This document shows, piece by piece, positions 1 to 64,000 of a stretch of DNA of 64,000 bases (its first letter is position 1; every line of letters starts with the position of its first letter). A model generated the notes under the pieces. That model worked only from the letters and a program-made list of their open reading frames with translations, did no database searches and had not been told where the DNA came from. Position numbers and translations under genes: made by a program. Source of the stretch: Roseococcus sp. SDR (lineage in GTDB: Bacteria > Pseudomonadota > Alphaproteobacteria > Acetobacterales > Acetobacteraceae); the NCBI RefSeq assembly GCF_019083995.1, contig NZ_JAHRCU010000007.1:1-64000 (forward strand). Direction: 5' to 3'.

Positions 1-292
1 ATGGTCCAGCACTGATAACGCCTTCCAGGGCATCGCCTCTCTCCCGAGAAACCACGCCCAAAAGCGTCAACCATCTCTCCGAACATCCGTCAGGGATGTG
101 TCCGGTCTGAACAAGGCCCCAGACCCCGTTCCTTGGCGCCGGGCTTGCAAGGTTGCGCGGTGAAGGGGTCTGGGGCCAATGGCCCCAGCCGCCGGAGGCT
201 ATTTTTCTCTTCTTGCCTGCCTGCACAGCAAAAAAGCCCTGCCAGCGTCCTGGCAGGGCTTTCTCGTTGCAGGCCCGCGGGGCGTGGGCCCC
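1..292. other. Left-edge non-coding stretch downstream of ctaD
   Basis: I see no convincing gene here. Open frames exist but they are antisense or short GC-rich shadows. The stretch holds two hairpins: a short GC one at 171-187 (TGGGGCC, 3-nt loop, GGCCCCA) and the strong terminator at 229-262 listed separately. Anything coding would have to begin left of position 1. Confidence 0.5.
229..262 (-). terminator. Rho-independent terminator of ctaCD
   Basis: A perfect 13-bp stem (arms 233-245 and 250-262) closes a 4-nt loop. Read on the minus strand, the stem is followed by a run of T. It lies 31 bp after the ctaD stop, so ctaC-ctaD looks like a two-gene transcript without ctaB, ctaG or ctaE attached. 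The flanking A/T runs could let it work in both directions. Confidence 0.85.
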
Positions 293-1915
<1,623 letters not shown>

Positions 1916-2806
1916 TCACTGACGCGCCGCAGCGATTCGAATGGTGTCGCCCGCGGCTTCCGCAAGGGCGGGGGCCTGCTCGTCCTGGCGGGCGAAGCGC
2001 GTGCGGGCGCTGGCCACCCAGGCGTCGAACTCGGCCTGCGGCACGGCCTTCACCACGATCGGCATGAACCAGTGGTTCACCCCGCAGATCTGGTTGCACT
2101 GGCCGTAGAAGGTGCCCACGCGGTCGGCGCGCATCCAGGTCTCCAGCGTACGGCCGGGAATGGTGTAGCGCTGCACGCCGAGGCTCGGCACGAAGAAGCT
2201 GTGGATCACGTCCACGCCCTGGGTCATGACGCGGACGGTGCGGCCGACCGGGATCAGCAGCGGCTCATCCACTTCCAGGCTGCGCATCTGGCCGGCCTTG
2301 ATGTCCTCGTCCTGGATCGGGCGGCTGTCGAAGGCGAAGTTGCCGTGGTCGGGGAAGCGGTAGTTCCAGTACCACTGATGGCCGGTCACGTTGATCGTGA
2401 GGTCGGCGTCACGCGCGCGGTCCTGGTAGTAGATGAGGCGGAAGGACGGCACCGCGATGACCAGCAGGATCAGCACCGGGATGACGGTCCAGGCGATCTC
2501 GAGCGGAGTGTTGTGGCTGTTCTGCGAGGGGACGGGATTCGCCTTCTCGTTGTAGCGCCACATCACCCAGGCCAGCAGGATCGCCACGAAGATCGTGATG
2601 ACCACGATGATCCAGAAGACCAGCTCGTTGAAGCTGGAGATGGCGTCCTTGATGGGACCGCCCGAGGCCTGAAGCCCCATGCCCCAGGGGATGGGCGCAC
2701 CCACCATCGGCGCCTGGTCCTGCGCGACGGCCATGCCGCCCGCGGCCACCAGGCCCAGGAATGCCATTCCGAGAATTCGTCCGATACGCCCGATCACGCG
2801 CCGCAC
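1916..2806 (-). CDS. ctaC: Cytochrome c oxidase subunit II
   Basis: Membrane-anchored periplasmic subunit that receives electrons from cytochrome c through the binuclear CuA centre. The N-terminus has an arginine-rich start and a hydrophobic signal ending near AVAQDQ. Two transmembrane helices follow in the first 120 residues, then the cupredoxin domain. The CuA ligands are in GQCNQICGVNHWFMPI near residue 255, and the aromatic electron-entry patch is GHQWYWNYRF. At 296 residues it has normal length. It is the first gene of the ctaC-ctaD unit. The region upstream (2807-3020) contains no gene and should carry the promoter. Confidence 0.97.
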   Translation of the reverse strand: MRRVIGRIGRILGMAFLGLVAAGGMAVAQDQAPMVGAPIPWGMGLQASGGPIKDAISSFNELVFWIIVVITIFVAILLAWVMWRYNEKANPVPSQNSHNTPLEIAWTVIPVLILLVIAVPSFRLIYYQDRARDADLTINVTGHQWYWNYRFPDHGNFAFDSRPIQDEDIKAGQMRSLEVDEPLLIPVGRTVRVMTQGVDVIHSFFVPSLGVQRYTIPGRTLETWMRADRVGTFYGQCNQICGVNHWFMPIVVKAVPQAEFDAWVASARTRFARQDEQAPALAEAAGDTIRIAAARQ

Positions 2807-3020
2807 CTTGCCTCAAAACCTGAAGCGACGGCCCTGGGCCATCGCCCGGCGGCCCCATCGGCCACCTGCGGGCGCAGCATGGCATGCCCTCTTCGAGGGG
2901 CCGGCCCGGCGCCGCGCGCGGACCATAGGCGGCGGGCGGCGGGCCGACAAGCCTCGCGGCGCTGCAACAATGGGGTTTTTTGCCCCCCGGGGAGCGACAA
3001 GGGGAGGGTGCGGGAGGCGA

Positions 3021-3350
3021 TCAGCCGCCCTCGATGATCTCGCTCTCTCCGCCCTCGGCCACGTGGTCCACCATGTCGGTCAGCATCGAGCGGATATGCG
3101 GGTCGCCCACCACGTAGAAGACCTGGCGACCCCGCCGGTCGGCCATCAGGAGCCGCGCGGCGCGCAGCAGGCGCAGATGGTGGGAGACGAGGCTGGGCGA
3201 GATGGCCAGCATCTCGGCCGTGGCACCGACCGAGACCGGCTGGTCGAGGCAGGCCAGGATGATCTTGAGGCGCGTCGGGTCGCTCATCAGGCGGAACATC
3301 TCCGCCAGCTCGAACACCTCGTCCTCGTTGATGCGCACGCCGGTTGCCAT
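3021..3350 (-). CDS. ArsR/SmtB-family metal sensor repressor with alpha-5 zinc site
   Basis: A 109-residue winged-helix repressor. The recognition helix is around residues 50-62 (SPSLVSHHLRLLR). The last helix carries Asp83, His85, His96 and Glu99, spaced D-x-H-x10-H-x2-E. This is the arrangement of the zinc-binding alpha-5 site of SmtB/CzrA, with no CxC arsenic-type motif. I chose the ATG at 3350 because the longer frame to 3434 adds only low-complexity residues. It is divergent from a metal importer operon, and an SmtB-like operator overlaps that operon's start. By family precedent metal binding should release DNA, which is unexpected for an uptake operon. Confidence 0.85.
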   Translation of the reverse strand: MATGVRINEDEVFELAEMFRLMSDPTRLKIILACLDQPVSVGATAEMLAISPSLVSHHLRLLRAARLLMADRRGRQVFYVVGDPHIRSMLTDMVDHVAEGGESEIIEGG

Positions 3351-3464
3351 CGTTGCAGCTTCGGCCGGGCCGGAGCGCAACACAAGAGATGATGTGCGGG
3401 CGTGACGCCTTGACGTCGCCCGAAGCCGGGACAAGGTTGTGGGACAAGTCCCTGATTTAACTGG

Positions 3465-4436
3465 ATGAATGAACAGGTGAACAGCTATTCACGCATCCCC
3501 CGCCGGGCGCTGCTGGCCCTGCCGGCGCTGGCTGGCGCCAGCCCCATGCATGCGCGGGCGCAAGCCGCACGACCCACCGCGCTGGCCACCACCGGCATGA
3601 TCGCCGACCTTGTGCGCGGCGTCGGTGGCACCGCCATCACCACCGAGACGCTGATCGGCGAGGGCGTGGACCCGCACCTGTTCCGCCCGACGCGCAACGA
3701 CATCGCCCGCATCCTTCGCGCCGACGCCCTTTTCTACAACGGCCACCGCCTGGAAGGCCGGATGCATGAGGTGCTGGACCGCGCCGCCGCCCAGGGCAAG
3801 CCCTCGCTGGCCGTCGCGGAGGCCATCCCGCGCTCCCGCCTGCGCCAACATGACGATTATCCGGACGCGGCGGACCCCCATGTCTGGATGGACCCCATGC
3901 TCTGGGCCGAGGCGCTGCCCGCCATCGCCGCCACGCTGGGCCGCCTGCCGCGCCTGCCCAGTCTGGACGCCGGCGTCGCCAGCACCCGGGCGCAGCTGCA
4001 CCGCCTGGATGCCTATGCGCGGGATGTGCTGGCGCCGATCCCGGCCGAGCGCCGCGTGCTGGTCACGGCGCATGACGCCTTCGCCTATTTCGGGCTGCGC
4101 TATCAGTTCCAGGTCGAATCCATCCAGGGCCTCTCGACCGAGGCGGAGGCGAGCCTCGCGCGCATCGAGGCCATGGTCCGCCTCATCGTCGAGCGGCGAA
4201 TCCCCGCCATCTTCACCGAAAGCTCCGTGCCCGATCGCGCGGTGCGGGCGCTCATCCAGGGTGTCGCGGCACGCGGCCACCAGGTGCGGCTGGGCGGCAC
4301 GCTCTTCTCCGACTCGATGGGGCGGCCGGGCACCTACCGGGGCACCTATGAGGGGATGATGGACCACAACATCACCACCATCGCCCGCGCGCTGGGCGGT
4401 TCGGCGCCCGAGCGCGGCATGAACGGGCGGCTGTGA
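3465..4436 (+). CDS. TroA/ZnuA-type metal-binding protein of an ABC importer
   Basis: Periplasmic binding protein (cluster A-I) delivering Zn, Mn or Fe to the membrane transporter encoded downstream. An arginine pair and hydrophobic run (residues 13-33) form the export signal, possibly Tat. Predicted ligands by alignment to TroA are His71 (VDPHLFRP), His139 (ADPHVWMDP), His203 (VTAHDAFAYF) and Asp283 (LFSDSMG). The His3-Asp set matches TroA better than PsaA (His2-Glu-Asp). There is no His-rich loop as in many ZnuA proteins. The next gene starts within its stop codon (GTGA). Start at 3465 is uncertain because an ArsR-type operator covers codons 5-9. Confidence 0.88.
   Translation: MNEQVNSYSRIPRRALLALPALAGASPMHARAQAARPTALATTGMIADLVRGVGGTAITTETLIGEGVDPHLFRPTRNDIARILRADALFYNGHRLEGRMHEVLDRAAAQGKPSLAVAEAIPRSRLRQHDDYPDAADPHVWMDPMLWAEALPAIAATLGRLPRLPSLDAGVASTRAQLHRLDAYARDVLAPIPAERRVLVTAHDAFAYFGLRYQFQVESIQGLSTEAEASLARIEAMVRLIVERRIPAIFTESSVPDRAVRALIQGVAARGHQVRLGGTLFSDSMGRPGTYRGTYEGMMDHNITTIARALGGSAPERGMNGRL
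3478..3491 (+). promoter_or_regulatory. SmtB/ArsR-type operator overlapping the importer start
   Basis: The 14-mer TGAACAGCTATTCA differs by one base from the cyanobacterial SmtB half-operator core TGAACAGTTATTCA (from memory). A partial second copy (TGAATGAAC) lies just upstream at 3466-3474. The site overlaps the first codons of the binding-protein gene, so the repressor would act as a roadblock there, or the real start is later than 3465. Confidence 0.6.
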
Positions 4437-5152
4437 CCCCACCCTTCTCCGTCACCGGGCTGAATGTGAGCTATGCCGGGCGCCCCGCGCTGCGGGACGT
4501 GACCTGGCAGGCCGCCCCCGGCCTCACCGCCATCCTCGGCCCCAATGGCGCGGGGAAATCCACCCTGCTGAAGGCGGCGCTGGGCCTGATCCCGGCCGAT
4601 TCGGGGGAGGCGCGCTTCCTCGGCCTGCCGCTCGATCAGGCCCGCGCCCGCGTCGCCTATCTGCCGCAGCGGGCCAGCGTGGACTGGGATTTCCCGGCGA
4701 GCGCGCTTGATATCGTCGCCATGGCGCGGGTGCCGCACATGCGCTGGTGGGGGCCGGTGCCGCGCGCCGAGCGCGAGGCGGCGCGGGCGGCACTGGCTGC
4801 CGTGGGCCTCGCCGATTTCGCCGAGCGCCAGATCGGCCGCCTCTCCGGCGGGCAGCAGCAGCGCGTCTTTCTGGCCCGCGCGCTGGCCCAGGGCGCCGAC
4901 CTCTTCCTGATGGACGAGCCCATGGCCGCGGTGGATGCGGTGACGGAGCAGACCATCCTCGCCGTGCTGCATGGCCTCGCGCGCGAGGGGAAGTCGGTGC
5001 TGATGGTGCATCACGACCTCTCCCTCATCACCGCGCATTTCGACCAGGTGCTGATCCTGGCCGGCGAGGTGGTGGCGGCCGGGCCGGTCGCCACCGCCTT
5101 CACCGATGCGGCCATCGCCCGCGCCTTCGGCGGGCTGCCGGGCCGTACATGA
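4433..5152 (+). CDS. Metal ABC transporter ATP-binding protein (TroB/ZnuC type)
   Basis: Cytoplasmic ATPase powering the metal importer. It has Walker A GPNGAGKST, the signature LSGGQQQRVFLARAL, Walker B LFLMDEP, and an H-loop histidine in MVHHDLS, all in the usual order over 239 residues. Start is GTG inside the preceding stop (GTGA overlap), and its own stop overlaps the next start (ATGA), so translation of the set is coupled. The tryptophan-rich DWDFPAS segment is typical of the Mn/Zn branch. Substrate cannot be fixed from the ATPase. Confidence 0.93.
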   Translation: MTPPFSVTGLNVSYAGRPALRDVTWQAAPGLTAILGPNGAGKSTLLKAALGLIPADSGEARFLGLPLDQARARVAYLPQRASVDWDFPASALDIVAMARVPHMRWWGPVPRAEREAARAALAAVGLADFAERQIGRLSGGQQQRVFLARALAQGADLFLMDEPMAAVDAVTEQTILAVLHGLAREGKSVLMVHHDLSLITAHFDQVLILAGEVVAAGPVATAFTDAAIARAFGGLPGRT

Positions 5153-5979
5153 TCGGCCACAACACCTTGATCGTGCTGCTGGGCTGCGCGGCGCTGGGCG
5201 CGGCTTCGGGCGTGGTGGGCAGCTTCGCGCTGCTGCGCGGGCGGGCGCTGCTGGCGGATGCGATCGGCCATGCGGCGCTGCCGGGCGTGGTCGCGGCCTC
5301 CTTGCTCATGGCGGCGCTGGGCGGGCCGGCGCGCAGCCTGGCGCCGCTGCTGCTGGGCGCCGCGATTTCCGCCTGGCTGGGGCTGCTGGCGCTGCGCGCG
5401 CTGACCGCGAGCGGCCGCATCCGGCAGGATGCCGCGATCGGCGTGGTCCTCTCGGCCTTCTATGCGCTGGGCACGGTGGGGCTTTCCATCGCCCAGGCCA
5501 TGCCGGAGGCGGCGCAGGCCGGCCTCTCCCATTTCATCCTGGGCCAGGCGGCGACGATGACGGAGGGCGATGCCCTGCTGGCGGGCGGCTTGGCACTTTC
5601 CTGCATCGCCGTCATCGCGGCATTGTTCCAGCCGCTGCGCGCGCTCTGCTTCGACGAGGGCTTCGCCCGCAGCCAGGGCCTGCCGGTGCGCGCGCTGGAC
5701 CTGGCTCTGCTGGGCCTGCTGCTCGCGGTCTGCGTGGCCGGACTGCCGGCGGTGGGGCTGCTGCTGGTGGTGGCGCTGCTGATCGTGCCCGCCGCCGCCG
5801 CGCGGCTCGTCACGCGCGGGCTGCCTTCCATGGTGGCGCTGGCCGGCGCGCTCGGCGCCGCCGCCGGAGCGAGCGGCGCGCTGATCTCGACGCGCTTCGA
5901 CCACATCCCGACCGGCGCCGCCGTGGTGCTGGCGGGCCTGCTCGGCTTCGCCGCCGCCGTGGCCTTCCGGCGCCGATGA
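5149..5979 (+). CDS. Metal ABC transporter permease 1 (TroC/MntB type, ABC-3 family)
   Basis: Integral membrane permease of about 276 residues with eight or nine predicted helices. Conserved ABC-3 features include GSFALLRGRALLADAIGHAALPG near the N-terminus and an FDEGFARSQGLP coupling segment. The ATG at 5149 overlaps the ATPase stop and is preferred over a much longer in-frame extension that would lie inside the ATPase gene. It is followed by a second permease, as in troABCD, where two different permeases probably form a heterodimer. Confidence 0.92.
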   Translation: MIGHNTLIVLLGCAALGAASGVVGSFALLRGRALLADAIGHAALPGVVAASLLMAALGGPARSLAPLLLGAAISAWLGLLALRALTASGRIRQDAAIGVVLSAFYALGTVGLSIAQAMPEAAQAGLSHFILGQAATMTEGDALLAGGLALSCIAVIAALFQPLRALCFDEGFARSQGLPVRALDLALLGLLLAVCVAGLPAVGLLLVVALLIVPAAAARLVTRGLPSMVALAGALGAAAGASGALISTRFDHIPTGAAVVLAGLLGFAAAVAFRRR

Positions 5980-6875
5980 CCGAGTTCCTCCAGCTCGACC
6001 TGCCGCCCTTGCTCGCCGCGATCCTGGCCGGCGGCACCTGCGGGCTGCTGGGCAGCTTCCTGGTGCTGCGGCGGGAGAGCCTGCTGGGCGATGCGCTCTC
6101 CCACGCCGTGCTGCCCGGCATCGTGGTGGGCTTCGCGCTGACCGGGCTGCGCAGCGCCGGGCCGATGCTGCTGGGCGCGCTGGTGGCGGCGCTGCTGGCG
6201 ACACTCGCCATCGGCTGGGTACGGCGCGCCGCCCGGCTGGAGGGTGGCGCCGCGACGGGCCTGGTCTTCACCGGCTTCTTCGCGCTCGGCCTCGTGCTGC
6301 TGGAACTCACGGGCGCGCGCAGCGCCGATCTCGACGTGGATTGCGTGCTGTTCGGCCAGCTCGAGACGCTGGTCTGGCTGGAGGCGCAGGGCTGGGCCTC
6401 CTTCTTCGATCCGGCGGCGCTGGCCGGCATGCCACGGCAATTGGGGCTGCTCGCCGCCGTCGCGCTGGTGGCGGGGCTGGCGGTGGCGCTGTTCTGGCGG
6501 CCCTTGCAGCTCATCGCCTTCGACCCGGCCTTTGCCGCCTCGCTCGGGCTGCGCGTCGGCCGCTGGGAGATGGGGCTGAACCTGCTGATCGCGGCGGCCG
6601 CCGTCGCCGCCTTCGAATCGGTGGGCAGCATCCTGGTGGTGGCCATGCTGGTCTGCCCCGCCGTGGCGCTGCGGCTGATGACGGATCGTTACGCAATGCA
6701 GGTGCTGGGCGGCGCCGCTTTGGGCGCGGGGCTGGGCGCGGCCGGCGTGCTGCTGGCCGGGCCGTTGCCGGCGGCGCTGGGCCTCGCCGTCTCGCTCAAC
6801 GCGGCGGGGCTGATCGGCACGCTGGCGGGGCTGGTGGTGGCGGGGTGCCTGGTCGCGCGCAGCCGCATGGCCTGA
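5976..6875 (+). CDS. Metal ABC transporter permease 2 (TroD type, ABC-3 family)
   Basis: Second ABC-3 family membrane permease, 299 residues, starting within the stop of permease 1 (ATGA). The N-terminal GSFLVLRRESLLGDALSHAVLPG segment and the FDPAFAASLGLRVG coupling helix match permease 1, so the two are paralogues. Extra hydrophobic residues extend the C-terminus. It ends the ArsR-regulated operon. The next gene begins 75 bp later and is unrelated, so the transcription unit probably stops here, although no strong terminator is visible. Confidence 0.92.
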   Translation: MTEFLQLDLPPLLAAILAGGTCGLLGSFLVLRRESLLGDALSHAVLPGIVVGFALTGLRSAGPMLLGALVAALLATLAIGWVRRAARLEGGAATGLVFTGFFALGLVLLELTGARSADLDVDCVLFGQLETLVWLEAQGWASFFDPAALAGMPRQLGLLAAVALVAGLAVALFWRPLQLIAFDPAFAASLGLRVGRWEMGLNLLIAAAAVAAFESVGSILVVAMLVCPAVALRLMTDRYAMQVLGGAALGAGLGAAGVLLAGPLPAALGLAVSLNAAGLIGTLAGLVVAGCLVARSRMA

Positions 6876-6950
6876 TTCGCCACATCCCCCTTCCCCTTTC
6901 CCCCCGCATCGTCAGATGATGCCGGGAACACATTCTGAGGGAGATGACCC

Positions 6951-9275
6951 ATGGCGAAGTTCGGCCTGAGCCAATCGGTGCGGCGCGTGGAAGACCCCCG
7001 GCTGCTGCTGGGCAACGGGCGCTACACCGACGACATCGCCCTCGAAGGCCAGGCGCATGGCTATGTGCTGCGCAGCCCGCACGCCCATGCGAAGATCGCC
7101 TCGGTGGATGCCAGCGCCGCGAAGGCCATGCCGGGCGTGCTGGCGGTGCTGACCGGCGCTGACCTGCTGGCGATGGGCGTGGGCGAGCTGCCCTGCGCCA
7201 TCCCCATGAAGAACGCCGACGGCTCGGACCGCGCCAATACGCTTCACATGCCGCTGGCGACCGACGCCGTGCGCCATGTGGGCGACCCGGTCGCCTTCAT
7301 CATCGCCGAGACCCAGGGCCAGGCGCGCGACGCGGCCGAGGCGGTCGAGGTGGATTACGAGGTCCTGCCCTCCGTCACCGACCTCGCCGTGGCGCATGAG
7401 GCCGGGCAGCCGCAGATCTGGCCCGAGGCGAAGAACAACACCCTCTTCGACTGGGAGGTGGGCGACAAGGCGAAGACCGACGCCCTCTTCGCCCAGGCCG
7501 CGCATGTGACGCGGCTGACGGTGGTGAACAACCGCGTCGTCGTCGCCTCGATGGAAGGCCGCGCCTGCGCCGCGCAATATGACGCGGCGACCGGCCATTT
7601 CACGCTGCATGCCGGCACCCAGGGCTCCTGGCTGGTGAAGAACCTGCTCGCCTCCTCCGTGCTGAAGGTCAGCCCCGACCTGGTGCGGGTGGTGACGCCG
7701 GATGTGGGCGGCGGCTTCGGCATGAAGCTGTTCCTTTATGCCGAGTACGCCCTCTGCGCGATCGGCGCGCGGGCCGTCGGCCGCCCGGTGAAATGGGCCG
7801 CCGAGCGCACCGAGGCCTTCCTCTCCGACACGCATGGGCGTGACAACATCACGCTGGGCGAGCTGGCGCTGGATGCGAATGGCAAATTCCTGGCGCTGCG
7901 GACGCGCAATGTCGCGAATATGGGCGCCTATCTCTCCACCTTCGCGCCCTTCATCCCGACCGGCGCGGGCACCAAGGTGCTGGCCAGCGTCTATGGCTTC
8001 GAGGCGATCCATGCCCGCGTGCTCGGCATGGCGACCAACACCGTGCCGGTGGACGCCTATCGCGGCGCCGGCCGCCCCGAGAGCAACTATCTCGTCGAGC
8101 GCCTGATCGACCAGGCGGCGCGCGACCTGAAGCTCGACCGCATCGAGCTGCGCCGCCGCAACATGGTGGCGCAGGCGGCCATGCCCTACGTCACCGCCAT
8201 GGCGCAGCGCTATGACAGCGGCGATTTCGCCCGCGTGATGGATGCGGCGCTGGCCAAGATTGATTGGGCCGGTTTCCCGGCCCGCCGGGCCGAGGCCGCC
8301 AAGCGCGGCAAGAAGCGCGGCATCGGCCTCGCCTACTACCTCGAGGCGACCGGCGGCGGGCCGACCGAGAATGCCTCGGTGAAGTTCGCGGATGATGGCT
8401 TCGTGGATGTCTATGTCGGCACGCAGAGCACCGGCCAGGGCCATGAGACGGCCTATGCCATGCTGACGAGCCATGAGCTGGGCATCCCCATCGACAAGAT
8501 CCGCGTCCGCCAGGGCGATTCCGACAGCCTGCCCTCGGGCGGCGGCACGGGCGGCGCGCGCAGCCTCTATTCCGAGGGCCAGGCCATCCTCGTCACCGCG
8601 GCCAGCGTGATCGAAAAGGGCAAGCAGGCGGCCTCCGAGATGCTGGAAGCGGCCGTGGTGGATATCGAGTTCAACCCCAAGGCCGGGCAGTTCGGCGTGG
8701 TCGGCACCGATCGCGGCGTGGACATCCTGAGCCTCGCCGCGCGGCAGCGGCAGCGCGTGGCGGCGGGCGAGGACACCATCCTGCTCGACGCGCTGGAGAC
8801 GGCGAAGATCGAGTTCCACACCTTCCCCAATGGCTGCCACGTGGCCGAAGTCGAGGTGGACCCGGAGACGGGCATGATCGCCATCCCGCGCTACATCGTG
8901 GTGGATGATGTGGGCCATGCGCTGAACCCGCTGATCGTGCGCGGGCAGGTGCATGGCGGGGTGGCGCAGGGCATCGGCCAGGCCTTCCATGAGCGCACCG
9001 CCTATGACCCGGAGAGCGGCCAGCTGCTCTCGGCCAGCTTCATGGACTACGCCCTGCCCCGCGCCGGTGATTTGCCGGAGATCGAGGTGGATCTGATCGA
9101 GGTGGTCTGCGAGACCAACCCGCTCGGCGTGAAGGGCGCGGGCGAGGCGGGCGCCGTGGGCTCGCCGCCCGCGGTGGTGAATGCGCTGGTGGATGCGCTG
9201 GCGGAGTCCGGCGTCAAGACGATCGACATGCCGGCGACGCCGGAGGTGGTGTGGAAGGCGCTGCACGCGGCGTGA
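6951..9275 (+). CDS. Xanthine dehydrogenase/aldehyde oxidase family, molybdopterin-binding large subunit
   Basis: Large subunit of a molybdenum hydroxylase, related to CoxL and aldehyde oxidases. It carries the Mo-pterin cytosine dinucleotide site and oxidises a small substrate with water as oxygen donor. The 774 residues show VRRVEDPRLLLGNGRYTDD at the N-terminus, GGGFGMK, AYRGAGRPE, the Mo-cofactor loop VGTQSTGQGHET, and the catalytic glutamate in GAGEAGAVGSP. The CoxL-type AYXCSFR loop of CO dehydrogenase is absent, so CO is not the substrate. The FAD and 2Fe-2S subunits normally encoded alongside are missing here. A good ribosome site (GAGGGAG) precedes the ATG. Confidence 0.92.
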   Translation: MAKFGLSQSVRRVEDPRLLLGNGRYTDDIALEGQAHGYVLRSPHAHAKIASVDASAAKAMPGVLAVLTGADLLAMGVGELPCAIPMKNADGSDRANTLHMPLATDAVRHVGDPVAFIIAETQGQARDAAEAVEVDYEVLPSVTDLAVAHEAGQPQIWPEAKNNTLFDWEVGDKAKTDALFAQAAHVTRLTVVNNRVVVASMEGRACAAQYDAATGHFTLHAGTQGSWLVKNLLASSVLKVSPDLVRVVTPDVGGGFGMKLFLYAEYALCAIGARAVGRPVKWAAERTEAFLSDTHGRDNITLGELALDANGKFLALRTRNVANMGAYLSTFAPFIPTGAGTKVLASVYGFEAIHARVLGMATNTVPVDAYRGAGRPESNYLVERLIDQAARDLKLDRIELRRRNMVAQAAMPYVTAMAQRYDSGDFARVMDAALAKIDWAGFPARRAEAAKRGKKRGIGLAYYLEATGGGPTENASVKFADDGFVDVYVGTQSTGQGHETAYAMLTSHELGIPIDKIRVRQGDSDSLPSGGGTGGARSLYSEGQAILVTAASVIEKGKQAASEMLEAAVVDIEFNPKAGQFGVVGTDRGVDILSLAARQRQRVAAGEDTILLDALETAKIEFHTFPNGCHVAEVEVDPETGMIAIPRYIVVDDVGHALNPLIVRGQVHGGVAQGIGQAFHERTAYDPESGQLLSASFMDYALPRAGDLPEIEVDLIEVVCETNPLGVKGAGEAGAVGSPPAVVNALVDALAESGVKTIDMPATPEVVWKALHAA

Positions 9276-9592
9276 CCCGGAACGCGGGAGGGGCCGGGCC
9301 TCTCCCGCAATTCCTGGACTTTTACGGTATTTTTTCCTAGTATCCGCGGCTGTTGTTTGACAGCCGCATCCGCCGCTCAACCCGCCCCCAATCCGGGCCG
9401 GGCATTTGTCCGAAACCTGCATTTGCCGCGAATAGGCCGCGCGCCAAGCCGCCGCCGCCGCTTTCGGCATCGCCCCGGATTTCTGCCCACCCTGGCGGCA
9501 ATCCCGGCCTGCTGGGCATTTTTTGCAAGAATTTTCAGCAGTCAGCGGCGCGCCAGCCCGGCAAGCTCCCGTCACCCAAACGGAGCCTGCCC
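9276..9592. other. 317-bp intergenic region with two hairpins
   Basis: No gene is supported in this stretch. It contains the hairpin after the hydroxylase gene and a second perfect 8-bp inverted repeat (GCGGCTGT at 9346-9353, 6-nt spacer, ACAGCCGC at 9360-9367). The A/T-rich block 9318-9340 is unusual for this genome and may hold the promoter of the binding-protein gene at 9593. The long open frame that begins at 9353 and runs through this region lacks a signal sequence at its start and is an extension of the real gene. Confidence 0.5.
9284..9308 (+). terminator. GC-rich hairpin after the molybdenum hydroxylase gene
   Basis: Inverted arms GCGGGAG (9284-9290) and CTCCCGC (9302-9308) lie directly after the stop codon at 9275. 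No long U-run follows, so terminator function is probable rather than proven. Confidence 0.5.
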
Positions 9593-11200
9593 ATGAACGC
9601 CACCCGCCGCGCCCTGCTCGCCGCACCGCTCGCCGCCGCCCTGCCCTGGGATGTCACCCAGGCCCAGACGCAATCCGGCACGCTGCGCGTGGGCATGACC
9701 GCCTCCGCCGTGCCGCTCTCCAATGGCGTGCCGGACCAGGGGGCGGAGGGCCACCGCTTCATGGGCATCACCCTCTACGATCAGCTCGCCATGTGGGACC
9801 TCAGCAAGTCCGACGTGCCGGTCACCATCCGCCCCGGCCTCGCCACCGCCTGGACGGTGGACCCGGCCGACCCCAAGCGCTGGATCATCACGCTCCGCGA
9901 GGGCGTCCGCTTCCATGACGGCAAGGTGATGACGGCCGAGGATGTCGTCTTCTCCTATGACCGCGCCTTCAAGCAGGACGCCCCCTGGTTCGACCCGCGC
10001 GCCGCCGCCCAGGCGCGCATCCGCATGCCCACCATCGCGAGCTGGCGGGCGGAAGGCCCGCTCACCTTCATCATCGAGACGCGCACGCCGGACAGCCTGG
10101 TGCCCTTCGGCCTCACCTGGGTCGGCATCACGCATCAGGGCGCCTGGGAAGCCGCGGGCCGCGACTGGGACCGCTACCTGGACCGCGCCGTCGGCACCGG
10201 CCCCTATCGCCTCGAGACATTCGCGGTGCGCGAGCGCTGCGTGATGCTGCGCAATTCCAACTACTGGGACGCCGCCCGCATCCCCCGGCATGAGCGCCTG
10301 ATCCTGCTGCCGCTGCCCGAGGCGAATACGCGCGTGGCGGCCCTCCGCTCCAACCAGGTGGATTTCATCGAGGCGCCGCCGCCCGACGCCATCCCGGCCC
10401 TACGCGCGGCGGGGATGAACATCGTCTCCAACACCTATCCGCACAACTGGACCTGGCATCTGAACATGTCCGAGGGCTCGCCCTGGCGGGACATCCGGGT
10501 GCGCAAGGCCGCCAACCTCGCCATTGATCGCGCCGGCATGCGCTCCATGCTGGGTGACATGATGGTGCCCGGCGCCGGCCTGCTACCCCCGGGCCACCCC
10601 TGGCACGGCACGCCGCGCGAGCCGATCCGCACCGACGTCGCCGCCGCCCGCCGCCTGATGGCGGAGGCCGGCTTCTCCCGGCAGAACCCGATCCGCACGC
10701 GCGTGGGCATCTCGCCCTCGGGCTCCGGCCAGATGCAGCCTTTGCCGATGAACGAGGCGGTGCAGCAGAACCTGCGCGACATCGGCATCGAGGTGACCTT
10801 CGAGGTGCTGGAGTGGAACGCCCTGCTCGGCATCTGGCGCGACGGGGCGCGGGCGCCGTCCAACCGCGGCATCAGCGCCATCAACATCAGCTATGCGGCG
10901 CTCGATCCCTTCACCGCGCTGGTGCGCTTCCTGAAGAGCGACCTGGTGCCGCCCGCCGCCAACAACTGGGGCTATTTCAGCGACCCCTGGTATGACGACA
11001 TCATCACGCGCGTCTACAATGAGTTCGACCCCGCGCGGCAGGCCGCCTTGCTGTCCGAGCTGCATGCCCGCGTGGTGGATGACGCGCTCTTCCTCTTCGT
11101 CGCGCATGACCTGAACCCGCGCGCCACCAGCCGCCGCGTGCAGGGCTTCGTCCAGGCGCAGAGCTGGTTCCAGGACCTGACGCCGATCCGCATCACGTAA
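9593..11200 (+). CDS. ABC transporter substrate-binding protein, peptide/SBP_bac_5 family
   Basis: Periplasmic solute-binding lipocalin-sized protein (535 residues) of the oligopeptide/nickel class. The ATG at 9593 starts a twin-arginine-like signal (TRRALLAAPLAAALPWDV) cleaved near AQTQS. Family markers follow: YDQLAMWDLSKSD, LREGVRFHDGKVMTAEDVVFSYDR split over residues 90-125, and the domain 2 motif VRKAANLAIDRAGM. No permease or ATPase gene is adjacent. It precedes the pimFCD-like beta-oxidation genes by 93 bp on the same strand, which suggests it could bind a carboxylate or its conjugate, but a hairpin separates them. Confidence 0.88.
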   Translation: MNATRRALLAAPLAAALPWDVTQAQTQSGTLRVGMTASAVPLSNGVPDQGAEGHRFMGITLYDQLAMWDLSKSDVPVTIRPGLATAWTVDPADPKRWIITLREGVRFHDGKVMTAEDVVFSYDRAFKQDAPWFDPRAAAQARIRMPTIASWRAEGPLTFIIETRTPDSLVPFGLTWVGITHQGAWEAAGRDWDRYLDRAVGTGPYRLETFAVRERCVMLRNSNYWDAARIPRHERLILLPLPEANTRVAALRSNQVDFIEAPPPDAIPALRAAGMNIVSNTYPHNWTWHLNMSEGSPWRDIRVRKAANLAIDRAGMRSMLGDMMVPGAGLLPPGHPWHGTPREPIRTDVAAARRLMAEAGFSRQNPIRTRVGISPSGSGQMQPLPMNEAVQQNLRDIGIEVTFEVLEWNALLGIWRDGARAPSNRGISAINISYAALDPFTALVRFLKSDLVPPAANNWGYFSDPWYDDIITRVYNEFDPARQAALLSELHARVVDDALFLFVAHDLNPRATSRRVQGFVQAQSWFQDLTPIRIT

Positions 11201-11217
11201 CGCGGGGGCGCCCCGCG
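11201..11217 (+). terminator. Hairpin after the SBP_bac_5 gene
   Basis: Perfect 7-bp arms (CGCGGGG / CCCCGCG) around a 3-nt loop directly behind the stop codon. There is no U-run, so it may be Rho-assisted or an attenuator. Confidence 0.4.
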
Positions 11218-11293
11218 CCCTCACCCCGTTGACATCCATGCGGCCCGCGCCGGACACTCGCGGGCAACGAGGATCAACGGGGAAACAAAGTTC

Positions 11294-13378
11294 ATGGCAG
11301 AAGAGCGCTTCGTCGAGCATGACCGCGACGGCGACATTCATATCCTGCGCATTGCCAATCCGCCGGTGAACACGCTGCGCACCGGCGTGCGCGCCGGGCT
11401 GCATGAAGGCATCGCGGCCGCAGTCAAGGAAGGGGCGCGGGCCATCGTGCTGATGGGCACGGGCCGCATGTTCTGCGCCGGCGCCGAGATGACCGAGTTC
11501 AACAAGCCGCGCCAGCCGCCCAGCCTGCCCGAGGTCTTCGACGCCATCGAGAATTGCAAGGTGCCGGTCGTCGCCGCCATTCATGGCTCGGCGCTCGGCG
11601 GGGGCCTCGAACTGGCGCTGGCCTGCCATGCGCGCGTCGCCGTCGCCACCGCGCAGGTCGGCCTGCCCGAGGTGAAGCGCGGCTTCGTCCCCGGCGCCGG
11701 CGGCACGCAGCGCCTGCCCCGCCTGATCGGCCCCGAGGCCGCGCTGAAGATCATCGTGACGGGCGAGCCGATCTCGGCCACCGAAGCGGCCAAGCTCGGC
11801 GTCATCAACGCCGTGGTGGATGCGCCGCTGGAGGCCTCGGCCGTCGCCTGGGCGCGCGCGCATGCGGGGGATAGCTTCACCCTGGCCCGCAAGCGCGAGG
11901 ACAAGATCAAGGGCGCCGACCTCGCCGCCTTCGACGCCGCCGCCGCCGCCCTGCTGAAGCGCACGCGCGGGCAGGAGAGCCCGAAGGGGTGCGTGACCGC
12001 CGTCCGTGCCTCCATCACCCATTCCTTCGAGGATGGGCTGAACATCGAGCGCGAGCAGTTCCAGAAGCTCGTCGCCGGCGAGCAGAGCTTCGCGCTGCGC
12101 CACATCTTCTTCGGCGAGCGCGAGGCGGTGCGCGTCCCCGGCCTGCCCGAGGATGTGCAGGGCACGCCGGTCAAGAACGCCGTCGTCATCGGCGGCGGCA
12201 CCATGGGTGGCGGCATCGCGATGAATTTCGCGAATGTCGGCGTCCCCGTGACCATCGTCGAGACGAGCCAGGAGGCGCTGGACAAGGGCCTGGCGCGCTG
12301 CGAGGCGAATTGGCAGCGCTCCGTCACCTCGGGCCGCATGAGCCAGGCCGAGTATGAGAAGCGCCGCTCCTTCCTGAAGGGCAGCACGACCCTCGATGTG
12401 GTGAAGGAGGCCGACATCGTGATCGAGGCCGTCTTCGAGAACATGGAGGTGAAGAAGGAGCTCTTCGCCAAGCTGGACAAGCTGGCGCGGCCGGGCGTGG
12501 TGCTCGCCTCCAACACCTCGACGCTCTCGATCGATGAGATCGCATCCGCCACCTCGCGCCCCGAATGGGTGATCGGGATGCATTTCTTCTCGCCGGCGAA
12601 TGTCATGCGCCTCTTGGAGAATGTGCGGGGTGCGAAGACCAACAACATCGCGATCGCGACGGCGACCGAAGTCGGCAAGCGCATCGGCAAGCTGCCTGTG
12701 CTGGTCGGCAATTGCGACGGCTTCGTCGGCAACCGCATGACCGGCAAGCGCACGCCGCAGGTCGAGAAGCTGCTGCTGGAAGGCTGCCTGCCGCAGGATA
12801 TCGACCGCGTGATGGAGACCTACGGCATGGCCATGGGGCCCTGCGCGACGGGTGACCTCGCCGGCCTCGATATCGGCGCGGCCGTGCGCAAGGCGCGCGG
12901 CACGGTGGCCCCCATCGCCGATGCCGTCGTGGCGCGCGGCCGCTTCGGGCAGAAGACCGGCAAGGGCTGGTACATGTATGACGAGAAGCGCAACCGCCTG
13001 GTGGACCCGGAGGTGGAGGCGATCATCCTCGACGTGGCCGAGAAGATGCAGGTCCGGCGCCGCAAGATCGAGGATGCCGAGATCCTGGAGCGCCTGCTGC
13101 TGCCCATGGTGAATGAGGGTGCGCGCATCCTGGAAGAGGGCGTGGCCTCCCGCGCCATCGATATCGACGTGATCTTCTGCAACGGCTTCGGCTGGCCCGC
13201 CTGGCGCGGTGGCCCGATGTTCTGGGCCGACCGCATGGGGCTGAAGAATGTACGCGACAAGCTCGCGCATTACGCCGCCGCGACCAATGATCCCAACCTC
13301 AAGCCCGCCGCGCTGATCGAGCAGCTGGCCGCCTCCGGGGGCAGCTTCGCCTCCGGCGGGGCCAAGAGCGCCGCGTAA
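11294..13378 (+). CDS. Bifunctional enoyl-CoA hydratase / 3-hydroxyacyl-CoA dehydrogenase (PimF/FadJ-like)
   Basis: Carries out two steps of beta-oxidation: hydration of enoyl-CoA and NAD-dependent oxidation of 3-hydroxyacyl-CoA. The N-terminal crotonase domain (residues 1-190) has the oxyanion-hole segments FCAGAEM and HGSALGGGLELA, and the glutamates of LPEVKRGFVPGAGG. From about residue 295 the Rossmann domain reads VIGGGTMGGGIAMNF, followed by the HCDH C-terminal domain with SNTSTLSIDE and MHFFSPANVM. At 694 residues it is typical. It is followed after 11 bp by two acyl-CoA dehydrogenases, an arrangement like pimF/pimC/pimD of pimelate degradation. Confidence 0.93.
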   Translation: MAEERFVEHDRDGDIHILRIANPPVNTLRTGVRAGLHEGIAAAVKEGARAIVLMGTGRMFCAGAEMTEFNKPRQPPSLPEVFDAIENCKVPVVAAIHGSALGGGLELALACHARVAVATAQVGLPEVKRGFVPGAGGTQRLPRLIGPEAALKIIVTGEPISATEAAKLGVINAVVDAPLEASAVAWARAHAGDSFTLARKREDKIKGADLAAFDAAAAALLKRTRGQESPKGCVTAVRASITHSFEDGLNIEREQFQKLVAGEQSFALRHIFFGEREAVRVPGLPEDVQGTPVKNAVVIGGGTMGGGIAMNFANVGVPVTIVETSQEALDKGLARCEANWQRSVTSGRMSQAEYEKRRSFLKGSTTLDVVKEADIVIEAVFENMEVKKELFAKLDKLARPGVVLASNTSTLSIDEIASATSRPEWVIGMHFFSPANVMRLLENVRGAKTNNIAIATATEVGKRIGKLPVLVGNCDGFVGNRMTGKRTPQVEKLLLEGCLPQDIDRVMETYGMAMGPCATGDLAGLDIGAAVRKARGTVAPIADAVVARGRFGQKTGKGWYMYDEKRNRLVDPEVEAIILDVAEKMQVRRRKIEDAEILERLLLPMVNEGARILEEGVASRAIDIDVIFCNGFGWPAWRGGPMFWADRMGLKNVRDKLAHYAAATNDPNLKPAALIEQLAASGGSFASGGAKSAA

Positions 13379-13389
13379 GGAACCCCGCC

Positions 13390-14592
13390 ATGGAACTCCG
13401 TTTCACCGAGGCTGAACTGAACTTCCGGCAGGAGGTGCGCGATTTCCTCGCCGCCGAATGCCCGCCCGAGACGCGCGCCCACATGATCGCCGGCAAGTCG
13501 CCCACCAAGGCGATGGTCGTCGAGTGGCAGCGCAAGCTGAACGCCCGCGGCTGGGCCGCCCCCGAATGGCCGGTGGAACATGGCGGCCCGGGCTGGACGC
13601 CCGCGCAGAAATACATCTTCCGCGAGGAGCTGCAGATGTGGCCGGCGCCCTCGCCGCTCGGCTTCAACATCAACATGTGCGGCCCCGTGATCATCGAATT
13701 CGGCACGGAGGAGCAGAAGAAGCGCTTCCTGCCGCGCATGCGCAACCTGGATGACTGGTGGTGTCAGGGCTTCTCCGAGCCCGGCGCCGGCTCCGACCTC
13801 GCGGGCCTCAAGACGCGCGCGGTGCTGGAGAATGGCGAATGGGTGATCAACGGCCAGAAGACCTGGACCACGCTCGCCCAGCATGCCGACTGGATCTTCG
13901 TCCTCGCCCGCACCGATCCGGCGGCGAAGAAGCAGGAGGGCATCTCCTTTTTCCTGGTGGACATGAAGACGCCCGGCATCACCGTGCGCCCGATCATCAC
14001 GATCGAGGGCGGGCATGAGGTGAACGAGGTCTTCTTCGACGATGTCCGCGTGCCGGCCGACCAGCTGGTGGGCGAGGTGAACAAGGGCTGGGATTGCGCG
14101 AAGTTCCTGCTGGGCAATGAGCGCTTCGGCCAGGCGCGCGTGGGCGCGAGCCGCGAGCGCATCCGCCGCCTGAAGATGATCGCGAAGGAGACGCTCGATG
14201 GCGGCCGTCCGCTCATCGAGGACCCCGAATTCCGCCGCCAGATGACGGAGATGGAGATCGAGCTGAAGGCGCTGGAGATGACGGTCATGCGCGTCATCGC
14301 CAATGAGACGAAGCGCGCGGGAACGGGCAAGCCCGACCCCGCGACGTCGGTGCTCAAGATCAAGGGCACCGAGATCCAGCAGGGCGTTTCCGAGCTGCTG
14401 ATGAAGGCCGCCGGCCCCTATGCCTGGGTGGATGGCGACCCGGATGCCGAGGGCAGCAATGACTGGGATGTGGCGCCCGACTGGGCCTTCGGCCTTGCCG
14501 GGATCTACTTCAACTGGCGCAAGCAGAGCATCTATGGCGGGTCCAACGAGATCCAGCGCAACATCATGGCAAAAGCTTTTCTTGGGTTGTGA
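13390..14592 (+). CDS. Acyl-CoA dehydrogenase, pimeloyl-CoA dehydrogenase large-subunit type (PimC-like)
   Basis: FAD flavoprotein (400 residues) introducing the alpha-beta double bond in an acyl-CoA. The sequence fits PimC-type proteins: WQRKLNARGWAAPEWP, the FAD/substrate segment WWCQGFSEPGAGSDLA, NGQKTWTTLAQHADWIF, and the C-terminal YGGSNEIQRNIMAKAFLGL. A clear ribosome site (AAGGA) lies 9 bp before the ATG. It is paired with the next gene, also an acyl-CoA dehydrogenase. In PimCD the two gene products form a heteromer. The dicarboxylyl-CoA substrate is inferred from this pairing, not shown. Confidence 0.9.
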   Translation: MELRFTEAELNFRQEVRDFLAAECPPETRAHMIAGKSPTKAMVVEWQRKLNARGWAAPEWPVEHGGPGWTPAQKYIFREELQMWPAPSPLGFNINMCGPVIIEFGTEEQKKRFLPRMRNLDDWWCQGFSEPGAGSDLAGLKTRAVLENGEWVINGQKTWTTLAQHADWIFVLARTDPAAKKQEGISFFLVDMKTPGITVRPIITIEGGHEVNEVFFDDVRVPADQLVGEVNKGWDCAKFLLGNERFGQARVGASRERIRRLKMIAKETLDGGRPLIEDPEFRRQMTEMEIELKALEMTVMRVIANETKRAGTGKPDPATSVLKIKGTEIQQGVSELLMKAAGPYAWVDGDPDAEGSNDWDVAPDWAFGLAGIYFNWRKQSIYGGSNEIQRNIMAKAFLGL

Positions 14593-14594
14593 AC

Positions 14595-14612
14595 GGGCGC
14601 GCGAGCGCGCCC
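14595..14612 (+). terminator. Intercistronic hairpin between the two acyl-CoA dehydrogenase genes
   Basis: Perfect 8-bp GC arms (GGGCGCGC / GCGCGCCC) with a 2-nt centre lie 2 bp behind the first stop codon and 20 bp before the next start. A tight loop of two bases implies the stem frays; it may stabilise the upstream mRNA or attenuate. Confidence 0.35.
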
Positions 14613-14631
14613 TTGGGGGCTCTGAACCAAC

Positions 14632-15777
14632 ATGGATTTTGATCTGAACGAGTCGCAGTCGCTCCTGCAGGACAGCATCCGCAAGACGCTGACGGCGAAA
14701 TACGGCTTCGAGAACCGCAAGGCCTACATGGCCAGCGAGACCGGCTGGAGCCGCGAGATGTGGGCGCAATACGCCGAGCTCGGGCTGCTCGGCCTGCCCT
14801 TCGCGGAGGAGGATGGCGGCTTCGGCGGCGGGCCGGAGGAAACCATGCTCGTCGCCGAGCAGATGGGCCGCCACATCACGCTGGAGCCCTGGTTCAGCAC
14901 CGTCGTGCTGGGCGGCGGCTTCCTGCGCCATGGCGCCGAGACGGCGCTGCGGCAGGAGATGGTGGAGGGTGTCGCCGCCGGCGAAACCCTGCTCGCCTTC
15001 GCGCAGACCGAGCGGCAGTCCCGCTATGACCTCTTCGACGTGCAGACCACGGCGAAGAAGGATGGCGCGGGCTGGGTCATCACCGGCCGCAAGGGCATGG
15101 TGCTGCATGGCGACACGGCCGATCACTTCTTCGTGACCGCCCGCGTCTCCGGCGCCTCGCGCGACAAGGGCGGCATCGGCGTCTTCGTCGTGCCGGCCAC
15201 GGCCGATGGCGTCTCGGTGCGCGGCTTCCGCACGGTGGATGGCCAGCGCGCGGCCGAGGTGGATTTCACCGGGGCGCGCGCGGCGCATGTGCTGGGCGAT
15301 CCGGAGGGCGGCCTCGCCCTGGTGGACCGCGTGGTAGATGAGGCCATCGCGGTGCTGGCCGCCGAGGCGATCGGCGCGATGGACGTCGTCCATGCCATGA
15401 CGCTCGACTACATGAAGACGCGCCAGCAATTCGGCCGCGCCATCGGCAGCTTCCAGGCGCTGCAGCACAAGGCGGCGGACATGCTGGTGGCGATCGAGCA
15501 GTCGCGCTCCATGGCCTATTTCGCCACCGTGGCGGCGCAGGCGAGCGATGCGGCGGAGCGGCGGCGCAACATGCATGCGGTGAAGGCGCAGATCGGCCGT
15601 TCGCAGCGGCTGGTGGGGCAGCAGAGCATCCAGCTGCATGGCGGCATCGCCATGACGATGGAATATGCCGCTGGCCACTACTTCAAGCGGCTGACGGTGA
15701 ACGAGGCGATGTTCGGCGACACCGATCATCACCTGCGCGCGCTGGCGGATGCGGGCGGCCTGGTTCAGGCCGCCTGA
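14632..15777 (+). CDS. Acyl-CoA dehydrogenase, small-subunit type (PimD-like)
   Basis: Second acyl-CoA dehydrogenase of the pair, 381 residues. It has the N-terminal helical domain MDFDLNESQSLLQDSIRK, the GLPFAEEDGGFGGGPEE segment, the middle beta domain, and the C-terminal helical domain with MKTRQQFGRAIGSFQALQHK and QLHGGIAMTMEYAAGHYFKR. The FAD-contact serine region is weaker than in its partner (FAQTERQSRYDLF in place of the TEP/AGSD motif), as is common for PimD-like subunits, so it may depend on the large subunit. Start at 14632 follows a weak ribosome site. Confidence 0.88.
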   Translation: MDFDLNESQSLLQDSIRKTLTAKYGFENRKAYMASETGWSREMWAQYAELGLLGLPFAEEDGGFGGGPEETMLVAEQMGRHITLEPWFSTVVLGGGFLRHGAETALRQEMVEGVAAGETLLAFAQTERQSRYDLFDVQTTAKKDGAGWVITGRKGMVLHGDTADHFFVTARVSGASRDKGGIGVFVVPATADGVSVRGFRTVDGQRAAEVDFTGARAAHVLGDPEGGLALVDRVVDEAIAVLAAEAIGAMDVVHAMTLDYMKTRQQFGRAIGSFQALQHKAADMLVAIEQSRSMAYFATVAAQASDAAERRRNMHAVKAQIGRSQRLVGQQSIQLHGGIAMTMEYAAGHYFKRLTVNEAMFGDTDHHLRALADAGGLVQAA

Positions 15778-15795
15778 GACCGCCTGGCCCGCGCC

Positions 15796-16152
15796 CTACC
15801 GGGTGCGGGCCGGCGCCGAAGTGCCGCTGGAACTGCTGTTGCCCGGGACGGTCCCGGCCAGCACGGCGGCGGCGATCAGCGGCAGCGCCACCAGGGCGGG
15901 TGCGGCGAGGCCCAGCCCGGCCGCGCTGCCACCGCCCGCTTCCAGCATGGGCCGCGTCATCGCCTGACCGGATGCGGGCTGGCCAGGCGGCGGAAGCCGC
16001 GGGCGCGGCGCCCGCACCAAGGCAGGGCCCTCCGCCCCGCGCGGCGGGATGACCACATCCACCCCGGCCGGCACCACCACCACGCGCTGCTGCGCCATCG
16101 CCGGCGCGGCGAGCGCGACAAGGGCGGCCAGGGCGAGGGGCATGCAACGCAT
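15796..16152 (-). CDS. Small exported protein of unknown function
   Basis: 118 residues with a clear Sec signal (PLALAALVALAAPAMAQQ) and a hydrophobic segment near residues 82-100, followed by a short Ser/Thr-rich tail. The middle is proline- and arginine-rich. I recognise no domain. It lies convergent to the PimD-like gene, 18 bp from it, and upstream of nothing related on its own strand. It could be a periplasmic or membrane-anchored accessory protein, or a poorly conserved orphan gene. Confidence 0.55.
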   Translation of the reverse strand: MRCMPLALAALVALAAPAMAQQRVVVVPAGVDVVIPPRGAEGPALVRAPRPRLPPPGQPASGQAMTRPMLEAGGGSAAGLGLAAPALVALPLIAAAVLAGTVPGNSSSSGTSAPARTR

Positions 16153-16193
16153 GGTTGTTCGTAATCCCGCCCGCCCCGCCGGGGCAAGCGGAT

Positions 16194-17330
16194 TCAGCGC
16201 GCGAGCAGCTGCCGGGCGATGATCACCCGCATGATCTCGTTCGTCCCCTCCAGGATGCGATGCACCCGAAGGTCACGGACGATCTTCTCGATGCCGTAAT
16301 CGGCCAGGTAGCCATAGCCACCCAACAGCTGCAGCGCCTCATCCGCCACGCGATGCCCGACATCCGTCACGTGACGCTTGGCCATGGCGCAGAACAGCGT
16401 CGCGTCCGGCGCCTTCTCATCGAGCTTGGTGCAGGCGCGCCAGAGGAAGGTGCGCGCCACCTCCAGCTCCGTCGCCATGTCGGCCAGGCGGAACTGCGTG
16501 GCCTGGAAGTCGGAGATGGCCTTGCCGAAGGCGCGGCGCGTCTTCACGTAATCGAGGGCGATGTCGAGCGCCGCCTGCGCGCCGCCCAGCGAGCAGGCGG
16601 CGATGTTCAGCCGCCCGCCATCCAGCCCAGCCATGGCGTAGCGGAAGCCCTGGCCTTCCTCGCCCAGCAGCGCCTCGGACGGCACGCGCGTGGCCTCGAA
16701 GATCACCTGGCGCGTGGGCTGCGCGTTCCAGCCCATCTTCTTCTCATTGGCGCCGAAGCTCAGCCCCGGCGCCTCCTTCGGCACCAGCAGGGCCGAGACG
16801 CCATCCGCGCCCGGCCCACCCGTCCGCGCCATGGTCAGGTACAGGTCCGAGGCGCCGGCGCCGCTGATGAACTGCTTCACGCCGTCCATCACATAGCCTT
16901 CATTGTCGCGCTTGGCCCGCGTGGCGAGGGCGACGGCATCGCTGCCCGAACCGGGCTCGGTGAGGCAGTAGGAGGCGATCTTCTCCATCGTCAGCAGCGG
17001 CGGCAGCCATTGCGTACGCTGCGCCTCGCCGCCCCAGCGGTCGATCATCCAAGCGACCATGTTGTGGATGGAGAGGAAGGCGCTGATGGTGGGGCAGCCC
17101 CGCGCCAGCGCCTCAAACACCACCGCGGCGTCGAGCCGCGTAAGGCCGGAGCCGCCACTTTCCTCCCGCACATAAAGGCCGGCCATGCCGAGGCCCGCCG
17201 CCTCCCGGAACACATCCACCGGGAAGTGGCGCTCCTCATCCCAGCGCAGCGCATGGGGGGCGATGCGCTCGCGCGCGAAATCCAGCGCGGTGTCGCGCAG
17301 CGCCTTCGTGTCTTCGGGCAGGTCAAACAT
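16194..17330 (-). CDS. Acyl-CoA dehydrogenase (isobutyryl-CoA dehydrogenase-like)
   Basis: FAD-dependent dehydrogenase of 378 residues. Motifs are YCLTEPGSGSDAVAL, FISGAGASDLYLTMART, MAGLDGGRLNIAACSLGGAQ, the R-R-AFGK segment, and the C-terminal EGTNEIMRVIIARQLL. Sequence style fits short branched-chain or isobutyryl-CoA dehydrogenases. I chose ATG 17330 over the longer frame because it overlaps the stop of the upstream oxidoreductase gene by 8 bp (ATGTTTGA). That coupling links it to indolepyruvate or branched 2-oxoacid oxidation: the oxidoreductase makes acyl-CoA from 2-oxoacids and this enzyme would carry the next step. Confidence 0.9.
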   Translation of the reverse strand: MFDLPEDTKALRDTALDFARERIAPHALRWDEERHFPVDVFREAAGLGMAGLYVREESGGSGLTRLDAAVVFEALARGCPTISAFLSIHNMVAWMIDRWGGEAQRTQWLPPLLTMEKIASYCLTEPGSGSDAVALATRAKRDNEGYVMDGVKQFISGAGASDLYLTMARTGGPGADGVSALLVPKEAPGLSFGANEKKMGWNAQPTRQVIFEATRVPSEALLGEEGQGFRYAMAGLDGGRLNIAACSLGGAQAALDIALDYVKTRRAFGKAISDFQATQFRLADMATELEVARTFLWRACTKLDEKAPDATLFCAMAKRHVTDVGHRVADEALQLLGGYGYLADYGIEKIVRDLRVHRILEGTNEIMRVIIARQLLAR

Positions 17331-20300
17331 GCGCGGATTCCAGGGCGGCCCAGCGGGCGCGGGTGGCTTCGACATTGCGCCGCTTCACCGGGCCGAAGCC
17401 CTTGATGCCGGCCGCCGCCTCGGCCCATTCGCAGGCGCGGGCGTAGTTGGTGGGGTGCAGGCCGGCGAGCAGCTTCTCGATCCCGGCGCGATACTCGCCG
17501 ATCAGCGCGCGCTCCATGCGGCGTTCCTCGGTATGGCCGAAGGGGTCGAGCGGCGTGCCGCGCAGCGCCTTGCCGTGACGCAGCCAGCCCATGGCGTTCA
17601 GCATCCAGGGGCCGAAGGTGATCTTGCGGATGCGGCCATCGCTGCCCGGTTTCGCCAGCAGGGGCGGCGCGAGATGCAGGTTGATGCGGGTGGTGCCGGT
17701 GAAGCCCTCCGCCAGCTTCGCCTGCCAGGCGGCGTCGGTATGAAGCCGCGCCACCTCATACTCATCCTTGTAGGCCATCAGGCGATACAGCTGCGTCGCC
17801 ACTGCCCGCGTCAGCCGCGTCTCGCCCGGCAGCTCTGCCGCCTGCACACGCGCCACGAATTCGGCGTAGCGCGCGGCATAGCGCGCGGATTGATAGGCGG
17901 TGAGGTCCGCCACGCAGCGCCCGATCAGCGCCTCCAGCGTCTCGGGCGGCTTCGGCGCTGCCTCGGCGGCGAGGCGCCCGGCCTCGAAGGCGGCGAGGTT
18001 CTTCGGCACGGCGGCGCCGTTCAGCTCGATGGCGCGGCGCAGCGCCTCGCGCGACATCGGGATCAGGCCGCGCTGGAAGGCGGCGCCGAGCAGGTAGATG
18101 TTCAGGTAGATCAGCTCGCCGAAATCCTGCTCCACGCGGCGGGCGGCGGGCAGGGCCACCACCTCGCGCGTCACGGCGCGCACGCTCTCCAGCATCGCGG
18201 CGGGGTCGTCGCGCGTCTCGGGGTTCAGCACGAAGCGGCCAGTGGGCGAGACATCGGCGCTCAGCACCACGCGCGAGCGGCCGGGGCCGAGCAGCGGCCG
18301 CGCCATGCGGCCATGCGCGCCCACCAGGTCGGCCGCGATCATCGCATCCGTCTGGCCCTGGCCGATGCGCGGGCTGGTCACCACCTCACCCACGCGGCCG
18401 ATACGCAGCTGCGCATAGACGCCGCCGCCCTTCTGCGCGAGACCGAGATTGTCGAGGGAGCGCACCGGCCGCCCTTCCAGATGCGCCGCCATGGCGAGGA
18501 TGGCGGAGAGCGCCGTGACGCCCTGCCCGCCCACGCCGGCCAGCAGGATGTTCCAGGCGTCGCCCGGCGCGGCCTCGGGCAGCACGGGCAGCGGCGCCTC
18601 GGTGGCGATGACCGGCATCGGCGGCTTCGCGGGCTCCGCGCCCTCCAGCGTGAGGAAGGAGGGGCAGAAGCCTTCGACGCAGGAAAAATCCTGGTTGCAG
18701 CCGGATTGGTCGATGCGGCGCTTGCGGCCCCATTCCGTCTCGATCGGCTCGATCGCGATGCAGTTCGACGCGCGCGAGCAATCGCCGCAATCCTCGCAGA
18801 CACGCGGGTTGATCACCGCGCGCTTCGTGGCCTTGGGTGCCAGATCGCGCTTGCGCTGGCGGCGCTTCTCCGTCGCGCATTGCTGGTCGTAGATCAGCAC
18901 CGAGCAGCCGGGCACCTCGCGCAGCATGCGCTGAACCGCGTCCAGCTCACTGCGGGGGTAGAAGGCGACGCTGCGCGGGATCAGCGGATCACCCCGATGG
19001 CGGTCCGGGTCATCGCCCACGATGACGACCTTGGTCGCACCCTCGGCCACCATCTGCGCCGCGATGCGCGGCACGGTCATCTCGCCATCCAGCGGCTGCC
19101 CGCCGGTCATGGCGACCGCGGAATTCACCAGGATCTTATAGGTGATGTTCGCCTTGCTTGCGATCGCGGCGCGGATCGCCAGCACGCCGGAATGGCCATA
19201 GGTGCCATCGCCCATATTGGTGAAAACGTGCGGCGTCTCGGTGAAATGGTGCTGGCCGATCCAGGCGGCGCCCTCGCCGCCCATATGGCTGAATAGGTCG
19301 CTCTCGCGATTCATGTCCTTCGCCAGATAATGGCAGCCGATGCCGGCCAGCGCGTGACTGCCCTCCGGCACGCGGGTCGAGGTGTTGTGCGGGCAGCCCG
19401 GGCAGAAATAGGGCTGGCGGACATCCAGCGGCTCGGCCGCCGCCGCCGCCAACGCGTCCAGCTCCGCGATGCGCGTAGCCAGGCGCTCGGTGCGCAGCGC
19501 CTCGGGCAGGGTCTTGGCCAGGCCGCGGAGAATCTGCGCGGAGTCGAGTTCGGCGAGATCGCTCAGCACATCCTTGCCATGCAGGCGCGGGCGCTCCGGC
19601 TCGGCATAGAGCGCCTCGCGCAGCTGCATCTCGAGGAAGCTGCGGCGATCCTCCACCACCAGCACGCTCTCGAGGCCCCGGCAGAATTCGCGCGCGGCCT
19701 CGGCATCCAGCGGCCAGGCGAGGCCCACCTTCCAGATGCGCAGGCCGCCCATCCGCGCCAGCTCCGGCGTGATGCCCGCATCGGCCAGCGCCTGCTTCAG
19801 CGTGGACCATGCCTTGCCGCGCACCGCGATGCCGAAGCGTGCATTCGGCGCCTCCTGCACCACGCGGTTGAAGCCATTGAGCCGCGCGAAGGCCAATGCG
19901 GCCGGCAGCTTGAAATGCCGCACCCGCTCCTCGATGGGCAGCGCGGCATCCTTCAGGCGGATATGCAGCCCGCCCGGCGGCATCGCCACGCCATTGGGCG
20001 TCAGCGTCATCAGCGCGGCCGGGTCCACCGTCAGGCTCATGGTGGCGTCCATCGTCTCCGCGATGCACTTCATGCCGACCCAGAGGCCGGAGAAGCGCGA
20101 GAGGGCGATGGCCTTCACGCCATATTCCAGCACCTCGCCCACATCGGCCGGGTCAAGCATCGGGATCTCGAGATCGGCGAAGGCATATTCCGAACCGCTG
20201 GTGACGGTGGAGGATTTGGACGCCGGGTCATCGCCGGCCAGCGCCAGAACGCCCCCCAGCGGTGCCGTCCCCGCCCCATTGGCATGCCGCAGCACATCGC

Positions 20301-20676
20301 CGCTGCGGTCCACGCCCGGCCCCTTGCCGTACCAGATGGCGAAGACGCCCTGATGCTTCGCTTTCGGATAGAGGTTGAGCTGCTGCGTGCCCCAGCACGC
20401 CGTCGCCGCGAGATCCTCGTTCAGCCCCGGCTCGAAGACGATGCGGTGCTCCGCCAGGCGCTTCTTCTGCTTCCAGAGTTCGCGGTCATAGCCGCCGAGC
20501 GGCGAGCCGCGATAGCCGCTGATATAGGCCGCCGTATCCAGCCCCTCGGCATCGTCCAGCTCGCGCCGCAGCAGGGGGATGCGCACCAGCGCCTGCGTGC
20601 CGGTCAGCAGGGTTTCGCGCCCCGCGGCTTCCCAACGCTCCTCCAGGGAGATGTCGGCGCGGATGATGCTGTTCAT
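17323..20676 (-). CDS. Fused indolepyruvate ferredoxin oxidoreductase (IorA-IorB type)
   Basis: A single 1117-residue polypeptide combines the alpha and beta subunits that decarboxylate arylpyruvates or related 2-oxoacids to acyl-CoA with reduced ferredoxin. The N-terminal pyrimidine domain has GYRGSPLGGYDRELW. The TPP domain has CPGCPHNTST and MGDGTYGHSGVLAI. The Fe-S region has CEDCGDCSRASNC followed by CNQDFSCVEGFC. The gamma-like domain has AGVGGQGVTALSAIL. ATG 20676 begins MNSIIRADISLEERW; the longer frame covers the divergent promoter. A divergent Lrp/AsnC-type gene is a natural regulator and an acyl-CoA dehydrogenase overlaps the 3' end. Confidence 0.95.
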   Translation of the reverse strand: MNSIIRADISLEERWEAAGRETLLTGTQALVRIPLLRRELDDAEGLDTAAYISGYRGSPLGGYDRELWKQKKRLAEHRIVFEPGLNEDLAATACWGTQQLNLYPKAKHQGVFAIWYGKGPGVDRSGDVLRHANGAGTAPLGGVLALAGDDPASKSSTVTSGSEYAFADLEIPMLDPADVGEVLEYGVKAIALSRFSGLWVGMKCIAETMDATMSLTVDPAALMTLTPNGVAMPPGGLHIRLKDAALPIEERVRHFKLPAALAFARLNGFNRVVQEAPNARFGIAVRGKAWSTLKQALADAGITPELARMGGLRIWKVGLAWPLDAEAAREFCRGLESVLVVEDRRSFLEMQLREALYAEPERPRLHGKDVLSDLAELDSAQILRGLAKTLPEALRTERLATRIAELDALAAAAAEPLDVRQPYFCPGCPHNTSTRVPEGSHALAGIGCHYLAKDMNRESDLFSHMGGEGAAWIGQHHFTETPHVFTNMGDGTYGHSGVLAIRAAIASKANITYKILVNSAVAMTGGQPLDGEMTVPRIAAQMVAEGATKVVIVGDDPDRHRGDPLIPRSVAFYPRSELDAVQRMLREVPGCSVLIYDQQCATEKRRQRKRDLAPKATKRAVINPRVCEDCGDCSRASNCIAIEPIETEWGRKRRIDQSGCNQDFSCVEGFCPSFLTLEGAEPAKPPMPVIATEAPLPVLPEAAPGDAWNILLAGVGGQGVTALSAILAMAAHLEGRPVRSLDNLGLAQKGGGVYAQLRIGRVGEVVTSPRIGQGQTDAMIAADLVGAHGRMARPLLGPGRSRVVLSADVSPTGRFVLNPETRDDPAAMLESVRAVTREVVALPAARRVEQDFGELIYLNIYLLGAAFQRGLIPMSREALRRAIELNGAAVPKNLAAFEAGRLAAEAAPKPPETLEALIGRCVADLTAYQSARYAARYAEFVARVQAAELPGETRLTRAVATQLYRLMAYKDEYEVARLHTDAAWQAKLAEGFTGTTRINLHLAPPLLAKPGSDGRIRKITFGPWMLNAMGWLRHGKALRGTPLDPFGHTEERRMERALIGEYRAGIEKLLAGLHPTNYARACEWAEAAAGIKGFGPVKRRNVEATRARWAALESAHV

Positions 20677-20788
20677 GACGGTCTCCGGTCCCGGGCGGAT
20701 TATGACTGTGGGAGACTGCGCTGGAAAGCGCCGGAGGTTTTGCCGCATTCTCTTGTGCAGCGCCGAAATGCCAGAAGGATCTTCCGCG

Positions 20789-21244
20789 ATGGACGCCATT
20801 GACCGCCGGATCCTCCGTGCCCTGCACGGCGAGGCCCGCCTGACCAATGCGGAGCTCGCCGAACGCGCCGGCCTTTCCCCCTCGCCCTGCTGGGCGCGGG
20901 TGCGGCGGCTGGAGCAGGCCGGCGTGATCCGCGGCTACCGGGCCGAGCTGGACCAGGCGAAGCTGGGTTTGCCCGACACCGTCATCATCGAGGTGATGAC
21001 CGAGAAGCACGACGCCGAGCAGCTGGCGCGCTTCGAGGAGGCCATCGCCGCCATGCCGGAGGTGATCGAGGCCTGGCTCGTCACCGGCGAATACGACTAC
21101 ATCCTGAAGGCGGCGGTGGGCGGCACGGCGGGGTATGAGCGGCTGCTGCGCGAGAAGATCTATCGCCTGCCCGGTGTGCGGCACACCCGCACTGCGTTTG
21201 GCATCCGCTGCCTGAAACAGGTCTTCACGCCGGTGCCGGCTTAG
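20789..21244 (+). CDS. Lrp/AsnC-family transcriptional regulator
   Basis: 151-residue regulator. The N-terminal winged HTH reads DAIDRRILRALHGEARLTN and AERAGLSPSPCWARVRRLE, and the C-terminal RAM ligand domain ends with LPGVRHTRTAFGIRCLKQV. An AGAAGGA ribosome site 9 bp upstream supports the ATG at 20789 over longer frames. It is divergent from the fused indolepyruvate oxidoreductase across 112 bp, so it very likely senses an amino or keto acid and controls that operon and itself. Confidence 0.92.
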   Translation: MDAIDRRILRALHGEARLTNAELAERAGLSPSPCWARVRRLEQAGVIRGYRAELDQAKLGLPDTVIIEVMTEKHDAEQLARFEEAIAAMPEVIEAWLVTGEYDYILKAAVGGTAGYERLLREKIYRLPGVRHTRTAFGIRCLKQVFTPVPA

Positions 21245-21299
21245 CTTTGCCGCGCGGCTGATTCACGCCCCTGGCGATGCCGCCAAAGGCGACCAGACG

Positions 21300-21974
21300 C
21301 TAGGCCGGCAAGGGCCCCAGCAGCCCATGCTCGAGCGCGGTGCGATAGACCCGCGCCGGGAAATCCTCGGCCGCCGCCGCCGCGCGCAGCACCGCCACAT
21401 CCTCCGGCACCAGGGGCGTCAGCATCGGCAGGAAGCGCGGAATGGGCTGAACCGGCGCCGGGCGCCCGAGCAGCGATTCCACCACCTCATCCGTCACGGG
21501 CGCCAGCGCGCCGCAGGTCATCTCGAAACCCTCCAGCCGCATCAGCCGGCCGGCGAAGGCGACGCCCTGCGCCTCCTCCCGCGCCAGCATCTGGTCCTGG
21601 ATGTGCAGAGCGGTGCCGCGCAGAAGATCCTCCGCCATGACACCGCCTTCCGGATGCGTGGCGCCCACACGGAACAGCGTGAAATGCGCGCGGGAGAGGG
21701 CGGCCAGAATGCGTGCCTCCTCGCTGCCATCCGGGTAGTCGCCGGCCTTGGCCTCTCGGTCGAGCGCACGGGAATGCCCACCCACCGGGCCGAAGACCGC
21801 GAGGTCGAGCACCAGCTGGAACTGCGCCTCGTTGCCGACGCGCACCTCCTTGTGGTGCCACACGCCCAGCGCCCGCGCCTGCGAGGCCGCGTTGGCCTGC
21901 GGGATGCGGCCCGCGGCCGCGCTCAGGATGCGCTCCCGGATCGCGCGATAGGCCTCGTAGACGGTGGTGCTCAT
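21300..21974 (-). CDS. Conserved-looking protein of unknown function
   Basis: 224 residues, soluble, no signal peptide or membrane segment. Recognisable blocks are VWHHKEVRVGNEAQFQLVLD and GGVMAEDLLRGTALHIQDQM. I do not recognise a family. It begins 15 bp after the stop of the Ldh-family dehydrogenase on the same strand, so the two are probably co-transcribed and the protein may act on the same substrate. Codon use looks like the neighbours, so it is likely a real gene. Confidence 0.6.
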   Translation of the reverse strand: MSTTVYEAYRAIRERILSAAAGRIPQANAASQARALGVWHHKEVRVGNEAQFQLVLDLAVFGPVGGHSRALDREAKAGDYPDGSEEARILAALSRAHFTLFRVGATHPEGGVMAEDLLRGTALHIQDQMLAREEAQGVAFAGRLMRLEGFEMTCGALAPVTDEVVESLLGRPAPVQPIPRFLPMLTPLVPEDVAVLRAAAAAEDFPARVYRTALEHGLLGPLPA

Positions 21975-21989
21975 TCCAGATCCCTCAGG

Positions 21990-23084
21990 TCAAACCCCGT
22001 CTGGGCCGTTGATCCCCAGCGAGGCGGCCGTGTCCAGGATGCCCTGCCATGCCTCGCGCGGCAGCGGAAGGCCCGTCACGCGGCGCTGGGCACGGCGCTC
22101 ATTCTCGGGGTCGCCCGGGGCCATGATCGGCGCCTCGGGGTCCGCGGGGCGGCAGGACTTCACCCAGGCCACATAATCCTGCGCCGCCTGGTGGAAGGCC
22201 GCCTCATCGGCGAAATGCGCGGGCGAGAGGTAGATGGAGAGCATGCCGTTCGCGATGCGCCCGCGCTCCGTGATGGGTCCGGAGCAGCCGCCGCCCGTCA
22301 GCGCACCCGCCAGCAATTCGCAGATGAAGGCGAGGCCGGAGCCCTTGTGGTCGCCAAAGGCGCGAATCGCCCCCGTGCCGTTGGACGGGTTGCGCGGGCC
22401 CACCGGCGGGTAGTCGCCATAGAGCGTGTGCGGATCGCCCGACATCTTCCCATCGGCCGTGATCAGCGCGTTCTCCGGCAGCGCCTTGCCGCCATTGGAG
22501 GCGACCAGCACCTTGCCCTCCGCCACGAAGGAGGTGGCGAAATCGAGGATCACCGGCCCCTCGGGCAGCGGAACGCCGACGCAGAAGGGTGCCGTCGAGA
22601 AGCGCCGCTCCGCCCCGCCGAAGGGGGCGACGAGCACTGAGCCCGCGACATTCACGAAATGGATGGAGATCAGCCCCTCGGCCGTCGCCATCTCGGCATA
22701 GTCACCGGTGCGGCCGATATGGCCCGCATTGCGCAGCCCGACGATGCAGGCGCCCTGGGCGAGCGCGCGCTCGATGCCCAGGCGCGTGGCCTGCTCCGCC
22801 ACCGTCTGGCCGAAGCCGAACTTGCCATCCAGCAGCACGAAGCTGCCGCCATCGGTGACGATCTCGACACTCTGCCCGGCCAGAACGTGACCCGCGCGCT
22901 GCCATTCGACATAGCGCGGCACGCGCACCACGCCGTGGCTGTCATGGCCCGCGAGATTGGCGCCGACGAGGTGGTTCGAGATCCGCGCGGCCTCATGGGG
23001 CGCGCAGCCCGATGCGGTGAAGATGCGGGTGACGAAGCCCTCCAGCTCGGCTTCGGGGATGTAGACGTAGTCAGGCTCGGCCAT
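21990..23084 (-). CDS. Ldh-family (malate/L-lactate/ureidoglycolate-type) NAD(P)-dependent dehydrogenase
   Basis: 364 residues of the YlbC/YiaK superfamily, which is unrelated to classical malate dehydrogenase. Family markers are SNHLVGANLAGHDSHGVVR near residue 35, the nucleotide-binding AGHIGRTGDYAEMA, FATSFVAEGKVL, and the C-terminal AFGDHKGSGLAFICELLAG. The proposed active-site histidine lies in DSHG. ATG 23084 follows a GGAGGAA-like ribosome site; the longer frame adds 21 residues without support. Substrate cannot be inferred; family members reduce small 2-keto acids or oxidise 2-hydroxy acids. Confidence 0.88.
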   Translation of the reverse strand: MAEPDYVYIPEAELEGFVTRIFTASGCAPHEAARISNHLVGANLAGHDSHGVVRVPRYVEWQRAGHVLAGQSVEIVTDGGSFVLLDGKFGFGQTVAEQATRLGIERALAQGACIVGLRNAGHIGRTGDYAEMATAEGLISIHFVNVAGSVLVAPFGGAERRFSTAPFCVGVPLPEGPVILDFATSFVAEGKVLVASNGGKALPENALITADGKMSGDPHTLYGDYPPVGPRNPSNGTGAIRAFGDHKGSGLAFICELLAGALTGGGCSGPITERGRIANGMLSIYLSPAHFADEAAFHQAAQDYVAWVKSCRPADPEAPIMAPGDPENERRAQRRVTGLPLPREAWQGILDTAASLGINGPDGV

Positions 23085-23159
23085 GGCGCATTCCTCCGGT
23101 TGGGAAGGAAACTGCCCGTGGCGGGGCATCGCGTCCAGACCGGGCAACCCGTGATTCGG

Positions 23160-23957
23160 CTAGCGGCGCGCCTGCATGCGCTCGATCGCGCGCTCCAGCG
23201 CATAGGGCGTCACGCTCGTCTCCCCGCGGAAGGGGCGGTCCAGCACCATGACCAGGGCGATCAGCGTGCCCAGGGTGCCCATCATCGCCACCTTCACCAC
23301 CCGGGTGTAGAGTTGCGTGTCGGTCAGCGCATGCATCCAAAGCAGCAGCAGGCAGGGCATCAGGATCGCGTACCAGAACAGCTCCGGCAGGCGCTCGCGC
23401 GTGGCCTGGAAGCGGGCTTCGCGGACATCCGACTGCTGCTCCAGCATGCGCAGGATCTCGGTGTAGAGCGCCTGCTGCCGCGGCGAGCCGACATCGGTGG
23501 TCCGCACCACCATCTGAAGCTGGTTGAACAGCTGCTGCGCGGCTTCACTGCGCTGACCGCGCGCCATCAGCGGCCATTCCTCGGTGACCGTCACGCGCAC
23601 ATATTCCAGGAGCACCGGCCGCAATTGCTCGAACTCCGGCACACCGAGGCGAAGCAGCCCGCGATCCAGCTGGTTCACCACCGAAGCCTCGCGGGTGACC
23701 AGCTCGGACGCCTCGCGGAAGTTCACCAGCACCTGATTGAGCGAAAACCCCAGGATGAGGGCCAGCATGGTGCTCACGCCACGGATGCCGTCCAGCGTGA
23801 AGCGGTTCGCCGCGTCATCCGTGTCCTGCCCGCGCAGGGCACGCGCCAGCAGCGGCAATGTCAGCCCAAGGCCGATCAGGACCGCGGTGACGGTGACGAA
23901 CACCACCCAATTGGGCACGGCATGGGCAAGATCGAGAAGCTGGAGCATGCACTCCAA
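23160..23957 (-). CDS. DUF4239-like (bestrophin-like domain) membrane protein
   Basis: 265 residues with two N-terminal hydrophobic segments (residues 15-38 and 60-80), a long soluble helical domain, and two more segments near residues 195-235. This layout and the blocks RGVSTMLALILGFSLNQVL and EASVVNQLDRGLLRLG match DUF4239 proteins. Function is not known for the family. The start may be the ATG at 23948. It stands alone, between the dehydrogenase operon and the sugar-type ABC transporter. Confidence 0.6.
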   Translation of the reverse strand: MECMLQLLDLAHAVPNWVVFVTVTAVLIGLGLTLPLLARALRGQDTDDAANRFTLDGIRGVSTMLALILGFSLNQVLVNFREASELVTREASVVNQLDRGLLRLGVPEFEQLRPVLLEYVRVTVTEEWPLMARGQRSEAAQQLFNQLQMVVRTTDVGSPRQQALYTEILRMLEQQSDVREARFQATRERLPELFWYAILMPCLLLLWMHALTDTQLYTRVVKVAMMGTLGTLIALVMVLDRPFRGETSVTPYALERAIERMQARR

Positions 23958-24037
23958 CCTCTACAACGTGACTACGACGCATGGAATGCCCGCGCGCGGC
24001 CAACCTGGCCCGGCGGGTGACGCCTCCGCCTGGGTGT

Positions 24038-25126
<1,089 letters not shown>

Positions 25127-25153
25127 GTCTCGTCCTTTTGCGTTCAGGGCCTT

Positions 25154-25273
25154 GAGGGGCTTTGCCCCTCAAACTCCCCAGCAAGAACCTCAGGTTCTTG
25201 CATCTCCGATCAAATATGGGTGCAGGGAACTCGTTCCCTGCTGGGGGAGTGTGAGGGGGCAAAGCCCCCTCAC
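25154..25273. repeat. Cluster of nested hairpins between malG-like and malK-like genes
   Basis: Four perfect hairpins are packed in 120 bp: GAGGGGC-TTT-GCCCCTC (25154-25170), CAAGAACCT-C-AGGTTCTTG (25182-25200), GCAGGGAA-CTCG-TTCCCTGC (25222-25241) and GTGAGGGGGC-AAA-GCCCCCTCAC (25251-25273). The segments ACTCCCCAGCA (25173-25183) and TGCTGGGGGAGT (25239-25250) also pair over the middle two with one bulge. The last hairpin overlaps the 3' end of the permease gene. It looks like an extragenic palindromic element and may stabilise or attenuate the mRNA. Confidence 0.75.
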
Positions 25274-26166
25274 CCCTTCGTCGCGCCGGCGGTCAGGCCG
25301 GCGATGTAGTAGTCCATGAGGAAGGCGTAGACGACGACCGGCGGCAGCGCCGCCAGAAGCGCGCCCGCCATGAGCTGCCCCCAGGCGAAGGTGTCGCCAC
25401 GGATCAGCTGGCTCACCACGCCGATGGTCAGCGGCATCTCATCCGGCCGGGTGATGAAGGCGGTGGGATAGACGAAGGCCGCCCAGCTCACGGTGAAGGC
25501 GAAGATGGTCGCGGCGATGATGCCGGGCAGCGCCACCGGGATGAAGATCTTCAGCAGCATCTGTGGCCAGGTCGCGCCGTCGATCAGCGCCGCCTCGTCC
25601 AGCTCCTTCGGGATGGAGGCGAAGTAGCCGATCATGATCCAGGTGCAGAAGGGCACGGTCAGCGTCGGATAGACCAGCACCAGCCCCCAGGTGGAGTTGA
25701 GCAGGCCAAGGCTGCCCACGATCTGGTAGAGCGGGATGAAGAGCAGCGTGTCCGGCACCAGGTAGGTCAGGAAGACGCCGGTCGCCAGCATCTGGCTGCC
25801 CCAGAAGCGCATCCGCGCCAGCGCGAAGGCCGCCAGCACCGAGATCACCATGGTGATGATCACCACCAGCACCGTGATCTTCACGCTGTTGTACATGAAG
25901 CCGCGGAACATCGGGTTGCCGATGATGGCGGCGTAGTTCTCCAGCGTGGGGTCGCGCACGATCCAGGGATTGGCGCCGAGATCGGCGATCTCCGCACTCG
26001 TCTTCAGGCTGGTGAGCAGCATGTAGAAGGGCGGCGCCAGCATGACGATGGCGGCGAAGATGAGCGAGGCATAGGCGGTCCAGAGCGCCCAGCGCCGCTC
26101 GGCGCGCAGGCTGCCGGCCTTGTGGTAGATGCCGGGAACGTCGCGGCTCGTGGCGGCGGACATCAC
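25270..26166 (-). CDS. Carbohydrate-type ABC transporter permease (MalG-like)
   Basis: 298-residue inner-membrane permease with six predicted helices. The coupling EAA loop is EAALIDGATWPQMLLKIFIPVALPG. It opens with the signal-like cytoplasmic tail then the first helix near residue 35. Its start overlaps the stop of the MalF-like gene (ATGA), so the two are translationally coupled. The substrate of the importer is unknown. The neighbouring divergent amine oxidase and dehydratase genes hint that it may not be a sugar. Confidence 0.94.
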   Translation of the reverse strand: MMSAATSRDVPGIYHKAGSLRAERRWALWTAYASLIFAAIVMLAPPFYMLLTSLKTSAEIADLGANPWIVRDPTLENYAAIIGNPMFRGFMYNSVKITVLVVIITMVISVLAAFALARMRFWGSQMLATGVFLTYLVPDTLLFIPLYQIVGSLGLLNSTWGLVLVYPTLTVPFCTWIMIGYFASIPKELDEAALIDGATWPQMLLKIFIPVALPGIIAATIFAFTVSWAAFVYPTAFITRPDEMPLTIGVVSQLIRGDTFAWGQLMAGALLAALPPVVVYAFLMDYYIAGLTAGATKG

Positions 26167-27101
26167 GCCTCCTCCTTGTTGCGCTGGTTGATGCCGCGCA
26201 GCACGAAGAAGGCGATCACGGCGAGCAGCGGGAACATGAACAGGCTGACGGCCGCACCGCGCGGGATGTTCCCCGAGAGCACGCCCACCTGGAAGGCATA
26301 GCTGGCGAAGACATGCGTCAGGTCACGCGGGCCGCCATTGGTGAGCACGCGGACGATGTCGTAGTTGGCGAAGGTGACGATCAGGCTGAACAGCACGGTG
26401 ATGGAGATGATGTTGCGCATCATCGGCAGCGTCACGTAGCGCAGCCGCTGCCAGCTCGTCGCGCCATCGATCGCCGCCGCCTCATAGAGCTGTTCCGGCA
26501 CGGATTTCAGCGCGGCCAGGTACATGATCATGAAGAAGGGCGCGCCGTACCAGACATTGACGATGATGATGGAGATGCGCGCCCACCAGGGCTCGCCCAG
26601 CCAGGGCACGCCGGGCAGGCCAAACACATTGATCAGCCAGTTGATCGAGGAATAGGAGGGCTCGAACATCCACCACCAGCCAAGGGTGGAGAGTGCCGGC
26701 GGAATCACCCAGGGCACCAGCAGCATGCCGCGCCATTTGCGCTGCCCTTTGGTCGGGATGTGGTGCAGCATATGCGCCAGCCAGAAGCCGATCAGCGCCT
26801 TCAGCAGCACGGCGGTGATGGCGAAGAAGCAGCTCTGCCAGATCACCATCCGGAATGTCTCGGAATCCAGCAGGATGGCGAAGTTTTCGAGGCCGATGAA
26901 GCTCGTCATCCGCCGGTTCAGCGTGGCGAGGTACATCGCGTAGAAGGCCGGCCAGGCGACCAGCCCGCCGATCACCGCGATGAGCGGCAAGGTCATGATG
27001 AAGGCGATGGTCGAGCGCCGCCGCGCAAAGCGCTGCAACGTGTTGCCCGAACCGCGCGCATACGCCGCGGCCAGCCGGCCTTCGGTGGCGTCCAATGCCA
27101 T
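26163..27101 (-). CDS. Carbohydrate-type ABC transporter permease (MalF-like)
   Basis: 312-residue permease with a first helix near residues 35-58 (LPLIAVIGGLVAWPAFYAMYL in part) and the EAA loop EAAAIDGATSWQRLRYVTLP. It is the first permease of the unit and follows the binding-protein gene after a strong terminator-like hairpin, a common way to keep binding-protein mRNA in excess over permease mRNA. The ATGA overlap with the next gene fixes its end. Confidence 0.94.
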   Translation of the reverse strand: MALDATEGRLAAAYARGSGNTLQRFARRRSTIAFIMTLPLIAVIGGLVAWPAFYAMYLATLNRRMTSFIGLENFAILLDSETFRMVIWQSCFFAITAVLLKALIGFWLAHMLHHIPTKGQRKWRGMLLVPWVIPPALSTLGWWWMFEPSYSSINWLINVFGLPGVPWLGEPWWARISIIIVNVWYGAPFFMIMYLAALKSVPEQLYEAAAIDGATSWQRLRYVTLPMMRNIISITVLFSLIVTFANYDIVRVLTNGGPRDLTHVFASYAFQVGVLSGNIPRGAAVSLFMFPLLAVIAFFVLRGINQRNKEEA

Positions 27102-27120
27102 CTCGCCCCCTTCCCGTCAG

Positions 27121-27155
27121 AAAAAAATGGGCGGGCGGGGCATCACCCCGCCCGC
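27121..27155 (-). terminator. Attenuator/terminator between binding-protein and permease genes
   Basis: Perfect 10-bp GC stem (27131-27140 with 27146-27155, 5-nt loop). On the transcribed minus strand it is followed by CCA and seven T. This is a textbook intrinsic terminator placed 7 bp after the binding-protein stop, so most transcripts should end there. Confidence 0.85.
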
Positions 27156-27161
27156 ATTCGC

Positions 27162-28520
27162 TCAGCCGCCGCGGCGCATGTTGTTGATCTCGCGCTCGAG
27201 CCAGGTGAGCGCCTGCTCGATCGTCTCGCCACCCTGGGCGACGCGCGCGATGACCTTGGTGTTCAGCGCCTGGATGTACATCTGGCTGGCGAGTTCCGCC
27301 GGCGCCGGGGAGAAGGCGATATGCGCCTTCGCCTGGTGGTGCGGCTTGTTCGGGTAGTTGAACACGGTGCCGACCGGCGGGCCTTCCGTCTGCCAGATCC
27401 GGAAGTCGCTCATCGAATCGAAGGGCGGGATGTCGTAGCCGTTCGAGGTGTTGGTGGTGAGCTCCGCCGCCTCGCGCGTGCTGAGGAATTCCAGGAACTG
27501 CTTGGCCACGGCCTTGTTGCGGCCGAAGCTCCAGATGCCCGAGCTCCAGGGCAGATAGGCCAGGAAGCGGCCGCGCGGGCCGGCCGGCATCGGGATGGTC
27601 CAGCAGCGCTCGGCCACCTGCGGCGCGTCACGCTTCGCCACCGCCCAGGCGGAGGGCGGGTTGAAGATCAGCGCCGAGCGGCCGGAGATCAGCGCGCGGT
27701 TGTTCGCCGCGTCATCCCAGGCCCAGACGTCATTCGGCAGGAAGCGCGAGAGGCGGACGGCATAGTCCATCACCTGGCGCAGCTGCTGGTTGCCGCGGAT
27801 CGTCGGGTTGCCGCGCTCATCGGTCACGCGCGCGCCATAGCTCTCGAAGAGCGCACCGACCCAGTCCACGGAATCGGTGAACTGGCCCATGGGCAGGCCG
27901 AAGGGGAAGCCGGCGCGATGGCAGGCCTCGGCGGCGCGCAGGAAGGTGTCCCAGTTCCAGGTGTCGGCCCCGGGGCCGGCGCGGTTCTCGGCCGGCCACA
28001 TGGCACGGACATCGATGCCGGCATGCTCCTGCATCAGGTCGAAGCGGACGCAGGCGGGCTTGTTCTGCGTGCCGGAGGTCGCCGGCACCGCGCGCCAGGA
28101 GCCGCGATGCTTGGCGAGGAATTCCGCCGCCGGGTTCACCGCGCCATAGCGCTGGGTGAGGCGGCCCATCACGTCATCCACCGGCTCCAGCTGGTCGGCA
28201 TAGGCGCCGATATCCCAGGGCGAGAGCGAGAGGATGTCATGCCCGCTGCGGGACTGCGCCTGGGCGGCGGCGGTCAGCTGCAGCTGGTTGCCCACGGTCG
28301 TGATGAAGTCGAGATTGACGTTGACGCGGTTGCGCTCGCCGAACTGCTGCGCGAGCTGACGCAGCGCGCCATTGCCGGTCGGCACCCAGTGGTCCCAGAA
28401 GGCGCAGCGCAGCGTGGTCGTCGGCTGGCCGAACACGGCCGGCGCGCTCAGCGTGCCGGCGGCGACGACGCCCGCACCCGCGCCGAGGGCGGCGCGACGG
28501 GACAGATCCTTGTTGGACAT
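27162..28520 (-). CDS. ABC transporter extracellular solute-binding protein (family 1)
   Basis: 452 residues with a twin-arginine signal (SRRAALGAGAGVVAAGTLS) cleaved near AVFGQ. The mature protein begins TTTLRCAFWDHWVP and has the alpha/beta layout of CUT1 binding proteins (GHDILSLSPWDIGAYADQLEPV split over two blocks). It is the first gene of the importer operon and divergent from an FAD oxidase gene across 119 bp. Ligand is unknown. Tat export implies folding in the cytoplasm before secretion, as in several related proteobacterial importers. Confidence 0.92.
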   Translation of the reverse strand: MSNKDLSRRAALGAGAGVVAAGTLSAPAVFGQPTTTLRCAFWDHWVPTGNGALRQLAQQFGERNRVNVNLDFITTVGNQLQLTAAAQAQSRSGHDILSLSPWDIGAYADQLEPVDDVMGRLTQRYGAVNPAAEFLAKHRGSWRAVPATSGTQNKPACVRFDLMQEHAGIDVRAMWPAENRAGPGADTWNWDTFLRAAEACHRAGFPFGLPMGQFTDSVDWVGALFESYGARVTDERGNPTIRGNQQLRQVMDYAVRLSRFLPNDVWAWDDAANNRALISGRSALIFNPPSAWAVAKRDAPQVAERCWTIPMPAGPRGRFLAYLPWSSGIWSFGRNKAVAKQFLEFLSTREAAELTTNTSNGYDIPPFDSMSDFRIWQTEGPPVGTVFNYPNKPHHQAKAHIAFSPAPAELASQMYIQALNTKVIARVAQGGETIEQALTWLEREINNMRRGG

Positions 28521-28639
28521 TCTTGAACTCCCTTGGATGTTTCCGCGCGGTCTCCGCCGCTGGTGGGAAGGTTAGGCATGCTCCGGCAGGCAGCGCAACC
28601 GATCTTGCCGCGCCGGGCGGGCGGGATGAGGATGCGGGG

Positions 28640-29758
28640 ATGAACACCCATTCCTTCGACGCCCTGGTCATCGGGGCGGGCATCGCCGGTGCGACCGCCG
28701 GCGCGCATCTCTCCACGACGCATCGCGTGGCCCTGCTGGAGGCGGAGGATTCCGCCGGTTACCACACGACGGGCCGTTCGGCGGCCATCTGGATCCTCAG
28801 CTATGGCAGCGCCGATGCGCGGCTCTTGACCGGTGCCTCCCGCGCCTTCTTCGAATCGCCGCCGGAAGGTTTCACCGAAGCAAAGCTCGCGCATCACCGT
28901 CCCGTGCTGACGCTGGCCGATGCGGCGCAGGCGGCGGACCTCGCCGCCTCACTCGATGCCGGGCGCGTGGCGATCCCGCTCTCGGACGCGCGCGCCATCG
29001 TGCCCGCCATCCGGCCCGACTGGGCGGTGGCGGCCGCCATCGAGCAGGATGCCTTCGACATTGACGTGGCCGCCCTGCACCAGGGCTTCCTGGCGCAGCT
29101 CAGGCGCGCGGGCGGCGTGCTGGCGCTGCGCAACAAGGCGGGCCGCATCTGGCACGCGAAGGGCCTCTGGCACGCCGAAACCAGCACGGGCGATGTCTTC
29201 ACCGCGCCCGCCATCGTCAACGCCGCCGGCGCCTGGGGCGACGTGGTGGCGGAGATCGCGGGGGTGGCGAAGATCGGCCTGCAGCCCAAGCGCCGCACCG
29301 CGCTGATCGTGGACCCCGGCCGTTATCAGAGCGCCGAGTGGCCGCTGGTGGGGGACATGCACCACTCCTGGTATGTGCGCCCCGAGGCGCGCGGCAAGCT
29401 CATGGTCAGCCCCGCCGACGAGACGGACAGCGCGCCCTGCGACGCGCAGCCGGATGAGCTCGACGTGGCCATCGCGGTGGATCGCATGCAGCAGGCGCTC
29501 GACATCCCGGTGCATCGCGTCGAGCACCGATGGGCGGGTCTGCGCAGCTTCACGCCCGATCGCGGCCTGGCGATCGGGCCCTGCGCGGCGCCTGGCTTCT
29601 TCTGGTTCTGCGGCCAGGGCGGCTATGGCATCCAGACCGCGCCCGCCGCCGGCCGCCTTCTGGCGCAACTCGTGCGCGGCGAGGCGCCCGATGCCGACGT
29701 GGCGGCCGCCATCCCCCTCACCGATCCCCAAAGATTCGCAGGAAGGTTTGCGGCATGA
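28640..29758 (+). CDS. FAD-dependent oxidoreductase (D-amino acid oxidase/glycine oxidase-like)
   Basis: 372-residue DAO-family flavoprotein. The FAD-binding motif is VIGAGIAGATAGAHLS at residues 10-25. Additional markers are NAAGAWGDVVAEIAG and the C-terminal FCGQGGYGIQTAPAAGRLLA. It probably oxidises an amine or D/imino acid to an imine. I chose ATG 28640 after a GAGGATGCGGGG leader; the longer frame covers the divergent promoter. The threonine dehydratase-like gene overlaps its stop (ATGA), so the pair likely works on the same amino-acid-derived compound. Confidence 0.9.
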   Translation: MNTHSFDALVIGAGIAGATAGAHLSTTHRVALLEAEDSAGYHTTGRSAAIWILSYGSADARLLTGASRAFFESPPEGFTEAKLAHHRPVLTLADAAQAADLAASLDAGRVAIPLSDARAIVPAIRPDWAVAAAIEQDAFDIDVAALHQGFLAQLRRAGGVLALRNKAGRIWHAKGLWHAETSTGDVFTAPAIVNAAGAWGDVVAEIAGVAKIGLQPKRRTALIVDPGRYQSAEWPLVGDMHHSWYVRPEARGKLMVSPADETDSAPCDAQPDELDVAIAVDRMQQALDIPVHRVEHRWAGLRSFTPDRGLAIGPCAAPGFFWFCGQGGYGIQTAPAAGRLLAQLVRGEAPDADVAAAIPLTDPQRFAGRFAA

Positions 29759-30726
29759 CGCCGAGCTTCGATGACGTCCAGGCCGCGGCCCAACGGCTGA
29801 AGGGCCGCATCCGCCGCACGCCCATGCTGCGCCACCGCGCACTGGATGCGGCGGCCGGCGGCGTGGTGCTGGTGAAGCCCGAGCCCTTGCAGATCACCGG
29901 CAGCTTCAAGCTGCGTGGCGCCACCAATGCCGCCATGCTGCTGCCGCCCGAAGCACGGGCGCGCGGCGTGGTGACGCATTCCTCCGGCAATCACGGCCAG
30001 GCCGTGGCCGCCGCCTGCGCGGCCCTCGGCATGCCTGCGCTGATCGCCATGCCGCAGGACGCGCCCAGCGTGAAGGTGGAAGCGACGCGCGCCTGGGGGG
30101 CGGAGATCCACTTCTTCGACCGCCACGGCGTGGACCGCGACGCGCTGGCGCAGGAACTGGCAGCCCAGCGCGGCGCCACCGTGATCCCGCCCTTCGACCA
30201 TGCGGATGTGATCGCCGGCCAGGGGACCGCGATCCTCGAATTGCTGGAGGATGCGCGGGCGGAGGGCTTCAAGCCGGACCAGATCGCCATCTGCACCGGC
30301 GGCGGCGGGTTGCTCGCGGGTTCCGCCCTCTCCGCCAAGGCGCTGGCGCCACAGGCGCGCATCTATGCGGTGGAGCCCGAGGGATGGGATGATTATGGCC
30401 GCTCGCTGCGCGCCGGCCAGCGCATCGCCAATGACGGTACGGGTGCCGGGTTGTGCGACGCGCTCCTCTCCAAGCAGCCGGGCCAGCTCACCTTCGCGGT
30501 GAACGCGCCGCGCGTGGCGGATGGGCTCGTGGTGACGCCGGAGGAGGTTTTCGCCGCCATGCGCTTCGCCTTCACCCATCTGAAGCTGGTGGTGGAGCCG
30601 GGCGGCGCAGTGGCGCTGGCGGCCGTGCTGGCTGGCAAGCTCGCGACGCGCGATGCGGTGACGGGCATCATCCTCAGCGGCGGCAATGTGGATCGGGGCG
30701 TCTTCGCGCAGGCCATGGCGGCCTGA
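29755..30726 (+). CDS. PLP-dependent threonine/serine dehydratase
   Basis: 323-residue fold-type II PLP enzyme deaminating a hydroxyamino acid to a 2-oxo acid. The Schiff-base lysine is in ITGSFKLRGATNA. The substrate loop is SSGNHGQAVAAA and the phosphate-binding glycine loop is CTGGGGLLAGSAL. The C-terminal ACT regulatory domain of biosynthetic IlvA is absent, so it is the catabolic or racemase-like short form. Length and residues also fit serine racemase or hydroxyaspartate dehydratase, and the neighbour oxidase makes a less usual substrate possible. Confidence 0.9.
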   Translation: MTPSFDDVQAAAQRLKGRIRRTPMLRHRALDAAAGGVVLVKPEPLQITGSFKLRGATNAAMLLPPEARARGVVTHSSGNHGQAVAAACAALGMPALIAMPQDAPSVKVEATRAWGAEIHFFDRHGVDRDALAQELAAQRGATVIPPFDHADVIAGQGTAILELLEDARAEGFKPDQIAICTGGGGLLAGSALSAKALAPQARIYAVEPEGWDDYGRSLRAGQRIANDGTGAGLCDALLSKQPGQLTFAVNAPRVADGLVVTPEEVFAAMRFAFTHLKLVVEPGGAVALAAVLAGKLATRDAVTGIILSGGNVDRGVFAQAMAA

Positions 30727-30731
30727 GGCGC

Positions 30732-31343
30732 ATGCAGCTGCCAGCCATCCTGCGGCGCGGCTTCACCCTTCCGGCACTGGGCGTGGGCCTGGCGGTGTTT
30801 CTCCTCCTCACAGCCATGCCACTCACCGTCGAGACGGCGGCGATGCTCGGCTGGTCGGCGCATGTCCTCACGCATGCGTCACTGCTGCTGTATCGCCTGG
30901 GCAAGGCCACGCCGGAGACGATGCGCAGCCGGGCGCGGGAGGTGGTAGAGGGCCGCCGGGTGGTCTCCATCCTCTCCGTGGTCGCGGCCGCTGCCTCGCT
31001 GCTCTTCCTGGTGTTCCGCTGGGATGGGCTCGGCGGCGGCGTCGCCATCCCGGCCATCATCCTCTCCTGGTTCTACGTCCACCTGCTCTTCGCGCAGGAC
31101 TACGCGCACGAATATTGGATGCACGAGTACGGGATCGAGTTTCCCGGCGGCGACGGCACGCCGGAATTCAGCGAGTTTCTCTATTTCGCCTTCACCATCG
31201 GCATGACCTTCCAGGTGAGCGACGTGACGACCAGCAGCCCGGCCATGCGCCGGCTGGTGCTGACGCATGGTCTCGTCGCCTTCGGCTTCAATGCCGTCAT
31301 CCTCGCCGCCGCGGTCAACATCGTGGCCGGCGGATCGAACTGA
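30732..31343 (+). CDS. DUF1345 membrane protein
   Basis: 203 residues with about five hydrophobic segments. The recognisable block is YFAFTIGMTFQVSDVTTSS followed by RRLVLTHGLVAFGFNAVILA, characteristic of DUF1345. Function is unknown in the family. The ATG at 30732 follows the dehydratase stop by 5 bp and is the last gene of that rightward set. It is convergent with a TTT binding-protein gene 7 bp away. Confidence 0.8.
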   Translation: MQLPAILRRGFTLPALGVGLAVFLLLTAMPLTVETAAMLGWSAHVLTHASLLLYRLGKATPETMRSRAREVVEGRRVVSILSVVAAAASLLFLVFRWDGLGGGVAIPAIILSWFYVHLLFAQDYAHEYWMHEYGIEFPGGDGTPEFSEFLYFAFTIGMTFQVSDVTTSSPAMRRLVLTHGLVAFGFNAVILAAAVNIVAGGSN

Positions 31344-31350
31344 GCCGGCG

Positions 31351-32334
31351 TCAATCCACCTTGGCGCCGGAGGCGCGGATCAGTGGCGCGAAGCTGGCTT
31401 CGTTCGCCGCGCGGAAGGTCGCGAAATCCTCCGGCGTCGTGTACCAGGTGGAGGCGCCATTCTCCTCGAAGCGGCGCTTCAGATCTGCGCTTTCCAGCGA
31501 TTCCTTCGTGAGCTGGTTCAGCCGATGGATGATGGCACGCGGCATGCCGGCCGGCCCCATCACGCCACCCCAGGAGGTGATCTCGAAGCCCGGCAGGAAT
31601 TCCGCCATGGCTGGAATCTCGGGCGCCTGCGGGCTGCGCGTGGCGCCGGTGACGGCGAGCGCACGCAGCCGCCCCTCGCGCGCCAGCGCCAGGCCCTGCG
31701 GGATGTTGTCGAAGATCATGTGCACACGGCCGGCCTGAAGGTCCACATGCGCGGGCGCCGCGCCGCGATAGGGCACATGCAGCATGTCCACGCCGGCCAT
31801 GGATTTGAACATCTCGCCCGAGAGATGCACCGTGGTGCCCGAGCCGGAGGAGGCATAGGCGTAGCGCCCCGGATTGGCCTTCAGCAGCGCGATCAGCTCC
31901 GGCACAGAACGTGCAGGCACGTCGTTGTTCACCACCAGCAGATTGGGCAATTGCCACAGGCCCGAGACCAGCGAGAAATCCTGCGCCGGGTTGAAGGGCA
32001 GCCGCCCGTAGAGCGTGGGCCCGATGGCGAGCGGCGCCACGCTGGCGAGCCCGATGGTCATCCCGTCCGGCGCCGCGCGCGCGATCGCCTCCGTACCGAC
32101 ATTGCCGCCGGAGCCCGAGCGGTTCTCGACCACGAATTGCTGCCCCGTCATCTCGGCCATCTTCAGGCACCAGATCCGCGAGAGGATGTCGGTGCCGCCG
32201 CCGGGGGGAAACAGCCCGATGAAGCGGATGGAGGATGTGGGCCAGGCCTGGCCCTGCGCCTGGGCCAGGGCGGGCGCGGCCAACAGGCCAAGGGCAGAGC
32301 GCCGGCTCAGGCCGGCCGTGTTCGCGTTTTTCAT
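31351..32334 (-). CDS. Tripartite tricarboxylate transporter (Bug family) binding protein
   Basis: 327-residue periplasmic binding protein. It has an arginine-pair signal (SRRSALGLLAAPALAQAQG) and the family features IRFIGLFPPGGGTDILSRIW, VVENRSGSGGNVGTEAIARA and YASSGSGTTVHLSGEMFKS. It would bind a carboxylate or other small anion for a TctA/TctB-type transporter encoded elsewhere. I use the ATG at 32334, which gives the signal peptide. It is divergent from the lipoprotein operon across about 125 bp. Confidence 0.93.
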   Translation of the reverse strand: MKNANTAGLSRRSALGLLAAPALAQAQGQAWPTSSIRFIGLFPPGGGTDILSRIWCLKMAEMTGQQFVVENRSGSGGNVGTEAIARAAPDGMTIGLASVAPLAIGPTLYGRLPFNPAQDFSLVSGLWQLPNLLVVNNDVPARSVPELIALLKANPGRYAYASSGSGTTVHLSGEMFKSMAGVDMLHVPYRGAAPAHVDLQAGRVHMIFDNIPQGLALAREGRLRALAVTGATRSPQAPEIPAMAEFLPGFEITSWGGVMGPAGMPRAIIHRLNQLTKESLESADLKRRFEENGASTWYTTPEDFATFRAANEASFAPLIRASGAKVD

Positions 32335-32459
32335 GCATCCTCCCCGGGGCTTGCCGCCCCAACCATGATCGGCGCGCGGATGGCCGCCCAAGGTCAAGAA
32401 AATTCGACCTGGAGGGTGATCTGCTTGCCGCCGCCGCCCTTTGCCGGGATGCTGCGGCC

Positions 32460-33104
32460 GTGTTGCCCCGCCGGTTCCTGCCCCTGATGCTGCTGCCCGC
32501 CTGCACGCTGCCGCTGAACAGCGCGCTGCGCGACTGGGCGCGCCAGGCGAGCTTCGCCGTGGCCCGTGCCGCGCCCGGTGAGGACGCGCCACAGCGCGAG
32601 GCCCGCGGCGCGCTCGCCGCCTATTTCTACGCGCTCGGCGTTCTGTGGGATGGCGCGCCCCTGAACTTCCAGCCCGCCGCCTTCGCCCCGGGCGCGACCG
32701 AGCCCGCCATCGCCGCCCTCTCCAGCGCCCTCTCCGCCGCCAGCGCCGACACGCCGCCGCGCTGGGCGACGAACGAGGTGACGTCCTCCCGCCCCACCTA
32801 TGAGGATCGCCGCCTCGCGCGCCTGATCCGCGCAGCCGATGCGCCGGTGCAGCAGCTCCTGCTCCAGCTGAAGACTGGCGCGCCGCCGGGCGAGGGCGCT
32901 GTGCTGAGCCGCATCGGCGAGGGACACGGTGTGCTGCTGGCAAATGCCGCCCGCCTCTCGCAGCGCGAGACCGAGCGCCAGATCATGGCCGCGCGGGACG
33001 CGCTCTCGCGCGAGATGCGCCGCCTGCCACCCCCCGCGCCGCAGCTCGCCGGTGCGAATGACGGCCCGGTCCCCGCCAGCCTCGCCGCGATCTTCCCGCC
33101 ATGA
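32460..33104 (+). CDS. Predicted lipoprotein of unknown function (first gene of envelope operon)
   Basis: About 214 residues. With GTG at 32460 the N-terminus reads LPRRFLPLMLLPACTLP, a short signal ending in a lipobox cysteine (LLPAC). An ATG at 32487 would leave too short a signal. The mature part is helical, alanine- and arginine-rich, with paired blocks TYEDRRLARLIRAADAPVQ and SQRETERQIMAARDAL. No family is recognised. Its stop overlaps the next start (ATGA). The next two genes encode a second lipoprotein and a beta-barrel, so all three probably act at the outer membrane. Confidence 0.6.
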   Translation: MLPRRFLPLMLLPACTLPLNSALRDWARQASFAVARAAPGEDAPQREARGALAAYFYALGVLWDGAPLNFQPAAFAPGATEPAIAALSSALSAASADTPPRWATNEVTSSRPTYEDRRLARLIRAADAPVQQLLLQLKTGAPPGEGAVLSRIGEGHGVLLANAARLSQRETERQIMAARDALSREMRRLPPPAPQLAGANDGPVPASLAAIFPP

Positions 33105-33700
33105 CCCGGACCCCCGCCATGCGCCTTCCCCTGCTGGCCCTGCTGGCGCTGACCGGCTGCGGCGCGCCCGACTACACGCCCGTGCGCGACTGGGCTTCCA
33201 CCGCGAGCCTGGCGCTGGACGAGCCGGATCTCGGCCAGACCGGCAGCCTCGCCATGCAGCAGGCTCTCGTCACCTACCTGCAGGCCGTCTCGGTGCTCGC
33301 CTCGGACGGCGTGCTGCCCTATCGGGAGAGCCCCTTTTCCGCCATGGCGATCACCGCCAGCCAGGCGTCGGAGCGCGGCGGACAGGCCGTGGCGTCCCTC
33401 GGCCTGCTGCTCCGCCATGCCAACCGCACCAATGCCCAGGCGCCGCAGCTGCGCGACAATATCGTGGCGGCCGACCCGCATGTGCAGGCGCTGGTGGAAT
33501 CGCTGGCCACGACCGTGGAGCGCGAGGGCACGGACAGCCCGGCGCGGCGCCAATATCTCTTCGTGCTGACGCAGGTCGGCCAGGGCCATGCGCTGCTCAA
33601 GGCCCAGGCCTCCCGCATCACGCAGGAGGAGGCGGTGCAGCGCATCCGCGCCGCCGAGGACCAGCTGCGCCGCAGCGCCGCAAGGAGCTGGCCCGGATGA
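33101..33700 (+). CDS. Predicted lipoprotein of unknown function (second gene of envelope operon)
   Basis: 199 residues with a signal (RLPLLALLALTGCG) and lipobox cysteine in LTGC near residue 19. The mature part is mostly helical with alanine-rich blocks (VTYLQAVSVLASDGVLPYR, RQYLFVLTQVGQGHALLKAQ). I do not recognise the family. ATGA overlaps at both ends couple it to its neighbours. It resembles the first protein in composition and repeat of helical segments, so the two may be distant paralogues. Confidence 0.7.
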   Translation: MTRTPAMRLPLLALLALTGCGAPDYTPVRDWASTASLALDEPDLGQTGSLAMQQALVTYLQAVSVLASDGVLPYRESPFSAMAITASQASERGGQAVASLGLLLRHANRTNAQAPQLRDNIVAADPHVQALVESLATTVEREGTDSPARRQYLFVLTQVGQGHALLKAQASRITQEEAVQRIRAAEDQLRRSAARSWPG

Positions 33701-34716
33701 AGCGCTTCCTTCTCTGCGCGGCCCTGCTGGCGGCGCTCCCCATGCCGCAGCGCCTGCGCGCGCAGACGGTGGACAACATCCTGCGCGACGCCCTGACCTC
33801 CCAGATCAGCGAGCGGCTCGCCGCCCAGCGTGCGCTGCAGCAATCACGCCGGGGCGGCGTGCTCGGCCTCTTCGGCTACAACGCGATTCCCGACGGCTCG
33901 ACCAACGCGGTCGAGGTCACGCGCGGCCAGGCCGGCTCCTCCAACATCTCGCCCACGCTGCAACTGGGCCAGCTCGGCTTCGGCTTCACCGTCTCCGAGG
34001 CGTTTCCACTCTTCCTGGAGAGCTATATCGGCTACGCGCGCTACGATCCGCGCGCCTATATCGCCGGCGGGGACGAGACGCGCAGCCTGCCGACGCGGTG
34101 GAACAACGTCATCGGCACCATCGGCGTCGGCTATGACATCCGCCTCGCCGAATATCTCTGGCTCAGACCGATCATCAACGGTTCGCTCGGCTATGCGGCG
34201 TCCGACGCCTCGCTCCTCGGCGCCTTCATCAACTGGCGGCGGGAGCGGGACATCTCCTTCCTCACCGACAAGCACATGAACGTCTATGGCCTCGGCGGGG
34301 CGCTGATGCTCGCCTATTACGACTACACGCCGGCGCGGGACATCGATGTGGAGCTGCGCTACACGCAGATGCAACTGCAGACCTTCGGCGATACGCCCGA
34401 GGCCGTGCGCGGCAATTCCACCGCCCGCACCCTGGGCCTCTGGACGCGCTATCGCTGGCCCACCGGCCTCGAGGCCTTCGGGCGGCCGGTGCGCTGGGTG
34501 CTGGACGGATCGGGCTCGCTCTACCTGGGCGACCAGCGGGATTCGATCGGCTTCGGCTGGGCGGTGAAGGTGGGTGGCGGCATCGAATTCGACGTGGGAC
34601 GCTACGAGTTCGGCGCGGCAGGGATCAACCTGAGCCGCATCCGGCTCATCGCGCGATATTTCTATGGCGATGGCGGCGTCACCGGCACCAGCGTCGGCAT
34701 CGGGATGAGTTTTTAG
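33697..34716 (+). CDS. Outer-membrane beta-barrel protein of unknown function
   Basis: 339 residues with a Sec signal (MKRFLLCAALLAALPMPQ) ending near RAQTV. The mature region alternates polar and hydrophobic residues in strand-sized blocks, rich in Tyr, Gly and Arg, and ends with a C-terminal phenylalanine (IGMSF), the signature for BAM insertion. About 10-14 strands are plausible. It is the third gene of the lipoprotein operon and is convergent with polysaccharide O-acetylation genes. Function could be export of an envelope polymer or adhesion; neither is shown. Confidence 0.75.
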   Translation: MKRFLLCAALLAALPMPQRLRAQTVDNILRDALTSQISERLAAQRALQQSRRGGVLGLFGYNAIPDGSTNAVEVTRGQAGSSNISPTLQLGQLGFGFTVSEAFPLFLESYIGYARYDPRAYIAGGDETRSLPTRWNNVIGTIGVGYDIRLAEYLWLRPIINGSLGYAASDASLLGAFINWRRERDISFLTDKHMNVYGLGGALMLAYYDYTPARDIDVELRYTQMQLQTFGDTPEAVRGNSTARTLGLWTRYRWPTGLEAFGRPVRWVLDGSGSLYLGDQRDSIGFGWAVKVGGGIEFDVGRYEFGAAGINLSRIRLIARYFYGDGGVTGTSVGIGMSF

Positions 34717-34869
34717 GAGCATTTGCGCCCTCAGGCGCCGGGCGCGCGCTCCGCGCGCTTGGTTTCGCCGCGCGGCTTTTGCGGAGGGCCCATCGCTCAG
34801 TTGGGCGGCGCCGGCCGCTGTGCGGCCGGATGATTCTGTGCACGGCACGCTCCCGGCGCCGGGTGGCGC
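34717..34869. other. Hairpin-rich spacer between convergent envelope genes
   Basis: No gene is supported. The spacer contains a perfect 8-bp hairpin (CCGGCCGC-TGT-GCGGCCGG, 34811-34829) and other GC inverted repeats that can serve as bidirectional terminators for the beta-barrel gene (from the left) and the AlgX-like gene (from the right). Confidence 0.5.
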
Positions 34870-35985
34870 CTACTGCCGCAGGAAGGCGCGCTCCTCCTCG
34901 CCGACCGGCTGGGCCATGGCGCGTTCCAGCACCTCCCAGATGATCACGCGCGGCGGGGCCTCGCGGAAGGTGGCGCCGGCGAAGTAGGTGCGCGCCGCCC
35001 CCGCGAAGCCGCCGCCGGCCTGGGCCAGGTTGGTCACGGAAGCGCCCAGCGCCTCCTGCAGGAAGCCATGGAAATTCGCGTTGAGCGAGTAGGAGGAGCC
35101 GATCAGCGCCACCTGCGGCTGCGCGTCGTCATCCAGCAGACCGCCACCGCCGCCCGCTGGCGCGGCCGCCGTGGTGGTGGCCAGGTGCTGGCGGTCGGGC
35201 GCGGGGCGCCAGCCATCGGGCATGATGTCGAGGCCCATGAGGCGCAGCAGATCGCCCGGTCCGTTCGTCTCCTCCGCGGCGAAGCGGGTGGTGAAGCCGC
35301 CGGGGCGGTCGATGTTCAAGCCGCGCGCGGCGGTGGCGATCTGCCGGGCGGCCAGGGCCGCGCCGTCCTGGTTCCAATGCGTGTCGGTGCGCCAATAGGC
35401 AGGCTTCTCCCGCGCCAGGGCGCGCAGCGGCTCCAGCAGTGGAATCGGCGTGATGCCGCGCGCGGCGAAGGTGGAAACCAGCTCGGCATAACGACCCTCG
35501 GCCTGGGTCGAGAGCGGCGCACCGCAGAGCTGCTCGCGATGGACGCGCGCCTTGTCGGGCACGATCGTCACCAGCAGCGTGATGTTCTGCGCGGCCAGGC
35601 GGTCGCGGATGCGGGCCAGGCCCTCCACGCGCTCGCGCATGGCGGGGCCGGGGTCGGGCCAGGGGCGCAGCTCCTCGGTCAGGAAGAGCCAGTCGTTGCA
35701 GCCCACACGCACCTGCGGCCCGCCGGAATCGAAGAAGCGCCAGCGGAAGAAGCCGCCCGCCGCGCGGACATAGGGGTCCACCGGCAGGTTATGCGCCATC
35801 ACGTAGTTCACGGCGGCCGCGAAGCGCCCGGCCAGGAAGGCGTCGAGGTTCAGCGTGGGTGCCAGGCGCCGCTGCGCGGGCTCCGACCGGATGGCCTCCA
35901 CACCCTGCCAGGCGCCCCAGCCCAGGATGGCGATGATCACCGCCGCCTGCAGGGTCGCCATCCGCTTGATCCAGCTCTCGATCAT
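34870..35985 (-). CDS. AlgX/AlgJ-like SGNH acetyltransferase (periplasmic)
   Basis: 371 residues with one N-terminal membrane anchor (residues 9-28). The SGNH-type catalytic blocks are VGCNDWLFLTEEL, the Asp-x-His of WRTDTHWNQDGAALAA, and the serine of LIGSSYSLN. This matches AlgX/AlgJ proteins that transfer acetyl groups to polysaccharide hydroxyls in the periplasm. It follows the MBOAT gene by 10 bp on the same strand, as algJ/algX relates to algI. The polymer modified is not identified; the divergent bcsD gene makes cellulose one candidate. Confidence 0.85.
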   Translation of the reverse strand: MIESWIKRMATLQAAVIIAILGWGAWQGVEAIRSEPAQRRLAPTLNLDAFLAGRFAAAVNYVMAHNLPVDPYVRAAGGFFRWRFFDSGGPQVRVGCNDWLFLTEELRPWPDPGPAMRERVEGLARIRDRLAAQNITLLVTIVPDKARVHREQLCGAPLSTQAEGRYAELVSTFAARGITPIPLLEPLRALAREKPAYWRTDTHWNQDGAALAARQIATAARGLNIDRPGGFTTRFAAEETNGPGDLLRLMGLDIMPDGWRPAPDRQHLATTTAAAPAGGGGGLLDDDAQPQVALIGSSYSLNANFHGFLQEALGASVTNLAQAGGGFAGAARTYFAGATFREAPPRVIIWEVLERAMAQPVGEEERAFLRQ

Positions 35986-35995
35986 GGCGTGCTCC

Positions 35996-37417
35996 TCAGA
36001 ACTGGAAGTAGAGGAAGGGAACCGCGGCGCGGCTGTAGAGCAGGATCATCCCCAGGATGAACCCCGCCGTCGGCGCCCAGAACCAACAGAGGCGCCAGAA
36101 GCCGCCCATCGCCTCCACCGGCCGCTGCCAGGGCAGGCGCGTGCCGAACAACGGCAGATAGACCAGCACGATGCCGATCAGCACGCACCACCACTGGTCG
36201 GGCGTGACCTGCCAGGCCAGCGCGTCCGAAAGACCGACGCTGGAGGGGAAGAACATCGCGCCATACATGGCGAAGGCGCTGGTCACATCATGCGCCCGGA
36301 ACGCGACCCAGCCGAGGATCACCGCCAGCATCAGCAGCGCATTGCCCAGGATGAAGGGCATCGGCCCATTGCCCGCCGCCCGCCAATAGCGGTGCAGGGC
36401 GAGCAGCCCGCCATGCCAGAAGCCCCAGATGATGAAGGTCCAGTTGGCGCCATGCCAGAAGCCGCCGATCACCATGGTCATCAGCAGGTTCACATAGGTA
36501 CGGACCGGCCCTTTCCGGTTGCCGCCCAGCGAGATGTAGAGGTAGTCGCGCAGGAAGCGGCTGAGCGTCATGTGCCAGCGCTGCCAGAATTCCTGGATAT
36601 TGCCGGCGAGATAGGGGTGGTTGAAGTTCTCCGGGAAGCGGAAGGCGCACATCTGCGCCAGCCCGATGGCCATGGCCGAATAGCCGGCGAAGTCGAAGAA
36701 CAACTGCAGCGTGTAGCCGATGGCCCCCGCCCAGGCGTCGGCCATGGAGGGGTTGGGCAGCGCATAGACCACGTCCACCATGGGCGCGATCGTATCCGCG
36801 ATCAGCACCTTCATGCAGAAGCCGATCATGAAGCGGCGCGCGCCGAGCCCGAACTTCTCCCAGGTGTGGACGCGGTGCTTCAGGTCATGCTCGATCTCGG
36901 CATAGCGCACGATCGGCCCGGCGATGAGCTGGCTGAAGATGGCCTTGTAGGCGGCATAGGCGATGAAATTGCGGCTGACCGGCACGTCCTTCCGCCACAC
37001 GTCGATCAGGTAGCTGACCGATTGCAGAACATAGAAGCTCAAGCCGATGGGGAGGATGATCTCGTGCCAGGGTGTGGGGGCGAAGCCCATCGCCGTCACC
37101 ACCTGGTTGAAACTCTGCACGCCGAAATTCGCGTATTTGAAATAGGCCAGCACGCCGAGATTGCCGACGAGGCCCACCATCATCCAGCGGAAGCGGGTGT
37201 CCGAGGCCTCTTCCGCCGCATCCACGCGCTGCGCCACGAAGAAGGTGAAGACGGTGACGCCCGCCAGCAGCGCCAGGAAATCCACCCGCCACCAGGCATA
37301 GAAGGCCCAGGAAAGGATCAGGATCGTCCAGTTCCGCAACCGCGCGGGCGTCAGGAAATAGAGGACGAAGAAAAGCGGCAGGAAGAGAAACAGGAACTCG
37401 AAGGAAGCGAAGATCAT
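35996..37417 (-). CDS. MBOAT-family O-acyltransferase (AlgI-like)
   Basis: 473-residue polytopic membrane protein that moves acetyl from a cytoplasmic donor across the membrane for polysaccharide acetylation. It has the AlgI block FAGYSAMAIGLAQM and FWQRWHMTLSRFLRDYLYI, and the catalytic histidine in IGGFWHGANWTFIIWG. Around eleven helices are visible. It is the first gene of a two-gene unit with the AlgX-like enzyme. A 242-bp divergent region with repeated inverted boxes separates it from bcsD. No alginate polymerase genes are in the window. Confidence 0.92.
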   Translation of the reverse strand: MIFASFEFLFLFLPLFFVLYFLTPARLRNWTILILSWAFYAWWRVDFLALLAGVTVFTFFVAQRVDAAEEASDTRFRWMMVGLVGNLGVLAYFKYANFGVQSFNQVVTAMGFAPTPWHEIILPIGLSFYVLQSVSYLIDVWRKDVPVSRNFIAYAAYKAIFSQLIAGPIVRYAEIEHDLKHRVHTWEKFGLGARRFMIGFCMKVLIADTIAPMVDVVYALPNPSMADAWAGAIGYTLQLFFDFAGYSAMAIGLAQMCAFRFPENFNHPYLAGNIQEFWQRWHMTLSRFLRDYLYISLGGNRKGPVRTYVNLLMTMVIGGFWHGANWTFIIWGFWHGGLLALHRYWRAAGNGPMPFILGNALLMLAVILGWVAFRAHDVTSAFAMYGAMFFPSSVGLSDALAWQVTPDQWWCVLIGIVLVYLPLFGTRLPWQRPVEAMGGFWRLCWFWAPTAGFILGMILLYSRAAVPFLYFQF

Positions 37418-37534
37418 GCGCTCACGCCTTTCGGGATGCGCGGATTCCGGGCCTGGGCCGGCCGGGCGAGGCTGCGGGACGGCGCACGGCCCATGTCACT
37501 TCCCCCGATCTGTCCAAAAATGGTGATTCCGCTT

Positions 37535-37563
37535 ACCATTGCGCGAATTGGTTTCGCAATGGT
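37535..37563. promoter_or_regulatory. Perfect 9-bp inverted repeat in the MBOAT/bcsD divergent region
   Basis: ACCATTGCG (37535-37543) and CGCAATGGT (37555-37563) are separated by 11 bp. A third copy of the AATGGT core lies at 37519-37524, making a second, shorter inverted pair with ACCATT. The region 37418-37659 has no gene, so this is a good candidate operator controlling one or both divergent units. Confidence 0.6.
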
Positions 37564-37659
37564 CCACCTCGGAAGATCGAGGCCATCGCGCAACGGACCG
37601 GATTTCCGGCAGGCCCCGCCTGCGCTATAGGCTCACTTCTCTTTTCTCAAGGCATACGC

Positions 37660-38136
37660 GTGCAGGACCAGATCACCGATCCCGATGCCCTGACCTACAT
37701 CGCCCGGCGCGGTGTGGCGCCGCAGTGGCGTCTCTTCCTGCGCGCGATGATGGAAACTTTGGAAACCCATCTGGACCACGGCGCGCGTGAGGGGCTGCTG
37801 CGGATGGTCGGCGCCCGCATGGCCGCCCTGATGCCGCTGCCCGCCTGCAACACGCTGGGCGAGCTTGAGGCGCGGATGAACGACACGCTGGCCGCGGCCG
37901 ATTGGGGCTATGTGCGGCTCAGCTTCGACCAGGCCAGCAACACGATCATGCTGCGCCACATCGCGGCCCCTCTGGTCGGCACCCATGCGGACCTCACCGG
38001 CGGCTGGCTGGGTTCGGTGCTGGAGGGTCTCTACGGCACCTGGTTCAGCCATCAGCCGGGCGCGGAGCCGGGCATCCATGTCCGCCGCTGGGGCGGGGAT
38101 GGCGGGGCCATTCTGCTGCGTTACGCACGCGGGTAG
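37660..38136 (+). CDS. bcsD: Cellulose synthase subunit D homologue (orphan BcsD)
   Basis: 158-residue protein similar in length and key blocks to BcsD of Komagataeibacter: PACNTLGELEARMN, then ADWGYVRLSFDQ, then GGWLGSVLEGLYGTWFSHQP. BcsD is a periplasmic octamer that channels glucan chains for crystalline cellulose. It normally ends the bcsABCD operon, but here no bcsA, bcsB or bcsC is within 37 kb on either side. Start is GTG at 37660. It is divergent from the AlgI/AlgX-like acetylation pair. There is no obvious signal peptide, as in known BcsD. Confidence 0.8.
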   Translation: MQDQITDPDALTYIARRGVAPQWRLFLRAMMETLETHLDHGAREGLLRMVGARMAALMPLPACNTLGELEARMNDTLAAADWGYVRLSFDQASNTIMLRHIAAPLVGTHADLTGGWLGSVLEGLYGTWFSHQPGAEPGIHVRRWGGDGGAILLRYARG

Positions 38137-38137
38137 C

Positions 38138-39445
38138 TCACCCGGGATTTCGCAGGTTCTCGCGCAGCGTCCGCCCGGCATAGTCGCGGCGGAACAAGCC
38201 GCGCCGCTGCAACTCGGGCACCACCATCCGGCCGAACTCCTCGAAGGTGGTGGGGAAGATGGTGGGCGGCAGGATGAAGCCGTCACAGGCGCCGGAGGTG
38301 AACCAGTCCTCCATGATGTCGGCAATCATGGCGGGCGTGCCGGCGACCAGCGCGCGCGGCTGGCGCACCGCCTCGGCGAAGGTGATGCCCTTCTGTCGCG
38401 CGACCTGCATCATCCGGTCCCGGTGGCCCTGGACGCCCTGATTGGTGTCCGCCGCCGCCATCGCCTCGGGGGTCTCCACCTGGCTGAGATCCGCCGCGAC
38501 GGACCATGAGCTGGAGGCGATGACCAGTTCCGGGTCCACCAGCGATTCCAGATGCGCGGCCTTCTCACGCGCGATGCTTTCCGTCTCACCCACCACCACG
38601 GTCATCGAGGGCAGCACCGCGCATTCATCCGGATCGCGGCCGATCGCTTCCATGCGCGCGCGGATATCCATGCGGTAGGCGAGGGAGTCGGCCTTGGTCG
38701 CGGGGGTCGCGAAGATCATCTCCGCCCAACGGGCGGCGAAGGCGCGGCCGCGGGGCGAGGCGCCTGCCTGCATGATGCCCGGCCGCACCTGCGGGCTGCG
38801 TGGGATGGAGAGCGGGCCGCGCGTGCTGATGTATTTCCCCTGGTAGTTGGCATAGCGGACCTTGGCGGGGTCGGCGAAGACGCCGCTCTCGCGGTCCAGC
38901 ACCAGGGCGTCCTCGTCCCAGCCATGCCAGAGCGCGTCACAGGCCTCCATCACCTCATCGGCCATGTCGTAGCGCTCCTCCTTGGGAGGCAGGCCCGGCA
39001 TGCCGCAATTCTGCGCCTCGAAATCGCGGCCGGTGGTGACGACGTTCCAGGCCGCGCGCCCCTGGCTGATGAGATCGAGCGAGCCGAGATAGCGCGCAAT
39101 CACGTAGGGCGCGATGAAGCTGGTGGAGAGGGTCACGCCGATGCCCAGATGCTCCGTCACCCGCGCCATCATGGGCGCGATCACCATCGGATCGAGCAGG
39201 CTGAGCTGGCCGCCGCGGCCGAGAAAATCGTCGTAGCGACCCTTGTAGAGGTCGGGGATGCCAAGGCCGTCGGCGAAGAAGCAGGCGTCGAAGCGCGCGG
39301 CCTCCAGCAGCCGGGCGCATTGCTCCCATCGGCGCGGATCGAAGAGGTCATCCAGCGCGGCAGACGGGTGGCGCCAGCTGCTGGGGTAACTGAAATTCGG
39401 GCCGGACTTCAGATAGGCCACCAGGTGCATCTTCCGGTGGGTCAT
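38138..39445 (-). CDS. LLM-class flavin monooxygenase (NtaA/SnaA/DszA family)
   Basis: 435-residue FMN-dependent two-component monooxygenase. Family markers are HPSAALDDLFDPRRWEQCARL, SLLDPMVIAPMMARVTEHLG, ARYLGSLDLISQGRAAWNVVT and RGPLSIPRSPQVRPGIMQAG. Members hydroxylate or cleave chelators, alkyl sulfonates and sulfur or nitrogen heterocycles using a separate reductase. It is the last gene of a four-gene unit with a CnbZ-like deaminase, an ornithine cyclodeaminase-family protein and a TTT binding protein, overlapping the deaminase stop (ATGA). A nitrogenous substrate is therefore likely. Confidence 0.9.
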   Translation of the reverse strand: MTHRKMHLVAYLKSGPNFSYPSSWRHPSAALDDLFDPRRWEQCARLLEAARFDACFFADGLGIPDLYKGRYDDFLGRGGQLSLLDPMVIAPMMARVTEHLGIGVTLSTSFIAPYVIARYLGSLDLISQGRAAWNVVTTGRDFEAQNCGMPGLPPKEERYDMADEVMEACDALWHGWDEDALVLDRESGVFADPAKVRYANYQGKYISTRGPLSIPRSPQVRPGIMQAGASPRGRAFAARWAEMIFATPATKADSLAYRMDIRARMEAIGRDPDECAVLPSMTVVVGETESIAREKAAHLESLVDPELVIASSSWSVAADLSQVETPEAMAAADTNQGVQGHRDRMMQVARQKGITFAEAVRQPRALVAGTPAMIADIMEDWFTSGACDGFILPPTIFPTTFEEFGRMVVPELQRRGLFRRDYAGRTLRENLRNPG

Positions 39446-40185
39446 GCCAGGATTTCCTCGGAAACGGAGCGCAGATCCACCTCGAAGGCCAGGCCGGTGA
39501 CGGGTGGATGCGCGGGCACCAGCGTCAGCCCGCCCCAGGCGAGCGGCAGCCGGCCGGTGACGATCTCCAGCACCGGCTCCAGCGGATGGATGGTGTAGGC
39601 CTGCGCGCCCGTCACGCGGCCTTCCTCGACGCCAAGCTCCGCCATGCGCGCGCGCAGCTCGCCCATCACATATTCGGCCTTCAGCCGCAGCCCGGCGGGC
39701 GAGACATCGGCGCCGCCCACGATGCCTTCCTCGAAGCTCGGCGCGGCGCGGTTCTCGGGCTTGCCGGAAATGAAGAAATCCACGCCGCCCGCATCCTGGG
39801 CCGGCACGGTGAAAGTGACGGCGAAGAGCACCACCTCGGCCGGCGGCGCCAGGATGGGGGTGAGGTTGCTGCGCCCGATCGGATACGGCGCCTCCGCCGT
39901 GAAGCCCTGGGCACGGAGGGCCGCCAGGTAGGTCTCGTTGAAGGCGATGAACTCCGCGATGGGCAGCGGGCGTGGCGAGCGCAGCTCGCAGGCCGCCAGC
40001 GCCTCGGGCGGGCGCCCGGCCGCGTCCAGGATCGCCCGCGCGGCGGCGAGGCCCTGCGCCAGCGGCAGCGGCTTCCGAAAGCGCACGCGGCGCAGCGCGA
40101 AGCCGGGCTCGGCCGCGATGCCGCCGGAGAATTGCCGGCCCGGCGTGAAGCGATAGCCGCCAGCGGCGAAGGAGGTCGCGGTCAT
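39442..40185 (-). CDS. CnbZ-like (2-amino-5-chloromuconate deaminase-like) protein
   Basis: 247 residues. Blocks such as GGYRFTPGRQFSGGIAAEPG, AACELRSPRPLP and YTIHPLEPVLEIVTGR resemble, from memory, proteins annotated as 2-amino-5-chloromuconate deaminase CnbZ, a RidA-like fold. I cannot confirm this without alignment. It sits between an ornithine cyclodeaminase-family gene (2 bp upstream) and a flavin monooxygenase gene (4-bp overlap). Removal of an enamine or amino group from a ring-opened intermediate would fit the context. Confidence 0.55.
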   Translation of the reverse strand: MTATSFAAGGYRFTPGRQFSGGIAAEPGFALRRVRFRKPLPLAQGLAAARAILDAAGRPPEALAACELRSPRPLPIAEFIAFNETYLAALRAQGFTAEAPYPIGRSNLTPILAPPAEVVLFAVTFTVPAQDAGGVDFFISGKPENRAAPSFEEGIVGGADVSPAGLRLKAEYVMGELRARMAELGVEEGRVTGAQAYTIHPLEPVLEIVTGRLPLAWGGLTLVPAHPPVTGLAFEVDLRSVSEEILA

Positions 40186-40187
40186 GG

Positions 40188-41198
40188 TCAGAAGAACCTC
40201 AGGCGCTGGCCGATGCCCTGCGCCTTCGCCTTGCTCCAGATGGCGTGGCCCAGCGCGATGTCACTCAGCGAGAGGCCGCGATGCCAGAGCAGGATGGTCT
40301 CCTCATCGCTCTCGCGCCCCGGCTTCAGGCCGGCCACCACCTGGCCGAGTTCCGCATGCAGCGTCTGCTCCGAGAGCTTGCGGGCATCCACATGCTGCCG
40401 CATGGCGCCGAGCTTGCCCGAGCGCGCCTGCCCCCAGTCATCCATCAGCATCTTGTCCATGATGTCGGTGAGGCTGAGCTCCAGCGCGCTCATCGTGCCA
40501 TAGGGCATGACGAGCGCGCCCTTCTTCACCCATTCCGTCTTGAAGAGCGGCGTGGGCTGGCTGAGGCGCGAGGCCTCGACGACGATGTCCGCGCCGCGGA
40601 TCACGCTCTCCCAATCGGTGCAGCGGGTGATCTTCTTGCCGAGATCGCGCTCCAGCTTCTGCGCGAAGGCCTCCTGGCTTTCCGGCCTTCGCGAATGCAC
40701 GCGGATCTCGTCGAAGTCGAACAGCCGGTCCAGCAGCCGGACATTCCAATAGGCCGTGCCGCGCGCGCCGATATGGCCCAGCACCTTGGAGGATTTCTTC
40801 GCCAGGTATTTCGCGCCGATGGCGCTCACCGCGCCGGTGCGCATGTCCGTGATGTGGGAGGCATCGAGGATCGCGACCGGCATGCCGTTGGTCGGATTGA
40901 GCAGCAGCAGCGTGGCGAGTTCGCTCGGCAGGTTCTCCTTGTAGTTGTCCACGAAGTCGCCCACGACCTTCACGCCGGAAAGCCCGATCTCCTCGCCCAC
41001 ATAGCCGCGCAGCACGTTGAAATGCCCGTTGGCGACGCCGGGCATGTGGTGCAGCCGCGGGTCCACCACCGTGTGCCCGCGGCCCTGCGCGGCCAGGCTC
41101 TTCTCGATGGCGGCGAGGATCTCGTCATCGGTCAGCGCGAGACGCTCGATGTCGGGGCCATTGATGAAATCGATATGGACCTGTTCGTATCCGGCCAT
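40188..41198 (-). CDS. Ornithine cyclodeaminase / mu-crystallin family protein
   Basis: 336 residues. The N-terminal substrate domain has VVDPRLHHMPGVANGHFNVL, and the NAD-binding Rossmann part has GARGTAYWNVRLLDRLF and IRVHSRRPESQEAF. The family includes ornithine cyclodeaminase, ketimine reductases and alanine dehydrogenases; the ornithine-cyclising Asp is not certain here. I use ATG 41198; the longer frame lies inside the adjacent TTT gene. Operon context with a deaminase-like protein suggests a ketimine or imine reductase role. Confidence 0.88.
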   Translation of the reverse strand: MAGYEQVHIDFINGPDIERLALTDDEILAAIEKSLAAQGRGHTVVDPRLHHMPGVANGHFNVLRGYVGEEIGLSGVKVVGDFVDNYKENLPSELATLLLLNPTNGMPVAILDASHITDMRTGAVSAIGAKYLAKKSSKVLGHIGARGTAYWNVRLLDRLFDFDEIRVHSRRPESQEAFAQKLERDLGKKITRCTDWESVIRGADIVVEASRLSQPTPLFKTEWVKKGALVMPYGTMSALELSLTDIMDKMLMDDWGQARSGKLGAMRQHVDARKLSEQTLHAELGQVVAGLKPGRESDEETILLWHRGLSLSDIALGHAIWSKAKAQGIGQRLRFF

Positions 41199-41203
41199 CT
41201 CTC

Positions 41204-42172
41204 TCACTCCACGCGGATATTGGCGGCGCGCACGATGCCGCCGAACAGCGCACGCTCGCGCGTGACCAGGGCCTGGAGCTGCGCCGGGCCGAGCACCTCC
41301 GGCGTCAGGCCGAGTGCCTCCAGTGCCGCGCGCAAGCCGGGATCCTGCTGCCCGGCCGCGACATCGGCCGCGATCTTTTCCAGGATCTCGGGCGGTGTGC
41401 GCGCCGGCGCGAAGAGCGCGAACCAGGGCACGGCCACCACGCCGGGCAGCCCAGCCTCGGCGGTGGTGGGCACTTCCGGCAGGGCGGCGCTGCGCCGCGG
41501 CGCGGTGACGGCGAGCGCCTTGAGCCGCCCGTCCCGCACCAGGGGCAGGGCGCCGGGCTGGTTCTCGAACATCACGTCGATGCGCCCGGCGGCCAGATCC
41601 ACCAGCGCCGGCGCGCTGCCGCGATAGGGCACATGCGTGCCGGCGATGTTCGCCTCGCGCAGGAAGAGCTCGGCCGAGAGATGCACGAGGCTCCCCGCCC
41701 CCGGCGAGCCATAGAGGATGGGTCGCCCCGCCGCGCGCATCGCGGCCAGGAATTCCGCCACGCTGTTGGCCGCGGTGCTCGTCGGCACCACCATGACATT
41801 GGGCAGGCTGCCCAGCATGGCGACGGGCGTCAGGTCGTTCTCGATCGAGAAGGCGAGGCTGGGATAGAGCGAGGGATTGACGGTCATCAGCCCGGTGGGC
41901 GCCACCAGCAGCGTCAGCCCATCCGGCGCCGCACGGGCCACGAATTCCGCGCCGATATTGCCCGCCGCCCCCGTGCGGTTCTCCACCACCACCGATTGCC
42001 CCCAGCGCGCCTCCAGGAAGCGCGCGAAAAGGCGTGAGGTCGCGTCCAGGCTGGCCCCCGCGGCGAAGGGCGCGACCAGGCGCACCGGGCGTTGCGGGAA
42101 GGGCTGCGCCATCGCCGGCAGCGCGGCGAGGGCGGGAAGCGCGAGGACCGCGCGGCGGGTCATCCGGAGCAT
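41204..42172 (-). CDS. Tripartite tricarboxylate transporter (Bug family) binding protein
   Basis: 322-residue periplasmic binding protein. The signal is RMTRRAVLALPALAALPAMA. Family features are RLVAPFAAGASLDATSRLF, VVENRTGAAGNIGAEFVARA and YGSPGAGSLVHLSAELFLR. It heads the catabolic operon (cyclodeaminase, CnbZ-like, monooxygenase), so it probably captures the substrate these enzymes degrade. The ATG at 42163 is an equally possible start. It is a paralogue of the binding protein at 31351-32334. Confidence 0.92.
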   Translation of the reverse strand: MLRMTRRAVLALPALAALPAMAQPFPQRPVRLVAPFAAGASLDATSRLFARFLEARWGQSVVVENRTGAAGNIGAEFVARAAPDGLTLLVAPTGLMTVNPSLYPSLAFSIENDLTPVAMLGSLPNVMVVPTSTAANSVAEFLAAMRAAGRPILYGSPGAGSLVHLSAELFLREANIAGTHVPYRGSAPALVDLAAGRIDVMFENQPGALPLVRDGRLKALAVTAPRRSAALPEVPTTAEAGLPGVVAVPWFALFAPARTPPEILEKIAADVAAGQQDPGLRAALEALGLTPEVLGPAQLQALVTRERALFGGIVRAANIRVE

Positions 42173-42244
42173 GGAGGGGATGCTGCGCCAATCCACGCGC
42201 GATGCAAGACGGTTTTCGCGGTCGATCTCCCGCCCGCGCCGCAT

Positions 42245-42263
42245 CTGCCCGCTTCGCGGGCAG
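42245..42263 (-). terminator. Hairpin after the helicase gene
   Basis: Perfect 8-bp arms CTGCCCGC / GCGGGCAG with a TTC loop sit 3 bp downstream of the helicase stop codon on the transcribed strand. There is no T-run, so it is terminator-like rather than canonical. Confidence 0.45.
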
Positions 42264-42265
42264 CG

Positions 42266-45043
42266 TCAGGGCGAGAGCAGTTCCCGCGTCCGCGCCACCG
42301 CTTCCGCCAGCCGCACGCGCTCCGGCGTGACGCCTTCGGGCAGGCCGGCCAGGATACGCGAGGGGCAGGCGCGGTCGAGCAGCACGAAGACGCCCTTGTC
42401 ATCCGCGCGGCGCACCAGGCGGCCGAAGGCCTGCCGCAGCTTGTGCCGCGCATGCGTGTCGTCATGCATTTGCGGCGCGCCCTCGCCCAGATGCAGCCGT
42501 CGTTCGCGGTGCAGGATGGTGCGGCGCGGCCAGGGCACGCGGTCGAAGACCAACAGGCGCAGCGCGCGTCCGGGCACATCCACGCCATCGCGCATCGCAT
42601 CCGTGCCCAGCAGGCAGGAGTTTTCCTCCGCGCGGAAGATGTCCACCAGCGTGGCATTGTCCATCGCGTCCACATGCTGGGCATAGAGCGGGATGCCGCG
42701 CGCCTCCAAGGCGGGCGCGATCCGATGCGCCACCTCGCGCAGGCGGCGGATGGCGGTGAAGAGGCCAAGCGCGCCGCCGCCCGAGGCAAGAAACAATTGC
42801 TGCATGGCGCTGGCCACCGGGCCCGATTGCCGCGCATCCACATCGGTGACGATGAAGGTGCGGGTGTTGGCCGCATAGTCGAAGGGCGAAGGGAGTGCTG
42901 CGCGGATCGCCGGCAGCGGCAGATGCGCAGCCCCGGTGCGCGCCTCGGCCTCGCGCCAGGCCGCCTCGGGGTCATTGCGCTTCGCCGCATCGGTCAGCGT
43001 GGCGGAGGTGACGAGCAGCCCATGCGCGGGCGCCGCCACCACCTGCGCGAAGGGGATGGTCGGGTCCAGCCAATGGCGGTGCAGCCCGGCATCCACGTCG
43101 CGCCCCTCGCGCCGGTCGAGCTGGAGCCAATCCACCATCACCGGGCGCATGCCGGGCTCGGGCTGCGGCGCGCTGAGCTGCCCCAGCATGCCGCGCCAGG
43201 CACCCAGCGGCATCAGCGCGCGGCGCTCGATGCCACGCATCGCCGTCTCGAGCCGGATGCGCTCGCCCACCTCCGGCTCCTCCTCACCCTCGGGCGTCTC
43301 GAGCTTGGCGGCCAGCGCATCGCGCAGGCGGGTCAGCGGCTGCTCCAGCGCGTGCAGCGCGGCGGCGAGGGCGGCGCCGGTCTCCAGCACCGCCTCGCTC
43401 ACCGGATGGAGGTCCACCTCCAGCGTGTAGATGCCGTCATCCTCCACCGCGCGCGCCAGGATCTGCTGGCGGGCGGCGTGCAGGAAGGCCTCGGTGGCAT
43501 TGCCGTCGGGGGGCGGCACTCCGTCGCCCATACGGGCATACCAGCCGCCGCCGGGGAGGCAGCGGGCGGCGTGCAGCGCCTCCTCCATCGGCGCGATCAG
43601 CTGCGGGATGTCGCCGGCCAATTCCTGGATGCGGGCGCGCAGCCCCTTGGCGCGGGAACGGCCGCCCTCGGCGCCCAGCAGCCAGCGCCGCAGCTCCGCC
43701 GCCTCGACGCCGGTCAGCGCGGCGGAGAAGGCGCTGTCCGCCGCGTCGAAGAGATGATGCCCTTCGTCGAAGACATAGCGCGTGGGCTTGCCATCCTCGC
43801 CACCGCCCAGCGCCGCCTGCACCATCACCAGCGCGTGATTGGCGACGACGAGGCGTGCCGTCCGCGCGCGGCGGATGGAGTGCTCCACGAAGCATTTCTT
43901 GTAATGCGCGCAGGCCGAGCGGATGCATTCGCCGCGGCGATCCGCGAGGCCGGTCAGCGAACCCGGCGGGAAGAGCTCGCCGATCCAACCTGGGAAATCG
44001 CCGCCCTGGATGTCGCCATCGCGCGTGGCGCCAGCCCAGCGGGCCACCAGCGCCAGCGGCAGCGCCATCTGGCGCATGGCGGATTGCCCCAGCGCCTCCT
44101 CCAGGTTCAGCAGGCAAAGGTAGTTCTCCCGCCCCTTGCGCACGGCGACGCGCGCCCGCCGCTCCTCCGGATCGGGGAAGAGCTGCATCAGCTCCTGATC
44201 GATCTGCCGCTGGAGGTTGCGCGTGTAGGTGCTGAGCCAGACGGGCGCGCCGTTGCGCTCGGCCCAGAGGCTGGCGGGCGCGATGTAGCCCAGCGTCTTG
44301 CCCGTGCCGGTGCCGGCCTCGGCCAGGATCATGTGCGGCGCGCCCTCGGCCTCGCGGGGCGCGAAGGCGCCGGCGGCGGCGGAGGCGAAATCGGCCTGCT
44401 GCGGGCGCTGCTCGGCGCCGCCGCCCAGCATCTCGGCGAGACGGCGGCGCGCCTCGGCGCCGCTCACCTCGTGGCTCGCGGGCGGCATGGGGGGCGCCGT
44501 CTCCTCCCATTCGGGCAGGCGGCGCCAGGTCTTGAAGGCGTTGCGGTCGGGCTTGGCGTCAGGCTGGCCGAGGGCCGCCAGCACGCTCGGCACCCAGGGC
44601 CATTGCGCGGCGCCGGCGAGCTGCGCCGCCATGCCCGCGGCCTCCTTGCCGGAGGGAGCGCGGGCCTCATCCGCCAGGGCGCGCAGCAGGCGGGAGGCGA
44701 TCTCGGGCAGCAGCGCGGCGGCAGCCTCGTCATCCTCGGGCGGCGGCAAATCCAGCACGAGTGCGAGGCCGCGCGGCGTGGGCGGGGCGCTGCGGCCCGG
44801 CAGGGCGAAGGCGAAGAGCTCCAGCAGGTCGAAGCAATCGAGGAAGCGCGGCAGGTCGAGGCGCTTCGCGGTGGAGGGCGCATGGACCAGCATCGGCGGC
44901 GGATATTCGGCGAGCGCCTGGGCGATATGGCCGCCGGTCAGCATCAGCACCTCGCCATCAGGGGTGAGGAGCGTGGCGCGGCCATGCGCGGCGACGAGGG
45001 CCGGCACATCGGGCAGGAGAAGACGGGGAGAGGCGACGGCCAT
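42266..45043 (-). CDS. ATP-dependent DNA helicase, DinG/Rad3 (XPD-like) family
   Basis: 925-residue superfamily 2 helicase. Walker A is EAGTGTGKT at residues 242-250. The iron-sulfur cysteines are in RGECIRSACAHYKKC, and the DEGH box in YVFDEGHHLFD. The C-terminal helicase domain has LLGTDAMRDGVDVPG and RQAFGRLVRRADDKG. The first 200 residues look like the degenerate exonuclease-like extension seen in some proteobacterial DinG proteins. It likely unwinds forked or G-rich DNA in repair. It ends about 100 bp before the tRNA gene on the other strand. Confidence 0.92.
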   Translation of the reverse strand: MAVASPRLLLPDVPALVAAHGRATLLTPDGEVLMLTGGHIAQALAEYPPPMLVHAPSTAKRLDLPRFLDCFDLLELFAFALPGRSAPPTPRGLALVLDLPPPEDDEAAAALLPEIASRLLRALADEARAPSGKEAAGMAAQLAGAAQWPWVPSVLAALGQPDAKPDRNAFKTWRRLPEWEETAPPMPPASHEVSGAEARRRLAEMLGGGAEQRPQQADFASAAAGAFAPREAEGAPHMILAEAGTGTGKTLGYIAPASLWAERNGAPVWLSTYTRNLQRQIDQELMQLFPDPEERRARVAVRKGRENYLCLLNLEEALGQSAMRQMALPLALVARWAGATRDGDIQGGDFPGWIGELFPPGSLTGLADRRGECIRSACAHYKKCFVEHSIRRARTARLVVANHALVMVQAALGGGEDGKPTRYVFDEGHHLFDAADSAFSAALTGVEAAELRRWLLGAEGGRSRAKGLRARIQELAGDIPQLIAPMEEALHAARCLPGGGWYARMGDGVPPPDGNATEAFLHAARQQILARAVEDDGIYTLEVDLHPVSEAVLETGAALAAALHALEQPLTRLRDALAAKLETPEGEEEPEVGERIRLETAMRGIERRALMPLGAWRGMLGQLSAPQPEPGMRPVMVDWLQLDRREGRDVDAGLHRHWLDPTIPFAQVVAAPAHGLLVTSATLTDAAKRNDPEAAWREAEARTGAAHLPLPAIRAALPSPFDYAANTRTFIVTDVDARQSGPVASAMQQLFLASGGGALGLFTAIRRLREVAHRIAPALEARGIPLYAQHVDAMDNATLVDIFRAEENSCLLGTDAMRDGVDVPGRALRLLVFDRVPWPRRTILHRERRLHLGEGAPQMHDDTHARHKLRQAFGRLVRRADDKGVFVLLDRACPSRILAGLPEGVTPERVRLAEAVARTRELLSP

Positions 45044-45139
45044 GGGCGCCTGCTTATGCGCCAGGGGGCGCGGCGCGCCAACCGTGATACGGGCGGCGCG
45101 CTTCCGGTCGGGCCGGCGGGCGTGCTATCCTAGCCCGGC

Positions 45140-45216
45140 GTCTCCGTAGCTCAGCAGGATAGAGCACCAGATTCCTAATCTGGGGGCCGTGGGTTCGAAT
45201 CCCGCCGGGGACACCA
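45140..45216 (+). tRNA. tRNA-Arg (anticodon CCT)
   Basis: A 77-nt cloverleaf. Acceptor arms GTCTCCG and CGGGGAC pair with one G-T. The D-loop begins TAGCTCAGCAGG, the anticodon stem CCAGA/TCTGG encloses TTCCTAA with anticodon CCT (reads AGG), the T-loop is TTCGAAT, and CCA is encoded. A -10-like TATCCT lies at 45126-45131. The integrase-bearing element begins immediately after it, so the 3' half is the presumed attachment site. Confidence 0.97.
45190..45216 (+). other. Presumed left attachment site (attL) in the tRNA 3' end
   Basis: Tyrosine integrases commonly recombine within the T-arm and acceptor end of tRNA genes and leave the gene intact. Here the chromosomal gene content ends at this tRNA and phage-type genes (GIY-YIG, integrase, excisionase) start right after. 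The exact crossover cannot be seen because the right-hand copy lies outside the window. Confidence 0.7.
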
Positions 45217-45294
45217 CCCCGCAATTCACGGTTCGTCTTTTCAAATACTTAGCGTCCGGTTTGCCAATCCGGGGAAAGCCGTTTGCCAAAGCCG

Positions 45295-45317
45295 TTCACG
45301 CTCCGCCCCCGATCCGC
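45295..45317. repeat. 23-bp direct repeat, copy 1 (remnant of integrase 3' end)
   Basis: Identical over 23 bp to positions 45983-46005, which cover the last codons and stop of the integrase gene. Read on the minus strand it still spells RIGGGA-stop, so it is a fossil of an integrase 3' end. The two copies are 688 bp apart and bracket the GIY-YIG/HTH gene. Confidence 0.85.
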
Positions 45318-45372
45318 CGGCCGCTGCGCTCCGGGTTTTGCGGAAGGCTGTCCCACACCGGGCGCGCCATGG

Positions 45373-45987
45373 TCAGGGCTTCTGTTTGGCGACGGAGCGC
45401 ACCGCGCGCTTCGTCTCGAGATGCTCAACAAATTCGATTAGCTGCCAGCCTGTCACCCTGTAGCTGACCGCCTCCTGGGGGCCGCGCTCAGTTGCCCGCA
45501 AGAGGCGCGACCACTCCACGGCCCCCAAATCGCCGGCCAAAATGAGGGTTCGCACGGCCTGTTCCGAGATGCTCAGCACCCTTGCAACCTGTGAAAGCGT
45601 GTAAAGCGGAGCGAATTCAACAATACGTCGAATAATCTCCTGCTTGGCGTCATCTCCGCGTGTCTCTGGCAGCTCATCGGCTGCCTCCTGGTGCATGATG
45701 TTGTGAAGCGGCTTCTCGCTCTTGATTGCGGCCCGTTCTGCCGCGAGCGCCTGATCGCGAGTGTCGAACTTCTGGACATCCACGCGAGCGATCTGTGTCG
45801 CCCATTGTGAAAGATCGCGATGCTGGGCCAGTCGCACGACCGCGCTCAACGACACGCCGACGTAGAGCAGCCGCCCATTTGCGTCGTAGTGCCGATAGAG
45901 GTCGGTTTTCAGCAACTTCCCGCAACCCCTTTCGTTCTTCGGGTCTCGGAGAATGTGGACGTCACGGTTGGGCTCGGTCGCCTTCAC
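45373..45987 (-). CDS. GIY-YIG nuclease-like domain fused to a helix-turn-helix
   Basis: 204 residues with GTG start at 45987 overlapping the integrase stop (GTGA). The N-terminal domain has YRHYDANGRLLYVGVS at residues 31-46 as the GIY-YIG core, followed by the arginine in VVRLAQH (Arg52), glutamate in AAERAAIKSE (Glu84) and the asparagine of PLHNI. From residue 125 a MerR/excisionase-type HTH reads YTLSQVARVLSISEQAVRTL. A nuclease fused to a site-recognition domain suggests homing or a phage recombination role. The longer open frame across the integrase is an artefact. Confidence 0.75.
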   Translation of the reverse strand: MKATEPNRDVHILRDPKNERGCGKLLKTDLYRHYDANGRLLYVGVSLSAVVRLAQHRDLSQWATQIARVDVQKFDTRDQALAAERAAIKSEKPLHNIMHQEAADELPETRGDDAKQEIIRRIVEFAPLYTLSQVARVLSISEQAVRTLILAGDLGAVEWSRLLRATERGPQEAVSYRVTGWQLIEFVEHLETKRAVRSVAKQKP

Positions 45988-46005
45988 GCTCCGCCCCCGA
46001 TCCGC
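45983..46005. repeat. 23-bp direct repeat, copy 2 (at the integrase stop codon)
   Basis: Overlaps the integrase stop and the GTG start of the GIY-YIG/HTH gene. It matches 45295-45317 exactly, with no extension of homology on either side. Confidence 0.85.
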
Positions 46006-47018
46006 GCCATGGCCGCCTTCGCCAGCCCCTCCTGCTCGACCGCGATCGTGTACCGCTGAACCTCCGCCAGCGTCTTGTGCCCCGTCACCGCCGCGATCTG
46101 GTGCGCGCTGCACCCCGCCTCGGCCAGCCGCCGTGCCGCCGCCTTCCGCAGCCCATGCGGCGACCGTCCCGCGGGCACCCCAGCCTCCGCCGACCACTCC
46201 TTGAACCGCTGCGCGAAGCCGGCCGGCGTGAAAGCCTTGCCGTGCCCGGTCAGCAGGAAGGTCAGCTGGTCCTCGCGCACCGCCGACAGCGCCGCCCGCA
46301 GAGCCGGGTGGACCGGGATCACCAGCCGCGCCCCGGTCTTCACCTGCCTGACCTCGATCGCGTCGCCGCGCAGGTGCTGCCGGCCCATCCTGACCACGTC
46401 GCTCCGCCGCTGCCCCGTGTAGAGCAGCAGCGCCAGCGCCAGCCGCTCCCGCGTCCCCACCGGCCACTTCGCCTCGAACGCGGCGATGTCCTCCTCCGAC
46501 CACGTGGGGATGCCGTCGCCCTTCTCCTTCAGCCGCCGCACGTCCCTGGTCGGGTCGTCCTGCCGCCAGCCCTCCTGGACCGCGAACCGCATGATCAGCC
46601 GCATGATGCGAAGCACGTGGTTCGCGGCCGCGGGCGTCTCCGCCTTCTCCGCGACGAAGCCGCGGACGTGCCTGGGTTCCAGAAGCCGGATGGGCTTCGT
46701 GCCGTGCTTGCCCCTGATCCGGTCGAGGATGCCGCGGTAGACCTTCTGCGTGGACGGCCCCAGCTGCCGGAACTCGGCGCTCCGGTACCAAGCCACCGCC
46801 AGGGCATCGAGGCTCCCCGGCACCGTCCGCGCCTCGCCCGGCTCCCCCTTCGCCGGCAGCGCGGCGATCGCCATCGTGTAGGCCTGCATAAACTCGGGCG
46901 ACCCGGGCTTGCCCGGCAGCGGGACCCGCTTCGGTGCCCCCGGCGCCCGAAGGTAGTGCCGCAGGGTCCCGGTCCTGTCCCGGAAGCGATGAATGTACTT
47001 CAGCCGGATCGACGTCAT
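45984..47018 (-). CDS. Tyrosine-family site-specific integrase
   Basis: 344 residues. The N-terminal arm and core-binding domain reach residue 165; the catalytic domain follows. The catalytic set is Arg204 (TGQRRSD), Lys227, His288 and Arg291 (HGLRK), His314 (TGHK) and nucleophile Tyr323. All six are present, so it should be active. The ATG at 47018 overlaps the excisionase stop (ATGA), which is better than the frame starting at 47030. Its gene lies 768 bp from the tRNA-Arg, the usual place for an integrase that targets that tRNA. Confidence 0.95.
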   Translation of the reverse strand: MTSIRLKYIHRFRDRTGTLRHYLRAPGAPKRVPLPGKPGSPEFMQAYTMAIAALPAKGEPGEARTVPGSLDALAVAWYRSAEFRQLGPSTQKVYRGILDRIRGKHGTKPIRLLEPRHVRGFVAEKAETPAAANHVLRIMRLIMRFAVQEGWRQDDPTRDVRRLKEKGDGIPTWSEEDIAAFEAKWPVGTRERLALALLLYTGQRRSDVVRMGRQHLRGDAIEVRQVKTGARLVIPVHPALRAALSAVREDQLTFLLTGHGKAFTPAGFAQRFKEWSAEAGVPAGRSPHGLRKAAARRLAEAGCSAHQIAAVTGHKTLAEVQRYTIAVEQEGLAKAAMARIGGGA

Positions 47019-47263
47019 GGAGCATCCCAAGGATTGGCGGTGACGCCCTGTGTTCCCTCCTTACCCGCCTTCAAGTCGAGCCAACGGTCGAGGTCCTCGC
47101 GCAGCCATGCGACGCGCTTCCCGGTGAGATGGATTGGTGGGACATCGGGCGCCACGATCTCGCGGAAGGTCGTCTCGCCGAGACCGACATAAGCCGCGGC
47201 GAGGTCGGCGCGCAGGGCGCGCGGCCAATAAGGTAACCGGAGGCGCTCGCCGCCATCAGGCAT
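47015..47263 (-). CDS. Excisionase / AlpA-type DNA-binding protein
   Basis: 82 residues with a MerR-like winged HTH: AAAYVGLGETTFREIVAPD and IHLTGKRVAWLREDLDRWLD. This is the standard architecture of phage excisionases and AlpA regulators. It overlaps the integrase start (ATGA) downstream and the Dam methylase stop by 8 bp upstream. It should bend attachment-site DNA and steer the integrase towards excision. Confidence 0.85.
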   Translation of the reverse strand: MPDGGERLRLPYWPRALRADLAAAYVGLGETTFREIVAPDVPPIHLTGKRVAWLREDLDRWLDLKAGKEGTQGVTANPWDAP

Positions 47264-48164
47264 AGGCCTCTCCGATTAGCAGCCGCTGCGCCAACCCGGC
47301 ATCGGCGACCGGATTGATCCACAGCGCCTCGATCCGGTCGCGCGCGCCATCGGCGTGAGCCGCGCGCGTGACGCGTCGCCAGCCGCGCAGCGCATCGTCG
47401 TAGAGCGCGTGCGGATAGCCCGACAGCACCACCGCGCCGCGCAGCCCCTGGATGGCCTGAAGCATCGCGAAATGATCGGCCTCGGTCATCTCGTGCGTGT
47501 AGGCGTGATACTTCGCGCCGCCTCGGCGGCTCTTCATGCTGCGGGTGTCGGGCATGTACGGCGGGTCGAGGTAGTGCAGGGTCTCCGGGCTGTCGTGCTG
47601 CGCGCAGATGTCCATCGCGTGCCGGCTTTCGATCACCACGCCCTGCATGCGTTGCACGATCGCCCGCAGGGCAGCTGGCAGGTTCGCCCAGTCATGAGCC
47701 GGTGTGGTGCCGCTGCGGTTGCTAGAAGCCCGGAAGCCGGTGCGCTGCCGAGGATTGTGCCCATCCGATCCGAATCCCTGGAAGCTGCGCACCACCAGCC
47801 GCCGCGCGGCCTCAATCGGGTCATCGGTGGGCAGGTAGGATTCTTCGAAGCAGCTGCGCGCGAAGGGCGTCAGTTCGAGGGCACGCAGCAGCTCGGCCGC
47901 GCGATCGGAGCGCAGCACGCGGAACAAGTTCACCACCCCATCATCCAGGTCGTTGTAGATCTCTGCGTAGCTACGGGGCTTGCGCAGCAGCACGGATGCC
48001 GCGCCGCCATAAGGCTCGACATAGATGCGGTGCGGCGGGAAGTGCTGGATGACCCAGGTCGCCAAGCGCCATTTACCGCCGTGCCAGCGCAGGGCCGGAC
48101 GGCTCGGACCGCCGTAGTGGCGCACAGCGCCCTGCGAAGCCGGAGCAGGCTCATCACGCGCCAT
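47256..48164 (-). CDS. D12-class DNA adenine N6-methyltransferase (Dam-type)
   Basis: 302 residues with the S-adenosylmethionine motif WHGGKWRLATWVIQHFP at residues 27-43, YVEPYGGAASVLL at 48-60, and the catalytic DPPY at 200-203. This is the D12/Dam order (alpha class). It probably methylates GATC or a similar short site, protecting phage DNA or affecting gene control. It overlaps the 159-residue gene upstream by 11 bp and the excisionase downstream by 8 bp, so it is part of the early operon. No matching restriction enzyme adjoins it. Confidence 0.93.
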   Translation of the reverse strand: MARDEPAPASQGAVRHYGGPSRPALRWHGGKWRLATWVIQHFPPHRIYVEPYGGAASVLLRKPRSYAEIYNDLDDGVVNLFRVLRSDRAAELLRALELTPFARSCFEESYLPTDDPIEAARRLVVRSFQGFGSDGHNPRQRTGFRASSNRSGTTPAHDWANLPAALRAIVQRMQGVVIESRHAMDICAQHDSPETLHYLDPPYMPDTRSMKSRRGGAKYHAYTHEMTEADHFAMLQAIQGLRGAVVLSGYPHALYDDALRGWRRVTRAAHADGARDRIEALWINPVADAGLAQRLLIGEAYA

Positions 48165-48633
48165 GGCCGGCCGTCGCGCGAAGCAGCGCGATCATGATCG
48201 ATGTGCCAATGAGATTCCCGACGACCGCGCAGACGATGCACAGCGCGGTGCCTGCCAGAAGGTCCCGCCATCCGAGCCGGTCGCCTGGGGTCTGCGGACG
48301 GTCCTGCTCCGCTTTTTCGAGCAGCCAGAGGACCAACCGTCCCCGGTCCGGCAGCACCAGAGCGCTTCCAGGATGCGCTGCGCGCCATGCGTTGATCGCG
48401 CGCTGCTCAGCCTTCCACTGAAGCTCGAAGATTTTGGAAAGCTCGGCTGCCTCCTCCTCCGCGCGATCAACCCGGTCCACCATTTCCCGCAGCGTCGTGG
48501 CAGTGCCGCGAAGGGCAATCGACAGATCGGTCTCGCCGAATCCCTCTCGCTCGGATGCTGTACAGTCCAGGGTGTGGGCCAGCGCCAGGATTTCCGCGGG
48601 CGACGACGGCGGGAACTGCTCGACGTCCGTCAT
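48154..48633 (-). CDS. Coiled-coil protein with C-terminal membrane helix
   Basis: 159 residues. The central part (residues 25-85) is charged and helical, probably coiled coil (REMVDRVDRAEEEAAELSK). A hydrophobic helix at about 128-152 (LLAGTALCIVCAVVGNLIG) anchors the C-terminus. I recognise no family. ATG 48633 overlaps the stop of the upstream gene (ATGA); the longer frame is a shadow. It is one of the small membrane or accessory proteins of the early phage operon. Confidence 0.65.
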   Translation of the reverse strand: MTDVEQFPPSSPAEILALAHTLDCTASEREGFGETDLSIALRGTATTLREMVDRVDRAEEEAAELSKIFELQWKAEQRAINAWRAAHPGSALVLPDRGRLVLWLLEKAEQDRPQTPGDRLGWRDLLAGTALCIVCAVVGNLIGTSIMIALLRATAGHGA

Positions 48634-49055
48634 TCGCCTCCCTCCTTCAGGTCGTAGGGCCACGCTGCGCCGGGCGGCAGCACCCACAGGTGGTAGGCAT
48701 CCGCACCATCGACGACGCGCCGCTGCGGCGGAAAGCACTCGACCGCCCACCGCGCCCCGAACAGCTGATTCTTGATCCGCTGCTTCTCCGCCCACGATGG
48801 CGGCGGCGTCCCGTTCAGCGTGCAGACCATCGCGTGCTCCGCGCCATCCGGAAGCGGACGCACGAGGACGGAGAATATGCTGTTCGCGGCAACACGCCGG
48901 ACCTCCTGCCCCCAGCCCCGCGCGTTCGGCACGCCGTCGGGCAGATCGTGCCATCGCCACGTCGGCCAGCGCCCCAGGACACGAAGCCGCTCAGCGCGCC
49001 GGAGCAGCGCGGGAGGCGCGAGGTCCATGTTCTCCCAATGCAGTGCGTGCATCAT
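48630..49055 (-). CDS. Phage early protein of unknown function (DUF7694-like)
   Basis: 141 residues. The segment ANSIFSVLVRPLPDGAEHAM followed by WAEKQRIKNQLFGARWAVE, ending in an HLWVLPPG motif, is like small phage proteins I associate with DUF7694, but I cannot confirm it. ATG at 49055 or 49052 fits the tight overlap (ATGA) with the following gene. The longer frame is unsupported. Confidence 0.6.
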   Translation of the reverse strand: MMHALHWENMDLAPPALLRRAERLRVLGRWPTWRWHDLPDGVPNARGWGQEVRRVAANSIFSVLVRPLPDGAEHAMVCTLNGTPPPSWAEKQRIKNQLFGARWAVECFPPQRRVVDGADAYHLWVLPPGAAWPYDLKEGGE

Positions 49056-49708
49056 CGGGCGATGCCTGCGATAGCCGTGAACCGGCCGTCGTCGAACTCC
49101 GCGGCAGGCCGGATCCAGACCGTGCCCTCCGCATCGTCGTAGACCACCGCGGGCGTGAGATCGGCCTCGACGCTTCCGCGTGCGATCACGCGATACAGCC
49201 CGCCTTTCCGGTGCTGGTGTGTCGGCCGCCAGCAGACCGGCAACTCGCTGAGCACCAGCTTCGAGATCGCCTTGCGTGCCGCCTCTGCACCTGCGCTCGC
49301 AGCGTGGTTTCCGGAATCGCACAGCGCATCGGCAATCCCGCGCGCGGTATCGACTGCCGCCCATCGCATCGCCTCGGAACCTGCGAAGCACACTATGCGC
49401 GCTGCATGCTGAACTTCGCCGGGTTCATCGATGCGAATGCCCAGGACCGCACGTTCCTGCGCGTCATCGAGCCGCAGCCCCATAGCGAGCACGAGGTCGG
49501 CCGCCGCTTCTGCCTCCAGCGATGCGCATTCACCACGGCAACAGAACTCGCACTCGCTGGCGCCATGGGCTTCGCGCATGACACCGCACAGCGCGATACG
49601 GAGACCTGCGCGATCGCGCGGCCGGCCTTCCACCGTGCATCGGTTCAGGATGCCCCAGGTGGCCAGCCGATCGTATTCGGGCTGAACCCCTTGTTCATCG
49701 GTGCTCAT
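49052..49708 (-). CDS. Phage protein with C-terminal DUF1653-like domain
   Basis: 218 residues. The C-terminal portion HQHRKGGLYRVIARG, VVYDDAEGTVWIRPAAEFDD resembles the DUF1653 fold found alone in bacteria. The first half has cysteines in ECEFCCRGECASLE that may bind metal, and a helical region. ATG 49708 overlaps the upstream stop (ATGA). Function unknown. Confidence 0.6.
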   Translation of the reverse strand: MSTDEQGVQPEYDRLATWGILNRCTVEGRPRDRAGLRIALCGVMREAHGASECEFCCRGECASLEAEAAADLVLAMGLRLDDAQERAVLGIRIDEPGEVQHAARIVCFAGSEAMRWAAVDTARGIADALCDSGNHAASAGAEAARKAISKLVLSELPVCWRPTHQHRKGGLYRVIARGSVEADLTPAVVYDDAEGTVWIRPAAEFDDGRFTAIAGIAR

Positions 49709-49908
49709 CGGCCAACCCTCCGGTTTCCAGCGGTGCTGACGCAGGCGGCGATGAAGGCGACGCGATCCTGGCCGAGCGCAGCCTCGATCATCGCGACACC
49801 CTGACCGCAGGTGTCGGCCGCGAACTCGCGCGCGCGGCAGTCCAAGAGGCGCTGGCTCTCGGCGGGGAACATGCAGACGTAGGCGATCAGGACGAAGGCG
49901 GGGGTCAT
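49705..49908 (-). CDS. Small cysteine-containing, possibly exported protein
   Basis: 67 residues with a hydrophobic N-terminus (PAFVLIAYVCMFPAES) and four cysteines, two after the hydrophobic part. Its reading frame is fixed by ATGA overlaps with genes on both sides. It could be a small periplasmic or membrane peptide expressed early by the element. No family recognised. Confidence 0.5.
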   Translation of the reverse strand: MTPAFVLIAYVCMFPAESQRLLDCRAREFAADTCGQGVAMIEAALGQDRVAFIAACVSTAGNRRVGR

Positions 49909-50162
49909 GACGCGCCTCGGCCGGCGTTCGGCATGGCCGCTGCGAAAAACTCACGCATGATCGCTCGCAGAAGCTCGGCCTGCGCCCGCTGGCGCTCGGC
50001 CTTTATGTCGGCGGCTGCGGCCAGCGCGATGAAGAACGGCAGCGCCACAGACAATGCGAGCATGACGCTGTTGAGCACGATGGCGATGCAGAACAGATAG
50101 ACAGAGGCAGTGAGGGACGCGACGAACGCGCGCCATGTCAGGTCGAGATCGCGGTCGCTCAT
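49905..50162 (-). CDS. Small membrane protein of the early operon
   Basis: 85 residues with one long or two short hydrophobic segments (VYLFCIAIVLNSVMLAL, VALPFFIALAAAADI) followed by a basic amphipathic tail. Overlaps of four bases at both ends support it as a real translated gene. No family recognised. Small membrane proteins in this position may affect superinfection or lysis, but this is inference. Confidence 0.55.
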   Translation of the reverse strand: MSDRDLDLTWRAFVASLTASVYLFCIAIVLNSVMLALSVALPFFIALAAAADIKAERQRAQAELLRAIMREFFAAAMPNAGRGAS

Positions 50163-50374
50163 GGCACCGGCTCGACCCGCTGCCGGGCTTCTCGGGCCTT
50201 CCTGCTCTTCCGGACAGCATCCGCGATGGACAAGCCGATCGCCGCGACCATCGCGACGCCAGCGCCCACCATGAGAGCGCCGACCGTCAACTCGGCGCCG
50301 AGCATCCAGACCACCGCTCCGATCAGGAAGGCATGGAGCGCCAGCGCTGCGCAGGAATCAGCGAGCAGCTTCAT
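50159..50374 (-). CDS. Small membrane protein of the early operon
   Basis: 71 residues with two hydrophobic helices (AALALHAFLIGAVVWMLG, VGALMVGAGVAMVAAIGL) and a basic C-terminus RKSRKAREARQR. ATG at 50374 lies within the end of the upstream gene (17-bp overlap). Two-helix hairpins with a basic tail resemble holin- or exclusion-like proteins, but I cannot assign a role. Confidence 0.55.
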   Translation of the reverse strand: MKLLADSCAALALHAFLIGAVVWMLGAELTVGALMVGAGVAMVAAIGLSIADAVRKSRKAREARQRVEPVP

Positions 50375-50600
50375 TGGTGCCTCCCTGGGGCATGTGGAAG
50401 CGCGCGATCCTGACCTTGATGTACGTGAGGCGCGGCCCTTGTCCGTGCGGATCGATGTCCTGCTGCAGCGCCAGGAACGCCTTCGCTTCCTCCTCCATCC
50501 AGAACGCAATTTTCGGCTGATCGAACGCGCTTGCTGAATGGTCGGGGTGCCTCGCTGCGATGACGTAGAGGCACTCGGGGGGGTGGAGATGGAGAGTCAT
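50358..50600 (-). CDS. Small soluble protein of the early operon
   Basis: 80 residues. Blocks CLYVIAARHPDHSASAF and EEEAKAFLALQQDIDPHGQ suggest a compact alpha/beta fold. Overlaps its neighbours (ATGA upstream with the 151-residue gene; 17 bp downstream). No family recognised. Confidence 0.5.
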   Translation of the reverse strand: MTLHLHPPECLYVIAARHPDHSASAFDQPKIAFWMEEEAKAFLALQQDIDPHGQGPRLTYIKVRIARFHMPQGGTNEAAR

Positions 50601-51052
50601 GACGCACCGTCCGCGGGCTGCACGCCCGGTGCGAGCGCGTCCAGCATGGCAGCGATCTTCGGGACCAGTTCCGCATGGCGCCGGTACCGGCTGACAACGC
50701 GCTCGATGTCGGCGCGCATCTGCCGAAGGAGCAACTCGGCGGTGTCCTCGCGCTCCAGCACAACCGCAGTCGCCGTGAACGCCGATCGGGTTGCATCGAA
50801 GGCATAGGCGCGCACCGGCACTAGACTGCCGGAGGGCGTGGGCAGAAAGGTCACCGCCGCACGGATGACCTGCTTCGCCTGGATGATGCGATACTTGGCT
50901 GCAGCCTCACCGTCGTCCCAGGTGAATGCCCTGTGCAGCGCCGTGTTTGCGCTGCGTGCGAAGTCGACGATCGCGTCAGGAGAGAGATCGCCCCCGGCGT
51001 CCTGGCGGAGCAATTCAAGCTCCGCCATCTGGTCCTTGGTGAGAGAGCGCAT
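50597..51052 (-). CDS. Phage early protein of unknown function
   Basis: 151 residues, soluble, helical at both ends. The middle reads AKYRIIQAKQVIRAAVTFLP then SLVPVRAYAFDATRSAFTA. Its ATG shares one base with the stop of the 215-residue gene upstream. I recognise no family. It follows that gene in every likelihood as a functional partner. Confidence 0.5.
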   Translation of the reverse strand: MRSLTKDQMAELELLRQDAGGDLSPDAIVDFARSANTALHRAFTWDDGEAAAKYRIIQAKQVIRAAVTFLPTPSGSLVPVRAYAFDATRSAFTATAVVLEREDTAELLLRQMRADIERVVSRYRRHAELVPKIAAMLDALAPGVQPADGAS

Positions 51053-51699
51053 CACGCGCGCTCCACTTCGAAGGTGCCGAAGCCCATGCCGGCACTCTGC
51101 TTCGAGTCCGGACGGCCTTCGCCGATGCCGACCTGCATGCCCACCCGGGCAAGGAGGTTCATCACGTCGGTGGCGCTGAACTGGTCCGCGTCGTAGCGGA
51201 TGTTCAGGACCGCCGCCCACTCCCGCCACATTGGCCGGGTGCGAACATCCATCACGCCGGTCGCGTTCCGGACCGGCATGTCTGTCCGCTCAGGCTCGCC
51301 GCCGATGATGCGGATCAGCGGAGTGCCGTCGTCTGCGCTGAAGCCGTCCGCGATCACGAACACGCTGAGCTTGGCCAGGGTCATCTTGAACCCGACCAGC
51401 CGGCAGGCGCTGATCATCGCGTTGCGGATCGCCCCAGCCGCGAAGCCGTCCCAGCCCTCAGTGGAGATGTGCCGGGCCTGCTGAAAAGCTTCGTCGAAGT
51501 CCTTGGCCGCGCGCTTCGATCCCTTCTTCGCAACCGACCCGGCGGCCTGCTTCTCCATCATCGCGTTCTTCGCCTTGGTTGCGAACTTGCAGACCATCAG
51601 CGGCGCGGTGCCGATGATCTTCATCTGCAGGACCCGCAGGTCGGGCGGCGAAATCGCGATCGACTGCTTGACGCCTTCGATTGGAGTGACAGCATTCAT
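51052..51699 (-). CDS. Phage protein with a C-terminal glycine-rich loop (possible RAMP-like fold)
   Basis: 215 residues. The order is: IGTAPLMVCKFATKAK, a charged insert, FAAGAIRNAMISACRLVG, the VFVIADG strand, RTRPMWREWAAVLNI, and a C-terminal GIGEGRPDSKQSAGMGFG loop. The helix after a substrate-like strand plus a late glycine-rich loop is reminiscent of RAMP (Cas7/Cas5-like) folds, though this is only a visual impression. It follows the pentanucleotide array, which would form its 5' leader. Function unknown. Confidence 0.55.
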   Translation of the reverse strand: MNAVTPIEGVKQSIAISPPDLRVLQMKIIGTAPLMVCKFATKAKNAMMEKQAAGSVAKKGSKRAAKDFDEAFQQARHISTEGWDGFAAGAIRNAMISACRLVGFKMTLAKLSVFVIADGFSADDGTPLIRIIGGEPERTDMPVRNATGVMDVRTRPMWREWAAVLNIRYDADQFSATDVMNLLARVGMQVGIGEGRPDSKQSAGMGFGTFEVERA

Positions 51700-51752
51700 G
51701 GTGCTACCTCATGGGTGGTGACGTCCGCGCAGCCCATCTGCGCGGGTAGTGC

Positions 51753-51780
51753 GGCGGATGGGGTTGCAGCCCCATCCGCC
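51753..51780. promoter_or_regulatory. 11-bp hairpin in the leader of the 215-residue gene
   Basis: Perfect arms GGCGGATGGGG (51753-51763) and CCCCATCCGCC (51770-51780) around a 6-nt loop, about 54 bp upstream of the ATG at 51699. It stands between the pentanucleotide array and the gene. It could be an attenuator, a processing site or a protein-binding hairpin. There is no T-run after it. Confidence 0.6.
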
Positions 51781-51785
51781 GATTG

Positions 51786-52215
51786 CGTGCCTGCGATGCG
51801 TATCCGTGCCCCGCCTTGCCGAGGCACGCCTCGCCTGCGGTGCAGCGCCTTGCCTGCTGTGCCTCGCGCGGCCCGGCACTGCCTTGCCTCGCGCTGCCTG
51901 CGGTGTCGGTCCGGACCCCGCCCCGCCTATCCGGGCCCTGCCTTTCGTCGCCTGCCGTGCCGGGCTTCGCCCGACCACGCCTATCCAGCCCTCGCCACGC
52001 CTCGCCTGCCATGTCTGGCCAGTCCTGGCGGTGCCAGACCCAGCCGCGCGATGGGATGCCTCGCCTGCCGAGCCGGTCCGTGCCTTGCCCTTCCCCGCCA
52101 CGCCTCGCCTGCCGAGCCGTGCCATGCGCGTCGATGCCGCGGCACGCCGGGCCGAGCCTGTCGTGCCGTGCTGCGCCACTCCCGTCGAAAGCGCGCCCCG
52201 CCTTGCCTGCGATGC
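51786..52215. repeat. GGCNN pentanucleotide array (about 430 bp)
   Basis: Read on the minus strand, GGC recurs every 5 bp with many variants, so the sequence looks like degenerate tandem GGCNN units. Longer repeats occur within: CACGCCTCGCCTGC at 51825, 51996 and 52099 (plus strand), and an 18-bp repeat at 52058-52075 and 52102-52119. All frames stay open for long distances only because the units lack stop codons; the predicted proteins are low-complexity Arg/Gly/Ala and not credible. Similar arrays occur in some other prophages (from memory), but their role is unknown to me. Confidence 0.8.
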
Positions 52216-52223
52216 TGCGGTCA

Positions 52224-53078
52224 TCACTCGCCGCAACCCCGTGTTCCGCCGCCCGGCAGGGCTTCCTCGAAGGTCTGCCAAGGGACGAAGGTCTCGCCGC
52301 ACCAGAACCCCCAATCCCGGACGCGCGCGCCGGTGGCGAACAGCGTCCATGCGGGCTGGGGTCTGCCGTCCGGCCCAGTGAAAAGCTGGACTCGATGGCG
52401 GTCTGTCGCGCGACGCGGGATCACGTCGCCGGGCAGCCTTATCTGCGGTGCTGCGGTGTCCGTGTGCTCGATGTACCCGCCTGCGAGGATGATCCCGACG
52501 CTGTCGTAGGGATGGTCGTGCAGTGCGCGGTCCTCGTCGGAGCGGAGGAACTCGTGCAGGTAGCAGGAGGCGTCCGCGCTCCGCGGCAGGATGTACCATC
52601 GGCGCATGTAGGGATCGGCTTCGCCGCCGATGATCTTGTCCGGCGGCCGGCAATCCGAAATGTTCTGCCGCAGCACCCGGAGCATCGCTGCCACCAGGAA
52701 GTCGGGCAGACGCGTGGCGCTGAAGGGTGGCGGTTCGGGCTCGAGGGGCCCCGGCTGCGGCCGGACGAAGAGCGGCTGCAGGAAGGCGTCCAGTATCTCT
52801 GCTGCGTAGCGCAGACCGTCGCGCGCATCGCCCGCATATTCGGCGCGCGGGTTGGCGGCGTGATTCCGGAGGATGGTCGGCAGCTGGGGCAGGAACGAGC
52901 CGTAGGCGATGGCGCGCCCGTCGAGGACCGCGGCAGCCGCGGGCTGCGCTTCCCGAAGGGCTCGGTAGACCGCCAGCGCGACATCCGCGTCAGTGCAGCC
53001 ACCATCACCCCAGGTGTCCTGCGCATCGCGCACGGCGGTCTCAAGGGTCTTCAGGAGTGCGGGATCAGGGGCACGCAT
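52224..53078 (-). CDS. Phage protein with cupin-like domain
   Basis: 284 residues. The N-terminal 110 residues are helical. The C-terminal half is a double-stranded beta-helix: RRWYILPR, YLHEFLRSDEDRALHDHPYD, then RLPGDVIPRRATDRHRVQL. HDHP and the later histidine are typical cupin metal ligands. Such proteins are seen in the early regions of several phages without known function. It overlaps the DUF4326 stop by 14 bp. Downstream lies the repeat array. Confidence 0.65.
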   Translation of the reverse strand: MRAPDPALLKTLETAVRDAQDTWGDGGCTDADVALAVYRALREAQPAAAAVLDGRAIAYGSFLPQLPTILRNHAANPRAEYAGDARDGLRYAAEILDAFLQPLFVRPQPGPLEPEPPPFSATRLPDFLVAAMLRVLRQNISDCRPPDKIIGGEADPYMRRWYILPRSADASCYLHEFLRSDEDRALHDHPYDSVGIILAGGYIEHTDTAAPQIRLPGDVIPRRATDRHRVQLFTGPDGRPQPAWTLFATGARVRDWGFWCGETFVPWQTFEEALPGGGTRGCGE

Positions 53079-53457
53079 TGCTGCTCTCCGGCAGGTTGGC
53101 GAGATGGAGGAGGACGTCCGCGTGACAGAGGAACGCGCCGTCAGGTGCCCGCCCGCAGGGGCACCAGCAGGCCAGGGTGCGTCCCCGCAGCGGGGTGGGG
53201 TCGGGCGGAATGGCTGGCGCCAGATGCGTGTCCAGCTTCCAGGTCATCCAGTCGTGGAAGAGGGCAGCGGCCCCCCGGCGCAGCGCGACGGGATCGGCGG
53301 GATCCATGCCGAGCCGCAGGACGCGCTGCCTCACGGTCTCGCTGCCGGCGGCGAATGGGTTCCCCCACTTCGTCGGCCGCGCGACCACCACCGCGCCCTC
53401 GGGCAGACGCCACCCTGGGGCGCGACTGAGGCGGATGCGGGAGGGCGCCGCGGTCAC
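53065..53457 (-). CDS. DUF4326 domain protein
   Basis: 130 residues beginning at GTG 53457, which overlaps the stop of the 56-residue gene upstream (GTGA). The core blocks are VVVARPTKWGNPF and GRTLACWCPCG followed by CHADVLLHLANL, the DUF4326 signature with paired cysteines. The family is common on phages and plasmids; its function is unknown and metal or nucleotide binding has been suggested. The longer frame to 53550 is unsupported. Confidence 0.75.
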   Translation of the reverse strand: MTAAPSRIRLSRAPGWRLPEGAVVVARPTKWGNPFAAGSETVRQRVLRLGMDPADPVALRRGAAALFHDWMTWKLDTHLAPAIPPDPTPLRGRTLACWCPCGRAPDGAFLCHADVLLHLANLPESSNACP

Positions 53458-53624
53458 CAGCCCCTCCCGGCGGCGAAGCCCGCCAGGAAGCCGACCAGGG
53501 CGCCGGAGAGCGCCATGGCGAGCATCCCTACGAGGACGCAGCCTGCGCAACCCTTCTCCTCCGGCACTTCCGTGCCGGGGAGCGCCGGGATGGTCGGCCT
53601 TGGAGGCGGGTTCGCCACGCGCAC
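53454..53624 (-). CDS. Small membrane protein with CxxC motif (not previously called)
   Basis: A 56-residue open frame with GTG start at 53624, two bases after the stop of the DUF2303 gene, and a stop that overlaps the DUF4326 GTG start (GTGA). It has a proline-rich N-terminus, CAGC, and then one hydrophobic helix rich in Gly and Ala ending GRGW. The perfect fit between two neighbours in an operon of overlapping genes is the main support. A GTG at 53618 is an alternative start. Confidence 0.5.
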   Translation of the reverse strand: MRVANPPPRPTIPALPGTEVPEEKGCAGCVLVGMLAMALSGALVGFLAGFAAGRGW

Positions 53625-53626
53625 CG

Positions 53627-54541
53627 TCAGGCCGCCTTCTCAGGCTGGCCGATGAACACCGGGAGGCCCGTCTCCTGCTTCACCCTGGCGACGGCGCGGT
53701 CGAAGGCGTCGAAGAACACCACGTCCGGGCGGTAGCGCTTGAAGGTCCAGAGGATGCGGCCTTCGTCGCGGCGATAGGTCAGCCGGATCGGCAGCCGATA
53801 AGCCGCGTCGCCGTCGAAGACCGGGATCCCGATGACAAAGAGGTTAGGCACCTTGAGGGGCTGCTTCTTGTCGTCGGTGTGGGTCGTGCGGAACACGATC
53901 TCGACTTCGCCGGTGGCGAGGTTCTGCGCGTTGGCAACCTCCGCGGTTTCCGTCATGCGGAGCCCGCGCGAGATTTCCAGGAGCTTGGAGGGGCCGGCGA
54001 TCTCGCCGCCAAGCATGGCGAGCATGTCATTCGCCAGGGAGCCGGCATCGCCCGCGCCGTCGCCCGGCGCGATGATGTCCATGATCCGCTCCTCGATGAA
54101 GGCTGCGAAGTCGCGTTGCGTCTGCGTCTTGCCGTCGCGCAGCCGCCATGCGTTCCACTGCTCGCTGGTCGGGAAAGCGTAGTGGCCGCGGTGCCCCAGA
54201 AAGCGGGCGTCGGCGATCTCCGGCCCTTCCGGGTGATAGTCGAACACGCTGGTGACCGAGGGAGCCTCCTCGTCCCGCCGCGCGAAGATGGCGCTGTTCG
54301 GAGCCTTGAACCGCGTGGCATGGGCGATGAAGCTCTCGAGGTCGCTCAGCGTGGCGAGACCGCGGCGCCGCTCGGGCTGGGTGCGGTATTCGTCCATCAG
54401 AGGCTTCACGCTCCGGACGTCGACGCCCTTCGGGACGGCGAGGATTTCGGTGCCGTTGTCCAGAGTGACGATCTGCGGCGCGTGCAGGTCCTTCACCGTC
54501 TCGATGATGCTGCGCGCGTCGTTGGTGGCCTGTTCGGGCAT
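53627..54541 (-). CDS. DUF2303 (YfdQ-family) phage protein
   Basis: 304 residues matching YfdQ/DUF2303 proteins. Blocks are HAPQIVTLDNGTEILAVPKG, FIAHATRFKAPNSAIFA, DHRGHYAFPTSEQW-like WNAWRLRDG, and KVPNLFVIGIPVFDGDAAYR. The family is found in recombination or early regions of many temperate phages; its biochemical function is not known. It sits in the middle of the leftward early operon, 25 bp downstream of the 122-residue gene. Confidence 0.85.
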   Translation of the reverse strand: MPEQATNDARSIIETVKDLHAPQIVTLDNGTEILAVPKGVDVRSVKPLMDEYRTQPERRRGLATLSDLESFIAHATRFKAPNSAIFARRDEEAPSVTSVFDYHPEGPEIADARFLGHRGHYAFPTSEQWNAWRLRDGKTQTQRDFAAFIEERIMDIIAPGDGAGDAGSLANDMLAMLGGEIAGPSKLLEISRGLRMTETAEVANAQNLATGEVEIVFRTTHTDDKKQPLKVPNLFVIGIPVFDGDAAYRLPIRLTYRRDEGRILWTFKRYRPDVVFFDAFDRAVARVKQETGLPVFIGQPEKAA

Positions 54542-54566
54542 TCGGATTCTCCTGGGGTGTCGGGGT

Positions 54567-54935
54567 TCAGGCGATCGCGCCGCTGCGCGGCACGCTCACA
54601 TCGCGGAAGGGCAGGTCCGGCTGCGCCGGATTGCGCTTCGTCAGCTGGTTGTCGTGGGTGGCCCAGAAGATCGTCCGGCCGCGGGCGAGCTTCGGAGCCT
54701 TCACCTTGAAATCGGCGATGGTCTCGACGATCCCGTCGTCGAATTTCAGCGCGAAGCTGATGTCGAGCTTCCCCGCTGCCTTGCCGGTGCGCTGGGCGGC
54801 TTCGCGGAGGGCTTCGACGAGTTCCTGCAGCGCATCGGTGAGGTCGCTGTGGAGGCGGCCGTCCTCGCTCTCGGCGATGAACATCGAGAAGCTCCGCGCT
54901 GGCGGGGCAGGCGGAGTGGGTTGGGTTTCGCTCAT
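54567..54935 (-). CDS. Phage early protein of unknown function (YfdP-like position)
   Basis: 122 residues. It has a proline-rich start, a helix (DALQELVEALREAAQRTG) and a beta region KLDISFALKFDDGIVETIADF, ending AQPDLPFRDVSVPRS. In many phages a small gene accompanies DUF2303 at this position. No family assigned. Its ATG overlaps the stop of the 89-residue gene (ATGA). Confidence 0.6.
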   Translation of the reverse strand: MSETQPTPPAPPARSFSMFIAESEDGRLHSDLTDALQELVEALREAAQRTGKAAGKLDISFALKFDDGIVETIADFKVKAPKLARGRTIFWATHDNQLTKRNPAQPDLPFRDVSVPRSGAIA

Positions 54936-55201
54936 GCCGCAGCCGCCTTCTGCTTGGTGCGCACGACCCCGACGTCGATCCGTGCGGTGGGCACCGCCGC
55001 CTCGACGGCAGCGCGGAAGCCGGCGATGTGCGGTTCCAGCCCGGCGATGAGCTTCGCCTGGGCGATCGGATCGGACGGGACCGCCATCGTGGCGACGATG
55101 CGCAGTTCGTGCCGCGGGTCCGGTTCGGGCTGGTGTGGGATGGCTGCACGCACGACCACCGAATCGGCAGACGGCGCGTGCGGGGCTTCGGTATCGTCCA
55201 C
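54932..55201 (-). CDS. First gene of the leftward early operon, unknown function
   Basis: 89 residues beginning at GTG 55201 with a GAGGAG ribosome site 7 bp upstream. The region DPRHELRIVATMAVPSDPIAQ and PTARIDVGVVRTKQ suggest a small alpha/beta protein. It is the first gene downstream of the divergent control region with TGTAGCG boxes and is therefore the head of the operon that ends with integrase and the GIY-YIG gene. The longer frame would run into that control region. Confidence 0.6.
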   Translation of the reverse strand: MDDTEAPHAPSADSVVVRAAIPHQPEPDPRHELRIVATMAVPSDPIAQAKLIAGLEPHIAGFRAAVEAAVPTARIDVGVVRTKQKAAAA

Positions 55202-55251
55202 GCGATGCTCCTCGGATCGGCCAAGCCGGGATCGGCGTGGCGTGTCCGGGA

Positions 55252-55322
55252 CGCTACATAAAGTCGCGCTACACGACAAGCCCTATTGTCGCGCGTGTAG
55301 CGGCGTGCGGATCGCTGTAGTT
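55252..55322. promoter_or_regulatory. Control region 1 with four TGTAGCG-type boxes (early operon / vsr-dcm)
   Basis: Boxes: CGCTACAT (55252-55259), CGCTACAC (55267-55274), GTGTAGCG (55295-55302) and CTGTAGTT (55315-55322). The first two are direct repeats 15 bp apart; the second and third form an inverted pair that also encloses GACAA/TTGTC (55275-55279, 55286-55290). The region lies between the early operon (left) and vsr (right). Confidence 0.65.
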
Positions 55323-55330
55323 TCCGCTTG

Positions 55331-55801
55331 ATGGCAGACCGGCTGACCCCTGCGCAGCGCAGCGCGAACATGGCCCGCATCCGCGGGAAGGACACGAAGC
55401 CGGAAATCCAGGTGCGGCGGATGTTGCACGCGCTCGGCTACCGCTTCCGGCTCCACCGGCGCGATCTGCCGGGGCGTCCGGACATTGTGCTCCCCGGGCG
55501 GCGGGCCGCGATTCTGGTCCACGGCTGCTTCTGGCACGGGCACCCGGGCTGCCGGGACTGCGTCATCCCTGCGACCAGAACGGAGTGGTGGACGGCCAAG
55601 ATCGATGGCAACAGGCGGCGCGATGCCAGGAACATCCGCAGGCTCAGAGGCCTCGGGTGGTCTGTCACCGTGGTCTGGGAGTGCAGCCTGCGCAGGCCCG
55701 ACGCGGTGAGCCGCCGGCTGCAGCGATTCCTCGGGCCACCCGGGCCGCTGGCGCGAATCGGGTCAACAGGCGCACATTCCTGCGCCGGAGCAGAGGACTG
55801 A
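55331..55801 (+). CDS. vsr: Very-short-patch-repair endonuclease (Vsr)
   Basis: 156 residues. Asp51 (GRPDIVLPG) and His69 (FWHGH) match the numbering of the catalytic Asp51 and His69 of E. coli Vsr. The zinc-binding set includes His64-Gly-Cys66 and the HPGCRDC cysteines, and WWTAKIDGNRRRD follows. It nicks 5' of T in T:G mismatches that arise when 5-methylcytosine deaminates, and normally accompanies a cytosine-C5 methylase, as here: dcm begins 1 bp after its stop. I start at ATG 55331 and not the TTG one codon earlier. Confidence 0.93.
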   Translation: MADRLTPAQRSANMARIRGKDTKPEIQVRRMLHALGYRFRLHRRDLPGRPDIVLPGRRAAILVHGCFWHGHPGCRDCVIPATRTEWWTAKIDGNRRRDARNIRRLRGLGWSVTVVWECSLRRPDAVSRRLQRFLGPPGPLARIGSTGAHSCAGAED

Positions 55802-55802
55802 T

Positions 55803-57281
55803 ATGGACGCGCGTGTTCCCCCGATTGTCGCCGACCCAGCCGTGGCGCGGAAGCTGCAGCGCCTCGCCGAGGGGAAGGCGCCGCGCGTGCTCGACCTCTT
55901 TTCCGGCTGCGGCGGGATCAGCCTGGGCTTCACGAAGGCAGGCTTCTCGATCGCCGCGGCCATGGAGATCGACGAACTCGCGGCACGGTCGCACGCGCTG
56001 AATTTCCATGCTGCGGATCCGGACATGCTGGAGCAGCACGCGAAGCCGCGGGACGTGACCAGGATCGAGCCGGAGGATTTGTGCGCCGAACTCGGTCTCG
56101 GCAGCGTCGAGGAGTCGATCGACGTGATCGTGGGCGGTCCGCCCTGCCAAGCCTATGCCCGCGTCGGGCGCGCGAAGCTGCGCGAGGTTGCGGAGCACCC
56201 GGACGCCTTCAAGGTCGATCCGCGCGGCAACCTGTACCTGCGCTATCTCGCCTACGTCCGTGCCTTCCGGCCGCTCGCCCTGCTGATGGAGAACGTGCCG
56301 GATATCCTGCACTACGGCGGTCACAACGTGGTCGAAGAGATCGTCGAGACGCTGGACGGCTACGGCTATGACGCCCGGTACTCGCTGATCAACAGCGCCT
56401 TCCACGGCGTGCCGCAGATGCGCGACCGCGTGTTCCTGGTTGCCTACCGGCGCGACCTCGGAATCCGTCCGACCTTCCCCAAGGCGTCGCACCACATGAC
56501 CCTGCCGCCCGGCTATGCCGGCACGCGGGCGGTGGCGTTGCGCTTCGTCGATCTGCTCGGCGGCGCCGGCTATGTGCAGGCGGACCTCGGCAACGAATCC
56601 CTGCCTTTCCCGGTCACTGCATTCGAGGCGATCGGCGACATGCCTCCGATCCGCGGGGACAGCGTGAAGCGCGGCGCCCGGAGGTTCGGACCGGACACCT
56701 TCACACCCTACCGCAGCACGAACGCGCTGAGCGCCTACGCCGCGGCGATGCGGCAATGGCCGGGCTTCGAAGGCCAGGGCGGCGTTGTCGATCACGCGAT
56801 CCGTGCGCTGCCGCGCGATGGAGGCATTTTCGCCGCCATGCCAGAAGGCGCGGAGTACCCGGAGGCCCACCGGGTTGCGACCCGCCTGTTCGAAGAAGAG
56901 GCGGCGCGACGCGGGATCACGCGCAGGATGAAGGCCTGGGCGGAACTCGAGGCGGAGATGGTGCCGCCCTATGATCCGTCGAAGTTTCCGAACCGCTGGT
57001 GGAAGCTGCGGCGCGATTTCCCGGTCCGCACCCTCATGGCGCACATCGGCAAGGACACCTACAGCCACATCCACTACGACCCGAAGCAGGCACGGACGAT
57101 CAGCGTGCGTGAGGCTGCGAGGCTGCAAAGCTTCCCGGACGGCTTTCGGTTTGCCGGCACCATGAATCCGGCGTTCAGGCAGATCGGGAATGCAGTGCCG
57201 CCGATGATGGCGAATGCGCTGGCGCGGGTGATGAAGGAGGCGCTGGACGGCGCCGCCCTGCGTCTGGCACCGCCCCGGTAA
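55803..57281 (+). CDS. dcm: DNA cytosine-C5 methyltransferase 1
   Basis: 492 residues. Motif I is LDLFSGCGGISLGF (30-43), the catalytic PCQ is in GGPPCQAYARVG with Cys115, ENV is at 163-165, and motif X is GNAVPPMMANALARV near the C-terminus. It methylates cytosine in a specific sequence that the target-recognition domain (about 280-400) would define. It follows vsr in the same unit. Its stop is 3 bp from the restored stop of the convergent DUF3883-type gene. Confidence 0.95.
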   Translation: MDARVPPIVADPAVARKLQRLAEGKAPRVLDLFSGCGGISLGFTKAGFSIAAAMEIDELAARSHALNFHAADPDMLEQHAKPRDVTRIEPEDLCAELGLGSVEESIDVIVGGPPCQAYARVGRAKLREVAEHPDAFKVDPRGNLYLRYLAYVRAFRPLALLMENVPDILHYGGHNVVEEIVETLDGYGYDARYSLINSAFHGVPQMRDRVFLVAYRRDLGIRPTFPKASHHMTLPPGYAGTRAVALRFVDLLGGAGYVQADLGNESLPFPVTAFEAIGDMPPIRGDSVKRGARRFGPDTFTPYRSTNALSAYAAAMRQWPGFEGQGGVVDHAIRALPRDGGIFAAMPEGAEYPEAHRVATRLFEEEAARRGITRRMKAWAELEAEMVPPYDPSKFPNRWWKLRRDFPVRTLMAHIGKDTYSHIHYDPKQARTISVREAARLQSFPDGFRFAGTMNPAFRQIGNAVPPMMANALARVMKEALDGAALRLAPPR

Positions 57282-58443
57282 GGCTCAGGCTTCTTCCTCT
57301 TCGTCCGGCAGCGTCTCCTCCGGCTCCTCCTCCGCGCGGATCGTCAGCGGCGGGAGGGATGGAGAAGCTGTCCGCGGTGATCTGCGCGAACATCGCGCCG
57401 TTGTGGGCAGCGAGAAGGCGCTTGGCGAAGTCGCGGATATCGCCTGAAACCCGCAACTCGCACTGGTCGGCGGTCAGGCTGAACACGCGATAGATCAGGT
57501 AGGGCTGCGGGCTTCCCGCCGCCTCGGTGACCTCTGCCAGCGACATGTGGAAGTCGGCGGTGAAGGGGCCGCGGGTGGACTTCACGTCGATGCGCTGCTG
57601 CTCTGTGAACAGCCCGTTGTGCACCACCAGAAAGTCGAAGGGCGCGATCGCGTTGGTCCGCGACACCCACGCATGTTCCTGGGCAGCGCCGCGCGCCTCC
57701 TCGCGGGTCAGATGCAGATCGACGAAGGCTTCCCCCTCGGCGCCAGTGCGCTCCGCTGCCTGCTTTGCCTTGGCCAATTCCTCTGCGGTGACGGGCCGGG
57801 CCTTCCGGGTGCGGGTCAGCTTGCGGGCACCCTTGGTGCCGCCCAGTGCGATGTCTTCGAGGGCCTGGGCTTCTTCAGCGTCGAAGGCCAGGGAGGCGAT
57901 CGGATGGGTCGGATCGGCACGCGACGCGGCGATCGCGGCGGCGATATCGCCCGGCCGGAGGGCTGCCATCGTCATCCTGCCGCCACGGATGAAGGGGCGC
58001 AGCGCCGCGTGCAGACCGGCGTCTTGGGCTGCGTCCTGCGCCAGCAGCACGAGGGTCATGGCGTCCGGTGCCGGCCGGCCGCGGAAGGCCATGACTGCCA
58101 GATCGCCGGGCTTCAGGAGGTCGAAGCGCCCGCGCTGGCCCTCGGGGTCGTAGATGAACTCCCCGTTCAGCCGCCAGTTCTTGTAGGCGGCGCCCTTCAC
58201 GATCTTCCGCCGGAGCCGCAGGGCGGGGGCGGCGTCAGGGCCGTGCACGGTCAGTACCAGCCCGATTTCGCCGTCCGGCGATGCATCTGCTGCCGCTTCG
58301 AGGTCGGGAAACAGGCGGCCGGTGAGGACGTCCGCGTTGAGGTTGATGGCCTTCTGGTTTCCCGCGTCGAGACGGCGGTACAGCGCCTCGAAGAAGGTCA
58401 GGTCGGAGGCGGTGAGGCGTTTCAGGGCAAGGGCATCGGCCAT
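57175..58443 (-). CDS. DUF3883/NOV-like PD-(D/E)XK nuclease-domain protein (probable 3' frameshift)
   Basis: About 400 residues. The C-terminal part has GAEGEAFVDLHLTREE, APFDFLVVHNG, QRIDVKSTRGPF and HMSLAEVTEAAG, with Asp and xDVKST forming the restriction-endonuclease fold of the NO VEIN (DUF3883) type. As annotated, the last 60 residues turn into low-complexity sequence overlapping dcm by 107 bp. A one-base shift near 57350-57357 instead gives an acidic tail (EEEPEETLPDEEEEA) and a stop at 57285, just 3 bp from dcm. Neighbours suggest the restriction partner of a methylase. The promoter box abuts the start codon. Confidence 0.75.
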   Translation of the reverse strand: MADALALKRLTASDLTFFEALYRRLDAGNQKAINLNADVLTGRLFPDLEAAADASPDGEIGLVLTVHGPDAAPALRLRRKIVKGAAYKNWRLNGEFIYDPEGQRGRFDLLKPGDLAVMAFRGRPAPDAMTLVLLAQDAAQDAGLHAALRPFIRGGRMTMAALRPGDIAAAIAASRADPTHPIASLAFDAEEAQALEDIALGGTKGARKLTRTRKARPVTAEELAKAKQAAERTGAEGEAFVDLHLTREEARGAAQEHAWVSRTNAIAPFDFLVVHNGLFTEQQRIDVKSTRGPFTADFHMSLAEVTEAAGSPQPYLIYRVFSLTADQCELRVSGDIRDFAKRLLAAHNGAMFAQITADSFSIPPAADDPRGGGAGGDAAGRRGRSLSLTGAVPDAGRRRPAPPSSPAPAHSPSSAALHSRSA

Positions 58444-58458
58444 GCTGCATGATGTAGC
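58444..58458 (-). promoter_or_regulatory. Control region 2, part A: TGTAGC box abutting the nuclease start
   Basis: GCTGCATGATGTAGC (plus strand) matches 13 of 15 bases at 63608-63622 in front of the repressor gene. It contains the box ATGTAGCA. On the minus strand CATCAT (58449-58454) could be a -10 that places the transcription start at the ATG, giving a leaderless mRNA. Confidence 0.55.
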
Positions 58459-58525
58459 AGGCGATGCTGCAGGAGAAGAACACTGGTGTTGCCCGAAAGA
58501 CGCAGAAAGCCTTGCCAGCCTGCCC

Positions 58526-58554
58526 CGCCGCCACTACAAAATGTAGCGGCGGCG
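58526..58554. promoter_or_regulatory. Control region 2, part B: 29-bp palindrome upstream of the second C5 methylase
   Basis: Arms of 13 bp (58526-58538 and 58542-58554) are inverted with one mismatch around a 3-bp AAA centre, with TGTAGCG boxes at the core (CCACTACA and ATGTAGCGG). It lies 17 bp before the TTG start of the gene at 58571 and about 83 bp from the nuclease start. An ideal dimer operator. Confidence 0.75.
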
Positions 58555-58570
58555 TGATTGGATTACTGTC

Positions 58571-59572
58571 TTGCTGGTGAGTCTGTTCTGCGGTCTGGGA
58601 GGGATGGACCTCGGCTTCGAAGCCGCCGGCTTTCGCGTGGGCGCAGCGTATGACATCCGCCAGGACAGCGTTGCCACCTACAACCTGAACCGGCCTGACG
58701 CCGCTGTCGCTGCCGTCCAGGACATTCGCGACCTGAAGCCTGCAGACATCCTTGCCACAATCGGCGGAGCCTGTTCGGGTGTCATCGGCGGGCCGCCCTG
58801 CCAGAGCTTCACCCAGGCCAACCGGCACCAGTCTGACGATGATCCGCGACGCGAGATGCTCGGGCAGTTCGCGCGCATCCTCGGCGGCTTGAACAGGGCA
58901 GCACCGGTGCCGTTCTTCGTCATCGAGAACGTGCCCTGCCTGCAGAGGGACCCTCATCTCGGCCGGCTGAAAACCCTCGAGGCAAGGCTTCGCCGGATTG
59001 GCTTCAATGTCACGCGGGTGGTGTTGAACGCTGGCGACCACGGCACGCCGCAGAACCGGCGCAGGCTGTTCCTGGTGGGGATCAACAGGCAACTGCACCC
59101 GGGCGTTTCCTGGAAGGCGCCTGAACCGGCAGAACACCGGCTGACTGTCCGGGATGCGATAGGCGCGCTGCCTGAGCCGGTAACCTTCGCATCGGCATCA
59201 ACCATCGACGAGATACCGCACCATCCGAACCACTGGTGCATGACGCCGAAGAGCCGGCGCTTCCTGACGCCGGGGCTGCTACGCGCCGGCGACGGCAACA
59301 AGCGGAGCTTCAAGGTGCTGGCGTGGGACCGCCCCAGCCTTGCCGTCGCCTACGGCAATCGCGAGGTCCATGTGCATCCCGGCTGCCACCGCCGCCTGTC
59401 GATCTTCGAAGCGATGCTCCTGCAGGGCTTTCCCGCGGAGTTTCGGGTAGCCGGGACGATGTCGTCGCAGATCACTCAGGTCAGTGAAGCGGTCCCACCG
59501 CCGCTGGCGCACGCTGTGGCCGGGTCCATTAAGGCCCTGCTCCATCGAACGGAGTTGCGCAGCGCTGCCTGA
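58571..59572 (+). CDS. DNA cytosine-C5 methyltransferase 2
   Basis: 333 residues. Motif I SLFCGLGGMDLGFEAAGF begins almost at the N-terminus, Cys77 is in GGPPCQSF, ENV at 119-121, motif VIII QNRRRLFLVG, and motif X SEAVPPPLAHAVAG at the C-terminus. The target-recognition region is shorter than in methylase 1 and the protein is only distantly related to it. Start is TTG at 58571 or GTG at 58577; no strong ribosome site is visible. It ends 3 bp from the convergent 417-residue gene. Confidence 0.93.
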   Translation: MLVSLFCGLGGMDLGFEAAGFRVGAAYDIRQDSVATYNLNRPDAAVAAVQDIRDLKPADILATIGGACSGVIGGPPCQSFTQANRHQSDDDPRREMLGQFARILGGLNRAAPVPFFVIENVPCLQRDPHLGRLKTLEARLRRIGFNVTRVVLNAGDHGTPQNRRRLFLVGINRQLHPGVSWKAPEPAEHRLTVRDAIGALPEPVTFASASTIDEIPHHPNHWCMTPKSRRFLTPGLLRAGDGNKRSFKVLAWDRPSLAVAYGNREVHVHPGCHRRLSIFEAMLLQGFPAEFRVAGTMSSQITQVSEAVPPPLAHAVAGSIKALLHRTELRSAA

Positions 59573-59575
59573 GCA

Positions 59576-60829
59576 TCATGCCTGCGCGTCCTGGAGGATC
59601 CACGCGCAGTCCATGGGGCGGACGTTATGCGTCTTCAGCCACTCCACCCATCCCTCGATCGGATAGTTCGCTGCGGCCAGCAGTTCTGCCTGCTCCCTGA
59701 TGGCCGTCGTGCGGACCTCCGTCATCGTCTCGATGCCGCTGTCGAGATTGCGAAAGCAAGCTGCTCTGCGAAGCATGCGCTTTATCTCTTCGATCTCCGG
59801 CTGCGGAACGGCGACAGCAGCCACGCGCGCCGCGGTGACCGGCTGATCATCACGAGGGGACACCCGGAATGCGAGCGCCAGCATGTCCGGCTCGTCTCCG
59901 GACACGCGATATCCGAAGACGCTGGTGAGGTCCACGCGTGCGCTTCTGCCGATCTGGTTGTTGAAGAAGTGCAGCAGGTGCTTGCCCAACCCGACCGTGA
60001 ACATCTTCAGGAACAGTTCCCCGTCGGCCGCCCATGCCGCGGACGCACCACCGTCCTGCTGGTCGAGACCAGTGACTGCACGCAAACCATCGATGAAGGC
60101 GGGACCATCATGCTCGATGTTCTGCTTCACGATGCTCTTCAGGGTGTCCGCTCCGTGTCCTCGGAAGTCCCCAGCAGCCGCACGAGTGGTCACGAAGAGC
60201 AGCCAAGGATCGCGCCTCTGCAGCTGGTGCACCATCAGCTTCTGCAGAGCGGCGAAAAGCGTGCGCGCTTCGCCGGGAGCGTCACAGCAGAGATGGCTGC
60301 ACGCGTCGAGATTAATGACGTCAAACGCTCCGGCGTCCTGAAGCTGACGCTGCGCGACCGATCCGTCGACGGCAATCTCCTCGATTTGTCCGACCCGGAG
60401 CTTGGACTCCATGGTCGCCAATTGGTCCTGCCGCAGGGCGGCGAGGGCCTCCTCGCCGGGGCTGCCCGGACCATCCGTGTCGCCCGCACTCCTGTCGAAG
60501 CCAAAGACCTCCAACTTGAACGGGCCGTCGCCGCGGGACCGTAAACGGCCGCCGATGTAGCGGGCATCCATCATGTCAGCGCCGGGCAGCGTCAGATACC
60601 GCAGCACGCCCCGCGTAACATGACCATCACCGATCAGCCGCTCGATCTGCTCTGCCCACTGGCGGGCGCGGACCACTTGCTTAACCGGATGGTGCCAGGG
60701 TGCGAATTCCCGCCGACGCCGGCTTTGGGGCTGCACGGCAGCGTCATCGAGGGGGCCGTAGGCATCCTCGATTTCCCGATCAACTTCGCTCACAGCGTCC
60801 CTGGCGGACAGAGGATTCCCTTCGCTCAC
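59576..60829 (-). CDS. Unknown protein with methyltransferase-like features, partner of the GHKL ATPase
   Basis: 417 residues with GTG start at 60829, 5 bp after the ATPase stop. Two blocks look like a Rossmann-type fold: LRYLTLPGADMMDARYI near residue 75 and FDVINLDACSHLCC near residue 168. Other conserved-looking features are WHHPVKQVVRARQWAEQI near 45 and the C-terminal YPIEGWVEWLKTHNVRPMD. I recall similar proteins beside GHKL ATPases but cannot name a family with confidence. It may modify, recognise or be the effector of the ATPase. No nuclease motif is obvious. Confidence 0.55.
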   Translation of the reverse strand: MSEGNPLSARDAVSEVDREIEDAYGPLDDAAVQPQSRRRREFAPWHHPVKQVVRARQWAEQIERLIGDGHVTRGVLRYLTLPGADMMDARYIGGRLRSRGDGPFKLEVFGFDRSAGDTDGPGSPGEEALAALRQDQLATMESKLRVGQIEEIAVDGSVAQRQLQDAGAFDVINLDACSHLCCDAPGEARTLFAALQKLMVHQLQRRDPWLLFVTTRAAAGDFRGHGADTLKSIVKQNIEHDGPAFIDGLRAVTGLDQQDGGASAAWAADGELFLKMFTVGLGKHLLHFFNNQIGRSARVDLTSVFGYRVSGDEPDMLALAFRVSPRDDQPVTAARVAAVAVPQPEIEEIKRMLRRAACFRNLDSGIETMTEVRTTAIREQAELLAAANYPIEGWVEWLKTHNVRPMDCAWILQDAQA

Positions 60830-60834
60830 CGCCG

Positions 60835-62847
60835 TCAGTCCTGATGGAAGACAGAGAAGATGGCGCGCACGAGCCGCTCCTGCTCGGCAATTGAGCGGTC
60901 CTCCAGGATGCCGAATGCTGCGAGCACCTTCAGCAGTGCCTCTGCCTGGGCACGACGCTGGATCGCCTCCGCAGTGGTTCCAGCCGACATCTGCGGCAGG
61001 ACGGCAGCCGGGAATGCAATGATGCCATCGTTCCTCGCCGCCTGCGCCCGGGCACGATCGCGTGCGATCTCGACGTCGGGAGGGGCCTCGTCGCCCTGTT
61101 CTTCGCGCCAGACCTGATCGGCGAACTCGCCGAGGCGGCTGCGCGACTCAACAGCGTCCTGGCCCTTCCGATCCGCAAGGGCCTTCGCGCTGAGTTCCTT
61201 GTGCCTATTGGTCAGCTGCCGAAGCGCGCGGTGGAGCCACGACGAGGTAAGCCGCACATGCGGATGGGCGAAGTTGAAGGACTCACGGTCGATGTTCAGC
61301 GCCGCGTCGAGGCCTTCGCGCACGAAAAGCTCCGAAGTGATCTGGCGCAGGCGCGTCTGTTCGGAGACCTGATACTTGAAGAAGCTCTCATCGAAGTTGG
61401 CTCCGCTCGCGCCTCGGATGCGGACGAGCACGCCGTTGTTCTCCTTCGGAATGATCCTGCCGTTCCAGAACAGGTACGCCTCGAACCCGAGCCTGCCTCC
61501 GCGCAGGTCGCGAGGCACACGGTTCAAGTCAGGCTCATAGTCTCCGACCATAAGGATGCTGCGATCGAGACCGCGGACGCTGGCGGAGATGTACTTGAAG
61601 CTGATCGGTCGCTTCAGCTCGATCTGGTCGACGACCACGCGCATTGGCGAACCGCCTGCCCCTACGCCATCTTCAAGGCGATGCTTGCCACCGGACCAGC
61701 GCGCGACTGCTTGCCGGACGGTCTCGCCCGGTCTCATCGGGACCTCGGTGGCCTGCTCCCTCTCGCGGTTTCCCAGCCAGAACAGCCGGATTTTGTCCTC
61801 CGCCGTGAGGTCGAACGGATGGCTCTCGACGTAGGGGACAGGGACGGACAGACCAAGCTGCCAGATCATCGCGAGGTAGTAGTCCAGCGCGGTGCCGAGA
61901 TCCGGGCGGTTGTGCCGCGTGAACTGATCGGCCACACCGGCAACCAGCTTGGCCATCCGGCGTGACGGATCATCGCCCGGGTCCCACGGAAGACGGGGCG
62001 TCTCGGTGAACGTCGGAACGTCGTCGGCAGCCGGCACGTTCGAGCCAAGCCACCCCGCATGAAAAGCGGGAGGTTCCAGCTTTACAGCAGTCGCGGTGTC
62101 GCCTGTGCCTGAAGTCCGCGCGCTTTTCAGGTCGTCAAGCGCGCGCCATCGATCCGCACTCCGCAGAGTGTCACGCGCTGCAGGCTTGATCGCATCGAGA
62201 ATGATATCCGTACCATGCGCATCCGGATCGACTGCGCGCTCTCTGACGATTTCTACCTTGCCGCTGAGGTACTGATCGTCGTCGAGGCCTTCATCGGCTT
62301 CGGGATCCTCGGAATGCTGACGTAGGATCACGTTCGCGATCAGCCGGTAGTCCTCCCCCTTCCGCTTCGTCACGATGGTGAAGCGACGAGTCAGCTGGCT
62401 GACGGAGAAAAGCCCGATGCCGATCTTTCCGATGAACGGACGGCCACCGGGAGTGCGCTCGGCGTTGTCGACAGCGGTGATGCCGAGGTCCTGGCCCTCA
62501 TGTCTGCGCTTCGCGCTGCCGCCGATGCTGTTGATCACGTGCGACAACGTGTTGTGGCTCATCCCGAGACCGTCGTCGCGGATCGTGATCCGGGAGAAGC
62601 GCGGTGCGTCCGTCTCGATCGATACGTTCTGGGCGTCGGCATCCCAGGCATTGGCGATAAGTTCCCGGAGCGCAGAGCCGGGCAGCCGGTAGATGCCGTC
62701 GGTAACCCTCGCTATGACTCTGGTGTTGACGGAGAGCCGCGTGCTGACCGGCTTCCCGACATTGGCGTCGTCCCGAAGGTATGCACTCAGCTGCTCTTCG
62801 CCCTGGACAACCGGAATGGCCTCCTCGGCAGGCATAGCGCCGCTCAC
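60835..62847 (-). CDS. GHKL-type ATPase (MutL/MORC-like), defence-associated
   Basis: 670 residues. The Bergerat ATP-binding fold has the N-box RELIANAWDADA (61-72), G1 DDGLGM (91-96), and G2 GKIGIGLFS (140-148), then a long C-terminal region with no known domain. It is not MutL (no dimerisation or endonuclease motif) and not HtpG by length. Prokaryotic MORC-like GHKL proteins are known to travel with methylases, Vsr and nucleases (Iyer, Abhiman and Aravind). GTG start at 62847 overlaps the repressor stop (GTGA), so both are co-translated. An ATG at 62835 is an alternative. Confidence 0.85.
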   Translation of the reverse strand: MSGAMPAEEAIPVVQGEEQLSAYLRDDANVGKPVSTRLSVNTRVIARVTDGIYRLPGSALRELIANAWDADAQNVSIETDAPRFSRITIRDDGLGMSHNTLSHVINSIGGSAKRRHEGQDLGITAVDNAERTPGGRPFIGKIGIGLFSVSQLTRRFTIVTKRKGEDYRLIANVILRQHSEDPEADEGLDDDQYLSGKVEIVRERAVDPDAHGTDIILDAIKPAARDTLRSADRWRALDDLKSARTSGTGDTATAVKLEPPAFHAGWLGSNVPAADDVPTFTETPRLPWDPGDDPSRRMAKLVAGVADQFTRHNRPDLGTALDYYLAMIWQLGLSVPVPYVESHPFDLTAEDKIRLFWLGNREREQATEVPMRPGETVRQAVARWSGGKHRLEDGVGAGGSPMRVVVDQIELKRPISFKYISASVRGLDRSILMVGDYEPDLNRVPRDLRGGRLGFEAYLFWNGRIIPKENNGVLVRIRGASGANFDESFFKYQVSEQTRLRQITSELFVREGLDAALNIDRESFNFAHPHVRLTSSWLHRALRQLTNRHKELSAKALADRKGQDAVESRSRLGEFADQVWREEQGDEAPPDVEIARDRARAQAARNDGIIAFPAAVLPQMSAGTTAEAIQRRAQAEALLKVLAAFGILEDRSIAEQERLVRAIFSVFHQD

Positions 62848-63599
62848 GACCCCACCTGCCGGCCGAGCCAGATCACGCGCCCGATCACGGTGATCATGTC
62901 CGCCTGAATATCCCGGAGAGGCTCATACAGCGGGTTGTCGGACAGGATGCTGAGCGTCCTCGATGCGAGGTTGGTCTGGATGCGCTTCACCTGCAGCCCG
63001 TCATCTGAACGCAGCACGTAGATGCCATCCTTCCTGCCGGGACGGGTCTGCCCGAAATCCACCAGGACCTTGTCGCCCTGGCGGAGGGTCGGCTCCATCG
63101 AATCTCCGTCGACCTTCACCAGAGCGAGTTGCTCCAGCGGTGACTGCGTGATGCCGCGCACCCATTCCTCCCTGAACGGCACGCGGTAGAGCACCACTTC
63201 GCCGTCAACATCGGCACCGTGCCCTGCCGATGCCTTGGCGTCGTAGAGCGGGATAAGCGCCACCGGCTGTCCTGCCACATCGACGACTTCGGCCCGCGGG
63301 ACAGGCGGTGGCGGGATCGGCCGGCGGCTCACGCGCTGGCCGAGGGCTACCGAGGCCTCCTCTGCCGTCTCCGCAGCGTCATCCTTGCCGAACAGCAGCC
63401 TCTGCCAGGGGCATTCGAGGATGGCTGCCAGCTGCTGCGCGGCGCGCGCGGTGAGCGGTCGCCGCCCGGCCTCATAGGCGCGGTAGGTCGCCTCGGGGAT
63501 GTTGGCGCGCCGCGCGAGTTCCGCGCCGCTGCCAATCCCTTTGTCTTCGCGGAAGCGGCGGAGCCGTTCTGCTGGCGTGTCCATCGGAAGCATGCTCAT
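62844..63599 (-). CDS. S24-family CI/LexA-like repressor
   Basis: 251 residues. An XRE-type HTH covers residues 8-62 (GSGAELARRANIPEATYRAY). The C-terminal S24 peptidase-like domain has Ser167 in VDGDSMEPT and Lys205 in LQVKRIQ as the Ser-Lys dyad. The self-cleavage site is predicted at Ala125-Gly126 in AKASAGHGAD. RecA-stimulated cleavage should therefore relieve repression. The -10-like CATAAT lies 13 bp before ATG 63599, implying a leader of only a few bases, as with lambda cI. It is first of a three-gene operon with the GHKL ATPase. Start at 63593 or 63584 is possible. Confidence 0.92.
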   Translation of the reverse strand: MSMLPMDTPAERLRRFREDKGIGSGAELARRANIPEATYRAYEAGRRPLTARAAQQLAAILECPWQRLLFGKDDAAETAEEASVALGQRVSRRPIPPPPVPRAEVVDVAGQPVALIPLYDAKASAGHGADVDGEVVLYRVPFREEWVRGITQSPLEQLALVKVDGDSMEPTLRQGDKVLVDFGQTRPGRKDGIYVLRSDDGLQVKRIQTNLASRTLSILSDNPLYEPLRDIQADMITVIGRVIWLGRQVGS

Positions 63600-63607
63600 C
63601 TAAAGGC

Positions 63608-63697
63608 GTTGCATTATGTAGCGGACAACACGCGCGAAGGAAAGTCGTTTCAGCGCGACCTTTGGGTCTTGCGACTGTAGCGCGCCTTATTGTAGCG
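63608..63697. promoter_or_regulatory. Control region 3 with three TGTAGCG boxes (repressor / Cro-like)
   Basis: Boxes are ATGTAGCG (63616-63623), CTGTAGCG (63675-63682) and TTGTAGCG (63690-63697). The last two are direct repeats 15 bp apart, the same spacing as in control region 1. The first lies in the 15-bp element shared with region 2 and overlaps the -10 of the repressor gene. This is the switch region between repressor and Cro-like genes. Confidence 0.7.
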
Positions 63698-63705
63698 TCC
63701 GGGGC

Positions 63706-63930
63706 ATGCGGACGTTCCCTGACGTGATTGCGATCTGGCCCAGCGCCTCCGACCTCGCGCGAGAACTGGGCGTGCGGGATGTGACCGTCCGTGCGTGGCG
63801 CCAGCGCGGCATCCCCGCCCGCTTCTGGCCGGTGGTCGTGAAGGCGGCGAAGCGCCGCAAGGTGAAGCTCACTGTCGATCAGCTCGCGGGGATGGCTTCC
63901 CCGCGGAAGGCGCCGGTGCGCAATGGCTGA
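63706..63930 (+). CDS. Cro-like / carph-isopro-type HTH protein
   Basis: 74 residues with a short HTH: SASDLARELGVRDVTVRAWRQRG, and a basic C-terminus KRRKVKLTVDQLAG. Gene position, divergent from the S24 repressor across a region with three boxes, fits a Cro-type early regulator. The IP-A-FW-VV segment is like carph-isopro-domain proteins of alphaproteobacterial prophages. It starts the rightward operon and overlaps the next gene by 8 bp. Confidence 0.8.
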   Translation: MRTFPDVIAIWPSASDLARELGVRDVTVRAWRQRGIPARFWPVVVKAAKRRKVKLTVDQLAGMASPRKAPVRNG

Positions 63931-64000
63931 ACCCCGGCCCGTCCTGGCGATCGACCTCGGCACCACCACAGGCTGGGCGCTCCAGGCTGGCGGCGTCATC
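63923..64000 (+). CDS. RuvC/RNase H-fold nuclease (Holliday-junction resolvase-like), partial
   Basis: Only the first 26 codons are present. VLAIDLGTTTGWAL matches the first strand of RuvC-like nucleases, with the catalytic aspartate in IDLG. Phages commonly encode such a resolvase after Cro. It overlaps the Cro-like gene by 8 bp and is cut by the window end. Confidence 0.6.
   Translation, partial: MAEPRPVLAIDLGTTTGWALQAGGVI

Follow-up and report, generated by a model that had tools for sequence, protein, structure and literature searches.

The six genes packed between positions 55331 and 62847 of the window (the whole 64,000-nt stretch of Roseococcus sp. SDR DNA analysed here) are, as judged from sequence comparison, two separate cassettes and not one, because the two are found apart at other loci. 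Unit A (55331–58443) consists of vsr, dcm1 and a DUF3883 gene, and unit B (58571–62847) of dcm2 and two genes that encode a protein of 417 aa and a GHKL-type ATPase. With a probability of roughly 0.6, unit A would be a type II-like restriction-modification (R-M) system, while in unit B dcm2 would mark self DNA and a complex of the ATPase with the 417-aa protein would act on unmarked DNA. This reading is based on the recurrence of unit B, the co-divergence of its genes, their invariant sites, the precedents of HgiDII and VcSduA, and the joint occurrence of the unit A genes at 7/7 loci; we counted against it the lack of a recognised nuclease, the low TM-scores of the 417-aa protein, the sparse PADLOC matches and the rarity of the family.

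The original prediction had treated all six genes as a single compact cluster among phage genes. Profile matches place vsr, the two C5 methylases, the DUF3883/NOV_C protein, the 417-aa protein and the 670-aa GHKL ATPase where they were claimed to be, and PHROG matches together with the prophage boundaries bear out the phage setting. The proposed combination of two methylases with a NOV-like nuclease did not hold, as units A and B meet here and are apart elsewhere. Relatives of the DUF3883 protein were absent from the available flanks of 31 other unit-B loci (some of these flanks are short), and neither the 417-aa protein nor the unit-B ATPase was found in the 11–17 kb around any of 7 other DUF3883 loci. 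A single new six-gene defence system spanning the whole 7.5 kb is thus highly improbable, even though the genes are tightly packed in the window with no intervening genes. The designation as a candidate anti-phage system is a reasonable inference for each unit separately.

In unit A, vsr (55331–55801, forward strand) encodes a very short patch repair endonuclease (TIGR00632, E = 4e-42; Pfam Vsr, E = 2e-31). One base past its end starts dcm1 (55803–57281, forward strand), the gene for a C5 cytosine methyltransferase of 492 aa (PF00145, E = 4e-56). The DUF3883/NOV_C protein of the PD-(D/E)XK type (57175–58443, reverse strand; PF13020, E = 1e-5, 25.9 bits against the Pfam cut-off of 22.1) is, from its sequence, a probable restriction nuclease; its E-D-DxK site is intact and invariant in 5/5 aligned sequences, and its final approx. 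55 residues extend beyond the BLAST matches to relatives. Convergent pairs had been described as ending about 3 bp apart, which is true only of dcm2 and the 417-aa gene (59572 and 59576), whereas dcm1, ending at 57281, and the DUF3883 gene, ending at 57175, overlap by 107 bp. The three genes occur together, without unit B, at all seven other DUF3883 loci examined. In each of these, vsr belongs to the same cluster (directly adjoining dcm1 or the DUF3883 gene in six; approximately 3.4 kb distant in Azospirillum locus L038) and a dcm1 relative with 54–78% identity is present. Both dcm1 and dcm2 match PF00145 and possess the catalytic PCQ and ENV motifs; further C5-methylase matches were detected in the same genome on contigs C23 and C3. 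Unit A resembles an ordinary-looking type II R-M set, in which dcm1 would shield its own sites, the PD-(D/E)XK protein would cleave sites without protection, and Vsr would mend T:G mismatches arising from 5-methylcytosine (5mC).

Unit B begins with dcm2 (58571–59572, forward strand), encoding a C5 cytosine methyltransferase of 333 aa (PF00145, E = 1e-50), whose relatives adjoining ATPase and 417-aa protein genes share 30–53% identity and whose PPCQ and ENV motifs are invariant in 19/19 sequences. The 417-aa protein (59576–60829, reverse strand) belongs to the PP_RS20740 family (NCBIfam NF047698, E = 4e-80; 269.9 bits against a curated cut-off of 200, model positions 15–383 of 384) and is referred to below as PP. 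Its description as unfamiliar has to be qualified by the existence of this library family, but stands in so far as the protein is without a match in Pfam, PHROG or PADLOC. The third gene (60835–62847, reverse strand) encodes the paraMORC-like GHKL ATPase of 670 aa (HATPase_c_3, E = 1e-15).

The expected pairing of PP with the ATPase was confirmed: the two adjoin in 29 of the 31 distinct other loci, and the two misses (L052 and L058) are cut by a contig end. A C5 methylase lies beside them in 27/31 loci, all misses again being at contig ends. These loci were recovered by independent queries, with PP and the ATPase searched separately, and represent 28 clusters at 90%, 23 at 70% and 14 at 50% PP identity, with some of the viral loci being close relatives of one another. 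The counts omit L022, which includes an exact copy of the L012 module, and L009, which is part of L015, and take L020, where PP is in two frames, as PP-positive. Across 21 modules, the distances of PP and of the ATPase are correlated with r = 0.96, and those of the methylase with r = 0.75 to the ATPase and 0.79 to PP, values as high as which occurred in 0 of 2000 permutations; L022, L029, L034 and loci added later were excluded from the tree and the correlations, as were L016 and L020, for which no methylase was in view. As a comparison of sequences, the correlation of 0.96 shows joint inheritance and is not a proof of binding. L022 was also omitted from the alignments of PP (A3, together with L020) and of the ATPase (A4, together with L034, where the ATPase is in two frames).

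The PP family is rare, NF047698 being matched in 1/385 genomes of the class, 2/398 of the phylum and 1/200 of the order, own genome included each time, and the ATPase was detected at E = 1e-40 in the own genome only, among 299 genomes. A single-sequence scan of genome contigs with PP gave no match, and a scan with a two-row alignment gave 12 loci. PP had no match in plasmid or phage records, the ATPase was matched there only partially (15 plasmids covering 18–36% of the protein and one phage record covering 19%), and dcm2 identities in plasmids did not exceed 34% among the best 12 of 3264 matches. Besides this prophage, viral contigs also carry unit B. Vsr is encoded within approx. 4 kb of seven of the 31 unit-B loci, which would fit a repair or methylation-maintenance module, with a MutL-like ATPase and Vsr working at 5mC sites and dcm2 as a solitary methylase; Vsr-like genes have been proposed as stabilisers of solitary C5 methylases in the available part of one report (PMC12907096). 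We consider this explanation unlikely, as no Vsr was seen that near in the other 24 loci (some with short flanks) and, in genomes of the same family, vsr accompanies dcm1 and the DUF3883 gene.

The ATP site of the ATPase (N-box E/N/D, DxGxG and G2) is complete, with E62, N66, D69, D91, G93, G95 and K141 invariant in 24/24 members, and its structural model and profile resemble Hsp90, TopoVI-B, MORC2/3 and MutL. Beyond the HATPase families, only Sacsin, which is GHKL-like, recurs among the members (19/24), and PADLOC matched the ATPase over the GHKL region only. Family profiles, the 24-member alignments, PDB sequences and the best 50 Foldseek matches revealed no recognised nuclease domain in either PP or the ATPase; a nuclease fused to the ATPase was rejected, with no nuclease family common to the 24 members and none among the best 50 Foldseek matches. 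Another explanation, which we regard as doubtful, is that the two proteins do not cut at all: a MORC-like clamp would condense, loop or silence unmethylated incoming DNA, with PP as the reader of methylation or sequence. The lack of a recognised nuclease in both proteins, the resemblances of the ATPase and a methyltransferase-like PP with a degenerate S-adenosylmethionine (SAM) site are all in its favour. However, GHKL systems of known or named activity have nucleases, and catalytic sites so far unrecognised could be present in the ATPase, at its HPH...WLH stretch (HPH at 528–530; H528 in 23/24 and H530 in 24/24 members), and in the acidic pocket of PP.

PP was modelled by AlphaFold2 with a pLDDT of 86.6 and a pTM of 0.85. 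The best 50 of 1286 Foldseek matches were mostly class I methyltransferases, along with GRAS domains and fatty-acid-synthase chains, with E-values from 8e-5, TM-scores of at most 0.33 of the query and large rmsd; because these scores are low, the assignment of the model to a methyltransferase-like Rossmann fold is superfamily-level at best. Matches from a viral structure library had low TM-scores and were for the most part methyltransferases or long polymerases and replicases of viruses. Usual SAM sites have a Gly-rich motif I and an acidic residue closing strand 2. In PP, LPGxD stands where GxGxG is expected in 24/24 members, and strand 2 ends in N in 18/24 and in D in 2/24, the window protein being one of these two. 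The pocket residues are invariant in 24/24 members and the pocket is acidic. On the strength of its fold, PP could have methyltransferase activity and introduce a second modification under control of the ATPase, so that the set would modify phage or host DNA and not restrict it. We hold this to be quite improbable in view of the missing GxGxG motif, the residues at the end of strand 2, the lack of profile similarity to dcm2-type methylases, from which a derivation of PP was also rejected, and a PDB sequence search with nothing better than E = 0.22.

Two further assignments of PP were discarded. A relationship to Response_reg_2, an idea taken from similar gene layout, found no profile similarity, and PF19192 was matched in 0/24 members; a role as Toprim partner of the ATPase in the style of TopoVI found no Toprim among the best 50 of 1286 Foldseek matches. 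Nine families match the 24 PP members at E up to 10, in one or two members each and with a best E of 0.0084, and are taken as chance.

In the preferred reading, self DNA would receive its 5mC mark from dcm2, and the ATPase, as an ATP-gated clamp like MutL, MORC and TopoVI-B, would join PP in one complex acting on DNA without the mark. PP is predicted to be an effector or sensor subunit and, via its invariant pocket, could be the mark reader or the catalytic subunit, filling the position that a fused nuclease domain has in other GHKL restriction enzymes (HgiDII-like, Shedu). The outcome would be phage defence, i.e. superinfection exclusion by the lysogen; we infer this outcome, the binding of ATPase to PP and the unmodified-DNA target from the comparisons given here. 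Tentatively, PP_RS20740 may even be a new restriction effector, a methyltransferase-derived Rossmann subunit which, with a nuclease-less MORC-like clamp, senses absent 5mC and then either cuts via a pocket unrelated to PD-(D/E)XK, HNH or Toprim, or, without cutting, holds the DNA in a blocking clamp.

Several known systems share features with unit B. The mza system (MzaB model NF041932) likewise has a MutL-like ATPase in a defence setting. In the BbrUII/HgiDII family (NCBIfam NF050001), a C5 methylase also adjoins an N-terminal GHKL ATPase, and the L081 member is 37% identical to the window ATPase in the ATPase domain, where 116 alignment columns were compared. Unlike in unit B, the GHKL protein of this locus has a D...ExK stretch in its C-terminal part (recognised by eye), and the 3.4 kb available contain no third ORF of at least 200 aa. 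The window ATPase scores 69 bits with NF050001 (cut-off 550) over residues 52–227 of 670 only, which is below membership. GHKL ATPases beside methylases have been known as predicted restriction components of paraMORC-type R-M loci since 2008; in the accessible text of that study (Iyer et al. 2008, PMC2292703), GHKL+S5-like ATPases occur beside C5 methylases and Vsr, paraMORC5 has a C-terminal HxH motif, comparable with the HPH of the window ATPase by description only, and, in contrast to unit B, no PP-like partner is named. MORC proteins proper are characterised there by a GhXhhpXXRhl motif of the S5 domain. The HEF_HK/Response_reg_2 modules, as described in the available sections of Bellieny-Rabelo 2021 (PMC8011034), similarly combine a C5 methylase, a GHKL protein, a partner and often Vsr, but the partner is receiver-like (PF19192), unlike PP. 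PP had no profile similarity to two Response_reg_2 partner proteins, the ATPases shared only a short, weak ATP-site match, and PF19191 and PF19192 were matched neither in the window proteins nor in the alignments of PP and of the ATPase, with 24 members each. VcSduA (GHKL-Shedu) shares the GHKL ATPase domain and is a proven phage defence protein, in which variants of the ATPase site or of the nuclease site each lost defence; it differs from unit B in its fused DUF4263 nuclease, and a methylase partner is not named in the part of the report available (PMC12137116).

A prophage of approx. 59.5 kb at tRNA-Arg has both units, A and B, in its immunity region. The left part of this prophage occupies 45192–64000 of the window, with attL (45192–45213) within tRNA-Arg(CCT) and an integrase gene at 45984–47030, and attR is located outside the window (contig C7, 104710–104731). 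The gene of a CI-like XRE/S24 repressor (62844–63599, reverse strand; Pfam S24 and HTH_3; PHROG 4, transcriptional repressor, E = 5e-43) overlaps the start of the ATPase gene by 4 bp, an arrangement which suggests that repressor, ATPase and PP may be co-transcribed. Scans of the sequence found no promoter (0.6 expected) and one terminator (4.7 expected).

Among the literature matches listed, with subscription journals mostly outside the scope, no earlier description of unit B was found. Methylase-linked GHKL/MORC-like ATPases are already known, and unit B is a conserved three-gene set with an unfamiliar acting part. Unit B, in which no nuclease was recognised, raises the question of whether a MORC-like ATPase needs a nuclease to exclude unmarked DNA. 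The question is directly testable because unit B is small and conserved, with three genes and a well-folding partner, and is carried by a prophage as well as by viral contigs. Such a study would also assign a function to the PP_RS20740 family, for which a furfural-tolerance mutation in Pseudomonas putida is reported in the available portion of a further paper (PMC9630843).

The six genes named in the original prediction are present at 55331-62847, where they were read as one candidate new anti-phage system lying inside prophage regulatory genes. Unit A comprises vsr (55331-55801, +), the C5 methylase gene dcm1 (55803-57281, +) and a gene for a DUF3883/NOV_C protein (57175-58443, -); unit B comprises a second C5 methylase gene, dcm2 (58571-59572, +), and the genes for PP, a protein of 417 residues (59576-60829, -), and for a GHKL ATPase of 670 residues (60835-62847, -). 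Convergent pairs were described there as ending about 3 bp apart, which holds for dcm2 and the PP gene (3 bp) but not for dcm1 and the DUF3883 gene, which overlap tail-to-tail by 107 bp. The last approx. 55 residues of the DUF3883 protein (57175-57340, -), antisense to dcm1, are not covered by the BLAST alignments with relatives, and the gene may have lost an earlier stop. There is a 4-bp overlap between the start of the ATPase gene and the end of the adjoining gene for a CI-like XRE/S24 repressor (62844-63599), and this spacing suggests that repressor, ATPase and PP are probably co-transcribed. No promoters were found in a consensus scan of the region.

With the DUF3883 protein as query, matches were obtained in three plasmid records, one viral contig and three further genomes in a set of 299 from the same order (its own genome being the fourth genome match). 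A dcm1-like methylase (54-78% identity) and vsr were found in the same cluster at all seven of these other loci, with two genes (~3.4 kb) between vsr and dcm1 in Azospirillum, and the order of the window, with DUF3883 convergent, recurs in all three same-family genomes. The E-D-DxK site of DUF3883 is invariant in the five aligned sequences; one same-order genome (G826) has a shortened gene without the part matching residues 49-215. Neither PP nor the unit B ATPase was seen in 11-17 kb around any of the seven loci. Conversely, a DUF3883 relative was found near unit B in none of 31 distinct loci, and Vsr within about 4 kb in seven, flanks being short in some. The six genes are therefore two cassettes and not a single unit.

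The loci of unit B were collected with PP in genome contigs (12 loci) and viral contigs (20 loci), and with the ATPase queried separately in viral contigs (13 and 18 loci). The hosts given in record titles are alpha-, beta- and gammaproteobacteria. The proposed pairing of PP and ATPase was borne out: they occur together in 29 of the 31 loci and a C5 methylase adjoins them in 27, and at the loci with a missing gene (L016, L020, L052 and L058) the module lies at a contig end. The module is arranged either collinearly (methylase-ATPase-PP) or, like the window, convergently. A tree built from 21 ATPases places the window with the convergent relatives L010, L011, L012 and L023 (support 100/100), and two more convergent loci, L013 and L015, pair separately. 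Pairwise distances across 21 modules correlate at 0.96 for PP-ATPase, 0.75 for methylase-ATPase and 0.79 for methylase-PP, values reached in none of 2000 permutations. The methylase of L025 is only 30-32% identical and deviates in the otherwise conserved NHW(C/T)M-PKS stretch; this one case suggests that PP and ATPase may be replaced less readily than the methylase.

PP matches NCBIfam NF047698 (PP_RS20740 family) and nothing in Pfam, PHROG or PADLOC. AlphaFold2 models it with confidence (pLDDT 86.6, pTM 0.85), and among the 50 Foldseek matches listed from the PDB class I methyltransferases predominate, alongside GRAS domains and fatty-acid-synthase chains (best E 8e-5). Since TM-scores do not exceed 0.33 of the query and rmsd is large, the modelled likeness holds at superfamily level. 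In the 24-member alignment an N-terminal PWH-K-R-QW pattern and D85, D88, N173, D175, C177, Q202, W209 and T214 are invariant, the GxGxG loop is absent and the strand-2 end residue is N in 18 members and D in two, from which we infer a conserved pocket that differs from a standard SAM site. The single paper found under the name PP_RS20740 (PMC9630843) concerns, in the text available, furfural tolerance.

The ATPase has complete GHKL motifs in the alignment of 24 members; its model (pLDDT 81.7) resembles Hsp90, TopoVI-B, MORC2 and MutL, and a PDB search with its profile matched chains of MutL, Hsp90 and MORC. Sequence-domain and structure comparison recognised no nuclease domain. Residues 518-543 of its C-terminal part (NIDRESFN-x-AHPH...WLH...R), which start a long helix in the model, are almost invariant among 24 relatives. 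In excerpts of Iyer et al. 2008 (PMC2292703), an HxH motif is noted in paraMORC5, of which the window ATPase, with its HPH, is a possible member, and MORC and paraMORC ATPases are predicted as restriction-modification parts with C5 methylases and Vsr. The general kind of unit B is thus already known; a literature search found no description of the module or of any PP function.

The nearest GHKL systems whose activity is known or named carry their own nuclease: the BbrUII/HgiDII-type protein of locus L081 has a nuclease stretch (seen by eye, its activity taken from the family name), and in VcSduA, according to the portion of PMC12137116 available, variants of either ATPase or nuclease lost defence. 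Unit B, in contrast, has methylase and ATPase with no nuclease domain seen and PP next to the ATPase at every locus whose contig extends far enough, and is most simply read as a split effector, in which dcm2 would mark self DNA and ATPase and PP would act on unmarked DNA. PP might cut, read the mark or assist a clamp that would block DNA and leave it uncut. The HEF_HK/Response_reg_2 layout in the accessible part of Bellieny-Rabelo et al. 2021 (PMC8011034) is a look-alike, but its partner protein is not similar to PP, and between the ATPases the only match is short and weak. The original prediction is confirmed in part as an observation and supported in part as an interpretation.

Its prophage setting is supported, as both cassettes lie between leftward genes (DUF2303) and the repressor, and the six genes are part of a prophage. 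A 22-bp part (45192-45213) of the 3' portion of tRNA-Arg(CCT) (45140-45216) has a second exact copy ~59.5 kb away on the same contig (104710-104731). An integrase gene (45984-47030) is followed rightward by single-strand-binding, exonuclease, helicase, primase, portal, head-protease, tape-measure and tail-fibre genes. Near the right end (contig 104550-104890; 560-900 of stretch L043), partial att matches of 14 and 15 bp, which sit in longer repeated units, lie ~80-90 bp to each side of the 22-bp core and may reflect repeated integration at this tRNA gene. A DNA methyltransferase gene (PHROG 56, 47256-48164, -) adjoins the integrase, bringing the prophage methylases to at least three. The left part also encodes a protein (52224-53078, -) that strongly matches PHROG 4786, a family named cysteine dioxygenase, and the prophage contains a GC-rich short tandem repeat (52058-52148; period 44, 2.1 copies).
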